Positions 1 to 64,000 of a stretch of 64,000 bases of DNA are shown one piece after another. The position numbers and the translations under genes are program-made. Every line of letters begins with the position of its first letter. Position 1 is the first letter of the stretch. The stretch comes from Pseudomonas cavernae (GTDB lineage: Bacteria; Pseudomonadota; Gammaproteobacteria; Pseudomonadales; Pseudomonadaceae): positions 3,844,001-3,908,000 of the forward strand of contig NZ_CP032419.1 of the NCBI RefSeq assembly GCF_003595175.1. Direction: 5' to 3'. The notes beneath the pieces were generated by a model. It ran no database searches and was not told the DNA's origin. It saw only the letters and a program-made list of their open reading frames with translations.

Positions 1-1345
1 CGGTGCTCTCCAGGCCGTCGGCATCGACGCCGATCTGCCCGGCCAGTTCCGCCAGGCTGTCGGCCTTCCAGTACACGCTGTTGAGCCAGGCCTTGCGCAG
101 GCGGCTGTCGGGCGCCACCTGCGCCGGCATCAACGGGCCCATGGCGTAGTGGAAACGGAAATGCCCATCGAAGATCACCCAGGCCGGGGTCGACTTGCCG
201 CCGCTGCTCTGGTTGTCGCGGTACATGGCGTCGACGAACTCCAGGTACGGCGCGGCTTCGTTGACGAAGCGCCGACCCAGACCGTTGACCACGATGGCCC
301 CAGGGAAGGCGCGCTCGGCGAAGACTCCGCGCGGCTTATCCTCGCCCGGCACGGCGATGGTTGGTGCCCACCAGGCCCAGTCCAGCAGCGACGTCGCGGC
401 GCCCAGTGCCATGCCGGCTTCCAGCGCCGCGCCAGTGTTGTTGCCCGGCGGCGTGGCGCTCCACTCGCGACGGGTCGGCTGCGGCAGGTACTTCTCGCGC
501 AGCTCTTGATTCTGTTCGAAGCCGCCGGAGCCGAAAATCACCCCGCGGCGGGCGTGGAGCTCCAGCTCCTTGCCGCCCTGCTGCACCCGCACGCCAGTGA
601 CCCGGCCCTGCTCGGTGAGCAGCTCACGAAAATCGGTGTTCAGCCACAGCGGCACATTGCGGTCCATCAGGGAGCGGCGCAGCGAGGCCACCAGCGAACT
701 GCCCAAGGAGGCACGGCGGTCGATCTTGCTCTTGCGCCGCCACTTGAAGTCCAGCTTGTAGCGCACCATCAACCCGAGAATCAGCAGGCGCCAGCCGAAC
801 TCGCGGGACATGACCTTGTGCGCATGCCGTGCGGTCCAGGCGATACAGCCCATCAACAGGGTCGAAGGCGAAGGTTTGCGCAGGTTGTCCAGTTCATCGC
901 CGAGCAGGCTGGTGTCGAACAGCTCGGGGTCCAGCGAGCGCCCGCCCGGCAGAGAGCCCGGCAGCTGCTGGTAATAGTCCGGGTACTTTTCCGCCACGGC
1001 ATAACGCACCCGGCTGTTGGTCTCGAGCGCGTGGATCATCTGCGGGGCGTTGTTCAGGTAGGCCCGCAGGCGCACTTCGTCGCCGTGCTCGCCGGTGGCG
1101 GCCTTGAGGTACTGCAGGGCCAGTTCGAAACTGTCCTTGCCGCCCTTTTCGGCGAAATAGTGGTTATTGGGAATCCAGATACCACCGCCGGAAATCGCCG
1201 ATGTACCGCCGTACTTGTCGCTTTTCTCGACAATCAGCACGGAAAGACCCTGGTCGGCGGCGAATAGCGCCGAAGTCATCGCACCTGCGCCGGAGCCGAC
1301 GACGATCACGTCGTAGCTGGTCTGAGACTGAACTTGAGCCGTCAT
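1..1345 (-). CDS. KstD-type FAD-dependent dehydrogenase (3' end outside window)
   Basis: About 448 residues are visible from an ATG at 1345; the C-terminus lies beyond the left edge. The N-terminus has a Rossmann FAD motif (GSGAGA, residues 17-22), the ribose-binding Glu40 in IVEK, and the block GGTSAISGGGIWIPNN at about 46-61, characteristic of 3-ketosteroid delta-1-dehydrogenases and related fumarate-reductase-type flavoproteins. Full-length members have about 560 residues. It is downstream of, and co-directional with, the HsaA-like monooxygenase with 99 bp between them, which supports a ring-desaturation role in the same pathway. A generic FAD-binding dehydrogenase acting on another ketone or enoate is the alternative; the active-site tyrosines were not checked. 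Confidence 0.75.
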   Translation of the reverse strand, partial: MTAQVQSQTSYDVIVVGSGAGAMTSALFAADQGLSVLIVEKSDKYGGTSAISGGGIWIPNNHYFAEKGGKDSFELALQYLKAATGEHGDEVRLRAYLNNAPQMIHALETNSRVRYAVAEKYPDYYQQLPGSLPGGRSLDPELFDTSLLGDELDNLRKPSPSTLLMGCIAWTARHAHKVMSREFGWRLLILGLMVRYKLDFKWRRKSKIDRRASLGSSLVASLRRSLMDRNVPLWLNTDFRELLTEQGRVTGVRVQQGGKELELHARRGVIFGSGGFEQNQELREKYLPQPTRREWSATPPGNNTGAALEAGMALGAATSLLDWAWWAPTIAVPGEDKPRGVFAERAFPGAIVVNGLGRRFVNEAAPYLEFVDAMYRDNQSSGGKSTPAWVIFDGHFRFHYAMGPLMPAQVAPDSRLRKAWLNSVYWKADSLAELAGQIGVDADGLEST

Positions 1346-1444
1346 TGTGGTTATGCCATTAGCTGTGATCAGAGGGTTCCCGGCCCGCAGGCCGGGGATT
1401 CGGGTGCCAGGCCGACCGCAGTTGCAGGTCGGCCCGGGCCACCA

Positions 1445-2632
1445 TCACACGTAAGGATCCGGGTTGGGCAGGCCCAGTTGCACCGCGCCGAGGCTGCGGC
1501 TGTAGGCCATGTAGTTGTTGGCGATGTGCCCGCGCGCCTGGTGCAGGTCGCGGAACAGTCGCGCTACCGGATTGGTGTTGTACAGACCGGATGCCGCCAT
1601 GCAGCGCAGCAGCTCGTTGACCTTCTCGGCACAGACGTTGGTCACATAGGACGACTGGTAGCGATACAGCAGACGGGTTTCCACATCCGGATATTCCCCG
1701 GCCTTGGCCAGGGCGAGCAGGTGCGCGTAGTTGCGGTCGAGCACCAGACGCAGGCTGTCGACGATGATCGACGCCTCCGCCACCGTGGTTTGCGCCACCG
1801 GATCGTCGGCGGTCTTGATGCCGTGCTTGCCGATGTGCGCCGCCGCGTTGGCGCAGAACTCGTTGATCGCCCCCTGCAGCGCACCGATGGCCGACGTGGA
1901 CACCGCGCGGGAGAACACCTGGGCGAACGGAATGGCGTAGATCGGGTTGGTGTTGACCAAGCGTCCCGGCGTCGCCTCGAGGGTGCAGTTGTTGGTGCGT
2001 TGCACGCGGTGCGCCGGGACGAACACATCCTCGACCACGATGTCGTGGCTGCCGGTGCCGCGCAGGCCCAGCACGTCCCAGTTGTGCTCGATGCGGTAGT
2101 CGCTGCGTGGCAGCAGGAAAGTACCGTGCTCGGCAGCCAGCTCGCCTTCTGGCGGAATGATGCCGCCCAGGAAGCACCACTGGCAGTGTTCGCTGCCGCT
2201 GGAGAAGCCCCAGCGCCCGCTGACGCGGTAGCCACCTTCCACCGGCGTGACCTTGGCCACCGGCATGTAGGTGGAGGAGATCAGCGTCCCGTGATCCGTC
2301 CCCCACACATCGCGCTGCGCCTCGATCGGGTAGCGCGCCAGCTGCCACGGGTGTACGCCCATCACGCCGTAGATCCAGGCGGTGGACATGCAACCCTCGG
2401 CGAGAGTCATCTGGATTTCGAAGAAGGTCCGCGGATCGACTTCGTAGCCGCCAAACGCCTTCGGCTGCAGGGCACGCAGCAGGCCCGCCTCTTGCAACTC
2501 GGCAATCGTTTCGTTGGGCACCTTGAAGTCACGGTCGGCTTGCGCCGTGCGGCTCTTGAGTGCCGGCACCATGCGCCGCGCTCGTTCAATCAGTTCGATT
2601 TCTTCCCGAGTCTTTTCTCGCATGCTATCCAT
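1445..2632 (-). CDS. HsaA-like flavin-dependent monooxygenase, oxygenase component
   Basis: A 395-residue protein with the acyl-CoA dehydrogenase fold of class D flavin monooxygenases. Length and motifs match HsaA (394 aa; 3-HSA hydroxylase of steroid degradation): an SSGSEH block near residue 145, LPRSDYRI followed by GLRGTGS, and a C-terminal RDLHQARGHIANN segment equivalent to the catalytic-His region. It lacks the C-terminal Glu expected of a true dehydrogenase, as far as can be judged by eye. It would use reduced flavin supplied by a separate reductase; a matching reductase is encoded at 8381. 4-Hydroxyphenylacetate hydroxylase C2 is an alternative relative. The KstD-like gene follows downstream. 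Confidence 0.8.
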   Translation of the reverse strand: MDSMREKTREEIELIERARRMVPALKSRTAQADRDFKVPNETIAELQEAGLLRALQPKAFGGYEVDPRTFFEIQMTLAEGCMSTAWIYGVMGVHPWQLARYPIEAQRDVWGTDHGTLISSTYMPVAKVTPVEGGYRVSGRWGFSSGSEHCQWCFLGGIIPPEGELAAEHGTFLLPRSDYRIEHNWDVLGLRGTGSHDIVVEDVFVPAHRVQRTNNCTLEATPGRLVNTNPIYAIPFAQVFSRAVSTSAIGALQGAINEFCANAAAHIGKHGIKTADDPVAQTTVAEASIIVDSLRLVLDRNYAHLLALAKAGEYPDVETRLLYRYQSSYVTNVCAEKVNELLRCMAASGLYNTNPVARLFRDLHQARGHIANNYMAYSRSLGAVQLGLPNPDPYV

Positions 2633-2708
2633 CCGTCAGTTCTCCCAATCTCGTGCGCGGTTGCGCGGGCCATGATTGATGATCGGACTCGGCGACTTAT
2701 CGTTCATC

Positions 2709-2723
2709 GTCAAAGCGGACTAG
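2709..2723 (-). promoter_or_regulatory. Possible operator, degenerate GTCC-N4-GGAC type
   Basis: Read on the minus strand this is TAGTCCGCTTTGAC, about 77 bp upstream of the HsaA-like start. It matches 10 of 12 core positions of similar sites upstream of the aldehyde dehydrogenase (8085-8102) and the acyl-CoA synthetase (51155-51166). The TAG overlaps the end of a small palindromic insertion, so part of the match may be fortuitous. Confidence 0.3.
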
Positions 2724-2774
2724 GCCCTGTTCCCGTTTCGTTCGCGGCTGCAACGAAACAGGAACAGGGCCTAG
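2720..2774. mobile_element. 55-bp palindromic mini-element flanked by CTAG
   Basis: A nearly perfect palindrome whose arms read GGCCCTGTTCC then GTTTCGTT on one side and the complement on the other. It is flanked by CTAG at 2720-2723 and 2771-2774, which resembles a YTAR target duplication as produced by IS5-family transposases. It has no coding capacity. It lies in the leader region upstream of the HsaA-like gene. Confidence 0.55.
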
Positions 2775-2820
2775 AAAACCCGGAGAACAGCGGCGCGCCG
2801 ACCCTGGCGCCTCGGCCTTA

Positions 2821-2960
2821 GAACCGGGTCACGATCTTTTGGACTAGAGCCAGACAAGGCAAAAACAGGCGAGGAAGCGGAATTTACGAGTTGTAAATGA
2901 GCATTCCGAACCTGTTTTTAACGCGGTATGGCCGACGGACAAGAGATCGTGAACCGGTTC
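2821..2960. mobile_element. 140-bp fold-back element, copy 1
   Basis: Terminal inverted repeats (GAACCGGGTCACGATCT and its near complement) enclose an internal hairpin centred on TTTACGAGTTGTAAAT. The element is flanked by TTA at 2818-2820 and TTA at 2961-2963, consistent with a 3-bp target duplication. The right-hand TTA is the stop codon (TAA) of the minus-strand amidase. A second copy of exactly the same length lies at 6386-6525. It has no ORF, so it must be mobilised in trans if still active. Confidence 0.7.
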
Positions 2961-4559
2961 TTACAGCACGGCGCGTTTGGCCGCCCATGGCCGCGCCTGC
3001 TCCAGCTGCCCGGCCAGACGCAGCAGCAAGTCTTCGGCACCGATCCGCGCGGTAAACATCATGCCGACCGGCAGACCGTTGTCGCTCCAGCCGAGCGGTA
3101 GCGAAATCGCCGGCTGGCCGCTGACGTTGGCCAATACGGTGAAGCCAGCGCTGCCCATGGCCTTCTGTGCGTAACTCTCGTAGGGCTGATTGAGGGCCAG
3201 CTGGCCCAGCGCCGGGGTCAGGCTGGCGGTGACGGGCGAGAGGATCACGTCGTAGCGCTCGAACTGTTGTTCCATGGTCGCGCTGATCGCTTCGAACGAT
3301 TGCCGGGCACGGTACAAGCTCTCGCCGGTGACGCTCGCCGCCCGGCTCAGTACCGTCTGGGTGACGATTTCCAGCTCATCGGGTCGCAGCGACCGACCGA
3401 CCGCCTGCTCGCGATCGTGCACCATGGTCAGCACCGCGGCACCAAGGGCCGTGCCGTGGGCGCCAAACAACTGCCGCGGATCGATCGACAAACGCAGTTC
3501 CTCGACCTCGTGACCGAGGCTGAGCAGCTGCTTCACGGTCTCCTCCAGCACCTTGGCGATAGCCGGATCCAGCGGCGCGCCGGTCAGCGACTCGCGGACC
3601 AGGGCCACGCGCAGGCGTCCCGGCTCGCGCCCCAACTCTTCGACATAGGGACGCGCCAACGGCTGAGCCCAATATGGGCTGCCCTGCTCATGGCCCTGGC
3701 CGACATCGAGAAACAGCGCCGTGTCGCGCACGCTGCGCGACACCACGTTACCGACGCTGGCGCCGAACGACCCCTCGAAGCGCCCGGGGCCGCTGGGGAT
3801 GCGGTAACGGCTCGGCTTCAGCCCAACCAGCCCGCAATAGGACGCCGGAATCCGGATCGAGCCGCCGCCGTCGGTGGCATGGCCCACCGGCACGATGCCC
3901 GCCGCCACGGCCGAGGCCGCGCCACCGGAGGAACCGCCGGCACTCATCGCCAGGTTCCAGGGGTTACGGGTCTGCCCCCAGAGCTGCGACTCGGTGGTGG
4001 TGGTCAGGCCGAACTCGGGGCTGGCCGTCTTGCCGAAGACGACTGCGCCGGCCGCCTCGTAACGGGCGACCAGGGTGCTGGTGAACTTCGCCGGTGGCGC
4101 ATCCTTGAACAGCCGGCTGCCATTGCTGGTGACGGTGCCGGTCAAATAGGTACTGAGGTCTTTGAGCAGAATCGGCACACCGGCCAATGCGCCCTTGGCC
4201 GAAGTGCCCGCGCTGCGGCGCGCCAGCAACAAGGCCCGGGCATAGTCGTCGTGACGCATATTCACCGCGCCGATCTGCGGATTGACCGCATCGCAGCGCG
4301 CCATGGCCGCTGCCAGCAGACCCTCGGCACTGAACTGGCCGGCCTGCAGCCCCTTGGCCATGGCCCAGGCGTCGAGGCCCAGATAGTCGCTGGCCGAGAG
4401 CCCGGCCGCCCTGGCATCGGCAAAGCGCCCGAGCAAGCCAACCCCGAGCGCCACGGCGCCGGCCTTGAGCACCTGGCGGCGCGGCCAGTCCGTCGGCGTG
4501 GCAGATTCAGACGAGGCTGCAGCGATCTCGTCGACTGCTGGCAAAACACTCTTATCCAT
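2961..4559 (-). CDS. Tat-exported amidase-signature-family hydrolase
   Basis: A 532-residue protein beginning with a twin-arginine signal (RRQVLKAG at 27-34, then a hydrophobic stretch and an A-rich cleavage region near 51). The amidase signature is complete: Lys133 in VPILLKDL, the cis-Ser in GGSSGG (210/211) and the nucleophile Ser234 in GGGSIRIPA. It should hydrolyse a carboxamide in the periplasm; the substrate is unknown. The ATG at 4559 follows an ACGGAG ribosome-binding site. It is co-directional with the upstream chemoreceptor (82-bp gap). Its stop codon coincides with the end of a fold-back element. Deconjugation of an amide-linked pathway substrate is an inference from position only. 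Confidence 0.85.
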   Translation of the reverse strand: MDKSVLPAVDEIAAASSESATPTDWPRRQVLKAGAVALGVGLLGRFADARAAGLSASDYLGLDAWAMAKGLQAGQFSAEGLLAAAMARCDAVNPQIGAVNMRHDDYARALLLARRSAGTSAKGALAGVPILLKDLSTYLTGTVTSNGSRLFKDAPPAKFTSTLVARYEAAGAVVFGKTASPEFGLTTTTESQLWGQTRNPWNLAMSAGGSSGGAASAVAAGIVPVGHATDGGGSIRIPASYCGLVGLKPSRYRIPSGPGRFEGSFGASVGNVVSRSVRDTALFLDVGQGHEQGSPYWAQPLARPYVEELGREPGRLRVALVRESLTGAPLDPAIAKVLEETVKQLLSLGHEVEELRLSIDPRQLFGAHGTALGAAVLTMVHDREQAVGRSLRPDELEIVTQTVLSRAASVTGESLYRARQSFEAISATMEQQFERYDVILSPVTASLTPALGQLALNQPYESYAQKAMGSAGFTVLANVSGQPAISLPLGWSDNGLPVGMMFTARIGAEDLLLRLAGQLEQARPWAAKRAVL

Positions 4560-4641
4560 GCTTGGAACTCCGTTTCTTGTGTGATTGTTGGAGGAACAAA
4601 CTGACTCGGCTCGCGCCGAAAGCCATCAAATCAATTGATCA

Positions 4642-6318
4642 CTAAGAGATTGCGGCGCTGTCTCCAGCGCCGATATTGAAGCGTTCGGAAAGCTGTTTCA
4701 GGCTCTCGGCCAAGTGTTCCAGGTCAACCGCCGCCGCCGCGCTACGGCCGGCATTGGCCGACAATTCGCCGGTGCCCGTCGACACCCCTTCGACCCGCTG
4801 GGCGATCTCACGGGTCGCCTCCACCTGGGCCTTGAGCACCGCGCCGATATCGTCCACCACGCGGATCACCTGTGCGGTGCCGGTGCGGATTTGCGCGACC
4901 GAAGCGCCGGCCTTCTGCGCCAGGCTGGCACCGCCCTGCACGCGCGTGACCGCCCGTTCCATACCGACCACCACCTCACGGGTGCCTTCCTGGATCCGCG
5001 TCACGGTCGAACTGATCTCGGCAATCGAACTGGCGGTACGCTGCGCCAGCAGGCGCACCTCGTCGGCCACCACGGCGAACCCACGGCCCTGCTCGCCGGC
5101 GCGTGCCGCCTCGATGGCGGCGTTCAAGGCCAACAAGTTCGTCTGCTCGGCCACCGCCTTGATGACATTCAGCACGCCGCTGATGTCCCCGGAAAACGCC
5201 TCCAGCTCGCGCACATGCTGCGCCGTGTCGGTGACCGCCGCGGCGATACCGTGCATCTCCTCGGCCATGTCGCTGATGAAACCCTCGCTCTCGCCGGAGC
5301 GGCCGGCGGATTCCTGGGTGATCCGCCGCGAGGCACCGGCATGGTCCTCCACCTCATTGATGGACACCGACAACTGCTCCACCGCGCTGGAGATGCCGCC
5401 CACCGCCGCGGCCTGCTCCTGCGCCGCCGCCGAGGCGTGCGCGGCCGTCCCCGCCAGCTGCCGCGCCTCGACGCTCAGGCGCTGCACCTGCTGGCGCATC
5501 TCGGCGATCAACCCATGCAGGTTGTCACGCATCAGGGCGACATCCGCCAGCATGCGCCCGAACTCATCGTTCCCGGTCTTCGCGACCTTGCTCGACAGGT
5601 CGCCACGGGCGATCGCCCGCAAGCTGTCGGAGGCGATGGCGAAGGCCATCTTCAGGCGCCGCAAGGTGGAATACGCGGTCACGCTGCCGGCCAGCGCGCC
5701 GAGCACCGCCAGCATCAGGTACACCGTCACTGTCAGGCGGTAACGCTGCTGCGCGGCCTGGTAGGCACGCGCGATACCGTCTTCCTGGAATGCCCGCAGC
5801 TTGGCCAGGGCCTCGCTGGCCGCCTCGCCCTCGGGCTCGCCCAGGCGCAGGAAGGACACCACATAGCGGGTGCTAAAGTCGGCGACGCGCAAGCTCTCCA
5901 CCGCCATCTCCAGCTCGCTTAGCCAGGTGGCATAGTGGGCGCTGAAGGCGTCCGCCGCCTGCTTCTCCTCATCGCCCAGCGGGCGCTGCAGGTACAGCCC
6001 CCAGAGACGGGCGATTTCGCCATTATTGGCTTCGATGATGTCCAGGGTGGCACCCACCGGACGGTCGTGAGCCACGGCCAGGGGGCCTTCCGGGTCGTAC
6101 TGAAAGGCCAGCAACGCCAGGCGCCGGTTATCGTCCAGGCGCTTCTGAATGTCGCCGAAGCCGAGCAACGCAGCCAGGTGCTCGTCGTGCACCGTGCGCA
6201 GACTGTCGCGGGCCAGTTGCAGGCCGTACCAGCCGAAACCGACGGCGGCGAAGAACAGCAGGCTGGCAAGCAGTGCCCAGAACCACAGGCGCTGGGCAAT
6301 GGTGATCGTCTTGAACAT
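4642..6318 (-). CDS. Methyl-accepting chemotaxis protein
   Basis: A 558-residue transmembrane chemoreceptor. TM1 spans about 11-34, a short periplasmic helical (four-helix-bundle type) sensor domain follows, TM2 spans about 192-215, then a HAMP domain and a long cytoplasmic signalling coiled coil. The conserved hairpin tip ([20 protein letters not shown]) is intact near residues 385-405. No C-terminal CheR-binding pentapeptide is present. The ATG at 6318 has a GGAG site about 9 nt upstream. Lying between catabolic genes, it may sense the pathway substrate; this is inferred from location only. Confidence 0.92.
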
Positions 6319-6385
6319 GGGTGTCGCTCCGTCGCACAGGCAAGCAAGCGAAGGCCCTGGCGCAGGGGCACGCCAGAGCCGCTAA

Positions 6386-6525
6386 GAACCTGTTTCGGAT
6401 CTCGCGAGCTAGAGAAAAACAAGGCGAAAACGGCTGAGGAAGCGGAGTTTACGAGTTGTAAATGAGCATTCCGAAGCCGTTTTCAACGCAGTTTTTCCGA
6501 CGCGCAGCAGATCCGAGACAGGTTC
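6386..6525. mobile_element. 140-bp fold-back element, copy 2
   Basis: Same length and architecture as the copy at 2821-2960, with TAA flanks at 6383-6385 and 6526-6528. Termini read GAACCTGTTTCGGATCTCG and its near complement. The central hairpin (TTTACGAGTTGTAAAT within GAGGAAGCGG...CATTCCG) is almost identical to copy 1, while the adjoining stem arms differ in a compensatory way. It sits between the chemoreceptor start and the aldehyde dehydrogenase stop, 13 bp from the latter. Confidence 0.7.
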
Positions 6526-6541
6526 TAAAGCCTGAACCCTG

Positions 6542-7978
6542 TTAGTCGCGGGTGACCTGGGCCGCCATCGCCGCCAGGTAATGCTCACCATAGGGCGGCA
6601 GCATGCCCCATTCGCGGCGCGGATCATAAGCCGGAGACTTGAACACGGTGCGCATGTGGCTGAACTCGATGAAGCCTTCGCGGCCGTGGTAATGACCCAT
6701 GCCGGAAGCGCCGACACCGCCGAACGGTGCGTCGTGCAGGGCCGGGTGCATCATCACGTCGTTGAGGGTGACACCGCCCGAGAGGGTGTGTTCCAGCACG
6801 TGGCGCTGCTCCTCGGCATCCTCGCCGAAGTAATACAGGGCCAGCGGACGCGGCCGGGCATTGATATCGGCGATGGCCTGGTCGACCTCGTCATAGGACA
6901 GCAGTACCAGTGCCGGACCGAAGATCTCCTCCTGCATGATCTGGCTGTCACGCGGCGGATCGATCACCACCTGCAGCGGCCGACGACGATTCTCGGGGTC
7001 GGCGGCCAGGGTTTCCGGCAGGCTCAGGATGCGTGCGCCGGCGGCCTGCGCCTGTTGCAGATAGCCTTCGACCCGCGCCAGATGGCGGGCGTTGACCACC
7101 GCGACCACGTCGGGGTTGCCGGCCACTGTGGGGTTGAGTTCGCCGTAGGTGCTGGCCAGGGCCGCGAGGAAATCTTCCAGCCGCTCGCGTGGCACATAGA
7201 CCACATCCGGACTGATGCAGATCTGCCCGCCATTGGTGGCCTTGCCGATGGCAATGCGCGAGGCCGCGTTGGCCAGGTCGGCGCTGCGCCCGATGATCAC
7301 CGGCGACTTGCCACCCAGTTCCAGGGTCACCGGCACCAGGTTTTCCGCCGCGTTGCGCATCACCGACTTGCCCACCGCGGTGCTGCCGGTGAAGACCAGG
7401 TGGTCGAACGGCTGCGCGGTAAAGACCTGAGCCAGGTCCGCCCCGCCCGTGACCACGCCGACCTCGAGAGGGTCGAAGGCCTCGGCAAATATCTCGGCTA
7501 CCAGTTGGGCGGTACGTGGCACCACCTCGGACGGCTTGAGAATCGCCCGGTTGCCGGCCGCCAGGGCACAGGCCAGGGGGCTGAACAGGGTAAACAGGGG
7601 GGCATTCCAGGTGCCGATGATGCCGACCGTGCCTTTCGGCTGGTACATCACCCAGGCTTCGGCGCCCATCTGATCGTAGGGGAAGAAGGCCGGACGCGAC
7701 TCGTCCCCCATCCAGCCTTCCAGGCGGTCACGCGCATGCTTGAGCGAGCCCAGCGAGCCCAGCACGTCGTTCATCAGCGAGTAGCCTTGCGGGCGCCCGC
7801 CAAAGTCGGCGTCCATCGCTTCGGCCAGGGCCATATGGTGCTGCACGAGCAAGTCGATCACCCGCTGGATGCGCGCCTTGCGCTCGGCGGCACTGACCGC
7901 GCCTGCAGCGATGAACGCTGCCTTTTGTGCGGACAACAGGGCCGACAGCCCCTCGACGGATGAAATTGCGCCACTCAT
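6542..7978 (-). CDS. Coniferyl-aldehyde-dehydrogenase-type ALDH
   Basis: 478 residues from the ATG at 7978, chosen because AGGAGG lies 6 nt upstream; an upstream in-frame start at 8035 lacks such a site. Catalytic motifs are present: LELGGKSP (Glu) and GGQICISPD (Cys), plus the EEIFGP block. The length and the C-terminal GGVGASGMGHYHG stretch fit the CalB/class 3-like NAD(P)-dependent family. It would oxidise an aromatic or other bulky aldehyde to the acid. A paralogue is encoded at 42951-44363 in the other catabolic operon. It is divergent from the flavin reductase at 8381 across a 400-bp control region. Confidence 0.85.
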   Translation of the reverse strand: MSGAISSVEGLSALLSAQKAAFIAAGAVSAAERKARIQRVIDLLVQHHMALAEAMDADFGGRPQGYSLMNDVLGSLGSLKHARDRLEGWMGDESRPAFFPYDQMGAEAWVMYQPKGTVGIIGTWNAPLFTLFSPLACALAAGNRAILKPSEVVPRTAQLVAEIFAEAFDPLEVGVVTGGADLAQVFTAQPFDHLVFTGSTAVGKSVMRNAAENLVPVTLELGGKSPVIIGRSADLANAASRIAIGKATNGGQICISPDVVYVPRERLEDFLAALASTYGELNPTVAGNPDVVAVVNARHLARVEGYLQQAQAAGARILSLPETLAADPENRRRPLQVVIDPPRDSQIMQEEIFGPALVLLSYDEVDQAIADINARPRPLALYYFGEDAEEQRHVLEHTLSGGVTLNDVMMHPALHDAPFGGVGASGMGHYHGREGFIEFSHMRTVFKSPAYDPRREWGMLPPYGEHYLAAMAAQVTRD

Positions 7979-8060
7979 TCGTGCCTCCTGAAATATGCAT
8001 GGGCCAGCAACACAGTCTTTGCCCACCATGGCCAACGACCGAGGGCACCCTGGATGAAAC

Positions 8061-8102
8061 TAGTCCGATATGCCCGGTCGGCGCCTCGTCCAATCGGACG
8101 AG
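8061..8102. promoter_or_regulatory. Putative operators in the ALDH/flavin reductase divergent region
   Basis: A half site TAGTCCG at 8061-8067 is followed by a 7-bp inverted repeat CTCGTCC-AATC-GGACGAG at 8085-8102. The 12-base core on the minus strand, GTCCGATTGGAC, differs by one base from GTCCGTTTGGAC upstream of the acyl-CoA synthetase at 51155-51166. It lies about 107 bp upstream of the ALDH start. The cognate regulator is unknown. Confidence 0.4.
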
Positions 8103-8143
8103 TGGCGCTCGGGAGTTCCCCGAAGCCTGCTGCCTGAAGACTC

Positions 8144-8241
8144 GCAGGCTGGGTTGGCCGCAGGCGCCAGCGGCCAGGCCGAAGGCCCGCGCCCAGAGCG
8201 GCGCCGCCGGGTTACGCCGCTACCCGGCTAACCCAGCCTGC
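8144..8241. repeat. 98-bp fold-back repeat
   Basis: A 17-bp near-perfect terminal inverted repeat (GCAGGCTGGGTTGGCCG, with the partner differing at one base) encloses a GC-rich inner part. It shares the GGGTTRGCCG terminal sequence with the repeat at 14680-14784. It lies in the divergent intergenic region and has no coding capacity. Confidence 0.5.
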
Positions 8242-8301
8242 ACGGGGACATGGCTATTTTTTTAACGGAGCCTGGCCGCCACCCAGCAAATCGCAAACAG
8301 G

Positions 8302-8315
8302 CTTAGTCCACTAAG
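8302..8315. promoter_or_regulatory. Perfect 14-bp palindrome upstream of the flavin reductase
   Basis: CTTAGT-CC-ACTAAG, a perfect inverted repeat ending 65 bp before the flavin reductase ATG. It contains TAGTCC, as do the other sites in this intergenic region. A binding site for a dimeric regulator is plausible; no regulator is assigned. Confidence 0.35.
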
Positions 8316-8380
8316 ACGATGCCACGCGCCCTGGGGCTGGGAATACTGCCATCACGTAAATCCAATCCATGAGGTCCATC

Positions 8381-9361
8381 ATGGCAGTGCAGACCAGTTT
8401 CGACCCCCAGGCGTTCCGTGCCGCGCTCGGTACCTTCACCACGGGTGTGACCATCATCACCACCCAGGCCGAGGACGGTTCTCCCGTCGGCATCACCGCC
8501 AACAGCTTCAACTCGGTGTCGCTTAACCCGCCGATGGTGCTCTGGAGCCTGGCCAAGAACGCCCGTAGCCTGCCCGTGTTCAGCAATGGCCGGCACTGGA
8601 ACGTGCACGTCTTGTCGACCGAGCAGGAAACCCTGTCCGGGCGCTTCGCCAAGCAGGGCGAGGACAAGTTCGCCGAAGTCGAACTCGACACGGGGATCAG
8701 CGAAGCGCCTTTATTGCAGGACTGCACGGCGCGCTTCCAGTGCCGCACGGCCTTCCAGTACGAGGGCGGCGACCATGTGATCTTCGTCGGCGAAGTGCTC
8801 GCGTTCGATCATAGCGATCGTGCGCCGCTGGCCTTCCAGAGCGGCCAATACGCCCTGGCCACGCGCAAGCCGAGAAGTGAACTGCGTCTGGCCACCACCC
8901 CGCCACCGCCCGAATGCAGCTACACCGAGGACTTGCTCGGCTACCTGCTCGGTCGCGGCCACTACCAGATGCTCCATGCCCTGCGCCGCCTGCTGAAGAA
9001 CCAGCAGCTGGACGAGCATGCCTTCTTCATCCTCTCGGTGCTGTGCATCCGCGACAACCTGACCATCGAGGAACTCAACACCTTCGTCGAGTACACCGGT
9101 CATGTCGTCAGCCTGGCGAGCATGCGCTTCCTCGAACGGCAAAAGCTGGTGGCCCGTGAGGTCAATGGCGAGCAGGTGCGTTACGTGCTGACCGCCGATG
9201 GCCGTGAGGCTTCGTTGCAGGAGCTGGCCCTGGCCAAAGCGGTGGAGGAAGACATCTCCGCCAAGCTCGGTGCCGGCGACGCACAGGCGCTCAAGGTCTT
9301 GCTCAAACGCCTGATCGCCGCCTCCGATCCAGGTTTGCCGGATCTCTGGGCGGCGCGCTAA
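8381..9361 (+). CDS. Flavin reductase with C-terminal winged-helix domain (HsaB/HPAH C1-like)
   Basis: 326 residues from the ATG at 8381, which has GAGG 6 nt upstream; the ATG at 8369 is less well placed. Residues 1-165 form a flavin_reduct domain (TGVTIITT, GITANSFNSVSLNPP, FAKQGEDKF). Residues about 190-326 form a MarR-like winged helix, as in the 315-aa reductase C1 of Acinetobacter 4-hydroxyphenylacetate hydroxylase, where the tail is an autoinhibitory effector-sensing domain. It probably supplies reduced flavin to the HsaA-like oxygenase at 1445-2632. HsaB of actinobacteria lacks this tail. It is the first gene of the plus-strand operon. Confidence 0.82.
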   Translation: MAVQTSFDPQAFRAALGTFTTGVTIITTQAEDGSPVGITANSFNSVSLNPPMVLWSLAKNARSLPVFSNGRHWNVHVLSTEQETLSGRFAKQGEDKFAEVELDTGISEAPLLQDCTARFQCRTAFQYEGGDHVIFVGEVLAFDHSDRAPLAFQSGQYALATRKPRSELRLATTPPPPECSYTEDLLGYLLGRGHYQMLHALRRLLKNQQLDEHAFFILSVLCIRDNLTIEELNTFVEYTGHVVSLASMRFLERQKLVAREVNGEQVRYVLTADGREASLQELALAKAVEEDISAKLGAGDAQALKVLLKRLIAASDPGLPDLWAAR

Positions 9362-9395
9362 GCAACGCTTAACCACTCGAACAACAAGGACAGCC

Positions 9396-10169
9396 ATGAG
9401 CATTCTGCAACGCTTCAACCTGGCCGGTAGTGTGGCCATCGTCACCGGCAGCGGCCGCGGCATTGGCCGCGCCATTGCCCTCGCCTATGCCGATGCCGGC
9501 GCCGATGTGGTCTGCACTGCCCGTTCCCTGGCGGATGTCGAAGCGGTCGCCGAAGAAGTCCGCAGCCGTGGCCGGCGCGCCCTGGCCCTGAGCTGCGACG
9601 TGACCGACAGCGCACAGCGCCAGGCCCTGGTCAGCAACGCCCGCGAACAACTCGGCCGAGTCACCCACCTGGTCAACAACGCCGGCGGCGGTGGCCCGAA
9701 CGACCCGCTGAAGATGAGCCCGGAAGAATTCGAGCGGGTCATGAGCTTCAACGTCTCCTCGGCCTACGCCCTGTGCCAGCTGTGCGTGCCGCTGATGCGC
9801 GAGGCCGGCAGCGGCAACATCATCAACATCACCTCGGTGGCCGCGCGCTACGCCCAGCGCCACTTCACCTCCTACGGCACGGCCAAGGCAGCGCTGACCC
9901 ACCTGACGCGCCTGCTGGCGCAGGAATTCGCCCCGCACATCCGCGTCAACGCGGTGTCGCCCGGGCCGATCCTGACCGACGCCCTGGCCAAGGTGATGCC
10001 CGACGCCATGCGCACCACCATGGAATCCAACACCCCGCTCAAACGACTCGGCGAGCCCGATGACATCGCCGCCGCCGCGCTGTACCTGGCCGCACCCGCC
10101 TCGGGCTGGGTCACCGGCAAGATCATCGAAGTCGATGGCGGCGCCGACTTCAGCGTCTGGCCCAGCTGA
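9396..10169 (+). CDS. SDR oxidoreductase resembling 7-alpha-hydroxysteroid dehydrogenase
   Basis: A 257-residue classical SDR: TGSGRGIG near residue 18, NNAGGGGP near 92, the catalytic Ser in NITSVAA, and YGTAK (Tyr, Lys). The NNAGGGGP motif, the PGPILTDAL segment and the C-terminal TPLKRLGEPDDIA...WVTGKIIEVDGG stretch resemble E. coli HdhA, the 7-alpha-hydroxysteroid dehydrogenase, as recalled. It should oxidise a ring or side-chain alcohol with NAD(P). It starts 34 bp after the flavin reductase. Substrate assignment is an inference. Confidence 0.78.
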   Translation: MSILQRFNLAGSVAIVTGSGRGIGRAIALAYADAGADVVCTARSLADVEAVAEEVRSRGRRALALSCDVTDSAQRQALVSNAREQLGRVTHLVNNAGGGGPNDPLKMSPEEFERVMSFNVSSAYALCQLCVPLMREAGSGNIINITSVAARYAQRHFTSYGTAKAALTHLTRLLAQEFAPHIRVNAVSPGPILTDALAKVMPDAMRTTMESNTPLKRLGEPDDIAAAALYLAAPASGWVTGKIIEVDGGADFSVWPS

Positions 10170-10175
10170 CCGCTT

Positions 10176-10208
10176 TTGCCGGGTTCGCCTGCGGGCGGCT
10201 CGGCTTTT
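10176..10208 (+). terminator. Imperfect intra-operon hairpin with T-tract
   Basis: An imperfect GC-rich stem (GCCGGG...CTCGGC) directly after the SDR stop, followed by seven T. The stem has mismatches, so it may act as an attenuator between the SDR and the hydratase rather than as a full terminator. Confidence 0.35.
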
Positions 10209-10235
10209 TTTCACTCCCCACAGAGCGACCCCTCT

Positions 10236-11027
10236 ATGGATGCACACCTGATTGAAGCCCTCGGCGATGAACTGTTCCGCGCCCTGAGCGAACGCCACAG
10301 CCTGGCCCCGCTGACCAGCCGTTACCCGGCCATCAGCCTGGACGATGCCTACCGCATTTCCCTGCGCTTCCTGCAACGCCGCGAAGCCCTGGGCGAGCGC
10401 GTGATCGGCAAGAAAATCGGCGTCACCAGCCGCGCGGTGCAGGAGATGCTCGACGTGCATCAGCCGGACTTCGGCTTCCTCACCGACCGCATGCAGGTCG
10501 CCGACGCCAGCGACGTCAGCTTTGCCGCCTACAACCTGGTGCAGCCCCGCGCCGAAGGCGAGATCGCCTTCATTCTCGGCGAAGATCTGCACGGCCCGGG
10601 CATCACCGCCGACGACGTGCTAGCCGCCAGCGAATGGGTGCTGCCGTGCTTCGAGATCGTCGACTCGCGCATCGAGAACTGGCAGATCCGCATCCAGGAC
10701 ACCGTCGCCGATAACGCCTCCTGTGGCGTCTTCGCCCTCGGTCAGCAGCGGGTCAACCCGCGTGAGGTGGATCTGGCCAAGGTCGAGTTGCAGGTGCTGA
10801 AGAACGGCCAACCGGCCGGCAGCGGCCTGGGTTCGGCGGTACAGGGCCATCCCTGCGCCGCGGTGGCCTGGCTGGCCAATACCCTCGGCGAATTCGGCAT
10901 TCCGTTCCGCAAGGGCGAAATCATCCTGTCCGGCGCCCTGGCGCCCCTGGTGCCGGTCGTCCCCGGCGACGAAATCAGCCTGACCCTGAGCGGCCTGGGC
11001 GACTCCCGCCTGCGCTTCGTGCCCTGA
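10236..11027 (+). CDS. 2-Hydroxypenta-2,4-dienoate hydratase family (MhpD/HsaE-like)
   Basis: 263 residues. The conserved hydratase/decarboxylase fold is recognised from [15 protein letters not shown] near residue 60, the metal-binding region PRAEGEIAF near residue 107, and the SGAL...PGDE C-terminal block. It hydrates a 2-hydroxydienoate to a 4-hydroxy-2-oxo acid after ring cleavage. The ATG at 10236 was chosen because upstream sequence is hairpin and T-tract. It is followed by the aldehyde dehydrogenase and aldolase, completing the lower meta-cleavage pathway. 4-Oxalocrotonate decarboxylase is the nearest alternative family. Confidence 0.87.
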
Positions 11028-11064
11028 GCCACCGGCCTACCTTCCTCTGATCGAGAGCAATGTC

Positions 11065-11994
11065 ATGAGCAAAAAGATCAAATGCGCCCTGATCGGGCCC
11101 GGCAATATCGGCACCGATCTGCTCTACAAACTCAAGCGCAGCGAGGTGCTGGAGCCGGTCTGGATGGTGGGCATCGACGCCACCTCCGAAGGCCTGGCCC
11201 GCGCCCGTGAACTGGGCCTGAAGACCACCAGCGACGGCGTCGACGGCCTGCTGCCACACGTGCTCGAAGACGGCATCCAGATCGCCTTCGACGCCACCTC
11301 GGCCTATGTCCACGCCGAGAACAGCCGCAAGCTCAATGAGCTGGGCGTGCTGATGATCGACCTCACCCCGGCCGCCATCGGCCCGTACTGCGTGCCGCCG
11401 GTCAACCTCAAGCAGAACCTCAGCCTCGGCGCGATGAACGTCAACATGGTCACCTGCGGCGGCCAGGCCACCATTCCGCTGGTGGCGGCCGTCTCCAGCG
11501 TGCAGCCGGTGGCCTATGCCGAGATCATCGCCACCGCCGCCTCCAAGTCGGTCGGCCCGGGCACGCGCAAGAACATCGACGAGTTCACCCGCACCACCTC
11601 GGCGGCAGTCGAGAAGGTCGGCGGGGCGAAACAAGGCAAGGCGATCATCATCATCAACCCGGCCGAGCCGCCGTTGATCATGCGTGACACCGTGCATTGC
11701 CTGACCGAGTCCGAGCCGGACCAGGCCGCCATCAGCGCCGCCATCCTGGCGATGATCGAGCAGGTGCAGAAGTACGTGCCCGGCTACAAGCTGGTCAACG
11801 GCCCGGTGTTCGACGGCAACCGCGTGTCGATCTTCATGGAGGTCGAAGGCCTCGGTGACTACCTGCCGAAATACGCCGGCAACCTCGACATCATGACCGC
11901 CGCCGCCGCGCGCACCGCCGAGATGTTCGCCGAGGAAATCCTCAAGGGCGAACTGACGCTCAGCGCCAGCGCCCCACAACCCGCCATCGCCTAA
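11065..11994 (+). CDS. Acylating acetaldehyde/propionaldehyde dehydrogenase
   Basis: 309 residues, typical for the MhpF/DmpF/HsaG family. It has an N-terminal NAD motif (GPGNIGTDL, residues 11-19), the catalytic Cys in [12 protein letters not shown], and [18 protein letters not shown] near the C-terminus. It converts the aldehyde released by the next enzyme to the acyl-CoA, normally by channelling within a heterotetramer with the aldolase. Its start is 37 bp after the hydratase and its stop is 10 bp before the aldolase. Confidence 0.93.
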
Positions 11995-12004
11995 GGAGCA
12001 CCCC

Positions 12005-13033
12005 ATGGATCTTCACGGTAAGAAAATCACCGTCCACGACATGTGCCTGCGCGACGGCATGCACCCCAAACGCCACCAGATCAGCCTGCAGCAGATGAAA
12101 GACATCGCCTGCGGCCTGGACGCCGCCGGCGTACCGCTGATCGAAGTGACCCACGGCGACGGCCTGGGCGGCAGCTCGGTGAACTACGGTTTCCCCGCGC
12201 ACACCGACGAGCAATACCTGTCGGCGGTGATCCCGCTGATGAAACAGGCCAAGGTCTCGGCCCTGCTGTTGCCGGGCATCGGCACCGTCGATCACCTGCA
12301 GATGGCGCATGAACTGGGGGTCAACACCATCCGTGTCGCCACCCACTGCACCGAGGCAGATGTCTCCGAGCAGCACATCTCCTACGCCCGCAAGCTGGGC
12401 ATGGACACCGTCGGCTTCCTGATGATGGCCCACATGAACAGCCCGCAAGGCCTGGTCACCCAGGGCAAGCTGATGGAGAGCTACGGCGCCAACTGCATCT
12501 ACATCACCGATTCGGCCGGCTACCTGCTGCCCCATGACGTCACCGCACGGGTCGCCGCCCTGCGTGAGGTGCTCAAGCCGGAGACCGAGATCGGCTTCCA
12601 CGGTCACCACAACCTGTCGATGGGCGTCTCCAACTCCATCGCCGCCATCGCCGCCGGGGCCACGCGCATCGACGCCGCCTGCGCGGGCCTGGGTGCCGGC
12701 GCCGGCAACACGCCGATGGAAGTCCTGGTGGCGGTCTGCGACCGCATGGGCATCGAAACCGGCGTCAGCGTATTCGGCATTCAGGATGTCGCCGAAGACC
12801 TGGTGGTACCGATCATGGACTTCCCGATCCGCAGCGACCGCGACGCCCTGACCATGGGCTATGCCGGGGTCTACGGCTCGTTCCTGCTGTTCGCCAAACG
12901 CGCGGAGAAGAAGTACGGCGTGTCGGCGCGGGAAATCCTCGTCGAGATGGGCCGCCGCGGCATGGTCGGCGGTCAGGAAGACATGATCGAAGACACCGCC
13001 ATGACGTTGGCCAAACAACGCGCCAGCGCTTAA
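12005..13033 (+). CDS. 4-Hydroxy-2-oxovalerate-type aldolase
   Basis: A 342-residue DRE-TIM aldolase (MhpE/DmpG/HsaF family). The MCLRDGMHP motif near residue 15 carries the metal-ligand Asp, and GFHGHHNL near residue 200 the two metal-ligand His residues. It cleaves a 4-hydroxy-2-oxo acid to pyruvate plus an aldehyde, handed to the upstream dehydrogenase. A good RBS (AAGGAG) precedes the ATG. It is the last enzyme of the lower pathway before the transporter. Confidence 0.93.
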
Positions 13034-13083
13034 AAGTCGTGCCCGGCTCGAGTCACCTCGAACCGGGCACCAAGGAATTCCCT

Positions 13084-14421
13084 ATGTCCAGCGCGCAATC
13101 CGCGACCGCCGGCTGGCGCAGCCACGGTTTGCTGTGCCTGATTGCCATGGTCTTTGCCGACAACTTTGTCGGGCGGCAGATTCTTGCGGTCATGATCGAG
13201 CCGATCAAGCTCGAGTTCGGCGTCGGCGACACGGCAATGGGCTTGATTTCCGGGCTGGCCTTCGCGGCGGTATACGCCGTGCTCGCCCTGCCGGCCGGCC
13301 GCCTGGCCGATCGCATGCCGCGCACTCGCTTGCTGGCCATGTCCTGCCTGCTGTGGGCCCTGGCTACCATGGCCTGCGGCCTGGCCGGCAGCTTCCTGGT
13401 GCTGGCCATCGCGCGGATGGTCGTGGCAGTAAGCGAGTCGCCGACCACCTCGGCGTCGATGTCGATCATCGCCGACCTCTATCCCCCCCATCGACGCTCG
13501 TTCGCCATCAGTTGCTTCACCGCTGCGCCGACCTTCTCCGCCATCATCGGCCTGAGTGTCGGCGCCTGGGTGGTCGACAACTATGGGTGGCGCACGGCCT
13601 TTATTGCCATCGGCCTGCCCGCGCTGCTGTTTTCCAGCCTGCTGGCGTTCATGGTCCGCGACCCCGCGCGTGGCCGCTGGGATTTGGCCCACGCCCATGC
13701 GGCGCAACCGCTGCAAGGCATGGCCAGTGAAGCGGGCAAACTCTGGGCCCTGCCCGCCTACCGCTGCCTGATTCTCGCCTGCGGCCTGACCACCCTCAGC
13801 TCCTATGCCATCGGCATGTGGAACACCAGCTTTCTGGTGCGCTCCCACGATCTGTCGCTACAACATGCGGGATTGCTGGCCGGGGTGGTTTGCGGCACCG
13901 CCGCCGGTATCGGTGGGCTGTTCAGTGGCTGGCTGAGCGATCATCTGACACAACGCAATCGCCACTGGCAGATCGGCATTCCAGTGCTCGGCCACCTGAT
14001 CGGCACCGCAGCGCTCGTCGCTTACCTGTTGTGGCCGAGCGCGCTGCTGATGCAGATCGGTAGCGTTCCGGTGCCCAGCGCCATGCTCTGGTGCGCGCTC
14101 TACAGCTTCTTCGCCGTATGGTGGGTGGCACCTTCGTACAACCTGGTGACCCAGCTGGTGCCAGCGAATCGGCGCGGCACCGCCATGGCCCTGCAGACCA
14201 TCGTCTCCACCCTGCTTGGCATCGGCGTAGGCCCACTGCTCACCGGCTTGTTCAGCGATGCCTTGCTGCCACTGTTCGGTATCGAGTCGCTGCGCTATGC
14301 ATTGCTGCTGGTTAGCCTGCCGGTTGTCGTCACGCTGTACTTGCTATATCGCACCTACGAGCTGACGCGTGGTGAGTCACGCAGCCTTTCTGCATTAGGC
14401 TCTGTTGACGTATCAGCGTAA
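13084..14421 (+). CDS. MFS transporter with C-terminus ending in IS DNA
   Basis: A 445-residue major facilitator with about 12 hydrophobic helices and the loop 2-3 motif GRLADRMPRTR. The ATG at 13084 (AAGGA upstream) was preferred to an upstream start. It probably imports the pathway substrate or a related organic acid (AAHS/spinster-like). The last codons, from about 14401, are encoded by the terminal sequence of an IS5-family remnant (GGCTCTGTTGACG), so the native C-terminus has been replaced by GSVDVSA. The hydrophobic core appears intact. Confidence 0.85.
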   Translation: MSSAQSATAGWRSHGLLCLIAMVFADNFVGRQILAVMIEPIKLEFGVGDTAMGLISGLAFAAVYAVLALPAGRLADRMPRTRLLAMSCLLWALATMACGLAGSFLVLAIARMVVAVSESPTTSASMSIIADLYPPHRRSFAISCFTAAPTFSAIIGLSVGAWVVDNYGWRTAFIAIGLPALLFSSLLAFMVRDPARGRWDLAHAHAAQPLQGMASEAGKLWALPAYRCLILACGLTTLSSYAIGMWNTSFLVRSHDLSLQHAGLLAGVVCGTAAGIGGLFSGWLSDHLTQRNRHWQIGIPVLGHLIGTAALVAYLLWPSALLMQIGSVPVPSAMLWCALYSFFAVWWVAPSYNLVTQLVPANRRGTAMALQTIVSTLLGIGVGPLLTGLFSDALLPLFGIESLRYALLLVSLPVVVTLYLLYRTYELTRGESRSLSALGSVDVSA

Positions 14422-14670
14422 CCACAGCAGAACAGCAGCGAAGGCCAGCATGGACTTGAAATGACTGGCTTTCTTCTCAAAACGCGTAGCGATCCGTCGG
14501 TAGTACTTCAGTTTGCTGAACAGGCACTCAACGACGTGGCGCTCTTTATAGAGATACCAGTCGCTAGAACGTTGCTCGACACGGTTGGTCTTGGGAGGAA
14601 TCACCGCTTGAATCTTGCGTGCCTCTAACCAAGCCAGGAGCAGATTGGCGTCATAGATGACTACCGCGGC
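14399..14670 (-). mobile_element. IS5-family insertion sequence remnant (3' end)
   Basis: The minus strand encodes the last 85 or so residues of an IS5/IS427-type DDE transposase (YDANLLLAWLEARKIQAV, then IPPKTNR, KERHVVE and KLKYYRRIATRFEK motifs), ending at 14413. The adjacent terminus GGCTCTGTTGACG at 14399-14411 is the IS end. The 5' part of the transposase is missing; homology stops near 14670, just before a fold-back repeat. The transposase is not functional. Confidence 0.85.
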
Positions 14671-14679
14671 TCGGTGTTT

Positions 14680-14784
14680 GCGTAGGGTGGGTTAGCCGCG
14701 TAGCGGCGTAACCCACCATCGATGCCGCCAGGCATTGCCATCGCCGGTCTGACGGGTTACGCCTTCGGCTAACCCACCCTACGC
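14680..14784. repeat. 105-bp fold-back repeat
   Basis: A perfect 19-bp inverted repeat (GCGTAGGGTGGGTTAGCCG at 14680-14698, complement at 14766-14784) encloses a less conserved centre. It belongs to the same broad family as the GTAGGGTGG-containing sequences at 16442-16601, 19209-19275 and 56939-57103. Confidence 0.65.
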
Positions 14785-14926
14785 CAGACCATACAGCACG
14801 TAACTGGGACAGTGCTTTGTTAATGGCCACCATCGCGGCGACCGAACACACTGCGCACGTCGAGACCGCCGCCAACTGTCGCGGCAGGAGCCGAGCGGCG
14901 CCCTGCCCCAAGGAGGAAACCGCCCC

Positions 14927-15580
14927 ATGCAGCCAATCGCCTATATCGTCCGCCACCCTTCAGCCGGCTTGCTGGGCATCCAGCTGCTCGGGGTGCTGCT
15001 CTACCCCTGGATGGAAGACACCCCGGTGGGGCGCGGGCTACTCGGCACCTTTGGCCTGATCGTCCTCGGCTTTGCCCTGCACATGGTGCGCCGCAGCCCG
15101 GCGCTGACCTGGGTGGCCGGGCTGCTGGCGACCCTGGTGCTGGGGCTGACCCTGGTCAATGTGCTGGTGCCCAGCCCGCTGCTGGCCATGGTCATCGCCG
15201 CGCTGGAAGCCGCGTTCTACTTTTACGCCGCCGGCAGCCTGATCGCCTATATGAACGAGGATCACCGCGCCACCACCGATGAACTGTTCGCCGTCGGCGC
15301 CACCTTCACCCTGCTGGCCTGGGCCTTCGCCCATCTCTACAGCCTCTGCGCACTGCTACTGCCCGGCAGCTTCAGCGCCGCAGTCGCGCCGGAAGCGACG
15401 CGCAGCTGGATGGAGCTGCTGTTCCTCAGCTTCACCACCCTCTCCGGGGTCGGCCTCGGCGACATCATGCCGCTGACCCCCGTGGCCCGATCGTTGGTGA
15501 TGCTCGAGGAGTTCGCCGGCGTCATGTACCTGGCCCTGGTGGTGTCGCGGCTGGTTGCGCTGACCACCATCCGCCACTGA
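14927..15580 (+). CDS. Membrane protein with an ion-channel (Ion_trans_2) pore
   Basis: 217 residues with about five to six hydrophobic segments. The C-terminal part carries a pore helix and filter-like sequence FTTLSGVGLGD at about 173-183, a variant of the potassium-channel TVGYGD filter, followed by a final transmembrane helix. There is no cytoplasmic RCK or ligand domain. The ATG is preceded by AAGGAGG. It is likely a small cation channel; ion selectivity cannot be asserted because the filter is non-canonical. No functional link to neighbours is evident. Confidence 0.75.
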   Translation: MQPIAYIVRHPSAGLLGIQLLGVLLYPWMEDTPVGRGLLGTFGLIVLGFALHMVRRSPALTWVAGLLATLVLGLTLVNVLVPSPLLAMVIAALEAAFYFYAAGSLIAYMNEDHRATTDELFAVGATFTLLAWAFAHLYSLCALLLPGSFSAAVAPEATRSWMELLFLSFTTLSGVGLGDIMPLTPVARSLVMLEEFAGVMYLALVVSRLVALTTIRH

Positions 15581-15631
15581 GCGGAGTCGCCAGCCGCTCG
15601 CCCAGGCCCCGAGCAACAGCAGACGCGGCTG

Positions 15632-16177
15632 TCACGGCAGGTGTTCGTCCTCACTCGGCTGTTTTTCGCGGACCGCCGCCGGCGCGCTCGGCGCCGGGTG
15701 CCGGCGCTCGGCCAACACCCAGGAGCCGTCGTACATCTGCAACGGGAAGCCCTCAGCCGCGTTGCGCCGCCGCTCGGCAAACAGCTCCGGCGGCGCTGCC
15801 GAGGCGCTTTCGCCAGTACCGCTGCTCAGCACGCTCTGCACCACGCGCCACAGCTCGCCCAGCGGAAACGGCTTGAACAGGATATGGCCGATGCCATGTC
15901 GGGCCGCACCATCGCGGACCGCACCGCTCGGGTGGCCGGTGATCAGCACGCACTGGCAGGTCACGCGGCGGCGAAACGCCTCGACCACCTGAAACCCCTC
16001 CATATCGGGCAAGCGGAAATCCACCACCATGAGGTCCGCAGCAAAGCCCTGGGCCAGGCCGATGGCGCTGGCGCCATCATGGGCGATGCGCACCTCGCAG
16101 CGCCGCGTCTCGAGGTAGGCCTTGAGGTTCTGCGCGAGGATCGGCTCGTCCTCGACAATCAGGATTTTGTGCGTCAA
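15632..16177 (-). CDS. Response regulator receiver protein
   Basis: About 181 residues if the TTG at 16177 is used; this places LTHKILIVEDEP at the N-terminus as in other receivers and follows a GGGGG stretch. The ORF is open further upstream, but that sequence does not resemble a receiver. The phospho-acceptor Asp lies in LMVVDFRLPD and the conserved Lys in LFKPFP. After the receiver comes a roughly 60-residue tail rich in Ala, Pro and Arg with no recognisable output domain. It is convergent with the channel gene; no partner kinase is in the window. Confidence 0.75.
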   Translation of the reverse strand: MTHKILIVEDEPILAQNLKAYLETRRCEVRIAHDGASAIGLAQGFAADLMVVDFRLPDMEGFQVVEAFRRRVTCQCVLITGHPSGAVRDGAARHGIGHILFKPFPLGELWRVVQSVLSSGTGESASAAPPELFAERRRNAAEGFPLQMYDGSWVLAERRHPAPSAPAAVREKQPSEDEHLP

Positions 16178-16441
16178 GGAGCCCCCGTTTCGTCCGACTG
16201 CCTGAATGCCCTTCGCTGGGAGTGCGCCTCCCTGAGTTCTACACAGGCATACTTTATGCCAGTGGCCAGATGCCTGGCAGGACAATTCAACGCATTGAGT
16301 ACAAAGAGAAAAGCTAAACGCACCGAGCTTTGCCCGCCCCCAAAACAGGGGAAAAACTGCCGGCTCGCGGCACAGCCCCCCACTTCTGGGGACAGCCCAT
16401 CGCGCCGGCCTGCCCGCGTCGTGAAACAACGCCCGCGCTAA

Positions 16442-16601
16442 GAGCCTGTTCAATGTCTCGTGGGACCAGCAGCTGTCATTGCCCAGCGGTGGAAAATGCT
16501 TCGCAGTTTTCCACCCTACGCGAACGTTCAGACTTTGTAGGGTGGATAACGCTTTGCTTATCCACCATGACGCCGATGCGCAGCAGATCCGAGACCGGTT
16601 C
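16442..16601. mobile_element. Fold-back element sharing a 77-bp core with 56939-57103
   Basis: Imperfect terminal repeats (GAGCCTGTTCAATGTCTCG left, GAACCGGTCTCGG on the complement at the right) flank the core GTGGAAAATGCTTCGC...TTTGCTTATCCACC at about 16490-16566, nearly identical to 56987-57063. The element ends 5 bp from the lhr stop codon. It is non-coding. The rest of the stretch 16178-16441 upstream of the response regulator holds no recognisable gene. Confidence 0.6.
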
Positions 16602-16606
16602 TACGA

Positions 16607-19600
16607 CTACTGCCAGGCCCGCCGCGGCCCCTGGACGAAGGCCGTCGCCATGGGCTGGCGGATCAGCGCGGCCTGCCATTCGCCGGCGGTGAAAACATCC
16701 GCCGCCGCCAGCAGCGTAGTCTTGCCAGCGACCAGGCTGGCCACCGGCACGCCGTCGCGGTACAGCAGGCGATTGCCGGCCAGCGCCGGCACCTTGGCGC
16801 CGCTCAGCAGCGTGCCCACCAAGTTCAACGGATCACTGGCGGACAAGCCGATCAGGCTGCCGTCCAACGGCCGTTTGCGCACCTCGCGCAGCAGGCCGAC
16901 CGCTTCCGGCAGGGCGAACTGCTCGCCGGTGACGCCGGCGATGAAGCGCCCGCCGCGAATCTCGCCGCGCGCTTCCAGGCGGTGATAGACGCGCAGCAGC
17001 TCGCGCCAGGACGGCAGCCAGTCGGCCTCGCGCTCGAGCAGGCGCCAGCAGACCACGCCGTAGCGGCGCAGCAGGGTGCGCGCCACATGCTCCAGCGCCG
17101 CGGCTTGGCCCTCGCCCGCCTCTTCGCCGCGCGGGCGCAGCAAGGCCCAGCGCCCGGCATCCTGCATGTTGGCCAGGGCCAGGCGCGCGCGACGGTCGTG
17201 GCGGCTGCGCTTGGCCGCCGGCAGCAGCAGCGAGCGCAGGCCGGCGAAGCTGTCGGCGTTGGCTAGGCCGAGCGCCACCAGTTCGCCGAGGCTGTCTTCC
17301 AGTTCGCTGCGCAGCAGGTGCGCCTCGTCCTGCAGCTCGTCGAAGAACAGCGCGCCCTGGCTGGCCAGTACCTGGCGCAGGCGCTCGGCGCGGGCCGACA
17401 GCTCGGGCGCCGGCGCCTCGGCCAGACCGGCGCGCCACAGGCCGAGGCTCTTGCGTGGCAAGAGGACGATCGGCGTGCTGCGCAGCGGCCCGCCGCCGGC
17501 GCGGCTGCGCCCGGCCAGCCGGCACCAGACCAGGCGGCCGGCGCGGCACAGGTCGTCCAGCCAGTTGATGCCGTAGTCGCTGACCCGGCTCGGCAGGATT
17601 TCGCTTTCCCAGGCGCCGGCCGCGGCCTGGAAGCCTTCCAGCTGGCCGAGCACGCCGGCCAGCGCCTCGGCGCCGCGCACCCGCGTGGCCGGGGCGACGC
17701 GCTGCCAGTCGAACAGGAAACGCATGAAGTCGGCGCGCTCGACCGGCTCGATCTCGCGGCGCAGGCGCCTGACCGTGTAGCGATGGATGCGCGCCAGCAG
17801 ATGGCGCTCGCACCACTCCTCCGCACTTGTCCCCGGCGTGAAGCGTCCACGCAGCACATAGCCTTCGCGCTCCAGGGCCAGCAGGGCGAGGTTCAGCGCC
17901 GCTTCCGGCTGCTGCAGGTCGGCGGCGATCCGCGCCAACGGCAGCGGGCCGAAGCCACTCAGGCGCGCACGCACTGCTTCCACCAGCGCCGCGTCCGCTT
18001 CCCAGGCTTCGTCGTAGCCGGCCGGCGCAACGATCGGTGGCTTGAGCTCGGCGCCGGGATACAGCGCCTGCCATTGACTCAGGCGCTCGGCCGGCAGCCA
18101 CAAAGCCGGCTGGCCATGGAGGTGCAGACAGGTGGCGCGTTTGCCCTTGGCCAGTTGCGCCAACCAGGCCGGCCAGCCGGCATGGGCCTGCGCCTCGGCC
18201 TGGGTGATACCGGCCAAGGCCATCAGCGCCTCGTGCATCTCGTCGGCATCGCGCACCTCGGGCCAGGCTTCCTCGCGCACCGCGTCGATGGCCTCAAGAT
18301 CCAGCGCGCCGAGCTCGTCGGTCGATTCCGGGTCGCGCCAGCGGCGGTTCTGCACCGCCTGGGTGCGGCGCTCCTCCAGCGGTGCGTCGTCGAGGAAGGC
18401 ATAGGGCCGGGCGCTGAGGATTTCCGCCGCCAGCGCCGAGGGCGCCGGCAGGTCGCGGGCCAGCAGCTCGACTTCGCCGGCCTCCATGCGCCGCAGCAGA
18501 GCCAGCCAGGCGTCGCAGTCCATGGCCTCGTGCAGGCAGTCGTCGAGGGTCTGCGCCACCAGCGGGTGCTCGGGAATCTCGCGTTCGCCGACCAGGTTCT
18601 CCTGGCACGCCACCTGGTCGGGGAACACCGTGGCCAGCAGGTCCTCGCTGCGCATGCGCTGCAGCTGCGGCGCCACCTTGCGGCCACCGGCGAAGCGCGG
18701 CAGGGCCAGCGCGGTGGTGGCGGCCCAGCGCCAGCGCACGCCGAACAGCGGCGCATCCAGTAGCGCTTGGATGAGAATGTGCTCGGCCGTGTTGGAGTGC
18801 AGGTAACGCCACACCTCATCGAGCGGGAAGCTGTGGCTGGTGGACAGCGAGAGGATCAGCGCGTCCTCGGTGGCGGCGGCCTGCAGTTCGAAGTTGAAGC
18901 TGCGGCAGAAGCGCTTGCGCAGGGCCAGGCCCCAGGCGCGGTTGAGCCGGCTGCCGAACGGCGAGTGGATGATCAGCTGCATGCCACCGGATTCGTCGAA
19001 GAAGCGCTCCAGCACCAGGCGCTTCTGGGTGGGCAGGCCACCGAGAGCGCTGCGCGCCCGGGCCAGGTACTCGACTATCTGCTGCGCCGCCGAGTCGTTC
19101 AGGCCGATGGTCTCCACCAGCCACTCAACAGCAGCCTCGGTCTGCCCCCCTCTCCCGTTTACGGGAGAGGGGCTGGGGGAGAGGGTAAAACCACCGTCAC
19201 CGGAGTCCGTAGGGTGGACAACGCTGTGCTTGTCCACCGCCTCGGTGGAAAACGCTTCGCGGTTTTCCACCCTACCCAGCCGTTGCTCGATCTCCTCACG
19301 CAGCCGCGCCACGGCGGCCGACAGCTCGTCGCTGCGCCCCGGCGCCTCGCCGAGCCAGAACGGGATGCTCGGCGGCAGGCCGTGGGCGTCCTCGACCCGC
19401 ACCTTGCCCGGCTCGATGCGCAGGATGCGGTAGGACTGGTTGCCGAGCTGGAACACGTCGCCGGCCAGGCTCTCGACGGCGAAATCCTCGTTGACCGTGC
19501 CGATCAGCAGCCCCTGCGGCTCCAGCGACACGCTGTAATCGCCGGCGTCGGGGATGGTGCCGCCGGAGGTGATGGCAGTCAGGCGGGCGCCGCGACGGCC

Positions 19601-21160
19601 ACGCAGGCGGCGGTTCACCGCATCGCGATGCAGGTAGGCGGCGCGCACCCCGCGGCGACCGCTGAAGCCCTCGGCGAGCATCTTCAGCAGCGCGTCGAAA
19701 CTCGCGCGCGGCAGGTCGACATAGGGCGCCGCGCGGGTCAGCAGCCGGTACAGGCCGTCCTCGCTCCACTCGCGGCAGGCCACCTCGGCGACTATCTGCT
19801 GGGCCAGCACATCCAGCGGCGCCTGGGGAATGACCAGCGCATCCAGCTCGTTGCGGCGCACGCAGTCGAGCAGCGCCGCGCATTCGATCAGCTCGTCGCG
19901 CGACTGCGGGAACAGGCGGCCCTTGGGCGTGCCGCCGACGCTGTGGCCGGAGCGCCCGACCCGCTGCAGGAAGGCGGCGATGCTGCGCGGCGAGCCGAGC
20001 TGGCAGACCAGCTCGACCTCGCCGATGTCGATGCCCAGCTCCAGCGAGGCGGTGGCCACCAGCACCCGCAGTTCGCCGCGCTTGAGCCGCTGCTCGGCGT
20101 CCAGGCGCAGCTCCTTGGCCAGGCTGCCGTGGTGGGCGGCGACCGCCGCCGGGCCCAGGCGCTCGGACAGATGGCGGCAGGCGCGCTCGGCCAACCGGCG
20201 GGTGTTGACGAACACCAGGGTGGTGCGGTGCTGGCCGGCCAGCTCGGCCAGGCGGTCGTAGACCTTCTCCCACACCTCGTTGCTCATCACCGCTTCCAGA
20301 GGCACTGGCGGCACCTCCAGGGCCAGGTCGCGGGCACGGCTGTAGCCGATGTCGACGATCACGCAGTCGCCCGGCACCGGCTCGGCCAGCGCCAGGGCCG
20401 GGCCCGGCCATTCCAGCTCGGCCTGCGCGCTGGCCGGTTCATCCTCCAGCGGCAACGGCGCCTGGCTGCCGAGCAGGAAGCGCGCCACCGCCGCGATCGG
20501 TTTCTGCGTGGCGGACAGGCCGATGCGCACCAGCCGCCGCCGGCACAGCGCCTCCAGGCGTTCGAGGCTGAGCATCAGATGGCTGCCGCGCTTGCTGCCG
20601 GCGATGGCGTGGATCTCGTCGACGATCAGACTGCGACAGCCGCCGAGCATCGCCCGCCCGGACTCGGAGCCGAGCAGCACATAGAGGGATTCCGGGGTGG
20701 TCACCAGGATGTGCGGCGGACGCTTGCGCAGCGCCCCGCGCTCGGCCTGGCTGGTGTCGCCGGTGCGCACCGCGGTGCGGATATCGACGTCCGCCAGGCC
20801 CTGGCGCTGCAGCTCGGCGCGGATGCCGACCAGCGGCTCCTCGAGGTTGATGTGGATATCGTTGGACAGCGCCTTGAGCGGCGAGACATAGACCACAGTG
20901 CAGCGGTCCGGCAGCTGGCCGCCCTGGGCCAGGCCTTCGCGCACCAGTTCGTCGATGGCGGCGAGGAAGGCGGTGAGGGTCTTACCCGAGCCGGTGGGCG
21001 CGGCCACCAGGGTGCAGCGGCCGCTGCGGATCGCCGGCCAGGCCGCGACCTGTGCCGCGGTCGGCGCAGCAAAGGTGGCGCGGAACCAGGCCGCGACCGC
21101 GGGATGAAAGCCGTCCAGCACCGCGGCGCTGGAGGCAGGCGAAGCGGGGATAAGCGTCAT
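16607..21160 (-). CDS. lhr: Lhr-type ATP-dependent helicase with repeat-derived insertion
   Basis: 1517 residues, close to E. coli Lhr (about 1538). It has Walker A APTGSGKT near residues 54-61, a DEIH box near 173-176, a second RecA domain with [13 protein letters not shown] and QRVGRSGHS, then the long Lhr winged-helix and C-terminal extension. It is a 3'-5' DNA/RNA helicase linked to DNA repair. Residues about 628-674 are encoded by intergenic-type repeat DNA (19139-19278) yet the frame stays open to the end. It is monocistronic, and its stop lies 5 bp from a fold-back element. Confidence 0.93.
19139..19278. repeat. Repeat insertion inside lhr
   Basis: Two non-coding repeat types lie side by side inside the coding region: a palindrome with arms CCCCTCTCCCG/CGGGAGAGGGG at 19147-19172, and a GTAGGGTGG...CCACCCTAC fold-back at 19209-19275 related to the cores of the elements at 16442 and 56939. 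Read in the lhr frame they give a low-complexity stretch ([14 protein letters not shown]) with no stop codon. Confidence 0.75.
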
Positions 21161-21413
21161 CGGCCCACTATGCTAGCCCGCGGCTCAGGGCTCAAGGCCC
21201 GTCGATCATGGCTCGGCTCGGCGCGATCGTCGGCGGGCAATCGTCACAGCGAGGCCGGCGTCTAGGCTACACATAGCGCCAGGCCGCAGGTGAGACGACG
21301 AGCGGTCCGCCCAGTTGGATTACACGCGACATATATTAGTTACATGAAGATCATCATCCCAAGCTGATCTTGGCTTCCGGCCACTGCGCCGGCCATTCCC
21401 CTGGAGAAACGCA

Positions 21414-22208
21414 ATGAGCACGCAAAGCGATAAAGGCACTGCCCTGATTACCGGCGCCTCCTCCGGCATCGGCGCCACCTATGCCGAACGCCTGGCCCGG
21501 CGCGGCTATGACCTGTTGCTGGTGGCCCGTGATCGCCAGCGCCTCGAAGGCATTGCCGAGCGCCTGCGCCAGGATCATGGCGTGGCGGTCGAAGTGCTGA
21601 GGGCCGATCTGACCACCAAGATGGACCTGTCGAGCGTCGAGCAGCGCCTGCGCGGCGATGCCGCCATCCGCCTGCTGGTCAACAATGCCGGGATGGCGAT
21701 GGAGGGCACGCTGGCCGAGGCCAACCTGGACAAGGTCGACACCATGATCCGCCTCAACATCGTGGCCCTGACCCACCTCAGCGCCGCCGCGGCGGCGCGC
21801 TTCGGTGCGGCCGGCCAGGGCGCGATCATCAATATCGGCTCGGTGGTGGCGCTGGCGCCGGAAATGTTCAACGCCGCCTACAGCGCGACCAAGGCCTATG
21901 TGCTGAGCCTCAGCCAGTCGCTGCAGGCGGAACTCGGCAAGCTCGACGTGCGGGTGCAGGCGGTATTGCCGGGCGTGACCCGTACCGAGATCTGGGAGCG
22001 CAGCGGCATGGATGCCAGCGCGCTGCCGGCCGAAATGGTCATGGAGGTCGGCGAGCTGGTGGATGCCGCGCTGGCCGGCTTCGATCAGGGCGAGTTGGTG
22101 ACCATTCCTTCGCTGCCCGATGCCGGCGACTGGGCGGCGGCGATGGACGCGCGCGCCAAGCTGGGGCCGAACCTGTCCCACAATCACCCGGCGGCGCGTT
22201 ACCAGTAG
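21414..22208 (+). CDS. SDR family oxidoreductase
   Basis: A 264-residue classical SDR: TGASSGIGATYAERLARRG near residue 14 (cofactor), NNAGMAMEG near 85, catalytic Ser in NIGSVVAL and YSATKAY (Tyr, Lys). The N-terminal LVARDRQRLE places it among the DltE/YqjQ-like uncharacterised SDRs. The ATG follows a GGAG site (CCTGGAGAAACGCA). It stands alone; the 233 bp upstream (21181-21413) hold no gene. The substrate is unknown. Confidence 0.82.
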   Translation: MSTQSDKGTALITGASSGIGATYAERLARRGYDLLLVARDRQRLEGIAERLRQDHGVAVEVLRADLTTKMDLSSVEQRLRGDAAIRLLVNNAGMAMEGTLAEANLDKVDTMIRLNIVALTHLSAAAAARFGAAGQGAIINIGSVVALAPEMFNAAYSATKAYVLSLSQSLQAELGKLDVRVQAVLPGVTRTEIWERSGMDASALPAEMVMEVGELVDAALAGFDQGELVTIPSLPDAGDWAAAMDARAKLGPNLSHNHPAARYQ

Positions 22209-22260
22209 TAGGTGTGGCGGGCGGAGAGTGCTGGCACTCACCGCTGAGCTACGCAGAACC

Positions 22261-22332
22261 GTAGGTTGGGTCGAGCGGAGCGATACCCAACACCTGGCCG
22301 CGATGGGTATCGCTTCGCTCAAACCATCCTAC
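22261..22332. repeat. 72-bp fold-back repeat
   Basis: Inverted repeat with arms GTAGGTTGGGTCGAGCGGAG and a near-complement ending in CCATCCTAC, a type common in Pseudomonas intergenic DNA. It lies between the SDR and the convergent thiolase and may end transcription from both sides. Confidence 0.6.
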
Positions 22333-22403
22333 CGATGCGGTATGGGCCTTGGGGTATCTATCCCCGGTCCCTCGCCCTTCGGGGCGAGAGGAGCCGGAAC
22401 GGC

Positions 22404-23540
22404 TTAGCCCTCGACCGCTTCCAGCAGGGTGGCGACGCCCTGGCCGCCGGCGATGCACTGGGTGGCGATGGCGTAGCGCCCGCCGCTGCGTTGCAACAAG
22501 GCCGCGGCCTTGCCGGTGAGGCGCGCGCCGGTGGCGCCGAGCGGATGGCCGAGGGCCATGGCCCCGCCATCCAGGTTGACCTTGGCCATGTCCATGCCGA
22601 GCTCGCGCACGCAGGCCAGCGCCTGGCTGGCGAAGGCTTCGTTGAGCTCCATCAGGTCGATGTCATGAATGCTCAGGCCGGCACGCTGCAGCACCTTGCG
22701 CGTGGCGTGCAGCGGGCCCATGCCCATGATCTCCGGGGCACAGCCGGCGACGGCGACGGCCTTGATCCGCGCCAGGATGTCGAGGTTGCGGCTGCGGGCG
22801 AAGGCTTCCGTGCACACCAGCACCGCGGCGCTGCCATCGGTGAGCGGCGAGGCGGTGCCGGCGGTGACCGTGCCGTCGAACGCCGGCTTGAGCTGGGCCA
22901 GGGCCTCGGCATGGGTGCCGGGACGGATGCAGCCATCGGCGCTGACCCACCCGGCCGCGGTGGCAATCGGCACTATCTCGTCGACGAACAGCCCGCGCTC
23001 GCGGGCGCTGGCGGCCTTGGCATGGGATTCGACGGCCATGGCCTCCTGCTCGCCGCGGCCGATCGCATAACGCTTGGCCACCTCTTCGGCGGTGTGCCCC
23101 ATGGCCATGTACACCTCGGGGAAGTCGCGCAGCAGCGTCGGGTTGGGCGAGCTGTTGAAGCCGCCCATGGGCACCCGAGTCATCGACTCGACGCCGGCGC
23201 AGATGAACGCCTCGCCGGCGCCGAGGAGGATCTGCCCGGCGGCGAAGTGCACCGCGGTCATCGACGAGCCGCAGAAGCGGTTGACCGTGGCGCCGCCCAG
23301 AGTGTCGGGAAAGCCGGCGCGGAAGCTGGCGATGCGCGCGATGTTCATGCCCTGCTCGGCTTCCGGGTAGGCACAGCCCATGATCACGTCCTCGATCTCG
23401 CCGGGGTCGAGGTCGAGCTTGCCGACCAGGCCCTTGAGCACTTGGGCGGCCAGGTCATCGGGGCGCAGGTCGATCAGCGCGCCCTTGTTGGCGAAGTGGA
23501 ACGGCGAACGGGCAAAACCGGCGATAACGATCGAGTGCAT
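22404..23540 (-). CDS. Acetyl-CoA acyltransferase (thiolase)
   Basis: A 378-residue thiolase with the complete catalytic set: Cys in NRFCGSSM near residue 88, His in GGAMALGHPLGATG, and the C-terminal CIAGGQG Cys. It performs the final thiolytic step of beta-oxidation or the reverse condensation. It is downstream of the hotdog thioesterase with only 16 bp between, so the two are probably co-transcribed. The FadA/AtoB subclass cannot be told apart here. Confidence 0.9.
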   Translation of the reverse strand: MHSIVIAGFARSPFHFANKGALIDLRPDDLAAQVLKGLVGKLDLDPGEIEDVIMGCAYPEAEQGMNIARIASFRAGFPDTLGGATVNRFCGSSMTAVHFAAGQILLGAGEAFICAGVESMTRVPMGGFNSSPNPTLLRDFPEVYMAMGHTAEEVAKRYAIGRGEQEAMAVESHAKAASARERGLFVDEIVPIATAAGWVSADGCIRPGTHAEALAQLKPAFDGTVTAGTASPLTDGSAAVLVCTEAFARSRNLDILARIKAVAVAGCAPEIMGMGPLHATRKVLQRAGLSIHDIDLMELNEAFASQALACVRELGMDMAKVNLDGGAMALGHPLGATGARLTGKAAALLQRSGGRYAIATQCIAGGQGVATLLEAVEG

Positions 23541-23556
23541 GGTGGGGTTCCTGTGG

Positions 23557-24093
23557 TCAGTTGGACATGTCGAGGATCAGGCAAGTGCAGGAGCCGACGG
23601 CGTACAGACGGTCGTCGACGTCGTAGATGCGCCCTTCGGCCAGTGCCGTGGAGCGGCCCAGGTGGACGATGCGGCCTTCGGCGCGGACCGGGCCGCTGTC
23701 GCCGCGCAGGGCGCGTACATAGCTGATGCGCAGATCGGTGGTGGTGTAGCCCTGGCCCGGCTGCAGCTGGGTATGGATAGCGCAGCCCATGCAGGAATCG
23801 AGCAGGCTCGCGGCATAGCCGCCATGCACGCTGCCGAGCGGGTTGTAGTGGCGCGCATCGGGGCGGCCCTGGAAGACGAAGCGGCCCGGCGACCATTCCA
23901 GCGGGACGAAGTCGACCAGCTCGCCGAACGGCGGACTGGGCAGCTCGCCGTTGCCGATGCGGGTGAAGAATTCCAGCGGCGGCAGCGCACTGACCTCGGC
24001 CAGGCTCAGGGTGCCGGGCGCGGCGAGACGACCGCGGATGGCCTGCTCCGCGGCCCGCCAGGCCGCCAGTTTTTCTTCGCGTGATGACTGCAT
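23557..24093 (-). CDS. Hotdog-fold thioesterase (PaaI-like)
   Basis: 178 residues with a PaaI-type hotdog domain: GSVHGGYAASLLDSCMG near residue 90 holds the conserved HGG turn and acidic residue on the central helix. It is expected to hydrolyse an aromatic or medium-chain acyl-CoA, perhaps as a CoA-release valve for the adjacent thiolase step. It is the first gene of a two-gene unit; the AT-rich stretch at about 24145-24180 upstream is the likely promoter region. Confidence 0.82.
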   Translation of the reverse strand: MQSSREEKLAAWRAAEQAIRGRLAAPGTLSLAEVSALPPLEFFTRIGNGELPSPPFGELVDFVPLEWSPGRFVFQGRPDARHYNPLGSVHGGYAASLLDSCMGCAIHTQLQPGQGYTTTDLRISYVRALRGDSGPVRAEGRIVHLGRSTALAEGRIYDVDDRLYAVGSCTCLILDMSN

Positions 24094-24329
24094 GGATTGG
24101 CTCTCCTCGATTGCTGTTGGGGCTGCGGCGCGGACGCCGCGAGTTAGATTACGACCATCATTAAATTATTTATATGCTGAGCGCAATACAAACAAGCAGC
24201 AGAGCGACCGACAGCCGCCTGACCCCGGCAACCTGGACGCGGGCATGCTGTGACGCTGAGTGAGCATGAGCCCCAGGCGCTGTGCCCGCCTGCCGGAGGA
24301 TTAACCAGCTGAGGCGCGAGGCGGCGCCA

Positions 24330-24542
24330 TCGCCCCCCGGCTACGTCCAGACTGAGATGAACGAGGCGGTCTTCAACAGCGAGAAGGGCCAGGCCTATCT
24401 CCGCAGCAACGTGCCGATGCGCCGCCTGGGCAACCTGCACGAGCTGGAAGGCCCGTTCCTGCTGCTGGCCAGCGCAGCCGGTGCGTTCATGACCGGCAGC
24501 GTGCTGGCGGTGGACGGCGGCCATCTGGTCAGCCCGCTCTAA
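24330..24542 (+). pseudogene. C-terminal fragment of an SDR dehydrogenase
   Basis: About 70 codons encode the end of a classical SDR: PGYVQTEMN, then RRLGNLHELEGPFLLLASAAGAFMTGS, then VDGGHLVSPL with a proper stop. The Rossmann motif and catalytic Ser-Tyr-Lys are absent, and the upstream sequence has no SDR similarity. The remaining gap to chrB (24543-24788) contains an inverted repeat GGTAAGCCAG/CTGGCTTACC (24646-24655 and 24695-24704) but no gene. Confidence 0.7.
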
Positions 24543-24753
24543 GACGGACGACCCGCCACAGCCGGCGGATGCGGTTTTTTATGCCGGCGACAGGCTCACG
24601 GTCAGGTCCAGCAGCCGCCCTCGGGAAGAGCCAAATCAGCCGCCGGGTAAGCCAGTCACTATTTGCGCAGCCACGCTGATCAGGGGAGGTCTGCCTGGCT
24701 TACCGATGAGCGCAGGTATTTAGGGCTTCACTTTCGGCCTGCCCAGGAATAAC

Positions 24754-24788
24754 GTAGAGACTATTACTGTACTGGTATCGATCTCTAC
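24754..24788 (+). promoter_or_regulatory. Putative chr operator abutting the chrB start codon
   Basis: GTAGAGA at 24754-24760 and its perfect complement TCTCTAC at 24782-24788 are separated by 21 bp, and the second arm touches the chrB ATG at 24789. No Shine-Dalgarno is visible, so the message may be leaderless or nearly so. An autoregulatory ChrB site is plausible, because ChrB proteins act as chromate-responsive repressors in known chr operons. Confidence 0.45.
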
Positions 24789-25733
24789 ATGAAAAACTGG
24801 CTTTCCCTCATCATCACCCTGCCGACCGCCAATGCCACGGAGCGCATGCGAGCCTGGCGTGCGCTCAAAAGCTGCGGCGCAGCGGTGCTGCGTGACGGGG
24901 TATATCTGCTGCCAGACGAGCCGACCTGCCGCGAGGCGCTCGAAGCTGTCGAGCGCGACATCCTGACCAGCAATGGCTCCGCCCACCTGCTGCCGGTCTG
25001 CGATCCCCGAGGGGCGCGCTTCATCGAACTGTTCGACCGCGCCGAGGACTACGCCAAGCTGCGCGACGAGATCGAGGCGTGCCAGGCGCAGCTGACCCCG
25101 GACAATGCACTGGCGAGCACCAAGCAGGTGCGCAAGCTGCGTAAGGCCTTCGCCCAATTGGCCGGCATCGACTTCTTCCCCGGTGCCGCGCGGCAACAGG
25201 TCGACATTGCCCTGCAATCGCTAGAGACGGCCATCAGCCAGGCCCTATCGAAGGACGAGCCGAGCAGCCACGACCAGCCCATCCCACGGCTCGAGCGGCG
25301 CGACCACCGGGGGCGTGTCTGGGCAACCCGCAAACGCCCCTGGGTCGACCGCCTCGCCAGCGCCTGGCTGATCCGGCGTTTCATCGATCCGACTGCGACC
25401 ATCCTCTGGCTGGATGCGCCGGCGGACTGCCCGGCCGAGGCGCTGGGGTTCGACTTCGATGGCGCAACCTTCAGCCATGTCGGCAAGCGCGTCACCTTCG
25501 AGACCCTGCAAGCCAGCTTCGAGCTGGATGAGCCCGGCCTCGGCCGTATCGCGGCCCTGGTGCATTACCTCGATGTCGGTGGCCCCCAGCCCAGCGAAGC
25601 GCCGGGGATCGAAAAGGTGCTGGCCGGCCTGCGCGAAACCATCCCCAACGACGATCAGCTACTGACGGCTGCCTGCGCCATCTTCGATGGGCTGCTGGCG
25701 GCGTTCGAGCAAGAAGAGCAGCCCCATGAATGA
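24789..25733 (+). CDS. chrB: Chromate resistance regulator/sensor ChrB
   Basis: 314 residues, full length for ChrB. The N-terminal half (about 1-150) is the ChrB N domain with LPTANATERMRAWRALKSCG and DGVYLLP. The C-terminal half (about 165-300) is the chromate-resistance-associated domain starting RKRPWVDRLASAWLIRRFID. In characterised systems ChrB represses chr genes and responds to chromate. The stop overlaps the chrA start by 8 bp, indicating translational coupling. The C-terminal domain is homologous to the stand-alone proteins at 27442 and 31062. Confidence 0.88.
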   Translation: MKNWLSLIITLPTANATERMRAWRALKSCGAAVLRDGVYLLPDEPTCREALEAVERDILTSNGSAHLLPVCDPRGARFIELFDRAEDYAKLRDEIEACQAQLTPDNALASTKQVRKLRKAFAQLAGIDFFPGAARQQVDIALQSLETAISQALSKDEPSSHDQPIPRLERRDHRGRVWATRKRPWVDRLASAWLIRRFIDPTATILWLDAPADCPAEALGFDFDGATFSHVGKRVTFETLQASFELDEPGLGRIAALVHYLDVGGPQPSEAPGIEKVLAGLRETIPNDDQLLTAACAIFDGLLAAFEQEEQPHE

Positions 25734-27090
25734 ATCCGCCATGCCGCCGGTAGCGCAGGATCGCCCCCAAGCCGGGTCCATCAGTTTTCTCCAGGCCTTA
25801 CTGTTCTGGCTCAAGCTCGGCTTCATCAGTTTCGGCGGCCCGGCCGGGCAGATTTCGATCATGCACCAGGAGTTGGTGGAGCGCCGGCGCTGGATTTCTG
25901 AACGCCGATTTCTGCATGCCCTGAATTACTGCATGCTGCTGCCCGGCCCCGAGGCCCAGCAACTGGCCACCTACATTGGCTGGCTGATGCACCGCACCTG
26001 GGGCGGCGTGATTGCCGGTGTGCTGTTCGTGCTGCCTTCGCTGTTTATTCTGATCGCGCTGTCCTGGCTCTATATCGCCTTCGGCGAGGTGCCGGTGGTG
26101 GCCGGGCTGTTCTATGGCATCAAGCCGGCGGTGACCGCCATCGTGGTGCAGGCGGCCCAGCGCATCGGCTCGCGGGCGCTGAAGAACAACTGGCTGTGGG
26201 CGATTGCCGCGGCCTCCTTCGTGGCCATCTTCGCCCTCAACCTGCCCTTCCCCTTGATAGTGCTGGGCGCCGCCTTGCTCGGCTATCTGGGCGGGCGTTT
26301 CGCACCGGCGAAGTTCAGCCTCGGCGGCGCTCATGGTGCGGCCCAGCAGTCCTTCGGCCCAGCGCTGATCGATGACGACACGCCGACACCGAAGCATGCG
26401 CGTTTCCGCTGGTCGCGCCTGGTGCTGCTGCTGGTGATCGGTGCTGTGCTGTGGGCGTTGCCCATGGGCCTGCTGACCGCCCTGTTCGGCTGGCACGGCA
26501 CCCTGACCCAGATGGGCTGGTTCTTCACCAAGGCGGCGCTGCTGACCTTCGGCGGCGCCTATGCGGTGCTGCCGTATGTCTACCAGGGCGCGGTCGGCCA
26601 CTACGGCTGGCTGACGCCGACACAGATGATCGACGGCCTGGCCTTGGGCGAGACCACACCGGGGCCGCTGATCATGGTGGTGGCCTTCGTCGGCTTCGTC
26701 GGAGGCTATGTGCAGCAGGTGTTCGGCGCCGATCAGGCATTCCTCGCCGGGGCGGTCGCCGCCAGCCTGGTCACCTGGTTCACCTTCCTGCCATCGTTCC
26801 TGTTCATCCTCGCCGGCGGCCCGCTGGTGGAGTCGACCCACAACGAACTGAAATTCACCGCGCCCTTGACCGCCATCACCGCCGCGGTGGTCGGGGTGAT
26901 CCTCAACCTGGCGCTGTTCTTCGGCTACCACGTGCTCTGGCCGCAAGGCTTCGACGGTCATTTCGACTGGCCGTCGGCAATCATCGCCCTGCTGGCGGCC
27001 GTTGCCTTGTTCCGCTTCAAGCGCGGCGTGATCCAGGTGCTGGTGGCCTGTGCGCTGGCCGGGCTGGCGGTGCACCTATTACCGAACTGA
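25726..27090 (+). CDS. chrA: Chromate efflux transporter ChrA
   Basis: 454 residues from the ATG at 25726, which overlaps the end of chrB. It is a two-domain CHR transporter: repeated motifs FWLKLGFISFGGPAGQI in the first half and KAALLTFGGAYAVLPYV in the second, each preceding an LPGP/TPGP-type helix (MLLPGPEAQQLATYIGW; LGETTPGPLIMVVAFVGF). It has about 10-12 transmembrane segments and exports chromate from the cytoplasm. It is second in the chr operon. Confidence 0.93.
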   Translation: MNESAMPPVAQDRPQAGSISFLQALLFWLKLGFISFGGPAGQISIMHQELVERRRWISERRFLHALNYCMLLPGPEAQQLATYIGWLMHRTWGGVIAGVLFVLPSLFILIALSWLYIAFGEVPVVAGLFYGIKPAVTAIVVQAAQRIGSRALKNNWLWAIAAASFVAIFALNLPFPLIVLGAALLGYLGGRFAPAKFSLGGAHGAAQQSFGPALIDDDTPTPKHARFRWSRLVLLLVIGAVLWALPMGLLTALFGWHGTLTQMGWFFTKAALLTFGGAYAVLPYVYQGAVGHYGWLTPTQMIDGLALGETTPGPLIMVVAFVGFVGGYVQQVFGADQAFLAGAVAASLVTWFTFLPSFLFILAGGPLVESTHNELKFTAPLTAITAAVVGVILNLALFFGYHVLWPQGFDGHFDWPSAIIALLAAVALFRFKRGVIQVLVACALAGLAVHLLPN

Positions 27091-27100
27091 GAGGTGGACG

Positions 27101-27427
27101 GTGAACCGTATCTCGCTGTGCGAACTGGCGGAATGGCAGGCCGCCGACCGGACCTTCACCCTGCTGGACGTGCGCCGCGCGAGCGTGCGACAGGCCGATG
27201 CGGCCGAGATTCCCGGCGCGCAGTGGCTCGATCCGCAAGCGGTGTTCAGTTGGAAGGATCAGATCCCGCGCGACAGGCCGGTCATCCTCTATTGCGCCCA
27301 AGGACACGAGATCAGTCAGGGCATCGCCGCCACGCTGGAGGCCATGGGCCTGGATGCGCGCTACCTGATCGACGGCTTTGCCGGCTGGCACGACGCCGGC
27401 CGGCCCACCCAGAGCCTATCTAACTAG
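27101..27427 (+). CDS. Rhodanese-domain protein of the chr operon
   Basis: A 108-residue single rhodanese domain, GTG start at 27101 with GAGGTGG upstream. The active-site loop is CAQGHEIS near residue 66, with the catalytic Cys present. It follows chrA by 10 bp and precedes the ChrB-domain protein by 14 bp. Rhodaneses of this type accompany chr genes elsewhere; a sulfur-transfer or reductive role in chromate tolerance is inferred. The last 23 codons are duplicated at 30977-31047. Confidence 0.85.
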   Translation: MNRISLCELAEWQAADRTFTLLDVRRASVRQADAAEIPGAQWLDPQAVFSWKDQIPRDRPVILYCAQGHEISQGIAATLEAMGLDARYLIDGFAGWHDAGRPTQSLSN

Positions 27428-27441
27428 GCAGGAGGTGCTGC

Positions 27442-27894
27442 ATGAAATGGATAACCCGTGAACGTCCGAAGATCGATCGGATTGCCTGCCCCTGGCTGAT
27501 CACGCGCTTCATCGATGCCGAGGCGGAGTTTCTCTATGTCCCCAGCGGGGAGGTGCTGCGCCTGGCCCGCGAGAAAAACGCCACGCCCTACGACATTCCC
27601 GGCGTCGAACTCTCCCACGAAGGCGAGCGGTGCAGCTTCGATGCGTTCTTGCAGAAGTACCAGCTGGATGAGCCCGCCTTGCAGCAGCTGGCCAAGATCG
27701 TGCGCGGCGCCGATACCTCGCGACTCGATCTCACCCCGCAATCGGCAGGCTTGTATGCCATCTCATTGGGGCTGTCGCATAACTGCGCCGATGACCACGA
27801 AATGCTGCGGCATGGTTTGCTCATGTATGACGCGCTGTATGCCTGGTGCAAGCACTGCCAGGGCGAGTCGCATAACTGGCCGCCGCAGATGTGA
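27442..27894 (+). CDS. ChrB C-terminal-domain protein, copy 1
   Basis: A 150-residue protein consisting only of the chromate-resistance-associated domain that forms the C-terminal half of Chr[20 protein letters not shown] at the N-terminus and several Cys and His residues (for example [10 protein letters not shown]) that could bind metal or take part in redox. The ATG has an AGGAGG site. It is the last gene of the chr operon. A copy differing at 7 of 150 residues is encoded at 31062-31514. Confidence 0.85.
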   Translation: MKWITRERPKIDRIACPWLITRFIDAEAEFLYVPSGEVLRLAREKNATPYDIPGVELSHEGERCSFDAFLQKYQLDEPALQQLAKIVRGADTSRLDLTPQSAGLYAISLGLSHNCADDHEMLRHGLLMYDALYAWCKHCQGESHNWPPQM

Positions 27895-27961
27895 GGCGGC
27901 CAGCCCAATAGGTATAAAAAAGCCTTGGCCCAGTTATGTGTTGCAGGGATTAGTGCTTTTG

Positions 27962-28030
27962 GTAGGAGCGGATTTATCCGCGAACCCGGGATAAAGGCGG
28001 TGCCAAGCCTTTCGCGAATGAATTCGCTAC
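27962..28030. repeat. Pseudomonas REP-type repeat
   Basis: GTAGGAGCGGATTTATCCGC and the near-complementary TTCGCGAATGAATTCGCTAC form a fold-back of the REP type typical of Pseudomonas intergenic regions. It lies downstream of the chr operon. Confidence 0.7.
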
Positions 28031-28069
28031 AGGTTCGGCATGTGCTGACTGCCCACAGGGCAGGGGATG

Positions 28070-28552
28070 CTGCACCGCGGATTGCATCCGGGTTACGACT
28101 CTGCGCGCATTCGGCGAGCGAAAACCGCGCGTTGCAGCAGGCGATCCAGGCGCTCCTGCACCAGCACCTGTGCGGCTCCAACAGCGGCGTCGAGGTCATC
28201 GCCTTGTCGCGCCCGACCGGGGAGATGCCGCTGAATCTGCTGCTGCGGCCGATCCCCTCAACTACCAGGCCCATGACGGCGCCCGGCGGTGGCGGTGTTC
28301 ATCCGTGATCCGGCGGACTCGCCGCAGGCCTCGCGCCGCTTGCTGCGCAAGCTGTTCCAGCTGACCGCGACCGAAACCGAGGTGGCCTTGCTGATGATGG
28401 ACGGCCTGACCCTCGATGAGGCGGCCGACAAGCTCGGGGTGATGAAAAATACCGTGCGCGCCCATTTGCGCGGCTTGTTCGCCAAGACCGGCGCCACGCG
28501 CCAGGCCTTGCTGGTGAAGACCCTGCTCAACAGCGTCGCCTCCCTGGCCTGA
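28070..28552 (+). pseudogene. Frameshifted remnant of a LuxR-family regulator
   Basis: The first part (to about 28280) encodes GLRLCAHSASENRALQQAIQ and a PLNLLLRP segment typical of the region preceding the HTH in sensor-type LuxR regulators. The frame then shifts by one and continues as AVFIRDPADSP and a complete LuxR HTH (LTATETEVALLMMDGLTLDEAA, NTVRAHLRGLFAKTG) to a stop at 28552. The N-terminal sensory half is missing. From an ATG at 28289 an 87-residue HTH protein could still be made. Confidence 0.65.
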
Positions 28553-28719
28553 AGGGATTGCTCGGCGGCGCTAGCCGGCCGAAGCAGGGGAAAACCCCAT
28601 GCCATCGTCCCGCTCCAGGCGACCGTCGGCGGGTGGCGGCAGCACCCAGGCGGCAGGTCTGCCAAAATGGCGGTGAAATGGCAATAAACAAGGGAAAATC
28701 CCATGCCAATCATAGGCTT

Positions 28720-29072
28720 ATAGATGGCCGCTCATCCACAATCGCGCCACCGGTCAGGCCGCGAAATTTCCGCGTTGCAAAATCTCCGGGCGAACATTCA
28801 ATTCTATAGAGGGAGTGGGAAAGCAGAGGATGACGCCATGCACAAGAGGTTTGGCACGGCGGCCTCCTTGGCCCCCCGCCCAGCACCTGGCCTGGCAGTT
28901 TTCCGCAGGCCAGGGAAGGCGGAAGTACGGAGAAATCCGTGCCATCCAGCGGCATGTCGACGCCGGACCGTCTGAAGGCGCGCCATCCGTCAGGCCGCGG
29001 ACCCTAGCCGTAACAATGTCCGCGGATGTTCATCCATTCCAAGGGGGAAGTGGGGAACAAGAGGACAACGTC
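28720..29072 (+). repeat. Diverged tandem copies of a gene leader region
   Basis: Two stretches, about 28737-28842 and 28984-29080, align through shared blocks: CGCGCCAYCCGTCAGGCCGCG-like sequence, a CATTCWATTC-like block, a GGGAGTGGG/GGGAAGTGGGG purine run, and a final AGAGGAYRACGYCATG around an ATG. The second copy leads into the secreted-protein gene at 29073. The first leads into a short ORF (to 28975) that does not look like a functional gene. Short blocks of the type GGGAAAAYCCCATGCCA recur at about 28588 and 28690. No other gene is seen between 28553 and 29072. Confidence 0.5.
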
Positions 29073-29399
29073 ATGAAATCGACATTCACCACCGCGGCCC
29101 TTAGCGGCCTGTTGTTGTCACTGGCAACCGTCACATCTGTCCAGGCAATCGATGCAGGGCAACCACCAGGCTTGCTGCTGGCGGAAAACGGCAGCGAGCA
29201 CCTGGGCGAGTTCCACATGTTGCGTGAGCAACGTATCCAGGCGCGGGAAAACGCTGACCAGCAATTCATCCAGATGATCGAGGAGGAACCCAGCGCCGCA
29301 GGCCAGCAATACCCATCCGAAGAGTCACAACCGCTGAAACAGCAGGCTCCCCAGTACCGGTTACCGATCCATCAGCAACGGATCGAATACGGACATTGA
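29073..29399 (+). CDS. Small secreted or periplasmic protein, function unknown
   Basis: 108 residues from the ATG at 29073. The N-terminus is a Sec signal peptide (MKSTFTTAALSGLLLSLATV, cleavage likely after VQA near residue 25). The mature part is hydrophilic and rich in Gln and Glu, with no recognisable domain. An AAGAGGACAACGTC leader gives a plausible RBS. It lies between the LuxR remnant and the LapG-like gene without a clear operon. The gap 29400-29714 holds a GC-rich hairpin (29419-29445) and no gene. Confidence 0.5.
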   Translation: MKSTFTTAALSGLLLSLATVTSVQAIDAGQPPGLLLAENGSEHLGEFHMLREQRIQARENADQQFIQMIEEEPSAAGQQYPSEESQPLKQQAPQYRLPIHQQRIEYGH

Positions 29400-29714
29400 C
29401 CGGCGGGCTCCGTCCCTCCCGGCGTGCTCGCCTTGCCGGCACGCCGGGGCAAGCAGGAGCCGATCCTCAGCGCTTTCCGACAACCGGTAACCCCCACAAA
29501 TGCCCGGCCTAGAGCCTGCTCGCCGGGCAGCGCCGCACTCCCTCGGCGTACCCTGCCGCGCACGCTCGCGGGGCGCTTGATCCAGTGCTGGCAATGACGT
29601 TACTGTGCGGCCGTCTCTGACCCGGCGAAGCCCCGCCTTCGCCCGTCGCTCGCTCAACGGATTGATCCACCCGCTTGAACCCGGCCCAGGCCGCTTTCTT
29701 GGAGATCCATCCCG

Positions 29715-30443
29715 TTGCTGCAGCGTGCCTCCCAACGCTACCTCTCGAATGCCCTCGTGCGCCTGCTCGCCATTACCACGCTGAGCGGCGGCCTGCTGTT
29801 TGGCGCCACGGACGCCAAGGCCTCCTGGAGCTTCGACCAGGTGCTGCGCAAGGCGGAAAAGCGCTATGGGCGCACCAGCCCGGCCAAGGATCGCCTGCAG
29901 GCTTGGAACGACCTGCTGGAGAACAGCCGGCAGCAGTCGGAGCTGGACAAGTTGCAGGCGGTGAACCGCTACATCAACCAGCAGGTGCGCTTCAACGACG
30001 ACATTGCCCTGTGGAAGCGCAAGGACTACTGGGCCACCCCGGTGGAAACCCTGACCAAGGGCGCGGGTGACTGCGAAGACTTTTCCCTGGCCAAGTACTT
30101 CAGCCTGCTCCAGCTCGGCATTCCGCAAGAAAAGCTGCGGATCACCTACGTCCGGGCCCTGGAACTGAACCAGGCGCACATGGTGGTGACCTACTACCCG
30201 AGCCCGGACGCCGAGCCGCTGGTGCTGGACAACCTGGTCGAGCGCATTCTTCCCGCCTCGCAACGCAAGGACCTGGCCCTGCTCTACGCCTTCGATGCCA
30301 GGGGGCTTTACGCCATCGACTCCGGCAGCCTGCAGCGCGTCGGCGACACCGAGCGCCTGCCGTTCTGGCAGGCACTGCTGGAGCGGATGCGGCGCGAGGG
30401 TTTCAGAATGGCGCAGCTGCCGGGGTTGGCGAGCGAGAGCTGA
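29715..30443 (+). CDS. lapG: LapG-like transglutaminase-fold cysteine protease
   Basis: About 242 residues with a TTG start (29715) after GGAGAT. A hydrophobic signal segment lies near residues 14-35. The bacterial transglutaminase-like cysteine protease triad is visible: Cys in GAGDCEDFSLAKY near 118, His in NQAHMVV near 154, Asp in LVLDNL near 172. LapG cleaves the N-terminus of large adhesins such as LapA and is held in check by LapD. LapD usually adjoins lapG, but neither lapD nor an adhesin gene is nearby here, so the partner must be elsewhere or this is a paralogue. Confidence 0.8.
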   Translation: MLQRASQRYLSNALVRLLAITTLSGGLLFGATDAKASWSFDQVLRKAEKRYGRTSPAKDRLQAWNDLLENSRQQSELDKLQAVNRYINQQVRFNDDIALWKRKDYWATPVETLTKGAGDCEDFSLAKYFSLLQLGIPQEKLRITYVRALELNQAHMVVTYYPSPDAEPLVLDNLVERILPASQRKDLALLYAFDARGLYAIDSGSLQRVGDTERLPFWQALLERMRREGFRMAQLPGLASES

Positions 30444-30543
30444 TCTATTTTGCGGTATGGGTGATGGATGGGGGCCGCTGTGCGCCCCTTGGCGCATGAA
30501 TTCGCACCCACAAGGAACCTGCCCCCCCATACAGCACCTGTCC

Positions 30544-30651
30544 CTACAAGGCGCGCTCCGCCAACTCGCGCAGGACGTTCTTGGTCACCTTGCCCGCCGC
30601 GTTCAGCGGCATGGCCTGCAGCAGCTGCACCCGGCGCGGGCGATCCGAGGG
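30544..30651 (-). pseudogene. C-terminal stub of an AMP-forming acyl-CoA synthetase
   Basis: The minus strand encodes about 35 residues (RVQLLQAMPLNAAGKVTKN, then VLRELAERAL and a stop) matching the extreme C-terminus of acyl-CoA synthetases, including the catalytic-Lys region near GKVTK. Nothing upstream continues the gene. It is a decay product beside the acyl-CoA dehydrogenase stub. Confidence 0.7.
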
Positions 30652-30655
30652 CGAT

Positions 30656-30682
30656 AAAAAACCGGGCCAGCTATGGCCCGAC
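30656..30682 (-). terminator. Rho-independent terminator (minus strand)
   Basis: Stem CGGGCCA/TGGCCCG (30663-30669 and 30674-30680) followed on the minus strand by six T. It lies just after the acyl-CoA dehydrogenase stub and is probably its original terminator. Confidence 0.7.
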
Positions 30683-30693
30683 TACTAAAACGC

Positions 30694-30975
30694 TTAGGCC
30701 ACCGGCATCAGCTTGCTGTAGGCCTTGAGGTGATGGTCATCGTCGCCGAACTGGTGGCCGAGCATGACCAGGCGCTTGGCGTGATGGGACAGGTGGTATT
30801 CCCAGGTCATGCCGATGCCGCCGTGCAGCAGGATGGCTTGCTCGGCGATGAAACGACCGGCACGGGTGACGATGAATTTGGCCGCCGCCAGGGTGCGGCT
30901 GCGCTCGTCGCTGTCTGCCTGGTCGGCGACGCAGGCGGCCAGGATCGCCATCGACACGGCCTGGTCCAGCTCGGT
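30694..30975 (-). pseudogene. C-terminal fragment of an acyl-CoA dehydrogenase
   Basis: About 90 residues of an acyl-CoA dehydrogenase C-terminal helical domain (AAAKFIVTRAGRFIAEQAI, then LLHGGIGMTWEYHLSHHAKR) ending with a normal stop. Similarity ends at about 30975, exactly where the duplicated chr-operon segment begins on the opposite strand. The gene was therefore cut by insertion of, or recombination with, that segment. Confidence 0.75.
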
Positions 30976-30976
30976 G

Positions 30977-31523
30977 CCCGCTACCTGATCGACGGTTTTG
31001 CTGGCTGGCACAGCGCCGGCCAGCTCACCCAGGGCCTAACTCATTAGGCAGGAGGTGCTGCATGAAGTGGATAACCCGCGAACGTCCGAAGATCGATCGG
31101 ATTGCCTGCCCCTGGCTGATCACGCGCTTCATCGACGCAGAGGCGGAGTTTCTCTATGTCCCCAGCGGGGACGTGCTATGCCTGGCACGCGAGAAAAACG
31201 CCGCGCCCTACGGCATTCCCGGCGTCGAACTCTCCCACGAAGGCGAGCGGTGCAGCTTCGATGCGTTCTTGCAGAAGTACCAGCTGAATGAGCCCGCCTT
31301 GCAGCAGTTGACCAAGATCGTGCGCGGCGCCGATACCTCGCGACTCGATCTCACCCCGCAATCGGCAGGCCTGTATGCCATCTCATTGGGACTGTCGCAT
31401 ATCTGCGCCGATGACCACGAGATGCTGCGGCATGGCTTGCTCATGTACGACGCGCTGTATGCCTGGTGCAAGCACTGCCAGGGCGAGTCGCATAACTGGC
31501 CGCCGCAGATGTGAGGCGGCCAG
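30977..31523 (+). repeat. Segmental duplication of the chr operon 3' end
   Basis: This stretch of about 545 bp is a diverged copy of 27357-27905. It includes the last 23 codons of the rhodanese gene, the spacer with AGGAGG, and the whole ChrB-domain gene. Similarity starts at CGCTACCTGATCGACGG and stops shortly after GAGGCGGCCAGCC on the far side. The left junction truncates an acyl-CoA dehydrogenase gene. Confidence 0.85.
31062..31514 (+). CDS. ChrB C-terminal-domain protein, copy 2
   Basis: 150 residues, identical to the protein at 27442 at 143 positions. Differences include Arg to Cys near residue 40, Asp to Gly near 51 and Asn to Ile near 114; the Cys/His-rich [10 protein letters not shown] segment is kept. 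The RBS is conserved, but the chr promoter is not nearby, so expression depends on read-through or an unrecognised promoter. The intact frame after clear divergence suggests it is recent or still under selection. Confidence 0.75.
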
Positions 31524-31539
31524 CCGATAAGCGCGCAAC

Positions 31540-31568
31540 AAAAAACCCGCTCAATGAGCGGGTTTTTT
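31540..31568. terminator. Bidirectional rho-independent terminator
   Basis: AAAAAACCCGCTCA and TGAGCGGGTTTTTT form a perfect stem-loop with A- and T-tracts on both sides, between the ChrB-domain copy (plus) and etfA (minus). It can end transcription of both convergent units. Confidence 0.9.
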
Positions 31569-31586
31569 GTGGGGCGGAGAAACTGA

Positions 31587-32516
31587 TCAGATCAGCTTTT
31601 CCAGCTCCGGAACGATCTCGAACAGATCGCCTACCAGGCCGTAATCGGCGACCTGGAAGATCGGCGCCTCTTCGTCCTTGTTGATCGCGACGATCACCTT
31701 GGAGTCCTTCATGCCCGCCAGGTGCTGGATCGCGCCGGAGATGCCGACGGCGATGTACAGCTGCGGCGCGACGATCTTGCCAGTCTGGCCGACCTGCATG
31801 TCGTTCGGCACGAAGCCGGCGTCGACCGCGGCGCGCGAGGCACCGACGGCAGCGCCGAGCTTGTCGGCGAGGGCGTACAGGTACTTGAAGTTGTCACCGT
31901 TCTGCATGCCACGGCCGCCGGAAACGACGATCTTGGCGGCGGTCAGTTCCGGACGGTCGGACTTGGCCAGCTCTTCACCGACGAAGCTCGACTTGCCGGC
32001 ATCGCCGCCGACGCTGACGCTTTCGATGGCGGCCGAACCGCCTTCGGCGGCCACGGCATCGAAGCCGGTGCCGCGCACGGTGATCACTTTCACCGCCGCC
32101 GAGGACTGCACGGTGGCGATGGCGTTACCTGCATAGATCGGCCGCTGGAAGGTGTCGGCGCCGAGCACCGCGGTGATCTCGGAGATCTGGTCGACGTCCA
32201 GCTGCGCGGCGACGCGCGGCAGGATGTTCTTGCCGTTGGCGGTGGCGCACGCCAGCACGTGGCTGTAACCCTTGCCCAGCTCGGCCACCAGCGGCGCGAC
32301 GTTTTCCGGCAACTGGTGGGCGAACGCGGCCTGGTCGGCGACCAGCACCTTGCTGACGCCGGCGACTTTGGCCGCCGCTGCGGCCACGGCGCCAACGCCT
32401 TGACCGGCAACCAGCACGTGGATCTCGCCACCGATTTTCTGCGCGGCCGCCACGGTGTTCAGCGTGGCCGGCGCCAGGGCGGCATTCGTGTGTTCTGCAA
32501 CAACCAAGATAGCCAT
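31587..32516 (-). CDS. etfA: Electron transfer flavoprotein alpha subunit
   Basis: 309 residues, the normal length. The FAD-binding C-terminal half has the expected [13 protein letters not shown] near residue 200, [23 protein letters not shown], and [20 protein letters not shown]. It carries electrons from acyl-CoA dehydrogenases to ETF-quinone oxidoreductase. It follows etfB with no gap. The many acyl-CoA dehydrogenases in the right island are its likely donors. Confidence 0.96.
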
Positions 32517-33266
32517 TTAGATTACCTTCGCCTCGTTCTTCAGTTTGTCGACCAGTTCGGCCACCGACTTGACCTTGACGCCGGCGCTGCGCGCGGCCGG
32601 GGCTTCGACCTTGAGGGTCTTGACCGTCGAGGCGGTGGACACGCCCAGGGCGTCCGGGGTGACCACGTCCAGCGGCTTCTTCTTGGCCTTCATGATGTTC
32701 GGCAGCGAGGCGTAGCGCGGCTCGTTCAGGCGCAGGTCGGTGGTGACGATGGCCGGCAGGGCCAGGCTCACGGTTTGCAGGCCGCCGTCGATCTCACGGG
32801 TGACGTTGACCTTGTCGCCGGCGACTTCGACCTTGGAGGCGAAGGTGCCCTGGGCGTAACCGCTCAGCGCGGCGAGCATCTGCCCGGTCTGGTTGTTGTC
32901 GCTGTCGATGGCCTGCTTGCCGAGGATCACCAGCTGCGGCTGCTCCTTGTCGACCACGGCCTTGAGCAGCTTGGCCACGGCCAGGGAGTTCAGCTCGTCG
33001 TTCGACTCGACCAGGATGGCACGATCGGCGCCCAGCGCCAGGGCGGTGCGCAGTTGTTCCTGGGCGGCGTTCGGGCCGACCGAAACCACCACGATCTCGC
33101 TGGCGACACCCTTCTCTTTCAGACGCACCGCTTCTTCCACGGCGATTTCGCAGAAGGGGTTCATCGACATTTTGACGTTGGCCAGGTCAACGCCGGAGTG
33201 GTCCGCCTTGACGCGGACCTTGACGTTGTAATCGACCACTCGCTTGACCGCGACTAGGACTTTCAT
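32517..33266 (-). CDS. etfB: Electron transfer flavoprotein beta subunit
   Basis: 249 residues, full length. Typical segments: [20 protein letters not shown] at the N-terminus, [18 protein letters not shown], the AMP-binding [10 protein letters not shown] region and the recognition-loop [20 protein letters not shown]. It forms the heterodimer with EtfA encoded immediately downstream. A terminator at 33281-33302 separates it from the sulfatase gene upstream, so its promoter must lie in the short intergenic space or transcription depends on read-through. Confidence 0.96.
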
Positions 33267-33280
33267 GGGCTTACTCCGAG

Positions 33281-33302
33281 AAAAAACCGGGCCGCGGCCC
33301 GG
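33281..33302 (-). terminator. Rho-independent terminator (minus strand)
   Basis: Stem CCGGGCC-GC-GGCCCGG with, on the minus strand, a run of six T after it. It lies between the sulfatase stop (33326) and etfB start (33266) and ends the sulfatase transcript. Confidence 0.8.
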
Positions 33303-33325
33303 CTACAAGAAAACGGGAAGAGCAC

Positions 33326-34894
33326 TCAGTTGGCGGCCGGAGCCGACAGCTTCTGCAGCTTCATCATCGCCTGCTTCACCGCCAGGCTCTGGTAGCTGAT
33401 ATTGGCCGGGTTCAGGCTCACCCCTTCCTGGAATGGGTACTGCGGGATGGTCATCATGAACTTCTGCACTTCAGCCTGCACCGGCACGAACAGCCACAAT
33501 TGATCGCCGGCCCAGCGCGTCGACATCGTTGAATCCTTGCGTGCCGTCTCGAACGGATCGGCCTTCAGGTTGGTGATGGTCGGGAAGTTGGTGACCTTGC
33601 GGGTCGCCGAAGCGATCGAACCCTCGACGCTGGCGAAGGAGATCTTCCAGTCCTTCCAGCGCATGGCGTTCAGCTCGCCACCCATGCCGAAGTAGAAGTA
33701 CTCCTCGCGTGGGCTGTCTTTGGCCTCGCCTTTGAAGAACGGCAGGAAGTTGTAGCCGTCCAGGTGCACCTTGTACGGCTTGCCCTCAAGGCTGGTGCCC
33801 TTGGCCAGGTCCTCGCGCAGAGTCGGCAAGCCCGCAGCGGCGGCCAGGGTCGGCATCCAGTCGTTGTGGGCGATCATGTTGTTGAACTGGCTGCCCGGCT
33901 TGATCACCTTTGGCCACTTCACCAGCAGCGGCACGCGATGGCCGCCTTCATAGCTGCCGCCTTTCTCGCCATAGAACGGCGAGGTGCCGGCATCCGGCCA
34001 ACTGGCTTTCTGCGCGCCGTTGTCGGTGGTGTAGATGACGATGGTGTTGTCGGCGATGCCGAGCTCGTCGAGCTTGTTCAGCAGCTGACCGATCTGACCG
34101 TCGTGCTCGACCATGCCGTCCGGGTACAGGCCGATGCCGGTCTTGCCGTCGGACTCCTTCTTCAGGTGCGTCCAGACGTGCATGCGCGTGCTGTTGAACC
34201 AGACGAAGAACGGCTTGTCAGCCTTGTGCGCCTTGTCGATGAAGTTTTCGGTGGCCTGCACGAATTCTTCGTCGATGGTTTCCATGCGCTTGCGGGTCAG
34301 CGGACCGGTGTCCTCGATCTTGCCGTCGGCGTAGGAGTGAATCACCCCGCGTGGGCCGTATTTTTTGCGGAATTCCGGGTCTTTCGGGTAGTAGTAGGTC
34401 TCCGGCTCTTCCTCGGCGTTCATGTGGTAGAGGTTACCGAAGAACTCATCGAAACCGTGCTTGGTCGGCAGGTGCTGGTCGCGGTCGCCGAGGTGGTTCT
34501 TGCCAAACTGACCGGTGGTGTAGCCCTGTTGCTTCATTGCGTTGCCGATGGTCGGCGCCCACTCCGGGATACCGTGCGCGGAGCCAGGCATGCCGATGGT
34601 CAGCAGACCGGTGCGGAACGGGTGCTCGCCGAGGATGAACGCCGAGCGGCCGGCGGTGCAGGATTGCTCGCCGTAGGCGTGGGTAAACAGCGCCCCTTCC
34701 TTGGCGATGCGGTCGATGTTTGGCGTCTGGTAACCCATCATGCCCTGGTTGTAGGCGCTGAGGTTGTAGTAGCCAACGTCGTCACCGAAGATCACCAGGA
34801 TGTTCGGCTTGTCGGCCGCGCTGGCGCCCAGCGACGCTCCCAGCAGTGAGGCGGCCAGGGCGAGGCCGGGCAGCAGTTTCCGAAGCGGGGTCAT
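33326..34894 (-). CDS. Exported type I sulfatase (arylsulfatase-like)
   Basis: 522 residues from the ATG at 34894 (GGAGAG 5 nt upstream). It starts with a Sec signal peptide (cleavage near AQ-free ASA-A, residue 27). The sulfatase core follows: NILVIFGDDVGYYN with metal-ligand Asp residues, and SCTAGRSAFILG near residue 80, in which Cys is the expected formylglycine precursor. The motif is CTAGR rather than the usual C-x-P-S-R. It would release sulfate from a sulfate ester in the periplasm; formylglycine-generating enzyme is needed and is not in the window. It lies downstream of the AraC gene. Confidence 0.87.
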   Translation of the reverse strand: MTPLRKLLPGLALAASLLGASLGASAADKPNILVIFGDDVGYYNLSAYNQGMMGYQTPNIDRIAKEGALFTHAYGEQSCTAGRSAFILGEHPFRTGLLTIGMPGSAHGIPEWAPTIGNAMKQQGYTTGQFGKNHLGDRDQHLPTKHGFDEFFGNLYHMNAEEEPETYYYPKDPEFRKKYGPRGVIHSYADGKIEDTGPLTRKRMETIDEEFVQATENFIDKAHKADKPFFVWFNSTRMHVWTHLKKESDGKTGIGLYPDGMVEHDGQIGQLLNKLDELGIADNTIVIYTTDNGAQKASWPDAGTSPFYGEKGGSYEGGHRVPLLVKWPKVIKPGSQFNNMIAHNDWMPTLAAAAGLPTLREDLAKGTSLEGKPYKVHLDGYNFLPFFKGEAKDSPREEYFYFGMGGELNAMRWKDWKISFASVEGSIASATRKVTNFPTITNLKADPFETARKDSTMSTRWAGDQLWLFVPVQAEVQKFMMTIPQYPFQEGVSLNPANISYQSLAVKQAMMKLQKLSAPAAN

Positions 34895-35091
34895 AATACT
34901 CTCCGTTCTTGTCGTCTTGTGGGTCGAGCGGTACCAACCAGGAACCGGGCCTTGCGGCCCGTTTGAAAGGGCGTTACTGGCGCCTGGCTTAGGCGGCCTG
35001 CAGCGGCCGGCTGAACGCCTGCCGATGATGGCGCGGTCGGCGCAATGCTTCAATCGGCGCCGAGTATCGGTGCAGCAGCGGGGGCAAGGCT

Positions 35092-36243
35092 CTAGTCCGT
35101 TGGAACCAATTTGTGGAGGGATTTGCCGCGGAGGGAAGCTAGCCCGCCCCCAAGCTCCGCCTCGCGCCAGGCCCCCGGGCTACGCCCGTACCAGCGCGTG
35201 AAGGCGCGCGAGAAGCTGGGCAGATCGCGGTAGCCGAGTTGCTCGGCGGTATCCACCAGCGCCTGCGCCGGGTCGCGCAGCAGATCGGCCGCACGGTAGC
35301 TGCGAAACGCGTCGAGCAATTCGCTGTAGCGCCAGCCCTGGGCCAGCAGACGCCGGGTCACGGTGCGCTTGGTCATGTGATGCTGCAGGCAGAACGACTC
35401 CAGACTGGAATCGCCGCTCAGGTGCGTGCTGATGTGGTCGCATACCTGCACCAGCAGCGTCGGATGATTGTTCTGGCGTATCTGCCCGGTCAAGGCCAGC
35501 AAGGTCGCGATCATGCCCTCGTTGCCGGGACTGAGTGGGCGCAGGAACAGCGCTCGGTCGAAATGCAAGGCATGAAAGGCTTGCCCCCAGCTCACCGGCA
35601 GCTGCCAGGCCGCCGCGTGACGCGCGGGCCCGGCGGGCGCCGCATGCGCCAGCGAGACCCGCCGCAATGGTGAGTCGCGCAGTCCCAAGGCCACCACCTT
35701 GCGGCGCACCAGGCTGCAGATTCCGGAAAGCAGGTAATCGAGCACCGCCGGGCTGGCCTTCAGGCTGCCGCGATCATGCAGGCGAACCTGCACCTCGTCC
35801 TCCCCCAGCAGCACTTCGGCTTCGAAATGGCCGTAGAAACCCGGCAGGAAGTCGACGAAATAGCCAAAGCCCTCGGCCAGCGAAGGCGCGACGTCGAACA
35901 AATAGGTCAGGTTGTTGGGCAAGCGTGAGAGCAGCCCTCGACCGAGTTCCAGACCGATGCCCGGATCGCCGCTGGCGGCGACGGCCAGCTCCCAGAAGCG
36001 CCGCGACATGAGCAGCGGCACGTAGACCAAGGGCTGGCGCAGCTCGCTCAGGCTGCGCTTGAACACCGCCTCGACGCGCTCGACCGCCACGCCGAGCGTG
36101 AGCAGGTCCTCCAGCGCCGGCACCAGCAGCGGCATGTACAGGCTGTTGCGCAAAGCGCGCCCCTCCACTAACGATGCCGCGGAGAGAGGCGCAGGAGCGG
36201 TTTTGCCGGATTGCCAGCGATAGGCGTCAGCGCTGCTCACCAT
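35092..36243 (-). CDS. AraC-family regulator, OruR/AraC-like with Arabinose_bd N-domain
   Basis: About 383 residues from the ATG at 36243; starts at 36261 (GTG) or about 36135 (which would give 347 aa, a common family length) are possible. Residues about 50-240 resemble the AraC_binding domain of OruR/ToxR-like regulators. The C-terminal double HTH is clear (LESFCLQHHMTKRTVTRRL; AEQLGYRDLPSFSRAFTRW). It follows the 15-gene catabolic operon in the same direction with 60 bp between, so it may control that operon, the sulfatase, or both. Confidence 0.82.
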   Translation of the reverse strand: MVSSADAYRWQSGKTAPAPLSAASLVEGRALRNSLYMPLLVPALEDLLTLGVAVERVEAVFKRSLSELRQPLVYVPLLMSRRFWELAVAASGDPGIGLELGRGLLSRLPNNLTYLFDVAPSLAEGFGYFVDFLPGFYGHFEAEVLLGEDEVQVRLHDRGSLKASPAVLDYLLSGICSLVRRKVVALGLRDSPLRRVSLAHAAPAGPARHAAAWQLPVSWGQAFHALHFDRALFLRPLSPGNEGMIATLLALTGQIRQNNHPTLLVQVCDHISTHLSGDSSLESFCLQHHMTKRTVTRRLLAQGWRYSELLDAFRSYRAADLLRDPAQALVDTAEQLGYRDLPSFSRAFTRWYGRSPGAWREAELGGGLASLRGKSLHKLVPTD

Positions 36244-36303
36244 CCCCCGCCCCCTTGCCACGTGTGACTCTCGGTCTGGAATTTATCGTGCGGCCGAACC
36301 CGA

Positions 36304-37455
36304 TCAAAGCGCCGCTGCGCTGCCGAGGAAGGCGGTGACCTGGCTCGACAGGGTGCCGCCGTTGCCGTGCAGCAGGGCGATGTCGCACTGCTTGAGCTGG
36401 CGCTCACCGGCCTCGCCACGGATCTGCCGCACCGACTCGACGATCAGGAACATGCCGTACATGCCCGGATGCACGCAGGACAGGCCGCCGCCGTTGGTGT
36501 TCACCGCCAGTTTGCCGCCGGGGGCGATGGCGCCGCCTTCGACGAAACGCCCGCCCTCGCCCTTCGGACAGAAACCGAGGTCTTCGAGGAACAGGATGGT
36601 GTTGATGGTGAAGGCGTCGTAGAGCATCACCAGGTCGACGTCGGCGTGGCTGACGCCGGCCATTTCCATTGCCCGCGGGCAGCTTTCCGAGGCGGCGGTG
36701 ACGGTCAGGTCGGGCATCGCCTGGATCGAACGATGCCACTGCGCCCCGGCGGCACCGAGGAAGTACACCGGCTTGTTCGGCAGGTCGCGGGCGCGCTCGG
36801 CGCGCACCAGCACGCAGGCGCCGCCGCCGTCGGTGACCAGGCAGCAGTCGGCCGAGCTCAGCGGGTCGCTGACCATACGGCTGGCCATCACGTCGGCGAT
36901 GCTCAACGGGCCGCGGGCGAAGGCCTCGGGGTTGAGGTTGGCCCAACCGCGCGCGGCCACCGCCACTTCGGCGAGCTGCTCACGGGTGGTGCCGAACTGG
37001 TGCATGTGGCGGCTGGCCGCCAGCGAGTAGGAGGTGATCGGGTGGCGCGGCTTGTAGAACGTCTCGTGCCACTGCGGTTCGCTCATCGACACCAGGCGGC
37101 CGCCGGCGGTGCGCTGGTTGGAGCCGTAGCAGATCAGCGCGGCGTTGCATAGGCCGGCTTCCAGGGCCAGGGTCGCCTGCAGCAGGTGCATCTCGAAGCT
37201 GGAGCCGCCGACGTTGGTGCCGTCGACGTACTTCGGCTTGATCCCCAGGTATTCGCACACCGAGAGGGTCGGGAAGGCGTGCGAGCTGGTGGCGGCGAAC
37301 ACGCCGTCGATGTCGGAGAGCTTGAGGCCGGCGTCGGCGATGGCCTTCAGCGAGGCCTGGCCGAGCAGTTCGATGGGGCTGAAGCCATGGGCCTCGCCAC
37401 AGCCGGCCGTGCCGACACCGACGATGGCGGTCTTGCCGCGGATTGCCTGGTTCAT
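36304..37455 (-). CDS. Thiolase-like aldolase/lipid-transfer protein (Ltp2/Sal1-like)
   Basis: A 383-residue SCPx-type thiolase homologue. At the usual nucleophile position the sequence is GGSSFEM, so the thiolase Cys appears to be replaced by Ser; the C-terminal NTNGGGLSCVHPGMYGM and HGNGG segments remain. Loss of the Cys and close pairing with a DUF35 protein are features of Ltp2-type retro-aldolases that cut steroid side chains from a 3-hydroxyacyl-CoA. It overlaps the DUF35 gene by 4 bp. Conventional thiolase activity is unlikely. Confidence 0.75.
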   Translation of the reverse strand: MNQAIRGKTAIVGVGTAGCGEAHGFSPIELLGQASLKAIADAGLKLSDIDGVFAATSSHAFPTLSVCEYLGIKPKYVDGTNVGGSSFEMHLLQATLALEAGLCNAALICYGSNQRTAGGRLVSMSEPQWHETFYKPRHPITSYSLAASRHMHQFGTTREQLAEVAVAARGWANLNPEAFARGPLSIADVMASRMVSDPLSSADCCLVTDGGGACVLVRAERARDLPNKPVYFLGAAGAQWHRSIQAMPDLTVTAASESCPRAMEMAGVSHADVDLVMLYDAFTINTILFLEDLGFCPKGEGGRFVEGGAIAPGGKLAVNTNGGGLSCVHPGMYGMFLIVESVRQIRGEAGERQLKQCDIALLHGNGGTLSSQVTAFLGSAAAL

Positions 37456-37841
37456 GCCTTGTCTCCCATCAGATCGAACACCACACCGGCCACGCCGTCC
37501 ACCTCGATGATCCGTGCCTTGACCCGGCTGCCGATCGGAGCCGTTTCCACGCCCTCGATGCGCGACATCATGCGCACGCCCTCGTCCAGATCGATCAGCG
37601 CCACGTTATGGCTGCCGGTGCGCGCCCGGTTGACGGTGATCGCGTAGATGGTGCCGGAGCCCTTGGCGTCGACCCATTCCAGATCGGTTTCACCGGTCCC
37701 CGGGATCAGTACGCGCGGGTAGAACACGTAGCGACCGGTGGACTGGCTGCGCTGCAGCATGAAACGGCCCTGTTGCAGGAAGTTCTGGTACTGCGCCTCG
37801 GGCCCAGGGGCTGCGGCGCTGGTCTGTTCATTCGCGGCCAT
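37452..37841 (-). CDS. DUF35/OB-fold protein lacking zinc-ribbon cysteines
   Basis: 129 residues with the rubredoxin-like ribbon region followed by an OB fold (GSGTIYAITVNRA; PIGSRVKARIIEV). The ribbon normally carries CxxC pairs, but here the equivalent region reads LQRSQSTGRYVFYPRVLIPG, and the whole protein has no cysteine. DUF35 partners are required subunits of thiolase-like aldolases and may bind acyl-CoA. It is translationally coupled to the aldolase gene (ATGA overlap). Confidence 0.82.
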   Translation of the reverse strand: MAANEQTSAAAPGPEAQYQNFLQQGRFMLQRSQSTGRYVFYPRVLIPGTGETDLEWVDAKGSGTIYAITVNRARTGSHNVALIDLDEGVRMMSRIEGVETAPIGSRVKARIIEVDGVAGVVFDLMGDKA

Positions 37842-37859
37842 GGGCTGCTCCTGGTCGAA

Positions 37860-38327
37860 TCAAGATTGCTGGGACGCAGAGACCGGCGCATGCAGGCTCT
37901 GCGTGTTGGCGATGAAGGTGCCCTTGGCGCGCGCCACCAGGCGCTCGCCGTCCATCAGGCTGAGGCTGGCATTGCACAGCGTGCGGCCGATCTTGTGGAT
38001 GTCCACCCGCGCCGCGATCCACTGCCCGGGCCGCGCCGGACTGAGATAGTCCATGCTCAGCTCGACGGTGGCCGGCGGCAGCTCGAAGCCGGCCTGCACG
38101 CGGATGAACGCGCCAAACGCGGTATCCGCCAGAGTGGCGAGGAAGCCGCCGTGGGCGATGTTCAGCGGATTGAGATGCTCGCCCAGGATGCGCGCGGCAA
38201 TCTCGCCGGTGGCGTGGTTGATGTACATCCCGCAGCAGTTCTGCACGAAACCGGCTCGGCCGTCCGCGCGGAGCATCGGCACGAAGCCCGCCGGGACGGC
38301 AGGGCTGGAAAGATCCATGGCGCTCAT
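37860..38327 (-). CDS. Hotdog-fold PaaI-type thioesterase
   Basis: 155 residues. NIAHGGFLATLADTAFG near residue 57 is the conserved HGG turn plus acidic helix residue of PaaI-type thioesterases; the DYLSPARPGQW and GRTLCNASLSL strands also fit. It may release CoA from dead-end acyl-CoA intermediates of the pathway. It lies 18 bp upstream of the DUF35 gene and 30 bp after the acyl-CoA dehydrogenase. Confidence 0.83.
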   Translation of the reverse strand: MSAMDLSSPAVPAGFVPMLRADGRAGFVQNCCGMYINHATGEIAARILGEHLNPLNIAHGGFLATLADTAFGAFIRVQAGFELPPATVELSMDYLSPARPGQWIAARVDIHKIGRTLCNASLSLMDGERLVARAKGTFIANTQSLHAPVSASQQS

Positions 38328-38357
38328 ATCGGGTACTCCTTGAGCCTAGGTGCCGGC

Positions 38358-39581
38358 CTACAGGCCGAGCACCTGCTTGGCGATGATGTTGCGCTGGATT
38401 TCGCTGGTGCCGCCGTAGATCGAGGTCTTGCGGTAGTTGAAATAGCGCGGCAGCACCGAGCCGGCGTAGGACGGCCCGGGGCGCGGCGCCTCGGCACGGC
38501 CGTAGACCTCCGCCCAGCTGTCGCGGATGAACGGCCAGCCCTGCGGACCCACCGCCTCGACCGCCAGCTCGGTGATCGCCTGCAGCGTCTCGGTACCGGC
38601 CAGCTTGATCATGCTCGACGCCGCACCGATCGACGAGCCGGAGCTGACCCCGGAGAACACCCGCAGCTCGGCGGCGTCCACCGCGGCGATCTGGATTTCC
38701 AGTTCCAGCAGCTTGCGGCGGAAGTCCGGGTCGTCAAGCAGACAGCCGCCATCGTCGGCGGGCTGCTCGGCGGCCATCTTGCGCACCTTGGCCAACTGCT
38801 GGCGCAGAGTCGGGCCGTAGGCGCCACCACGCTCGAACTCCAGCAGGTACTTGGCGCAGGTCCAGCCCTGGCCCTCCTCGCCGATCAGGTTCTCGACCGG
38901 GACGCGCACGTCCTCGAAGAACACCTGGTTGACCTCCTGCTCGCCGGGCATCGGCCCGTCCAGCAGCGGGATCGAATCGACCTTGATGCCGGGCGTGGTC
39001 ATGTCCAGCAGCAGGAAGGAGATGCCGGCCTGCTTGCTGGCGTCGCGGCTGGTGCGCACCAGGCAGAACATCCAGTCGGCCCATTGCGCCTGGGTGGTCC
39101 AGATCTTCGAGCCGTTGAGCACGTAGTGGTCGCCGTCACGCACCGCCTTCATCTGCAGCGACGACAGGTCGGAACCCGAGCCGGGTTCCGAGTAGCCCTG
39201 GCACCAGAAGATCTCCGAAGCCAGGGTGGCCGGCAGGAAACGCGCCTTCTGCGCCTCGGTGCCGAAGCGCATGATCACCGGGGCGACCATCTTCAGGCCC
39301 ATGGGCGAGACCTTCGGGCAGCCGGCGGCGGCGATCTCGGCCTGGAACAGGAAACGCTGGGTCGGCGTCCAGCCCGGCCCGCCATGCTCGGCCGGCCAGT
39401 CCGGCGCGGCCCAGCCACGCGCGTGCAGCAGCTTCTGCCAGCGGCGCTGACCTTCCTTGTCCAGGTAGCCGTTCTTCGACTGGGCGACCATCTCGCGCAA
39501 CTGCTCGTCGAACGACTCGGCGATCCAGGTGCGGACTTCCTCGCGGAAGGCCTGCTCGGCGGCGGAATACTCAAGATTCAT
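38358..39581 (-). CDS. Acyl-CoA dehydrogenase (FadE-type subunit with full FAD site)
   Basis: 407 residues from the ATG at 39581, chosen for its GGGGAGG site; this start overlaps the stop of the upstream dehydrogenase gene by 11 bp. Motifs: GYSEPGSGSDLSSLQ near residue 143, WTTQAQWADW, and the C-terminal IYGGTSEIQRNIIAKQVLGL. The overlap with a second, shorter dehydrogenase suggests a heteromeric alpha2beta2 enzyme like FadE28-FadE29 or Scd1AB of steroid side-chain oxidation. Confidence 0.87.
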   Translation of the reverse strand: MNLEYSAAEQAFREEVRTWIAESFDEQLREMVAQSKNGYLDKEGQRRWQKLLHARGWAAPDWPAEHGGPGWTPTQRFLFQAEIAAAGCPKVSPMGLKMVAPVIMRFGTEAQKARFLPATLASEIFWCQGYSEPGSGSDLSSLQMKAVRDGDHYVLNGSKIWTTQAQWADWMFCLVRTSRDASKQAGISFLLLDMTTPGIKVDSIPLLDGPMPGEQEVNQVFFEDVRVPVENLIGEEGQGWTCAKYLLEFERGGAYGPTLRQQLAKVRKMAAEQPADDGGCLLDDPDFRRKLLELEIQIAAVDAAELRVFSGVSSGSSIGAASSMIKLAGTETLQAITELAVEAVGPQGWPFIRDSWAEVYGRAEAPRPGPSYAGSVLPRYFNYRKTSIYGGTSEIQRNIIAKQVLGL

Positions 39582-40722
39582 GGACAGCCTCCCCGGCCAG
39601 CACGCCATAACGGCGCAGGTGATGATCGACCGAGCCGAACTGCTGTTCGATCACGGTGGCACGCTTGAAGTAATGACCGACCGCCAGTTCCTCGGTGATC
39701 CCCATGCCGCCGTGGATCTGCACGGCGCCCTGGCCGACGGCCCTGAGCGCCTGGCCGACGCGCACCTTGGCGGCGCTGGCGGCCATCGCCCGCTCGCGCG
39801 CGGAGCCGTCCAGCTGCATGGTCGCCAGGTAGGTCAGCGCCGAGGCCTGCTGGATATGGATGTGCATGTCGACCATGCGGTGCTGCAGGGCCTGGAACGT
39901 GCCGATCGCCACGCCGAACTGCTTGCGCTCCCGGGCGTAGGAAACGGTGTCATCGAGCATTTTCTGCATGATGCCGACCGCCTCGGCGCATAGCGCCACC
40001 ACGGCCTCGTCGAACACCGCCTCGAGCAGCACCAGGCCCTGATCCTGCTCGCCGATCAGGGCGGTTGCGGGCACCCGCACAGCGTCGAACCAGATCTCCG
40101 AAGCACGTCCGCCATCGACGGTCGGGTAGTCCTGGCTGCGAATGCCGGCACTGGCCTTGTCCACCAGCAGCAGGCTGATGCCGTCACGCTCCAGGCGCTG
40201 GCCGGCGCTGCGCGCACTGACCAGCAGATGGGTGGCACTCGGCGCGCCGAGCACCACGGTCTTGTGACCGTTGAGCACGAAGGCATCGCCATCGCGGTGC
40301 GCCGTCAGTTGCACGTCATGCAGGCAATGACGGCTCTGCACCTCACCCTGCGCCCAGGCAATGCGCACCTCGCCGGCCATGATCTGCGGAATGACCGCCT
40401 CGGCCAGCGCGCCGCCGGCCCGCTTGAGCAGGCCACCACCGAGCACCACGGTAGCCAGGTAAGGCTCGAGCGCCAGGGCGCGGCCGAAGGCTTCCATGAC
40501 GATGAGGTTTTCCACCGCGCCACCGCCCAGCCCTCCCAGGGCCTCGGGGAACGCAGCGGAGAGGATGCCCAGCTCGCTGGCCATGGCCTGCCAGCACGCC
40601 GGGCGCCAGCCTTCGGCCGAACTCACCGCCTTCATACGCTGTTCGAAATCGTATTGCTCGTCCAGATAGCGCGCGAGCATGTCGCGCAGCATCTGTTGTT
40701 CGTCACTGAATTGGAAATCCAC
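39571..40722 (-). CDS. Acyl-CoA dehydrogenase, probable partner subunit
   Basis: 383 residues. N-terminal helical bundle DEQQMLRDMLARYLDEQYDF, a weakly conserved middle domain, and a C-terminal QIHGGMGITEELAVGHYFKRA segment. The divergent flavin-contact regions and the overlap with the gene at 38358 fit the second subunit of a heterotetrameric dehydrogenase. It would desaturate an acyl-CoA near a ring or branched position. Confidence 0.85.
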   Translation of the reverse strand: MDFQFSDEQQMLRDMLARYLDEQYDFEQRMKAVSSAEGWRPACWQAMASELGILSAAFPEALGGLGGGAVENLIVMEAFGRALALEPYLATVVLGGGLLKRAGGALAEAVIPQIMAGEVRIAWAQGEVQSRHCLHDVQLTAHRDGDAFVLNGHKTVVLGAPSATHLLVSARSAGQRLERDGISLLLVDKASAGIRSQDYPTVDGGRASEIWFDAVRVPATALIGEQDQGLVLLEAVFDEAVVALCAEAVGIMQKMLDDTVSYARERKQFGVAIGTFQALQHRMVDMHIHIQQASALTYLATMQLDGSARERAMAASAAKVRVGQALRAVGQGAVQIHGGMGITEELAVGHYFKRATVIEQQFGSVDHHLRRYGVLAGEAVHES

Positions 40723-40782
40723 GCTCGCTCTCCGCGTTGGGGCCCGGCGGCCCCGCCTGAGCGGCGGAGCCGGGATGCTGGA

Positions 40783-41811
<1,029 letters not shown>

Positions 41812-42897
41812 TTACTGGTCGAAGACGATCACCGAGCGCGCCAGTTCGCCGCGGCGCAGTTCGTCGAAGGCCTCGTTGATCTGCTCAAGCTTGATGCGCT
41901 GGGAGATCATCTCGTCGAGCTTCAGGCGGCCCTGCATGTAGAAGTCGGTGAGGCGCGGCAGGTCCACCGGGAAGCGGTTGGAGCCCATGAAGGAACCCTG
42001 GATCTTGCGCTCGCCGAGCAGGTCAAAACCGTGCAATTCGACCTTCACGCCCGGCTTGATCATGCCGATCACTGTGGCCGTGCCGCCGCGCGCCAGCATG
42101 GCGAACGCCTGCTCGAAGGTCTGTTTGAGGCCGATGCACTCGAAGGAGTGGTGCACACCGCCACGGGTCAGCTCCAGCACCTGCTTGACCGCATCGCCGC
42201 TTTTGGCGCTGATCACGTCGGTAGCGCCGAACTGCTTGGCCAGCTCCAGCTTGGAGTCGAGCATGTCGATGGCGATGATCCGCCCGGCACCGGCCAGCGC
42301 CGCGCCGTTGATGGTGGCCAGGCCGATGCCGCCGCAACCGATCACCGCCACGGTCTCGCCCGGGCGCACCTTGGCGGTGTTGAACACCGCGCCGGTGCCG
42401 GTGGTCACCGCGCAGCCGAGCAGCGCCGCGCGGTCCAGCGGCATGTCGCGGCGGATGGCAACCAGCGCGTTCTCGTGCACCAGCATCTGCTCGGCATAGG
42501 CCGACAGGTTGAGGAACTGCGGGATCGGCTTCTGCACGTAGCTCAGGCGCGGCTCCTCGTCCTTGCCGCGCTTGGTGTCCGGCGACACGCACAGCGACAG
42601 GTGGCCGGTGACGCAATGCTCGCAATGCCCGCAGTAAGCGGACAGGCAGGTGACCACGTGATCGCCCGGCTTGACCGTGCGCACTTCCGATCCGACTGCC
42701 TCGACGATGCCGGCGGCTTCGTGGCCGAGCACCACCGGCGTCGGATGTGGGTAGGCTCCATCGACAAAATGCAGGTCGGAATGGCAGACGCCGACCGCCG
42801 CGGTGCGCACCAGCACCTCGCGCGGACCTGGCTTGCTGATGGCGACGTCTTCGATGGTCAGCGGCGCGCCGACCTGATGAAACACAGCTGCTTTCAT
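41812..42897 (-). CDS. Zinc-dependent alcohol dehydrogenase (MDR family)
   Basis: 361 residues. Catalytic zinc ligands are in GVCHSDLH near residue 37 and GHEAAG near 59. The structural-zinc lobe CGHCEHCVTGHLSLC at about 89-103 has all four Cys. The cofactor-binding turn is VIGCGGIGLATINGAALAGA near residue 185, and an acidic residue (AIDM) points to NAD(H). It most resembles class III/NDMA-type dehydrogenases. It probably oxidises an alcohol to the aldehyde used by the adjacent ALDH. Confidence 0.9.
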   Translation of the reverse strand: MKAAVFHQVGAPLTIEDVAISKPGPREVLVRTAAVGVCHSDLHFVDGAYPHPTPVVLGHEAAGIVEAVGSEVRTVKPGDHVVTCLSAYCGHCEHCVTGHLSLCVSPDTKRGKDEEPRLSYVQKPIPQFLNLSAYAEQMLVHENALVAIRRDMPLDRAALLGCAVTTGTGAVFNTAKVRPGETVAVIGCGGIGLATINGAALAGAGRIIAIDMLDSKLELAKQFGATDVISAKSGDAVKQVLELTRGGVHHSFECIGLKQTFEQAFAMLARGGTATVIGMIKPGVKVELHGFDLLGERKIQGSFMGSNRFPVDLPRLTDFYMQGRLKLDEMISQRIKLEQINEAFDELRRGELARSVIVFDQ

Positions 42898-42950
42898 GAC
42901 AAACCTCTCGAACTGGAAGGGCGGCGGGCGTGGCCCGCCGCGGAAGCGAC

Positions 42951-44363
42951 TCAGCGCTTGATCAGCGAGCCGACGATCTGCCGAACCTGCTCGACATAGG
43001 GCGGGCGCATCAGGTCCGGGCCTTCGGCCGGACGGAACACCGCCCGGGCATGGCTGAAGGCGCGGAAGCCATCGTGGCCGTGATAAGCCCCCATGCCGCT
43101 GGGGCCGACGCCGCCGAACGGCAGACTCTCGACGCCGACATGCTTGATCACATCGTTGAGGGTCACCCCGCCCGAGGTGGTGCGGCTGAGCACGTAGGCT
43201 TCCTCATCGGCGTCGCTGCCGAAGTAGTAAAGGCCCAGCGGGCGCGGGTGCGCATTGATGTAGGACACCACTTCGGTGATGGTCTGGTACGGCTTGATCG
43301 GCAGCAGCGGGCCGAAGATCTCGTCCTGCATCACCTTGAGCTGGTCGCCGGGGTTGTTCAGCAGGGTCGGGGCGATCTTGTGGTGCGCCTGGTCGGCGAA
43401 GTCCTCGCCGGCCGGGTTCAGCTCGATCAGCTCGACACCGGCCTCACGCGCTTCGGCCAGGTAGCCCTGCAGACGCGCGAAGTGACGGGCGTTGATCACC
43501 GAGGTGTAGTCCGGGTTGTCCTTCAGGCTCGGGAAGAAGCCGGCCAGCACTGCCTTGGCGGTGGCGACGAACTCGGCGACCTTTTCTTCCGGCACGAACA
43601 CGTAGTCCGGCGCCAGGCAGATCTGCCCAGCGTTGTGCATCTTGCCGGTGATGACCTTGGTCACCGCCGTCTTGAAATCGGCGCTGCGCGAGATGATGGT
43701 CGGCGACTTGCCGCCCAGCTCCAAGGTCACCGGCACCAGGTTCTCGGCGGCGGCGCGCATCACGTGCCGGCCGATGCTGGTGGCGCCGGTGAACAGCAGG
43801 TGATCGAAAGGCTGGCTGGCGAACGCCTGACCGACTTCCGGGCCGCCGGTGATCACCGCGACCTCTTCCTCGGCGAACACCGAACGGATCATCCGCGCCA
43901 TCAGCTCGGAGGTCTGCGGGGTGAACTCGGAGGGCTTGATCATCACCCGGTTGCCAGCCGCCAGGGCGCCGGCCAGGCCGCCGAAGGCCAGGTTGACCGG
44001 GAAGTTCCACGGGCTGACGATGCCGATCACGCCGAGCGGCTGGTACTGCACCCAGGCTTCGCCACGGTCGGTATGGCGCGACTCGGGTTTCATCCACTCG
44101 GCCAGCTGTGCCTTGGTCTGCTTGAGGGTCATCAGCGGCGACAGCACTTCGGTGACCCGGGTGAAGTCCTTGCTGCGATGGCCGAAGTCGGCGGCGACCG
44201 CGTCGATGATTTCCTGTTCGTGATCGACCAGCAAGCCAATCGCGCGGTCGATCAGTTCGATGCGCTGCGCAGCCGAAGAAGGGCCGGCCTCAAGGAAGGC
44301 ACTGCGCTGCTTGTCGAGGATCGCACGGATGTCCGTGCCGTTCGGGTTGTTATTCGCGCTCAT
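42951..44363 (-). CDS. Aldehyde dehydrogenase (coniferyl ALDH type)
   Basis: 470 residues. LELGGKSPTII carries the catalytic Glu and MHNAGQICLAPDYVF the catalytic Cys; EEIFGPLLPI and the C-terminal GGVGPSGMGAYHG motif follow. It is a paralogue of the ALDH at 6542-7978. In cholate-degrading Pseudomonas an ALDH (Sad) oxidises the aldehyde freed by the thiolase-like aldolase, and this gene, sharing an operon with such an aldolase, may have the same role. It also pairs logically with the neighbouring Zn-ADH. Confidence 0.88.
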   Translation of the reverse strand: MSANNNPNGTDIRAILDKQRSAFLEAGPSSAAQRIELIDRAIGLLVDHEQEIIDAVAADFGHRSKDFTRVTEVLSPLMTLKQTKAQLAEWMKPESRHTDRGEAWVQYQPLGVIGIVSPWNFPVNLAFGGLAGALAAGNRVMIKPSEFTPQTSELMARMIRSVFAEEEVAVITGGPEVGQAFASQPFDHLLFTGATSIGRHVMRAAAENLVPVTLELGGKSPTIISRSADFKTAVTKVITGKMHNAGQICLAPDYVFVPEEKVAEFVATAKAVLAGFFPSLKDNPDYTSVINARHFARLQGYLAEAREAGVELIELNPAGEDFADQAHHKIAPTLLNNPGDQLKVMQDEIFGPLLPIKPYQTITEVVSYINAHPRPLGLYYFGSDADEEAYVLSRTTSGGVTLNDVIKHVGVESLPFGGVGPSGMGAYHGHDGFRAFSHARAVFRPAEGPDLMRPPYVEQVRQIVGSLIKR

Positions 44364-44399
44364 TGCAAACCTCCAGTCAGATGATGGATAGATCGTCGC

Positions 44400-45200
44400 T
44401 CAGACGTCCTTGCGCTTGGGCCACTGGTACAGCGGCGGCTCCTTGCGGGCGAAGCGCGCGGCAGCGTCCTTGAGGTAATTCGAGGCCATGCACACCGCCT
44501 GGTTGCTGGCTTCGGCATCGAGCATGCCGACCAGGTCGCTTTCCAGCGAGGCACCGAGCAGGCGTTTGGTCATGCTGAAGCCGGTCGGTGACAGGTTGGC
44601 CATGGCGCGGGCCAGCTCCTCGGCGCGGGCGCGGAAGGTTTCCGCCGGATGCACCTCGAGGGCGATGCCCAGTTGCAGGGCTTCCTGCGCCGGGACCTCG
44701 CGGGCGGAGAAGATGATTTCCTTGGCCTTCTGCAGACCGACCACGCGCGGCAGCGTGTAGGAAGCGCCCAGATCCGGGCCGAGGCCGAGACGGGCGAAGG
44801 CCATGCAGAAGCGCGCGCGCTCGGAAGCGATCAGGAAGTCGGCGGCCAGGGCCAGGCTGAAGCCGGCACCGAAGGCCACGCCATCGACCGCGGCGATCAG
44901 CGGCTTGTCGAAGTCGGCCATGGCCAGCAACAGGCGGTTGTTTTCCTCCATGCGCCGGCGCACCACAGCGGCCTCGACCTGCTCGCCCTGCATGTTGCCG
45001 ACGTCGCCGCCGGAGCAGAAATCGCTGCCGGCGCCGGTCAGCAGCACCGCCTTGACCTCGGGGTTGCGGCGCAGGCCGTTCAGCGCATCGAGCAGCTCGG
45101 CGAACATCTGCGGAGTCAGCGCGTTCTTGCGCTCGGGGCGGGCCATGACCAGGATGGCCAGGCCGTTGTCGATGGAGAGTTCGATGGTCGACGGGTTCAT
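44400..45200 (-). CDS. Enoyl-CoA hydratase/isomerase family protein
   Basis: 266 residues from the ATG at 45200. Crotonase motifs: ARPERKNALTPQM near residue 23, the oxyanion-hole SDFCSGGDVGNM near 65, and AAVDGVAFGAGFSLALAADF near 105. One catalytic Glu position appears replaced (GLGPDLGASYTLPRVVG), as seen in isomerases or other crotonase functions. It is preceded in the operon by a 101-bp gap containing a strong hairpin. Confidence 0.85.
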   Translation of the reverse strand: MNPSTIELSIDNGLAILVMARPERKNALTPQMFAELLDALNGLRRNPEVKAVLLTGAGSDFCSGGDVGNMQGEQVEAAVVRRRMEENNRLLLAMADFDKPLIAAVDGVAFGAGFSLALAADFLIASERARFCMAFARLGLGPDLGASYTLPRVVGLQKAKEIIFSAREVPAQEALQLGIALEVHPAETFRARAEELARAMANLSPTGFSMTKRLLGASLESDLVGMLDAEASNQAVCMASNYLKDAAARFARKEPPLYQWPKRKDV

Positions 45201-45226
45201 TGCAGTCCTCGTCCCGGCATTCGGGG

Positions 45227-45249
45227 CGTCCGCCGTTGATCGGCGGACG
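45227..45249. promoter_or_regulatory. Intra-operon stem-loop
   Basis: Perfect 9-bp stem CGTCCGCCG/CGGCGGACG with a TTGAT loop between the acyl-CoA dehydrogenase and hydratase genes. There is no T-tract, so it is more likely an mRNA-stability or processing element than a terminator. Confidence 0.45.
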
Positions 45250-45301
45250 GATAATCGGGGTCGCCGGCGGCCCGTCTGGGGCCGACCGGCGAGCGGCGCG
45301 C

Positions 45302-46450
45302 TTACAGGGTACGCGCGATGATTTCCTTCATGATCTCGTTGGAGCCACCGAAGATCTTGCTGACCCGCGAGTTCACGAACTGGCGGGCGATCGGGTACTC
45401 GACCATGTAGCCGTAGCCGCCGTGCAGTTGCAGGCACTCGTCGATGATCTCGCAGTTACGCTGGGTGGACCACCATTTGGCCATCGCCGCGGTTTCCGGG
45501 TCCAGCTCGTTGTTCAGGACCTTGACCATACAGTCGTCGATGAAGGTACGCGCGATGATGTAGGTGGTCTGCATCTCCGCCAGCTTGAAGCGGGTGTTCT
45601 GCAGGTCCAGCAGCGACTGGCCGAACACTTTGCGCGAACGGGTGTACTCGATGGTGTCGGCGAGCGCGCGCTCCATGCTGCCCAGCGCGCCGAGGGCGAT
45701 GATCATGCGCTCCTGCGGCAGTTGCTGCATGAGCTGGATGAAACCCTTGCCCTCTTCCGGGCCGAGCAGGTTGGCTTGCGGCACGCGCACGTCGTCGAAG
45801 AACAGCTCGGCGGTGTCCTGGGCCTTCTGGCCGATCTTCTCGAGGATGCGGCCACGGCGGAAGCCCGCCAGGTCCTTGGTCTCGACCACGACGATCGAGG
45901 TGCCCTTGGCGCCCTTCTCCGGATCGGTCTTGACCACCACCAGGATCAGGTCGGCATGGTAGCCGTTGGTGATGAAGGTCTTCGAGCCGTTGATGACATA
46001 GTCACTGCCGTCCTTGACGGCACGGGCCTTGATGCTCTTCAGGTCGGAACCGGCGCCCGGCTCGGACATGGCGATGGCGCCGACCATCTCGCCGCTGGCC
46101 ATCTTCGGCAGCCACTTGAGCTTCTGCTCCTCGCTGGCGTAGCGCAGGATGTAGTGGGCGACGATGCCGCTGTGCACGTTGGTGCCCAGGCTGGCGGTCA
46201 CTTGGCGGCTCTGTTCCAGGGTCAGGATGGCGTCGTGGGCGAAGCTGCCGCCCATGCCACCGTACTCCTCAGGAATACTCAGCAGCAGCATGCCGCACTG
46301 CCCGGCGCGCAGCCAGGTTTCGCGGTCGACGTGCTGTTGCTTGGCCCAACGCTCTTCGTGGGGCACTTGCTCTTCGGCGACGAAACGACGCACGGATTCT
46401 TGGAAGATCGCCAAGTCTTCAGTGATCCACGGGGATTTGTAGGCACTCAT
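45302..46450 (-). CDS. Acyl-CoA dehydrogenase (FadE-type)
   Basis: 382 residues with a complete set of motifs: AIAMSEPGAGSDLKSI near residue 126, FITNGYHADL, the FGQSLLDLQNTRFKLAEM segment, and CLQLHGGYGYMVEYPIARQF at the C-terminus. It acts on a straight or branched acyl-CoA, passing electrons to ETF. It lies between two perfect intergenic hairpins (45227-45249 and 46499-46527), so its mRNA segment may have separate stability. Confidence 0.9.
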   Translation of the reverse strand: MSAYKSPWITEDLAIFQESVRRFVAEEQVPHEERWAKQQHVDRETWLRAGQCGMLLLSIPEEYGGMGGSFAHDAILTLEQSRQVTASLGTNVHSGIVAHYILRYASEEQKLKWLPKMASGEMVGAIAMSEPGAGSDLKSIKARAVKDGSDYVINGSKTFITNGYHADLILVVVKTDPEKGAKGTSIVVVETKDLAGFRRGRILEKIGQKAQDTAELFFDDVRVPQANLLGPEEGKGFIQLMQQLPQERMIIALGALGSMERALADTIEYTRSRKVFGQSLLDLQNTRFKLAEMQTTYIIARTFIDDCMVKVLNNELDPETAAMAKWWSTQRNCEIIDECLQLHGGYGYMVEYPIARQFVNSRVSKIFGGSNEIMKEIIARTL

Positions 46451-46498
46451 GGGTATTCCTCAGGGGTACGCAGGCATCAGGTAAAAAGTTCGGTAGTC

Positions 46499-46527
46499 CG
46501 TGCGGCGCCGACTTGGCGCCGCACGGT
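46499..46527. promoter_or_regulatory. Intra-operon stem-loop
   Basis: A 12-bp perfect stem CCGTGCGGCGCC/GGCGCCGCACGG with a 5-base loop, in the 97-bp gap between the SDR and acyl-CoA dehydrogenase genes. On the minus strand a short T-run (CTTTTT) follows only after 13 bases, so full termination is unlikely. Confidence 0.45.
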
Positions 46528-46547
46528 AATGCATCAACAGCCGTGGC

Positions 46548-47384
46548 TTAGAAGTTGCCGCCAGGGCCGCCACCGCAGTAGATGGTCTGACCGGAGCAGT
46601 AGTTGGACTCAGGCAGACAGAACAGCACCACGGCACCGGCGGCTTCTACCGCCGTACCCGGACGACCCAGCGGGATGGTGACGCTGGCGGCGTCGAGGCG
46701 AGCCTTTTGCACGCCGACCTTGATCTCGCGGCCTTCGATGTTGACGGTCTTGCTGTCTTCACCGGCCAGCGCCTGGGTCAGGCGGGTATCGATGATGCCG
46801 AAAGCGACGGCGTTGACGTTGACCTTGTAGCGGCCCCACTCCTTGGCCAGGGCCTTGGTCATGCCGAGGATGCCGGCCTTGGCCGAGGAGTAGTTGGCCT
46901 GACCGGCGTTACCGCCAGCAGCGCCGGAAGAAATGTTGACCACCTTGCGCAGCACTTCGCGGCCTTCGGCGGCGTCTTGCTTGGCCAGCGCGCTGAGGAT
47001 CGGCTGAGCGGCGCGCAGGATGCGGAACGGCGCGGTCAGGTGGCAGCCGATGATCGCGTCCCACTGCTCGTCGGACATCTTCTGGATCACGTTGTCCCAG
47101 GTGAAGCCGGCGTTGTTGACGATGATGTCGACGCTACCGAAGCTGTCCATCGCGGTCTTCAGCAGGCGATCGGCAAAGTCAGCGGCAGTTACGCTGCCGA
47201 CACAGGCCACGGCTTCGCCACCGGCCGCACGGATGTCGGCGACGGTCTGCTCGGCCGGCTCCTGGTCGAGGTCGTTGATGACGATCTTGGCGCCCAGCGC
47301 AGCCAGCTGCAGGGCGACTTCACGGCCGATGCCACGGCCGGAGCCGGTAATCAGGGCGACTTTGCCTTCGAGTTTCTTGGTCAT
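46548..47384 (-). CDS. SDR dehydrogenase, probable 3-hydroxyacyl-CoA dehydrogenase
   Basis: 278 residues: cofactor motif TGSGRGIGREVALQ near residue 14, Asp for NAD in INDLDQEP near 38, NNAGFTWDNVIQKM near 91, catalytic Ser in NISSGAAGG and YSSAKAG. The insertion after NVNAVAFGIIDTRLTQALAG is as in 17-beta-HSD4/FabG-like hydroxyacyl-CoA dehydrogenases of sterol side-chain oxidation. It sits directly downstream of the MaoC pair, matching hydration followed by oxidation. Confidence 0.83.
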   Translation of the reverse strand: MTKKLEGKVALITGSGRGIGREVALQLAALGAKIVINDLDQEPAEQTVADIRAAGGEAVACVGSVTAADFADRLLKTAMDSFGSVDIIVNNAGFTWDNVIQKMSDEQWDAIIGCHLTAPFRILRAAQPILSALAKQDAAEGREVLRKVVNISSGAAGGNAGQANYSSAKAGILGMTKALAKEWGRYKVNVNAVAFGIIDTRLTQALAGEDSKTVNIEGREIKVGVQKARLDAASVTIPLGRPGTAVEAAGAVVLFCLPESNYCSGQTIYCGGGPGGNF

Positions 47385-47402
47385 AGGGGTTCTCCTCTAG
47401 AT

Positions 47403-47807
47403 TCAGTTCAGTGCGACGAGGGCTTCGCCGCTGAGTTTGATTTCGCCCGCCTGGTTGCGGGTGGTGATTTCCAGGCGCACGGTGCCGTTCGCCTCGTCCT
47501 TCTCGACGACCTTGCCGGAGCAGGTGATCTGATCGCCGAGCTGGGTGATGGCGACGAAGCGCACCGAGTAACTGCGCAGGTTTTCCTGCGGCACCCAGTT
47601 GGTGAGCAGGCGCGCGAGGTAACCCATCGACAGCATGCCGTGGGCGAACACGTCGGGCATGCCGGCCTTCTTGGCGAAGTCGATGTCGACGTGGATCGGG
47701 TTGTGGTCGCCCGAGGCGCCGCAGTACAGCGCCAGGGTGGTGCGATTGATCGGTTCGGTGGTGAACGACGGCAGCTCGTAGCCGATTTCGATGTTTGCAA
47801 GATTCAC
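47403..47807 (-). CDS. MaoC-like enoyl-CoA hydratase subunit
   Basis: 134 residues using a GTG start at 47807, preceded by GAGGAG; an upstream ATG start lacks support. The hydratase-2 motif is SGDHNPIHVDIDFAKKAGMPDVFAHGM (catalytic Asp and His) near residue 33. Paired with the adjacent FAS1-like hotdog protein it fits the heteromeric hydratases of the HadAB/ChsH1-ChsH2 type. Confidence 0.87.
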   Translation of the reverse strand: MNLANIEIGYELPSFTTEPINRTTLALYCGASGDHNPIHVDIDFAKKAGMPDVFAHGMLSMGYLARLLTNWVPQENLRSYSVRFVAITQLGDQITCSGKVVEKDEANGTVRLEITTRNQAGEIKLSGEALVALN

Positions 47808-47817
47808 AGTCGGCTCC

Positions 47818-48258
47818 TCAATTACGTACGACGAGACTGTTGCGCAGCTCCGCCACCAGATCGCCTTCGGCATTGGTCACGCGGGTCTCGCGAACCACGA
47901 ACTCGAGGGCGCCGCCCTTCTTATCGTAGATGTCGACGATCTTCGTCTCGAAGCTCAGGCGATCGCCGGCATAGGCCAGCTTGTGGTAGGTGAAGGCCTG
48001 TTCGGCGTGCAGGATCTTGCCGAGGTCGATGTTCAGGCGCTTGAGCACCGAACCCGAACCGCCGGCTTCCATATCCAGACAGAACAGGAAGGTCGGCGGC
48101 ACCGGCAGGCTCTTGTAGCCGGCGGCGCGGGCCGCCTCTACGTCGCTGTAACGCGGATCCTGCTGGCCGGTGGCCTTGGCGAAGAAGCGCAGACGGCCGG
48201 CTTCGACGTCCTGGGTGTGGCTGGAAACCACCGCACCAATATGGCTCTTATCGATCAT
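47818..48258 (-). CDS. MaoC N-terminal (FAS1-like dehydratase) domain protein
   Basis: 146 residues of the FAS1-like MaoC dehydratase family: RLRFFAKATGQQDPRY near residue 23, LPVPPTFLFCLDM near 51, and HAEQAFTYHKLAYAGDRLSFE. It usually forms the non-catalytic or acyl-binding half of a heterodimeric hydratase with a MaoC subunit, here encoded 10 bp downstream. Confidence 0.84.
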   Translation of the reverse strand: MIDKSHIGAVVSSHTQDVEAGRLRFFAKATGQQDPRYSDVEAARAAGYKSLPVPPTFLFCLDMEAGGSGSVLKRLNIDLGKILHAEQAFTYHKLAYAGDRLSFETKIVDIYDKKGGALEFVVRETRVTNAEGDLVAELRNSLVVRN

Positions 48259-48276
48259 TCGATTTCTCCCGTGGGA

Positions 48277-49461
48277 TTACTGACGCTGGTACAGGGTGAC
48301 GACGCAGGCGCCGCCCAGGCCCAGGTTGTGTTGCAGGGCGAAGCGCGCGCCCTCGACCTGGGTGGCGGCGGCGGTGCCGCGCAGTTGGCGGGTCAGCTCG
48401 AAGCACTGCGCCAGGCCGGTGGCGCCCAGCGGGTGGCCCTTGGACAGCAGGCCGCCGGACGGGTTGGTGACTACGCGACCGCCGTAGGTGTTGTCGCCGT
48501 CGAGGATGAACTTCTCGGCGGTGCCTTCCGGGGTCAGCATCAGGCCTTCGTAAGTGATCAGCTCGTTGGCGGTGAAGCAGTCGTGCAGCTCGACCACCTG
48601 GATGTCCTGCGGGCCGACCCCGGCCTGCTCGAACACGCTGACGGCGGCGTTGCGGGTCATGTCGTAGCCGACCACCTTGCGCATGTCGCCTTCGTCGAAG
48701 GTGCTGTTGCGGTCGGTGGTCATCGATTGACCGGCGATCACCACGTCGGTATTCAGGCCGTGTTTCTTGGCGAAAGCCTCGGAGCAGACGATCGCGGCGG
48801 CCGCGCCGCAGGTCGGCGGGCAGCACTGCAGGCGGGTCAGCGGGTCGAAGATCATCGGCGAGGCCATGACTTCCTCGACACTGACGACGTTGCGGAACAC
48901 CGCCAGCGGGTTGCGCGCGGCGTGCTGGCTGGCCTTGGCGCGAATCTTCGCGAAGATTTCACGGCTGATGCCGTATTCCTGCATGTAGGCACGACCAGCA
49001 CCACCGAAGAACTGCGCGGCACGCGGGGCCTGCTCGTCGAAGCCCTGGACCTGGACCATGGTCTTGGCGAAGCGGTCCATCGGGCCGGTGCGGTCGGTCC
49101 AGGCGCCTTTCAGCGCGCCCGGCTGCATCTGCTCGAAGCCCAGCGCGATGGCGCAGTCGATGGCGCCGCTTTCTACCGCCTGGCGGGCGAGGAACAGCGC
49201 GGTGGAGCCGGTGGAGCAGTTGTTGTTGACGTTGATCACCGGGATGCCGGTGAGGCCGACGCCGTAGACCGCCGCCTGGCCGCAGGTGGAGTCGCCGTAG
49301 ACGTAGCCGACGTAAGCCTGCTGCACCAGCGCATAGTCGATACCGGCATCGGCCAGTGCGGCCTTGGCGGCATTGGCACCCATGACGTGGTATTCGTCAC
49401 TCTGGCCTGGTTTGGTGAACTGGATCATGCCGACGCCGGCGACCACAACTTTATTGCTCAT
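48277..49461 (-). CDS. SCPx-type thiolase (lipid-transfer protein family)
   Basis: 394 residues from the ATG at 49461 (GGAGA upstream). The thiolase nucleophile is present in NNNCSTGSTAL near residue 92, with His in ELHDCFTANE and SKGHPLGATG, unlike the paralogue at 36304. It should perform thiolysis of a branched or sterol-type 3-ketoacyl-CoA, releasing acetyl- or propionyl-CoA. It is second in the operon after the acyl-CoA synthetase. Confidence 0.87.
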   Translation of the reverse strand: MSNKVVVAGVGMIQFTKPGQSDEYHVMGANAAKAALADAGIDYALVQQAYVGYVYGDSTCGQAAVYGVGLTGIPVINVNNNCSTGSTALFLARQAVESGAIDCAIALGFEQMQPGALKGAWTDRTGPMDRFAKTMVQVQGFDEQAPRAAQFFGGAGRAYMQEYGISREIFAKIRAKASQHAARNPLAVFRNVVSVEEVMASPMIFDPLTRLQCCPPTCGAAAAIVCSEAFAKKHGLNTDVVIAGQSMTTDRNSTFDEGDMRKVVGYDMTRNAAVSVFEQAGVGPQDIQVVELHDCFTANELITYEGLMLTPEGTAEKFILDGDNTYGGRVVTNPSGGLLSKGHPLGATGLAQCFELTRQLRGTAAATQVEGARFALQHNLGLGGACVVTLYQRQ

Positions 49462-49495
49462 AATTTTCTCCGAGTGATGGATGGTCACCGCACTG

Positions 49496-51052
49496 TCAGT
49501 TGACGGCCCGGGCCTTGTCTTTCCAATAAGGTTCGCGCAGGTCGCGCTTGAGCACCTTGCCGGCGCCGGACAGCGGCAGCGCGGTGGTGAAGGTCACCGA
49601 TTTCGGGCATTTGTAGCCGGCGATGTGCTGCCGGCAGTGCTCGATGATGCCCGCCTCGGCGGCTTCGCAGCCGGGTTTGAGGACTACCACAGCATGCACC
49701 GCCTCGCCCCACTTGTCGCTGGGGATGCCGATCACCGCGCAGGCGGCCACCGCCGGATGGCCGGCCACCGCGCTCTCGACTTCCGCCGAATACACGTTCT
49801 CGCCGCCGGTGACGATCATGTCCTTGATCCGGTCGACGATGAACAGATAACCGTCCTCGTCCATGTAGGCGCCATCGCCGGTGTGCATCCAGCCACCGCG
49901 CAGGGCCTCGGCGGTCTCCTCCGGGCGGTTCCAGTAGCCGAGCATGACGTTGGAGCCACGCACGACGACCTCACCGACCGTGCCGCGCGGCACCTCATTG
50001 TCGTTCTCGTCGACCACCCGCACGGCAATGCCCTGCAACGGCCGACCGGCCGAGCGCAGGAGACCGTTGGCGATGCCTTCGCGACTGTGGTTGCCCGGAC
50101 CGTTGCGGGAGATAGCCGGGGAGGTTTCGGTCATCCCGTAGCCATGCATGAACTCGACCCCCGGCAGCAGCTCCAAGGCACGCTCCAGCACCGGCGCGGC
50201 GATTGGCGAGGCGCCATAGGTCAGGCGCTTGAAGCTGCTGAGGTCGTACTTGGCGAAATCCGGATGCTGGATCATCGCCTGCAGCATGGTCGGCACCAGC
50301 AGAGTGTCCGTCACCCGCTCGCGCTCGATGGTCTGCAGCACATCGATCACGTCGAACATCGGCACGAATACATGCGGATTACCGGCCACCACCTGGGCGA
50401 CCAGGCTCGACATGCAGGCGGTGTGAAACATCGGCGCGACATGCAGTGCGATGCAGTTCTTCTGCAGCGGATGGTCCGCCAGGCTCATGATCGCCGAGGA
50501 CCACAGGTTCAGGTGCGACTGCATTACGCCCTTGGGTCGTCCGGTGGTACCGCCGGTGTACATGATGCCGGCCAGGTCCTGGCCGCCACGGAAGGCGTCG
50601 TCGACCGGCGCGTGCTCGCGGATCAGGTGCTCGTAGGAGAGCATGCCCGCCGGCGCCACGCCGTCACCGACATGCACCAGCAGCGGACGCACCTTGGCGG
50701 TGGAGGCGATGCCTTCGGCCATGGGCAGGAAGTTGTCGTCGACCAGCAGGATGCGGGTGTCGCAGTCGTCCAGCGAATAGACGATCTCCGGCACGCTCCA
50801 ACGAATGTTGACCGGGTTGATCACCCCGCCGCCCCACCAGGTGCCGAGCATGTACTCGAGGAAGCGGTCGGAGTTCAGGCCGAGCATGCCGACCCGATCA
50901 CCCGGCTGCATGCCGAGCCCCTGCAGGGCGCCGGCCAGACGCGACACGCGCTCACCCAGCTCCCGATAAGTGTGCCGGCGCCCACGGAACACGGTCGCCA
51001 GCGCATCGGGGTTCTGCTGCTGCATGCGATGCAGCCCTTGAGTCAGGTACAT
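49496..51052 (-). CDS. AMP-forming acyl-CoA synthetase
   Basis: 518 residues, ANL superfamily: P-loop YTGGTTGRPKGVMQSH near residue 171, YGMTETSP near 300, the hinge region TGDGAYMDEDGYLFIVDRIKDMI near 390 and the C-terminal catalytic Lys in SGAGKVLKRDL. It activates the acid substrate with ATP and CoA, the entry step to the operon. First gene of the 15-gene unit, with a 650-bp control region upstream. Confidence 0.92.
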   Translation of the reverse strand: MYLTQGLHRMQQQNPDALATVFRGRRHTYRELGERVSRLAGALQGLGMQPGDRVGMLGLNSDRFLEYMLGTWWGGGVINPVNIRWSVPEIVYSLDDCDTRILLVDDNFLPMAEGIASTAKVRPLLVHVGDGVAPAGMLSYEHLIREHAPVDDAFRGGQDLAGIMYTGGTTGRPKGVMQSHLNLWSSAIMSLADHPLQKNCIALHVAPMFHTACMSSLVAQVVAGNPHVFVPMFDVIDVLQTIERERVTDTLLVPTMLQAMIQHPDFAKYDLSSFKRLTYGASPIAAPVLERALELLPGVEFMHGYGMTETSPAISRNGPGNHSREGIANGLLRSAGRPLQGIAVRVVDENDNEVPRGTVGEVVVRGSNVMLGYWNRPEETAEALRGGWMHTGDGAYMDEDGYLFIVDRIKDMIVTGGENVYSAEVESAVAGHPAVAACAVIGIPSDKWGEAVHAVVVLKPGCEAAEAGIIEHCRQHIAGYKCPKSVTFTTALPLSGAGKVLKRDLREPYWKDKARAVN

Positions 51053-51154
51053 GGTCGGCCTCTGGGGATGGAGTGTTGTTATGCCGACAGATTAGAAAGG
51101 CCGCTCCGGACTGGCGTCGGTCGAAGGGATGAACCTGACTGCGATCCAGCCGTG

Positions 51155-51166
51155 GTCCAAACGGAC
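51155..51166 (-). promoter_or_regulatory. Putative operator GTCC-N4-GGAC upstream of the catabolic operon
   Basis: GTCCGTTTGGAC on the minus strand, about 103 bp before the synthetase start. It differs by one base from the 8085-8102 site, 43 kb away in the left island. Confidence 0.4.
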
Positions 51167-51238
51167 TACTGCCGAGCAGCACTTGCCTGGGGCCGAGCGC
51201 CGGCCGCAGCCTGGCCTCGCCCGCCGCGGATTGCAGGC

Positions 51239-51348
51239 AAAAAAAGAGGCCACCAGATGACTGGTGGCCTCGATAGAGGTAATCGTTGCTACTGACTCGT
51301 CCCAGGCGTTTTGGGGACCACAGACGAGTCGAGATGATCCATTACCTG
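51239..51348 (-). ncRNA. Candidate small RNA or leader with rho-independent terminator
   Basis: About 110 nt follow the promoter at 51355-51400. On the minus strand the sequence holds an outer stem AGGTAAT/ATTACCT, an inner stem GACTCGTC/GACGAGTC, and ends with an 11-bp terminator hairpin GAGGCCACCAG/CTGGTGGCCTC (51246-51271) followed by seven T. No ORF is apparent. It could be a free-standing sRNA or an attenuated leader of the operon beginning at 51052. Confidence 0.5.
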
Positions 51349-51354
51349 AGCGGT

Positions 51355-51400
51355 ATTATGGAAAATGGGGAATCGTTCGCCATCGGCCGTTCGAACCATT
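51355..51400 (-). promoter_or_regulatory. Activator-type promoter A (box plus -10)
   Basis: On the minus strand a 23-bp box at 51378-51400, centred on GTTCGAAC, lies upstream of a -10 hexamer CATAAT (51355-51360). The hexamer ATGGCG at 51378-51383, 17 bp from the -10, is a poor -35, as expected for an activator-dependent promoter. The same box with identical spacing occurs at 55972-56017. Confidence 0.6.
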
Positions 51401-51700
51401 TTCGCCGCCAATCCCCCCATTTGACCGCCAGGGCCGGCCAGCGGCGCGGCCTGCACCTCCTATTGCGCCGCCCCGCATGATTCGAAAGAACTACTCCCTC
51501 GCACGCCGGGGCATGGCAAGATAGGTGCACGCAAATAAAGTTGCGCCACGGCGCAGCAGATACCGGTCGACTCTAGGAGCGCCCATGCCTGCACCCAGCG
51601 CGCGGATAGTCGCCTTCACCCACGCCCCATACGCCCGCCGGAAGAGCGCCATGCCCAGACTTCCGGCGTTCAATGCCCCTCCAATGCCGCAACCCCTGCC

Positions 51701-54463
51701 ATGAAAGAACCGATCATGCACAGTTCGCCGAGCCCGTCGGGTTTCTCCTCCGCTGAATCGATCTCGCGCATCCTGCCGGCCAAGCTGGCTCCGCCGATGT
51801 CCGCGCCCAGCCATCTGCAGCGGCAGAAGCTGCTCGACCTGATGATCGAGACCGGTCCGGCGCGGCTGGTGCTGATCCGCGCCGCCGCCGGCTTCGGCAA
51901 GAGCACCCTGATGCAGCAGTACTACGCCCACTGCCTGGCCACGGGGCGCGCCGCCATCTGGTTCAACCTGGATGTCGCCGACAACGACCTGCAGCGCTTC
52001 GTCAAGCACCTCAACGCCGGCTTCGACCGTCTGAGCGAAGGCCAGCAGGCGCCCCAGCCGGTGCACCCAGAACAGCACAGCCTGTCCGAGCTGAGCCTCG
52101 ACCTGCTGGATCGCATCGCCGCCACGGAAACCCCGTTCTCGCTGCTGCTCGACGAGTTCGAGGTGATCCAGAATCCGCAACTGCTCGACTTCGTCCGGCA
52201 GCTGGTGGAAAACCTGCCACCCAATGGGCGCCTGGTAATCACCTCGCGTAGCGCCCCGGACATCGGCCTGGGCCGCATCCGTGCCCGCGGCCAACTGGTG
52301 GAAATCGGCCCCAGCGCGCTGCGCTTCTCGCTCGACGAGGCCACCCGCTTCATCCGTGAAAAGCATGCGCTGCAGCTGCGCGACAACGAGATCGCCACCC
52401 TGCACCGCTGCACCGAGGGCTGGGCGGCGGCGATCTTCCTCGCCACCCTGTCGCTGCACGACCGCAGCGACCACGCCGCCTTCGTGTCCTCGTTCTCCGG
52501 CTCCAACCTGGAGCTGGCCGAGTACCTGGCCGAGGACATCCTCGCCCGGCAGAGCGAGGAATGCCGCTTGTTCCTGATGGAAACCAGCGTACTCAGCCAG
52601 TTCTGCGCGCCGCTGTGCGACGCCGTCACCGGTCGCCAGGACAGTCAGGCGATGATCGAGTACCTGGAGAAGGCCAACCTGTTCCTCTTCCCCCTGGACA
52701 ACGACCGCAGCTGGTTCCGCTATCACAGCCTGTTCGCCAGCTTCCTCAGCGACGCGCTGAACCGCCAGCACCCCGGTCGCGCCCAGCACCTGCACCGCGC
52801 CGCCGCGAGCTGGTACCTGTCGGTCGACCGCCCGGTGCCGGCCATCGAAGCCCTGCTGCGCGCCGGGGCCAGCGCCGAAGCGGCGGTGCAGATCGCCGCC
52901 CATGTCGACGAACTGAAGGATGCCGGACGCGCGCGCCTGCTGCTGCGCTGGCTGGACCAAATCCCCTCGGCGGAGCTCGACGCGCATCCCAAACTGCTGG
53001 TCGCCTACGCCTGGACCCTGGTCCTGAGCCGCCGCTTCCAGGACGCTGTGCCGATCCTGCATCGCCTGGAGGCCTACGAAACCGACGGCGAACGTCAGGG
53101 CTATGCGCTGGAAGCGGAAACCGTGCGCTGCCTGTTGCTGGTGATGACCGAGCGGGTCGAGGAATGCTGCGCGGCCGGCCTCAAGCAGCTCGATCGCCTG
53201 CCACCGGACGAGCTGTTCCAGTACGGCGTGGTCACCAACTCGCTGGCCTTCTCGATGATTTCCACCAGCCGCTACGACGAGGCCCGCAGCCTGCTGTCGC
53301 GCGCCCTGCAGCGCCCGGCCTACCGGCGCTCGGCGTATATGCGCGGGCTGGCCGGCAGCATGGAGGGCATCATCGACCTGGTCCAAGGCCGCCTGGGCAA
53401 TGCCCTGGCTCGCCTGCAGACCGCCGCCGAGCGCCACTGGAACGACACCGCCGGCGAGACCCTGGGCGGCCGACCGACCATAGTGGTGATCCTCTCCCAG
53501 GCGCTGTACGAAGCCGACGAGCTGGGCGAAACCGAGCAGGCGCTGCTCGACATCCTGCCCTATGCCCGGGACAACAGTACCCCCGATCAGTTGATCGTCA
53601 GCCATGTGCTGCTGGCGCGCCTGGCCCTCCTGCGCGGCGACCGGGACCAGTGGCTGCGTTACCTCGCCGAACTGGAGCAACTCGGCCAGCAGGTCGGCTC
53701 GTCACGGGTGGTCTGCACCTCCTGGCTGGAGCGCGCCCGCGTTGCCACCCTGGAGGGCCGCCTGGACGCCGCCGAGCAGGCCCTGCGCTCGGCCGAGCTG
53801 ATGAGCGACTGGGCACGCCCCGGCCTGACCCTGTATGCCAGCGACGTCGACCTGCCCTCGATCGTGCGCTGGCGTCTGCGCATCGCCCAGGGCGACTGCG
53901 CCGAACCGGCCGCGGCCCTGGCGGAGGCGATAGTCGCCGCGCAAGGCAGCCAGCACCATCGCCGGGCGCTGAAGCTGCGCCTGCTGCGGGCCATGGCCCT
54001 GGCCGGCCTACACCAGGACGGCGCCGCCTTCGAGGAACTGACCCTGGCCTTGCGCTTTGCCAGCCACGAAGGCTTCCTGCGCACCTTCCTCGACGAAGGC
54101 GCGCCGATGGCCGCACTACTCAAGCGCTGGGCCGCCGCCCATCAGGGCAAGCACCAGCCGAGCGGTATCGACGCGCAGTTCCTCGCCACCCTGCTCGAAC
54201 GCATTGGCAGCGACCGCGCGGCGGCCAGCACCGCGGCACCCGGCCCCGGTAGCCATGGCGAGCCGCTGGAAGCGCTGACCGCGCGGGAGATCCAGGTGAT
54301 CAGGTTGCTGGCCGAAGGGCACCGCAACCGGGTGATTGCCGAGAAAATGTTCCTCTCCGAGTTCACGGTGAAGTCGCACCTGCGCAACATCAACGCCAAA
54401 CTCGGCGCCCAGGGCCGCACCGAGGCGGTGGCGATCGCACGCAGCCGTGGGTTGATCGATTGA
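51701..54463 (+). CDS. MalT/AlkS-type LAL transcriptional regulator
   Basis: Up to 920 residues; the ATG at 51701 is assumed, with 51716 also possible. Walker A RAAAGFGKST lies near residue 60, followed by an STAND-type ATPase domain, a long TPR-like helical region, and a C-terminal LuxR HTH (LTAREIQVIRLLAEGHRNRV, then FTVKSHLRNINAKLG) to residue 920. LAL proteins are ligand- and ATP-dependent activators. It is divergent from the 15-gene operon and between two copies of a conserved promoter box, so it is the best candidate to bind them. Confidence 0.88.
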   Translation: MKEPIMHSSPSPSGFSSAESISRILPAKLAPPMSAPSHLQRQKLLDLMIETGPARLVLIRAAAGFGKSTLMQQYYAHCLATGRAAIWFNLDVADNDLQRFVKHLNAGFDRLSEGQQAPQPVHPEQHSLSELSLDLLDRIAATETPFSLLLDEFEVIQNPQLLDFVRQLVENLPPNGRLVITSRSAPDIGLGRIRARGQLVEIGPSALRFSLDEATRFIREKHALQLRDNEIATLHRCTEGWAAAIFLATLSLHDRSDHAAFVSSFSGSNLELAEYLAEDILARQSEECRLFLMETSVLSQFCAPLCDAVTGRQDSQAMIEYLEKANLFLFPLDNDRSWFRYHSLFASFLSDALNRQHPGRAQHLHRAAASWYLSVDRPVPAIEALLRAGASAEAAVQIAAHVDELKDAGRARLLLRWLDQIPSAELDAHPKLLVAYAWTLVLSRRFQDAVPILHRLEAYETDGERQGYALEAETVRCLLLVMTERVEECCAAGLKQLDRLPPDELFQYGVVTNSLAFSMISTSRYDEARSLLSRALQRPAYRRSAYMRGLAGSMEGIIDLVQGRLGNALARLQTAAERHWNDTAGETLGGRPTIVVILSQALYEADELGETEQALLDILPYARDNSTPDQLIVSHVLLARLALLRGDRDQWLRYLAELEQLGQQVGSSRVVCTSWLERARVATLEGRLDAAEQALRSAELMSDWARPGLTLYASDVDLPSIVRWRLRIAQGDCAEPAAALAEAIVAAQGSQHHRRALKLRLLRAMALAGLHQDGAAFEELTLALRFASHEGFLRTFLDEGAPMAALLKRWAAAHQGKHQPSGIDAQFLATLLERIGSDRAAASTAAPGPGSHGEPLEALTAREIQVIRLLAEGHRNRVIAEKMFLSEFTVKSHLRNINAKLGAQGRTEAVAIARSRGLID

Positions 54464-54536
54464 GGTTGAGACAGTGACCGGCGTTAGGATTGCGCGCCGC
54501 CCTTCAGCGAACCGCCAGACAACTGGAGCTCAAAAA

Positions 54537-54574
54537 AATCCGGCCATGCCCTTGCAAGCATGGCCGGATTTTTT
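54537..54574 (+). terminator. Rho-independent terminator
   Basis: Stem AATCCGGCCATGC/GCATGGCCGGATT with an 8-base loop, A-tract before and T-tract after, 74 bp downstream of the LAL regulator stop. It could work in both directions. Confidence 0.88.
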
Positions 54575-54588
54575 ATGCCGGCAATCTA

Positions 54589-54755
54589 GAACCAGTTCAC
54601 GATCTTTTCCACAGACGGCGGAGTTGCTGCTCTTGCCCCCCTCCCTGGCTTCATAAAAGAAAGCCGGGAGAGGGCTGGGGAGAGGGCTGAGTTGGCTGAC
54701 TGACCCCCTCTCCCCCGCCCCCTAGAGGGGCTCTTCCGAGATCGTAGACCGGTTC
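54589..54755. mobile_element. Fold-back element at the racemase stop codon
   Basis: Terminal repeats GAACCAGTTCACGATCTT and, on the complement, GAACCGGTCTACGATCTC resemble those of the 140-bp elements. The interior contains CTCTCCC/GGGAGAG-type repeats instead of the TTTACGAG hairpin. The next three bases, TTA at 54756-54758, are the racemase stop codon. Confidence 0.6.
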
Positions 54756-55886
54756 TTAGGCGATCGCGCCGGCCTCGCGCAGGGTGGCGATTTCCGCCTC
54801 GCCCAGGCCCAGTTGCTGCAGCACTTCCACCGTATGTTCGCCGGTCTTCGGCACCGCGCCGGCCTCGGCCGGGGTGCGGCTCAGCCGCGGCGCCGGCGCC
54901 GGATGCACCACGCCGCCGGTCTCGATGAAAATGTTGCGCGCCTGCATGTGCGGGTGCTGCAGCGCCTCGCTGAAGTCCAGTACCGGCGCGATGCAGGCGT
55001 CGCTGCCTTCCAGCAACTCACTCCATTCGTCGCGGGTGCGGGTGAGGAACAGCGCCTCCAGCTTCTCGTGCATCGCCGGCCAATCCTGGCGGTTCCACTG
55101 CGCGGCGAAGAGCGGGTCGTCGATCTCGCACAGCTCGAGGAACAGCTTGTAGAACTGCGGCTCGATCGGCCCCATGGAGATGAACTTGCCATCGGCGCAG
55201 GTATAGCAGCGGTAGAACGGCGCGCCGCCGTCGAGCATGTTGTCGGCGCGCTGTGGCGACCACTTGCCACGCGCCAGGCTGTCGAAATAGGTGCTGGCCA
55301 GTAGCGCGGCGCCGTCACAGATCGCCGCGTCGACCACCTGACCCTTGCCGGACTTCTGCGCCTCGAGCACCGCGCAGACGATGCCGAAGGCCAGCATCAT
55401 CGCGCCGCCGCCGAGGTCGCCGACCAGGTGCAGCGGCGGAGTCGGCGCACGGTCGCGGGAGCCCATGGCGTTCAGCGCGCCGGTCAGGCCGATGTAGTTG
55501 AGGTCGTGGCCGGCGGCCGGCGCCAACGGGCCGCTCTGTCCCCAGCCGGTCATGCGCCCGTAGACCAGGCGCGGGTTGCGCGCCTGGCAGACATCCGGAC
55601 CGAGGCCGAGACGCTCCATGACGCCGGGACGGTTGCCCTCGATCAGCACGTCGGCATCGTCGATCAGGCGCAGCAGCAGTTCGGTGACGCCCGGCTTCTT
55701 CATGTCGATGGCGATGGTGCGCCGGCCGCGGTCGACCACCGTGCCGCCACCACCGAGCGCGCCCGGCACCAGGCGATCGACCCGCGTCACCTCGGCGCCC
55801 ATGTCCGCCAGCATCATGGCGCAGAACGGTCCCGGCCCGATGCCGGCGATCTCCACAACCTTAAGTCCCTGCAAGGGTCCGGCCAT
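54756..55886 (-). CDS. Alpha-methylacyl-CoA racemase (CaiB/BaiF family III)
   Basis: 376 residues from the ATG at 55886; a GTG one codon earlier is possible. AMACR signature segments are present: [19 protein letters not shown] with the catalytic His, and [12 protein letters not shown] with the catalytic Asp, plus [11 protein letters not shown] near the expected Glu. The enzyme interconverts 2R/2S methyl-branched acyl-CoAs, needed before a stereospecific acyl-CoA dehydrogenase acts on sterol or isoprenoid side chains. It fits the catabolic operon better than the itaconate genes beside it. A family-III CoA-transferase is the alternative. Confidence 0.8.
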
Positions 55887-55971
55887 CACTCACTCTCCTA
55901 CCTAATGGATTGGAAACGTTGCGGCCGCGCGCAGCCTTGGGGGCAGCTCGCGGCCGGACAGATTGAGGGAA

Positions 55972-56017
55972 ATTATGAAAAGCGGATGCGCAGGCGCCAT
56001 CGGTCGTTCGAACCATT
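55972..56017 (-). promoter_or_regulatory. Activator-type promoter B upstream of the racemase
   Basis: Box at 55995-56017 with core GTTCGAAC (56006-56013), then 17 bp to a minus-strand CATAAT (55972-55977), about 86 bp upstream of the racemase start. The box matches promoter A at 22 of 23 positions without gaps and has the same spacing to the -10. Confidence 0.6.
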
Positions 56018-56091
56018 CCGCCGGCGGGGTCGCGACGCCTCAAGCGGTCATGGCGACGCCGCGGCGCATGGCGCTCCACGGCGACAGCGGC

Positions 56092-56907
56092 TTATTCGCC
56101 GGCCGCCGCCAGCAGACGGCGGGCGCGCCCGAGTACCGGGGCATCGACCATCTGGCCGTCGATCTTGAAGGCCGCCGCCCCAGTGGCTGCGCCTGCGACC
56201 ACACGGCGCGCCCAGGCCAGTTCCTCGGCGCTCGGCGCCAGCGCGGCATGCACCACCGCGACCTGCTTGGGATGGATGCACAGCGCCCCGACCAGGCCCA
56301 TGTCGCGGCCGCGGCGGATGGTGGCGGCCAACCCCGGCTCGTCGTCGAAGGCGGGGTAGACGGTGTCCAGCGGCGGCTGCAGGTCGTTGACCCGCGAATG
56401 CAGCAGCAGGGCGAAACGGGTCTGGTCGTAGATGACGCTCGCCGCTTCGCTGCCACTGCTCAAGCCGAGGTCGAGGCCGAGATCGAGGCCTCCATAGGTG
56501 AGGCGCTGCACGCCTTCGCAGGCGGCGATCTCGCCCAGCGCCAGCAGGCCGGCGGCGCTTTCGATCAGCGGCCAGACCGGCTTGCCAGTCGCCGCCGCAT
56601 CGCGCACCTCGACCGCACTCTCGGCCTTGGGCAACAGCAAACCGACCACGCCGGCCTGCTCGCGGCAGAACGCCAGATCAGCGGCATGCTCGCCATGCTC
56701 GGCGGCGTTGACCCGCACCCAGACGCGCACGTCCGGGTTGGCGGCGAGAAAGGCGGCCAGGTTGAGGCGCGCCTGGGCCTTGAGGTCGGCCTCGACGGCG
56801 TCCTCGAAATCGACGATGACCGCGTCGGCACCGACCGCCAGGGCCTTGGCGAAACGCTCAGGACGGCTACCAGGGACGAACAGCGCCGAGCGGATGTAGA
56901 GAGTCAT
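56092..56907 (-). CDS. ccl: Citramalyl-CoA lyase (CitE-like)
   Basis: A 271-residue HpcH/HpaI/CitE barrel: RSALFVPGSRPERFAKAL near residue 6, VIVDFEDAVEADLK near 29 with metal-ligand acidic residues, VWVRVNA with the substrate Arg, LPKAESA, and PLIESAAGLL. It splits (S)-citramalyl-CoA to pyruvate and acetyl-CoA, the last step of itaconate degradation. Assignment rests on gene order with Ict and Ich homologues as in P. aeruginosa PA0878-PA0883. Two repeat elements separate it from ict. Confidence 0.85.
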   Translation of the reverse strand: MTLYIRSALFVPGSRPERFAKALAVGADAVIVDFEDAVEADLKAQARLNLAAFLAANPDVRVWVRVNAAEHGEHAADLAFCREQAGVVGLLLPKAESAVEVRDAAATGKPVWPLIESAAGLLALGEIAACEGVQRLTYGGLDLGLDLGLSSGSEAASVIYDQTRFALLLHSRVNDLQPPLDTVYPAFDDEPGLAATIRRGRDMGLVGALCIHPKQVAVVHAALAPSAEELAWARRVVAGAATGAAAFKIDGQMVDAPVLGRARRLLAAAGE

Positions 56908-56938
56908 GGGGCTTCCTTAGTAGTTCGACGGACCGATA

Positions 56939-57103
56939 GAACCTGTTCAATGTCTCGTGAGCCCAGCACCTGTCATTGCCCAGAGGTGGAAAATGCTTCG
57001 CAGTTTTCCACCCTACGCGAACGTTCAGACTTTGTAGGGTGAATAACGCTTTGCTTATCCACCATTACGCCGACACAGAGCGGTCGTGACCTTGAACAGG
57101 CTC
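56939..57103. mobile_element. Fold-back element between ccl and ict (first of a tandem pair)
   Basis: Termini GAACCTGTTCAATGTCTCG and, on the complement, GAGCCTGTTCAAGG. It shares about 77 bp of core with the element at 16442-16601 (one base change, a GTGGATAAC/GTGAATAAC difference). It is joined to the next element by a single TTA (57104-57106). Confidence 0.6.
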
Positions 57104-57106
57104 TTA

Positions 57107-57255
57107 GGGCCTGCTCATTAGCGGTCCAAGGACAAGAGGTGGAATCGCCTTCTCCCTTTTGGGGAGAGGGCTAGCAAGGGAAGGATGATCGACCCTCTCC
57201 CCTACCCCTCTCCGCTAAATGGGAGAAGGGAGATTCCGAAACCAGGAACAGGCGC
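57107..57255. mobile_element. Fold-back element at the ict stop codon (second of a tandem pair)
   Basis: Termini GGGCCTGCTC and, on the complement, GCGCCTGTTCC. The interior has CTCTCCC-type palindromes like those at 19147-19172 and in 54589-54755. The following TCA (57256-57258) is the ict stop codon. Confidence 0.5.
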
Positions 57256-58449
57256 TCAGACCGCACCATTATCATGCAAGCGTTGGATATCCGCCGAGCT
57301 GTAGCCAAGTTCGCTGAGCAGGCTGTCGGTATGTTCGCCGAGGCTGGGCACCGCGTCCATGCGCGGGCTGAACGCCGCGTTGCGCCCCGGCGGCAGCATG
57401 GCTGGCAGCTTGCCGACCGGGCTGTCGATCTCGCGCCAGCTGTCGCGTGCCTTGAGCTGCGGATGCCGCCACAGGTCGTGCATGTCGTTGACCTGGGCGT
57501 TGCCGATCTGCGCCGTTTCCAGGCGCTCGATCACCTGGGCGGCGCCGAGCCCGGCGAAGGCCGCAACGATCGCCGCGCGCAGCGCCTCGCGGTTGGCGAC
57601 GCGCAACGTGGTGGTGGTGAAGCGCGGATCGCTGCGCAGGTCCGGCTGCTGCAGCACGATCTCGCAGAACGCCGCCCATTCGCGCTCGTTCTGCACGGCG
57701 AGCATCACCGTGCCGCCGTCGCCGGCCGGGAACGGCCCGTAGGGATAGATGGTGGCGTGGGCGGCGCCGGCGCGCGGCGGCGGGGTGGCGCCCTCGAAGG
57801 CGTAATACATCGGGAAGCTCATCCACTCGGCCATGCTCTCCAGCATCGACACGTCGATGCGGCTGCCGACCCCGGTCTTGCCGCGCAGCAGCAGCGCCGA
57901 GAGGATGCCGGTGTAGGCGTACATGCCGGCGGAGATGTCGGCGATCGAGCAGCCGGCCTTGGCCATCTGCTCATCACCCGGACCACCGGTGACCGAGAGG
58001 AAGCCGCTCTCGCTCTGGATCAGCAGGTCGTAGGCCTTCTTGTCCTGATAGGGGCCGCCCTCGCCGTAGCCGGAGATGTCGCAGACGATCAGGCGCGGGA
58101 AGCGCTCGTGCAGCACCTCGAACGACAGGCCCATGCGCGCGGCGGCGCCCGGCGCGAGGTTCTGCACCAGCACGTCGGCCTGGCCGAGCAGTTGCTCCAG
58201 CACGGCCTGCGCCTCGTCCTGCTTGAGATCCAGGCTCAGGCTTTCCTTGGAACGGTTGGTCCAGACGAAGTGCGAGGCCATGCCACGCACGCGTTCGTCG
58301 TAGCCACGGGCGAAGTCGCCGACGCCAGGGCGCTCGACCTTGATCACGCGGGCACCCATGTCGGCCAATTGGCGGGTACAGAACGGCGCGGCGATGGCGT
58401 GTTCGAGACTGATGACGGTGATGCCGTCGAGGGGGCGCAGTTGTGTCAT
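57256..58449 (-). CDS. ict: Itaconate CoA-transferase (family III)
   Basis: 397 residues from the ATG at 58449; an upstream start reads through repeat-derived sequence and is rejected. CaiB/BaiF family: LEHAIAAPFCTRQLADMGA at the N-terminus, DLKQDEA, and KAYDLLIQSESGFLS with the expected catalytic Asp near residue 171. It transfers CoA, probably from succinyl-CoA, to itaconate. The gene order with MmgE/PrpD, acyl-CoA dehydrogenase and hydratase matches P. aeruginosa PA0882. Confidence 0.87.
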   Translation of the reverse strand: MTQLRPLDGITVISLEHAIAAPFCTRQLADMGARVIKVERPGVGDFARGYDERVRGMASHFVWTNRSKESLSLDLKQDEAQAVLEQLLGQADVLVQNLAPGAAARMGLSFEVLHERFPRLIVCDISGYGEGGPYQDKKAYDLLIQSESGFLSVTGGPGDEQMAKAGCSIADISAGMYAYTGILSALLLRGKTGVGSRIDVSMLESMAEWMSFPMYYAFEGATPPPRAGAAHATIYPYGPFPAGDGGTVMLAVQNEREWAAFCEIVLQQPDLRSDPRFTTTTLRVANREALRAAIVAAFAGLGAAQVIERLETAQIGNAQVNDMHDLWRHPQLKARDSWREIDSPVGKLPAMLPPGRNAAFSPRMDAVPSLGEHTDSLLSELGYSSADIQRLHDNGAV

Positions 58450-58477
58450 CTCTTGTTCCAATCCTGTGTAGAAAGCC

Positions 58478-58519
58478 CCCTCACCCCAGCCATCTCCCGA
58501 CGGGAGAGGGGCGGTGAGG
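58478..58519. repeat. Short palindromic repeat between ict and the MmgE/PrpD gene
   Basis: Nested inverted repeats CCTCACC/GGTGAGG and ATCTCCCG/CGGGAGA, the same C-rich type found inside lhr and in the elements at 54589 and 57107. Confidence 0.55.
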
Positions 58520-58540
58520 AGCAAGCCGATGGGCCGGGGG

Positions 58541-59893
58541 TCAGGCAATCGCCTGAACGTCAGCCAGCTTGTGCAACTGCCAGACCTTGCCGATCAGCTC
58601 GCTTGCCTGTGCGGCGGTACGGGCGCCGGAGAAGGCCACCAGACGCTGGAACTTGTCTTCCAGCTCCGGCCGGCTCAGGGTGTTGCCCGGATCGCCCTTG
58701 GGCTCGTCGATGGCCGACGTCAGTTGGCGGCCATCGGTGGTCTGCACGTTGATACGACCCAGCCAGCGCTGCGGGTAGGCGCCATCCACTTCTGGGTCCA
58801 GCACCATCGAGACTTTCTCGCGGAACGCCGACACGCGCGGGTCGCTCAGGGAGAACTGCTCGAACTCGGTCAGCCCGGCCTTGCCATACACGGCGATCAG
58901 GCCAAGCACGGTGCCCATGGAGAACTTCGCCTGGTGTACCGACTGCGGCACGACCACGCGGCCGAGCACGTCGATCGCGCCCTGGTGTACGCGAGTGGTG
59001 ACGCTTTCGATCTGCTCGAAGCCCAGCTTCTCGCGCTGCATCAGCGCCAGCAGCGCATCGCCGGCCGGGTGGGTGTGACGGCAGGAGGCGTGGAACTTGA
59101 AGGAAGTTTCGGCCAGCGCCCAGCGGGTGCCCAGACGGTCGACCAGCCACTTGGCGTCGGCATCCTTCGACATCCCGGCGGCCATGCCCTGCTCGCCTTC
59201 GAGAATGTTCTTCGCGCCCGTCAGTCCATCGGCAGTCAGGTAGGCGGCCAGCAGACCATCGGCGGCGGCCTTGGCGGTGTGCAACTGCTTGGAGTCGGCC
59301 GCGTCCCGCAGGAACTCCCACAGACCGGCAGCCTGGGTGCCGGCACTGCCCAGGCAGTTGACGAACTGCTCGGTGTCGAAGTCCAGCAGCTTGGCCACGC
59401 TCACCGCAGCGGCCAGGGTGCCGACCGTCGCGGTGGTGTGGAAGATGCGGTAATGCGAACGGCCGAGGAACTCACCGATACGGATACCCGCTTCGTAGCC
59501 GGCGACGCAGGCAACGACCAGTTCGCGACCGGACTTGCCGAGATCCTGCGCCGCCGCCAGAGCGGCCGGGAAGACCACGGTGGCCGGGTGCAGCACCGAG
59601 CTGTTGTGCAGGTCGTCCTGCTCGACCAGGTGCGAGCTGGCGGCGTTCACCAGGGCGGCGAAATACGCCGAGCTGCGCTGGCCGTTGACGATGATCTGGC
59701 AGCGGCCATCGGCCGGCCCCATCTTCTGCGCATAGCGCTCGAACAGCGGGATCGGGTGTGCGCCCTGGCTGGCCAGGGCAGAGCCCAGCCAGTCGAGGAA
59801 CAGGTCTTCGGTGCGCTCGACCACCGCCTGCGGCAGGTCTTCGTAACGCAGGCCGGCGAGGAATTCGGCCAGGGCGCGGGTGTTGTTGCTCAT
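58541..59893 (-). CDS. MmgE/PrpD family protein of the itaconate operon
   Basis: 450 residues, full length for the family (2-methylcitrate dehydratase/cis-aconitate decarboxylase-like). Motifs: LFLDWLGSALASQGAHPI near residue 29, HLVEQDDLHNSSVLHPATVV near 88, and KFHASCRHTHPAGDALL near 262. Its P. aeruginosa counterpart is PA0881; its reaction in itaconate metabolism is not firmly established, perhaps hydrating or isomerising related C5 diacids. Co-directional and tightly spaced (10 bp) with the acyl-CoA dehydrogenase gene. Confidence 0.87.
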   Translation of the reverse strand: MSNNTRALAEFLAGLRYEDLPQAVVERTEDLFLDWLGSALASQGAHPIPLFERYAQKMGPADGRCQIIVNGQRSSAYFAALVNAASSHLVEQDDLHNSSVLHPATVVFPAALAAAQDLGKSGRELVVACVAGYEAGIRIGEFLGRSHYRIFHTTATVGTLAAAVSVAKLLDFDTEQFVNCLGSAGTQAAGLWEFLRDAADSKQLHTAKAAADGLLAAYLTADGLTGAKNILEGEQGMAAGMSKDADAKWLVDRLGTRWALAETSFKFHASCRHTHPAGDALLALMQREKLGFEQIESVTTRVHQGAIDVLGRVVVPQSVHQAKFSMGTVLGLIAVYGKAGLTEFEQFSLSDPRVSAFREKVSMVLDPEVDGAYPQRWLGRINVQTTDGRQLTSAIDEPKGDPGNTLSRPELEDKFQRLVAFSGARTAAQASELIGKVWQLHKLADVQAIA

Positions 59894-59903
59894 GGCGGAC
59901 TCC

Positions 59904-61064
59904 TCAGAACGAACGCGGCAGGTCGAGGATGTGCTCGGCCACGTAGGACAGGATCAGGTTGGTGGAAATCGGCGCCACCTGGTACAGGCGGGTCTCGCGG
60001 AACTTGCGCTCGACGTCGTATTCGCAGGCGAAGCCGAAGCCGCCGTGGGTCTGCAGGGCTGCGTTGGCCGCCTCCCAGGACGCCTTGGCCGCCAGGTACT
60101 TGGCCATGTTGGCGCTAGCCCCGGCGTTCAGTCCGGCGTCGTATTCCTGGCAGGCTTTCCAGCGCATCAGATCGGCGGCTTCGACTTCGATATGCGCCTC
60201 GGCGATGGGGAACTGCACGCCCTGGTTCTGGCCGATCGGCCGGCCGAACACCACGCGATCGCGGGCATAGGCACTGGCCTTCTCGATGAACCAGCGGCCG
60301 TCGCCGATGCACTCGGCGGCGATCAGCGTGCGCTCGGCGTTGAGGCCGTCGAGGATGTACTTGAAGCCCTTGCCTTCCTCGCCGATCAGGCTGTCGGCGG
60401 GAATTTCCAGGTTGTCGAAGAACAGCTCGTTGGTCTCGTGGTTGACCATGTTGGCGATCGGCTGCACGGTCAGGCCGTTGCCGATGGCCTGGCGCAGGTC
60501 GACCAGGAAGATCGACATGCCCTCGGATTTCTTCTTCACCTCCGCCAGCGGCGTGGTGCGTGCCAGGAGGATCATCAGGTCGGAATGCTGGATGCGCGAG
60601 ATCCACACCTTCTGGCCGTTGATCACGTACTTGTCGCCCTGGCGCACGGCCGTGGTCTTGATCTTGGTGGTGTCGGTGCCGGTAGTTGGCTCGGTCACAC
60701 CCATCGACTGCAGGCGCAGCTCGCCGCTGGCCAGCTTCGGCAGGTAATAGCTCTTCTGCGCCTCACTGCCGTTCCGCAGCAGGGTAAACATGTTGTACAT
60801 CTGCCCGTGCACGGTGCCGGAGTTACCGCCGCAGCGGTTAACTTCCTCGAGGATCACCGAGGCCTCGGCCAGGCCCAGGCCAGAGCCGCCGTACTCCTCC
60901 GGGATCATCGCCGACAGCCAGCCGGCCTGGGTCATGGCGTCGACAAAGGCTTCCGGGAAGCCCTTCTCCTCGTCGATCTTGCGCCAGTAGGCGGAGTCGA
61001 ACTCGGCGCACAGGGCGCGGACGCCTTCGCGGATGTGTTGGTATTGGTCGGTAGTGGCGATCAT
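59904..61064 (-). CDS. Acyl-CoA dehydrogenase of the itaconate operon
   Basis: 386 residues from the ATG at 61064 (GAGG 8 nt upstream); a GTG at 61082 is possible. Motifs: MGVTEPTTGTDTTKIKTTA near residue 120, VWISRIQHSDLMILLART, and LQTHGGFGFACEYDVERKFRE. The FAD and substrate loops are intact. It corresponds to PA0879. It may act on methylsuccinyl- or a related CoA ester that feeds into the pathway. Confidence 0.88.
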   Translation of the reverse strand: MIATTDQYQHIREGVRALCAEFDSAYWRKIDEEKGFPEAFVDAMTQAGWLSAMIPEEYGGSGLGLAEASVILEEVNRCGGNSGTVHGQMYNMFTLLRNGSEAQKSYYLPKLASGELRLQSMGVTEPTTGTDTTKIKTTAVRQGDKYVINGQKVWISRIQHSDLMILLARTTPLAEVKKKSEGMSIFLVDLRQAIGNGLTVQPIANMVNHETNELFFDNLEIPADSLIGEEGKGFKYILDGLNAERTLIAAECIGDGRWFIEKASAYARDRVVFGRPIGQNQGVQFPIAEAHIEVEAADLMRWKACQEYDAGLNAGASANMAKYLAAKASWEAANAALQTHGGFGFACEYDVERKFRETRLYQVAPISTNLILSYVAEHILDLPRSF

Positions 61065-61122
61065 CTCTTGATCCTCGCTCACGACGGGTGCGGCCCGCCG
61101 TCTTGATATGAAAAAAGAAGGG

Positions 61123-61950
61123 TTAGTCGAAGTGCACTTCGCCGATCTGGGCGATACCGCTGTCGTTGCCAGCCCACAGCTCGACGACGCCCGCCCGCAC
61201 GATGCGCCCGCTGACCTGGAACGGCTGCGGGGCGATCAGCGGGCGCTGGCCGCGGTGGCTGAAGCGGCGCACGCGCGCGTCCGGGTTGGCGCGGCAGAAC
61301 GCGCGCAGCATCAGGGTGGCGATCAGCGGGCCGTGCACCACCAGCCCGGTGTAGCCCTCGGCTTCGGTGACATAGGGCCAGTCGTAGTGGATACGGTGGC
61401 CGTTGAAGGTCACCGCCGAATAGCGAAACAGCAGGGTCGGCGTCGGCACCACCGTTTCGTTCCAGTCGCCCGCCGCGGCTGGTTCGCCACCACCGAGCTT
61501 GGGTGGAGTCGGCTCGCGGTAGACGATGTCCTGGCGCTCGCGCAGGGTCAGACGGCCGTCCTGGACATACTCGTGACGCAAGCTGACGAACAGCAGCGCG
61601 CCGGTGCGCCCGCTCTTCTCCTCGATCTTCTCGATGCGCGTCTGGCGCACAGTCCGGCCACCCACGCGCAGCGGCTCGAGGAATTCCACCTCGCTGCCGG
61701 CCCACATGCGATTGCGATTGTCCGCCGCCGGCAGGAAGCCGCCGCGTGCCGGATGGCCGTCGGCGCCGAGGCCGGATTCGGGCACCGGCTCCTGGAAGAA
61801 CGCCCAGTGCCACAGCGGCGGCAACGCCTGACCGACCGCCGGGGACGCTTCGTCGAAGGTGGTGGCGATGCGCCGGACCAGGGTGGCGCACAGCTCGTCG
61901 TGGGTTTCTTCGGTGCGCCCCAGCCAGGCGGAATAGTCGGCTTCGCTCAT
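61123..61950 (-). CDS. ich: Itaconyl-CoA hydratase / mesaconyl-C4-CoA hydratase
   Basis: 275 residues from the ATG at 61950. FAS1-like hotdog protein: the region LPPLWHWAFFQEPVPESGLGADGHP near residue 46, WAGSEVEFLEPL, and a C-terminal MaoC motif FNGHRIHYDWPYVTEAEGYTGLVVHGP with catalytic Asp and His. It hydrates itaconyl-CoA to citramalyl-CoA. First gene of the operon, divergent from the LysR regulator. Confidence 0.87.
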   Translation of the reverse strand: MSEADYSAWLGRTEETHDELCATLVRRIATTFDEASPAVGQALPPLWHWAFFQEPVPESGLGADGHPARGGFLPAADNRNRMWAGSEVEFLEPLRVGGRTVRQTRIEKIEEKSGRTGALLFVSLRHEYVQDGRLTLRERQDIVYREPTPPKLGGGEPAAAGDWNETVVPTPTLLFRYSAVTFNGHRIHYDWPYVTEAEGYTGLVVHGPLIATLMLRAFCRANPDARVRRFSHRGQRPLIAPQPFQVSGRIVRAGVVELWAGNDSGIAQIGEVHFD

Positions 61951-62009
61951 GGACTCAACTCTTCTCGCAAAATTGCCTAAACAGAGGATGGAGAAGCTCT
62001 TGTGTTTTG

Positions 62010-62032
62010 TGAATCTGCATTTTAATAATTCA
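62010..62032. promoter_or_regulatory. Putative LysR operator in the ich/LysR divergent region
   Basis: TGAAT at 62010-62014 and ATTCA at 62028-62032 form an inverted repeat with a 13-bp AT-rich spacer in the 133-bp divergent region. The size and position are those expected for a LysR-type recognition site. Confidence 0.4.
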
Positions 62033-62083
62033 GCGTTCATCAAAATCGAACGCCATTCCGGCCAGCACGGAGAATATTTCAGC

Positions 62084-63001
62084 ATGCATTTCGATCTCGC
62101 CGACCTGCGCCTGTTCATCCATATCGCCGAGTCACCGAGCCTCACCCAAGGCGCCAAACGCGCCTTTCTCTCCCCGGCCGCCGCCAGCGCCAGGATCAAA
62201 GCACTGGAAAGCCAACTGGGTTCTCGCCTGCTCTATCGCGACAACCGCGGCGTTGACCTGACCCCCGCCGGTCAGCGCCTGCTGCAACACGCCCGACTGA
62301 TCATGCGTCAGGTGGAGTATTTGAAGAACGAGTTCACCGCATACGGCGCCGACGCCGCCGGACACATCCGTATTTTTGCCAACACCACGGCGGTGACCGA
62401 GTTTCTCCCCGAGGTCCTGGCCGGCTTTCTGGCGCAACGTCCGGGCGTGACCGTCGACCTGCAGGAACGCCTGAGCCGCGACATCGTCCGCGGCGTATTG
62501 GATGGTTCATCGGACCTGGGCATCATCGCCGGCCCGGTGAACGCCAGCGGCTTGCAGGTGCTGCACTTCAGCACTGACCGCCTGGTTCTCGCGGTCCCCC
62601 GCAACCACCCATTGAGCACACTGAAACACGTCAAGCTGAAAGACACGCTGCGCTATCAGCATGTCGGCCTGCACGAAGGCAGCACGCTGCTGAGCTTTCT
62701 GCGCGAACAGGTTGAGCACCTTGGCGAAACGCTGTCCCTGCGGATTCAGGTATCCAGTTTCGAGGCCGTGTGCCGGATGGTCGAGACCGGGGTCGGCATC
62801 GGCGTAATCCCCGAGTCGGCCGCCAAGCGGCATAGCCGTACCATGGATCTCACCATCATCGAACTGGACGAGGAGTGGGCCATCCGGGAACGCAGCATGC
62901 TGGTACGGGATCTGGATGCCCTGCCCGGCTGCGTCCGAGCCTTGATCGACACCCTGCTGCCAGCCTCGGGGGCAGAGCCCCCGTCGAATACCCCGACCTA
63001 G
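62084..63001 (+). CDS. LysR-type regulator of itaconate catabolism
   Basis: 305 residues from the ATG at 62084 (GGAGA upstream); the ORF is open earlier but the HTH begins right after this Met. N-terminal winged HTH (DLRLFIHIAESPSLTQGAKR, then LSPAAASARIKALE) and a LysR substrate domain from about residue 90. By position it is the homologue of PA0877 (RipR/ItcR), an itaconate-responsive activator. Its TAG stop is formed by a CTAG that borders a mobile element. Confidence 0.85.
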   Translation: MHFDLADLRLFIHIAESPSLTQGAKRAFLSPAAASARIKALESQLGSRLLYRDNRGVDLTPAGQRLLQHARLIMRQVEYLKNEFTAYGADAAGHIRIFANTTAVTEFLPEVLAGFLAQRPGVTVDLQERLSRDIVRGVLDGSSDLGIIAGPVNASGLQVLHFSTDRLVLAVPRNHPLSTLKHVKLKDTLRYQHVGLHEGSTLLSFLREQVEHLGETLSLRIQVSSFEAVCRMVETGVGIGVIPESAAKRHSRTMDLTIIELDEEWAIRERSMLVRDLDALPGCVRALIDTLLPASGAEPPSNTPT

Positions 63002-63267
63002 GGTCTGTTGACGTTTCGTCGCGAACCGCGTTGCCGCGGCAAATGGCGCCAGGCTAGGCGCGGGACGCAGGGAATGGTCGTTCCCTTGCCAAGTCCCGCA
63101 ACGACGCATGGCGCCATTTGCCGCGCAACCCGCAGGGACGGGCCTGTTTCTGCGCGGCGCGTCGTTGCTCGACGCTCATTTGGAACGACCGAACTTCGCG
63201 TCTCGCGCCTAGCCCCGCGCAAAAACAGGCTCCGTCGCGGCCGTGACGAAACGTCAACAGACCCTAG
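62998..63267. mobile_element. MITE with 22-bp perfect termini flanked by CTAG
   Basis: Terminal inverted repeats beginning GGGTCTGTTGACGTTTCGTC (from about 63001) and its exact complement (ending 63264) are flanked by CTAG at 62998-63001 and 63264-63267, a YTAR-type duplication. The terminus shares TCTGTTGACGT with the IS5-family remnant at 14399, suggesting a related transposase. The interior is GC-rich with further inverted repeats (GGCGCCA, CCGCGGC). It has no supported ORF. Both flanking convergent genes end at its borders. Confidence 0.8.
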
Positions 63268-64000
63268 AGCAATATGCCCAGCGCCTTGGCGCGATTGATG
63301 GCCTGGGTGCGGCGCTTGACCCCGAGCTTGGCGTTGATCTTCTTGGTGTGGGTCTTCACGGTATTAACCGAGATGAACAAGGTGTTGCCGATTTCCTGGT
63401 TGGACAGGCCCTCGGCCAGCAGCTTGAGCACCGATAGCTCACGCAGGGTCAGATCCGCTTGGCCGCCTGCAATCAGCGGAGCGCCCGCGGAAAAGCTGGC
63501 CGACAGCTTCGGCTGCGGCGCAGCCTCTGCACCGCCGTCCGTCCAACCTTGCAGCAGGCTATAACAGCCGATATTGATCACCTGCTGACGCGCCTGCAAC
63601 TCAAGCCCATGCGACTCGCTGCGACCACTGCCAAACCCGATCTTGGCCAAGGCCAGCTGGACCTCACTCATCAGCACCCCGAACTGCCGGCGCTTGCACT
63701 GCTCATGCAGCGCCCTAAGGCGCTGCTCGGCCTGCTCGTGGCTGCCCGTTTCATATTCCGCCAACGCCAACAGCAGTTGGTTACGTTGCGGCAACGACGG
63801 CATGTGTAAAGGCGGCAGGCAGGGTTCCGGGCCCTGCAGATAGGCTTCGAGCGACTGAGCAATCGGCGGCAATTGTTCCCAGCATCCCTGCCGAGCGAGG
63901 ATGCGCATGCTCTGCAAGTCGATCGCACTCTTGTAGCACGAGCTCTCGGCCTTGCCGCAATGCATACGTCGCTCCGCCTCATGCAGATGCACCAGTGCTT
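63264..64000 (-). CDS. LAL/LuxR-type regulator (5' end outside window)
   Basis: About 245 C-terminal residues are visible; the frame is open to the right edge. The N-terminal visible part is TPR-like (LPQRNQLLLALAEYETGSHEQAEQRL). The C-terminal LuxR HTH is LTLRELSVLKLLAEGLSNQEI, then NTVKTHTKKINAKLGVKRRTQ. The combination is typical of MalT-like LAL activators. It is convergent with the LysR gene, and its TAG stop is part of the CTAG bordering the MITE. Its target is not evident. Confidence 0.82.
   Translation of the reverse strand, partial: ALVHLHEAERRMHCGKAESSCYKSAIDLQSMRILARQGCWEQLPPIAQSLEAYLQGPEPCLPPLHMPSLPQRNQLLLALAEYETGSHEQAEQRLRALHEQCKRRQFGVLMSEVQLALAKIGFGSGRSESHGLELQARQQVINIGCYSLLQGWTDGGAEAAPQPKLSASFSAGAPLIAGGQADLTLRELSVLKLLAEGLSNQEIGNTLFISVNTVKTHTKKINAKLGVKRRTQAINRAKALGILL

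Follow-up and report, generated by a model that had tools for sequence, protein, structure and literature searches.

Two predicted promoters on the minus strand of the 64-kb stretch of DNA analysed here (the window) carry an almost identical box, which we take, with good confidence, to be the operator of a LAL (MalT-type) activator encoded between them and acting by class-II activation of pathway genes. Both promoters are likely to belong to a larger promoter set in Pseudomonas, Cupriavidus and Paraburkholderia that shares a likely LAL site.

The two boxes, AATGGTTCGAACGGCCGATGGCG and AATGGTTCGAACGACCGATGGCG, differ at one of 23 positions, and in both promoters the gap from GTTCGAAC to a CATAAT -10 is 28 nt. 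A sequence-only reading of this DNA had claimed a match of 22/23 with 28 bp to CATAAT, and direct reading of box and spacing bears this out. The first box (51381..51400, minus strand, read as a 20-bp operator AATGGTTCGAACGGCCGATG) lies upstream of a candidate small RNA, with its -10 at 51355..51360 (minus strand), 20 nt from the 20-mer, and a predicted start at about 51348. The second (55998..56017, minus strand) has its -10 at 55972..55977 (minus strand) and a predicted start at about 55965, and precedes a CoA-transferase family III gene of the alpha-methylacyl-CoA racemase type (54756..55889, minus strand; Pfam CoA_transf_3 5e-80); the name racemase, taken over from the earlier reading, is presumptive. 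The 8-mer GTTCGAAC occurs at only two places in the window, where 0.52 are expected, and since two or more copies were found in 10 of 100 shuffles it proves little by itself; it is the 23-mer together with the spacing that proves the promoters to be matched. A genome-wide search for the box, called for in the earlier reading, placed the strict form at these two sites only in the 4.95-Mb genome. With up to three mismatches, GGTTCGAACGNCCGATGGCG gave eight matches, the two boxes at zero mismatches and six at three, against seven for the reversed-pattern control. The -35 is poor, as had been claimed: over spacers of 15–19, the best agreement with TTGACA in three promoters is 3/6 positions. A tRNA T-loop origin of GTTCGAAC was ruled out, as ARAGORN found zero tRNAs in 51000-56500.

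The LAL gene (51701..54463, plus strand) encodes an N-terminal NTPase, a MalT-type TPR region and a C-terminal LuxR-type helix-turn-helix, as judged from Pfam and a structure match. The TPR region (TPR_MalT, 101 bits, cut-off 45, 1e-28) and the C-terminal domain (GerE, 62.2 bits, cut-off 23.5, 3.5e-17, residues 858-913) both score above their cut-offs, and AAA_16 at the N-terminus stays under its own (24.8 bits, cut-off 32.6). Residues 24-435 match the N-terminal structure of MalT, 8bob, as the closest solved structure (1.6e-47), and the sequence A.AGFGK.T, invariant across five LALs, was counted as a nucleotide-binding (Walker) motif.

A de novo search of the DNA upstream of 28 foreign LAL genes returned a 20-bp motif with the dyad TNGTTC-N4-GAACNA. 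It was recovered without any sequence of the window, from DNA beside LAL genes in three genera, and this hold-out motif (PWM) ranks the two boxes first (racemase, 21.8) and second (small RNA, 20.3) of all window positions; under a first-order Markov model 0.013 scores of at least 20 are expected per 64 kb, or about one per genome. The LAL encoded between the promoters is thus probably the protein that binds the shared box, as had been suggested earlier. Of 73 LAL loci, 38 with at least 46% identity made up the motif set (28 non-redundant ones being used for training), 12 others served as controls and 23 were unused. An upstream site of at least 13 was present in 25 of the 38 LAL-family loci (46–74% identity), a count in which most loci also belong to the training set and many are near-repeats from Paraburkholderia. 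The other 13 (L079, L086, L087, L092, L094, L095, L100, L101, L103, L104, L110, L111 and L118) had none at that score; they include the closest relative, P. insulae (75%), where the box nearest to the LAL gene is about 1.3 kb away. The top score among the 12 distant LAL controls was 10.5.

Genome-wide the motif is not specific, its pattern giving 34 matches against 18 in the control. A site scoring 21.3 at 2547888 of the same genome has no clear -10 at 20 nt, and some of the 47 sites of at least 15 in the fetched loci fall within genes, one of them (20.0) inside the LAL gene of Peristeroidobacter. Matches to the strict pattern in relatives were at or below the control level with all three genomes pooled, and the position-specific motif took its place there.

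Upstream regions were scored for all 10 racemase places and for 12 of 31 places of the acyl-CoA synthetase (ACS) gene; in G151, G102 and G225 the fetched locus was scored at both ends. The three racemase upstreams from LAL-bearing genomes score 16.2–26.8 and the seven from genomes without the LAL (E 1e-180) at most 6.7. Eight of the 12 ACS upstreams have no site above 6.7: five are in genomes without the LAL and three in LAL-bearing ones (one in this genome, two in P. insulae), where the gene stands behind another gene. Judged from these sequences, box and LAL regulator go together across genomes. This weighs against the speculation that the box serves a different regulator with a LuxR-type helix-turn-helix, for example a LAL paralogue or one adjacent to KshA, and that the LAL lies between the promoters by coincidence. 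The genome does hold 19 LAL-type matches, a count that includes separate pieces of one protein; a paralogue could therefore be the binder at some of the sites. Furthermore, a box scoring 16.7 lies in the KshA region at 21 nt from a GATACT, near a regulator-like open reading frame without a Pfam match at 1e-6. PMC8399759 describes TeiR-like regulators in P. stutzeri Chol1 and cites, as unpublished, an effect of one of them on the onset of cholate degradation. The motif was nevertheless derived from sequences flanking LAL genes in three genera and is not seen beside the 12 distant LALs, and we regard a different binder as quite unlikely.

The position of the box relative to the -10 is consistent with an activator site. 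In the relatives the -10 lies most often 20–21 nt from the 20-mer, which puts the dyad near -42; calculated from the predicted start sites it is centred at about -42.5, within the -41 to -43 expected of a class-II activator. Among 89 non-redundant boxes of at least 9 upstream of 411 gene starts (114 before reduction at 75% identity; a box between divergent genes may count once per direction), TANNNT was found 12 times at offset 20, five times at offset 21 and 0–3 times at every other offset from 0 to 45, so that offsets 20–21 hold 17 of the 30 matches over 46 offsets (Poisson P 7e-16 per offset, a rough value). The 28 nt of the matched pair and the 24 nt of other promoters are one geometry with the box inverted. 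At the level of sequence and predicted promoters, the earlier claim of an activator box is supported by this class-II arrangement and the weak -35, in a promoter set that is larger than the two described.

MalT-type proteins are mostly activators. Repression, or activation combined with repression, from these sites would fit the box upstream of the LAL gene, where a possible -10 at 20–22 nt suits autoregulation of either sign, and the weak candidate box before a RipC-like gene (56919..56938, minus strand; PWM 13.1), which lies 11 nt from the start codon and leaves no room downstream for a -10. A LAL-type negative regulator is on record in Streptomyces (PMC9628970). Against this, a dyad near -42, a poor -35 and a preferred -10 spacing are the geometry of class-II activation, and a repressing role seems very unlikely to us.

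Scanning with the motif showed that the two promoters, although real, are an incomplete account of the cluster. The ACS operon has a putative tandem-box promoter of its own, with a distal box at 51151..51170 (minus strand; PWM 12.6) and a proximal box at 51115..51134 (minus strand; PWM 9.8), spaced 36 bp apart like those of relatives. Its -10, TAATCT, at 51089..51094 (minus strand), follows the proximal box at a distance of exactly 20 nt. About eight scores of at least 9 are expected per 64 kb, so the case for the proximal box is made by its position, which is the same in all 12 ACS-type promoters examined. These are ten LAL-synteny loci, window included, and two paralogues from the same genome, with near-identical Cupriavidus promoters among them; all 12 have a box followed after 20–21 nt by TANNNT, and 11 have a second box 35–36 bp upstream. 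The third-ranking position in the window (51476..51495, plus strand; PWM 18.0) lies in the upstream region of the LAL gene itself, with GCAAGATA 20 nt further on, and relatives have comparable sites ahead of their LAL genes. A candidate box at 35091..35110 (minus strand; PWM 11.3, where 2.8 scores of at least 11 are expected per 64 kb) precedes a sulfatase-like gene (33326-35053) and is followed by GATACT 22 nt further on; in P. insulae a comparable box, likewise 22 nt from a GATACT, comes after an AraC gene, the next gene being an acyl-CoA dehydrogenase. Finally, a GMC oxidoreductase gene at 1.159 Mb of the same genome has a box in the same orientation upstream, with AATAAT at 20 nt. The candidate sites at the ACS operon, LAL gene, sulfatase and GMC oxidoreductase do not agree with the earlier idea of a small regulon of two promoters, and the operator family extends beyond this organism to Cupriavidus, Paraburkholderia and other Pseudomonas.

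The candidate small RNA (51239..51348, minus strand) is about 110 nt long and folds into hairpins with an intrinsic terminator (-50.4 kcal/mol, z -6.4), the terminator stem at 51246-51271 being followed by 7 U. A predicted promoter, a structured body and a predicted U-tail terminator are what a trans-acting small RNA should have; the conservation or target pairing also expected of one was not seen in congeneric genomes or in 22 cluster start regions. No homologue was found in 397 other congeneric genomes, with nine short matches to the 3' third as the only hits, and the best duplexes with the 22 start regions reached only the 5% level of 100 shuffles, which is chance. Rfam gave five chance-level microRNA matches, none on the RNA, and a search for plasmid relatives of 51225-51415 gave no match. 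An open frame of 17 codons within the RNA lacks a good ribosome site and has nothing to support it.

The RNA occupies the slot where two relatives carry a GMC gene. The window has no such gene, whereas G015 and P. insulae locus 2 carry one flanked by LAL and ACS, and P. nitroreducens has one in the interval from racemase to ACS. We lean slightly towards the view that the RNA is a relic rather than a regulator, its promoter having once driven a GMC gene and its terminator now stopping an orphan transcript. The box upstream of the distant GMC gene and the lack of homologues in the 397 genomes are in line with this. The strong fold and the intact predicted terminator and promoter speak against it, as does the comparison of 51053-51400 with three GMC loci by blastn, which detected no GMC remnant downstream of the promoter; the best match spans 26 nt and falls on the ACS box region. 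Such an origin bears on the RNA alone and does not conflict with the box being the LAL operator. The earlier reading had placed the small-RNA promoter upstream of the ACS operon, and the position is correct, but that operon has its own promoter past the terminator. This also makes it unlikely that the RNA acts as a conditional leader (attenuator) for the ACS operon, as its location upstream of ACS on the same strand with a terminator at its end might suggest; in addition, its minimum-energy fold shows no antiterminator.

In the activation scheme that we favour, a pathway-derived ligand would bind the LAL protein together with ATP, as in MalT, by analogy with the family. The liganded protein would then occupy the 16-bp dyad centred near -42, replace the missing -35 contact and recruit RNA polymerase to the -10 placed 20–21 nt from the 20-bp footprint. 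Its targets would be the racemase gene, the beta-oxidation operon headed by ACS, where it would act from tandem boxes near -78 and -42, the distant GMC oxidoreductase gene, its own gene and probably the sulfatase-like gene, and in this genome also the terminated 110-nt RNA in the GMC slot.

MalT, the LAL/STAND activator of maltose genes in E. coli, likewise combines an NTPase, a MalT-type TPR and a C-terminal LuxR-type helix-turn-helix. MalT boxes are short asymmetric repeats and thus differ from the operator described here, a 16-bp dyad with a 4-bp spacer near -42. AlkS is a LAL-type activator of an alkane catabolic operon in Pseudomonas; by description alone it resembles the present regulator, although it controls different genes. 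The Comamonas testosterone regulator TeiR/TesR, also of LuxR type, regulates steroid degradation in Proteobacteria (PMC6678751, PMC8399759); it is described there as a polar membrane protein that shows kinase activity, which sets it apart from the LAL architecture found here. Actinobacterial KstR1 and KstR2, which control sterol side-chain and ring genes, are TetR-type repressors described as lacking homologues in bile-acid-degrading Proteobacteria (PMC8399759), whereas the window encodes a LAL-type protein. No title or abstract opening returned by searches of an open-access library matched this operator, which may still have been published.

By its gene content, the regulator sits beside a cluster resembling those for fat or steroid degradation. 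A beta-oxidation-type block (36304..51052, minus strand), recognised by NCBIfam scans and synteny with LAL loci, comprises genes for ACS, an LTP-type thiolase, two MaoC proteins, an SDR, acyl-CoA dehydrogenases, a crotonase, an ALDH, an ADH, a FabK-like protein and a thiolase. The ACS reaches 294.8 bits with the steroid-24-oyl-CoA synthetase model, below the cut-off of 750. The genome encodes the ring oxygenase KshA (KshA_C 222.8 bits, cut-off 23.3), which makes a steroid role of the cluster plausible. The link to a side-chain pathway proposed earlier gains from this and loses from the relatives, as a strong KshA match is missing from 10 of the 28 LAL-family genomes: KshA_C was strong (E<1e-50) in 18, weak above the cut-off in three and absent in seven, and the cluster is not confined to KshA-bearing genomes among these 28 (28 of the 38 LAL loci were submitted, the other 10 being from the same genomes). 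It is a bold and rather doubtful extension to regard the LAL as the master activator that has been missing for isoprenoid/steroid side-chain degradation in Pseudomonas, Cupriavidus and Paraburkholderia; copies of one portable module (dyad at -42, optional box 36 bp upstream) would have reached racemase, ACS, GMC and sulfatase genes, and in this lineage the module would have captured a new co-induced small RNA that tunes the pathway. If the LAL operator itself is confirmed, there would be a named activator with its operator, promoter geometry and a testable list of targets, and the motif would predict co-regulated genes across three genera. ACS matches were accompanied by KshA in 8 of 13 cases, compared to 39 of 249 congeneric genomes overall (Fisher 1.3e-4; 5.2e-4 minus the genome studied here). 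In the latter, the neighbours of KshA are MMPL, YCF48-like and DUF1302 genes.

Direct reading of both minus-strand promoters confirmed the near-identical pair of boxes, each at a fixed distance from a CATAAT -10, that had been described in the sequence-only reading. The box, AATGGTTCGAAC-G[G/A]-CCGATGGCG, lies on the minus strand at 51378-51400 and 55995-56017, and in both cases CATAAT is found exactly 28 nt past GTTCGAAC. The flanks of the two boxes differ, so no long duplication underlies the match. The window covers bases 3844001-3908000 of a 4.95-Mb genome in one contig, and a search of this whole genome gave no match to the 20-base core with two or fewer mismatches beyond these boxes.

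The LAL (MalT-type) regulator encoded between the two promoters (51701-54463, plus strand) was aligned with four relatives (75, 60, 60 and 49% identity), and the helix-turn-helix is near-identical in four of the five proteins. Scanning of named genomes yielded 73 LAL relatives. De novo motif search in 30 non-redundant LAL-family upstream regions, including the window, returned GttCnTTCGAACGATT, with a log-likelihood of 135 versus 39.5 and 37.1 in two shuffles. When the window and the paralogue from the same genome were left out (28 regions), the motif was CgTnGTTCTTTCGAACnATT, a dyad TNGTTC-N4-GAACNA. Over the 64-kb window this hold-out motif ranked the racemase box first (21.8), the box of the candidate short RNA second (20.3) and the box upstream of the LAL gene itself third (18.0). 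By chance, 0.013 scores of at least 20 are expected in 64 kb of sequence, yet about one in 4.95 Mb. Upstream sites of at least 13 were found in 25 of 38 LAL-family loci and were absent in 13, including that of the P. insulae gene, which at 75% identity is the nearest relative; the best site among 12 distant LALs scored 10.5. The degenerate box pattern is unspecific by itself (34 matches in the P. cavernae genome versus 18 in the control), and some sites of at least 15 fall within genes.

In a sample of 249 congeneric genomes, the LAL was detected at E 1e-180 only in P. cavernae, G015 and P. insulae. All ten racemase upstream regions were scored: those in the three LAL-bearing genomes have boxes of 21.8, 16.2 and 26.8, whereas the seven from LAL-free genomes score 6.7 at most. 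Among 12 scored regions upstream of acyl-CoA synthetase (ACS) genes, the four with a site of at least 10 all come from LAL-bearing genomes. The remaining eight lack a site above 6.7; five are from LAL-free genomes and three from LAL-bearing ones (one P. cavernae, two P. insulae), and these three genes closely follow another gene.

The distance corresponding to these 28 nt is 24 nt in the G015 racemase and GMC oxidoreductase promoters and in that of the P. cavernae racemase paralogue. Since TTCGAA sits off-centre in the 20-bp motif and either orientation is possible, 28 and 24 nt represent one arrangement, in which the 20-mer ends 20 nt ahead of the -10. For 89 non-redundant boxes scoring at least 9 upstream of 411 gene starts, the counts of TANNNT are 12, five and one at offsets 20, 21 and 22, and 0-3 at each other offset from 0 to 45. 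The -35 hexamers match at three of six positions at best. The dyad centre is calculated near -42.5, where class-II activators sit. The conserved operator-promoter module, with its clean geometry, is real. It most likely belongs to a MalT-type activator, which adds a further representative to an established kind of regulator.

Both promoters first noted stand, while their restriction to two does not, as candidate sites at the ACS gene's own promoter and at the LAL, sulfatase-like and GMC genes were added. The ACS gene, heading the operon 36304-51052 (minus strand), has a separate promoter, located downstream of the short RNA terminator, in which tandem boxes (51151-51170 and 51115-51134, spaced by 36 bp) are followed after 20 nt by TAATCT. 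Box, 20-21 nt and TANNNT recur in all 12 ACS-type promoters examined, which come from Pseudomonas, Cupriavidus and Paraburkholderia (lowest proximal score 6.2); another box lies 35-36 bp further upstream in all of them but that of P. jinjuensis (11 of 12). The sulfatase-like gene is preceded by a candidate LAL box with GATACT 22 nt off, which resembles a P. insulae box with GATACT at 22 nt, located after an AraC gene and ahead of an acyl-CoA dehydrogenase. The sulfatase-like protein (33326-35053) scores 92 bits against an arylsulfatase model (cut-off 481), and homologues with 75-80% identity occur in the LAL loci of P. jinjuensis, P. putida 17522 and P. azerbaijanoccidentalis. Elsewhere in the P. 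cavernae genome, a box scoring 23.1, with AATAAT 20 nt away, lies ahead of a GMC oxidoreductase gene at 1.159 Mb, and boxes also precede one racemase paralogue and two ACS paralogues. The GMC leader measures 314 nt from LAL box (locus L188, 1499-1518, minus-strand side) to start codon, and 93 and 96 nt in two relatives.

Hairpins and a terminator (11-bp stem, seven U) downstream of the promoter at 51355-51400 predict an RNA of about 110 nt (51239-51348, minus strand). The fold reaches -50.4 kcal/mol (z -6.4), and no Rfam match falls on the RNA. Short matches to its 3' third, the terminator end, occur in 9 of 397 other congeneric genomes (E 0.003-0.01). In G015 and P. insulae, the slot between LAL and ACS held here by the short RNA is filled by a GMC gene with the same promoter type; P. 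nitroreducens has GMC between racemase and ACS, and P. jinjuensis has the order LAL-ACS-thiolase with no GMC. The simplest reading is that the short RNA promoter survives from a GMC gene that moved away; that the RNA is a new regulator is a possible but unsupported alternative. The RNA also contains a 17-codon open frame (51289-51342, minus strand), which lacks a good ribosome-binding site.

Among the products of the operon are an acyl-CoA ligase, thiolases of the LTP type and others, two MaoC proteins resembling HadA/HadB, SDR, crotonase, ALDH and ADH, together with acyl-CoA dehydrogenases, two of which form a pimeloyl-CoA-dehydrogenase-like pair. Among the matches listed for the 20 proteins scanned, none reached a steroid-specific cut-off; the steroid-24-oyl-CoA synthetase model gave 294.8 (cut-off 750) and the IpdE2 model 139.8 (cut-off 450). 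The P. cavernae genome has a KshA_C match (222.8 bits) with MMPL, YCF48-like and DUF1302 genes nearby, which are typical of proteobacterial steroid clusters. Strong KshA_C matches accompany ACS matches in 8 of 13 congeneric genomes, compared with a rate of 39 in the whole set of 249 (Fisher 1.3e-4, or 5.2e-4 when P. cavernae is excluded). Strong KshA_C is missing, however, in 10 of 28 LAL-family genomes (three weak, seven none). A steroid or isoprenoid side chain would be a plausible substrate; the KshA_C matches may include other Rieske oxygenases.

The KshA region (L229:9391-19866; chromosome ~3744390-3754865) holds KshA, SDR-like ORFs, MMPL, YCF48-like and DUF1302 genes, and a regulator-like ORF (13239-14615) without Pfam match at 1e-6. 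A box of 16.7 with GATACT 21 nt off lies ~190 nt ahead of one of the SDR-like ORFs and could be used by another regulator.

An itaconate/citramalate-type block occupies 56092-62199 of the window (RipC-like lyase below cut-off, CoA transferase III, MmgE/PrpD, acyl-CoA dehydrogenase), including an ORF at 61123-62199 that has no NCBIfam match and was taken as MaoC-like. The block, adjoined by a LysR gene (61949-63001), is likewise found after the LAL gene of Pseudomonas sp. R37 and, up to the contig end, of P. nitroreducens. A further LuxR-type (LAL-like) regulator gene (63264-63992) crosses the right end of the window.
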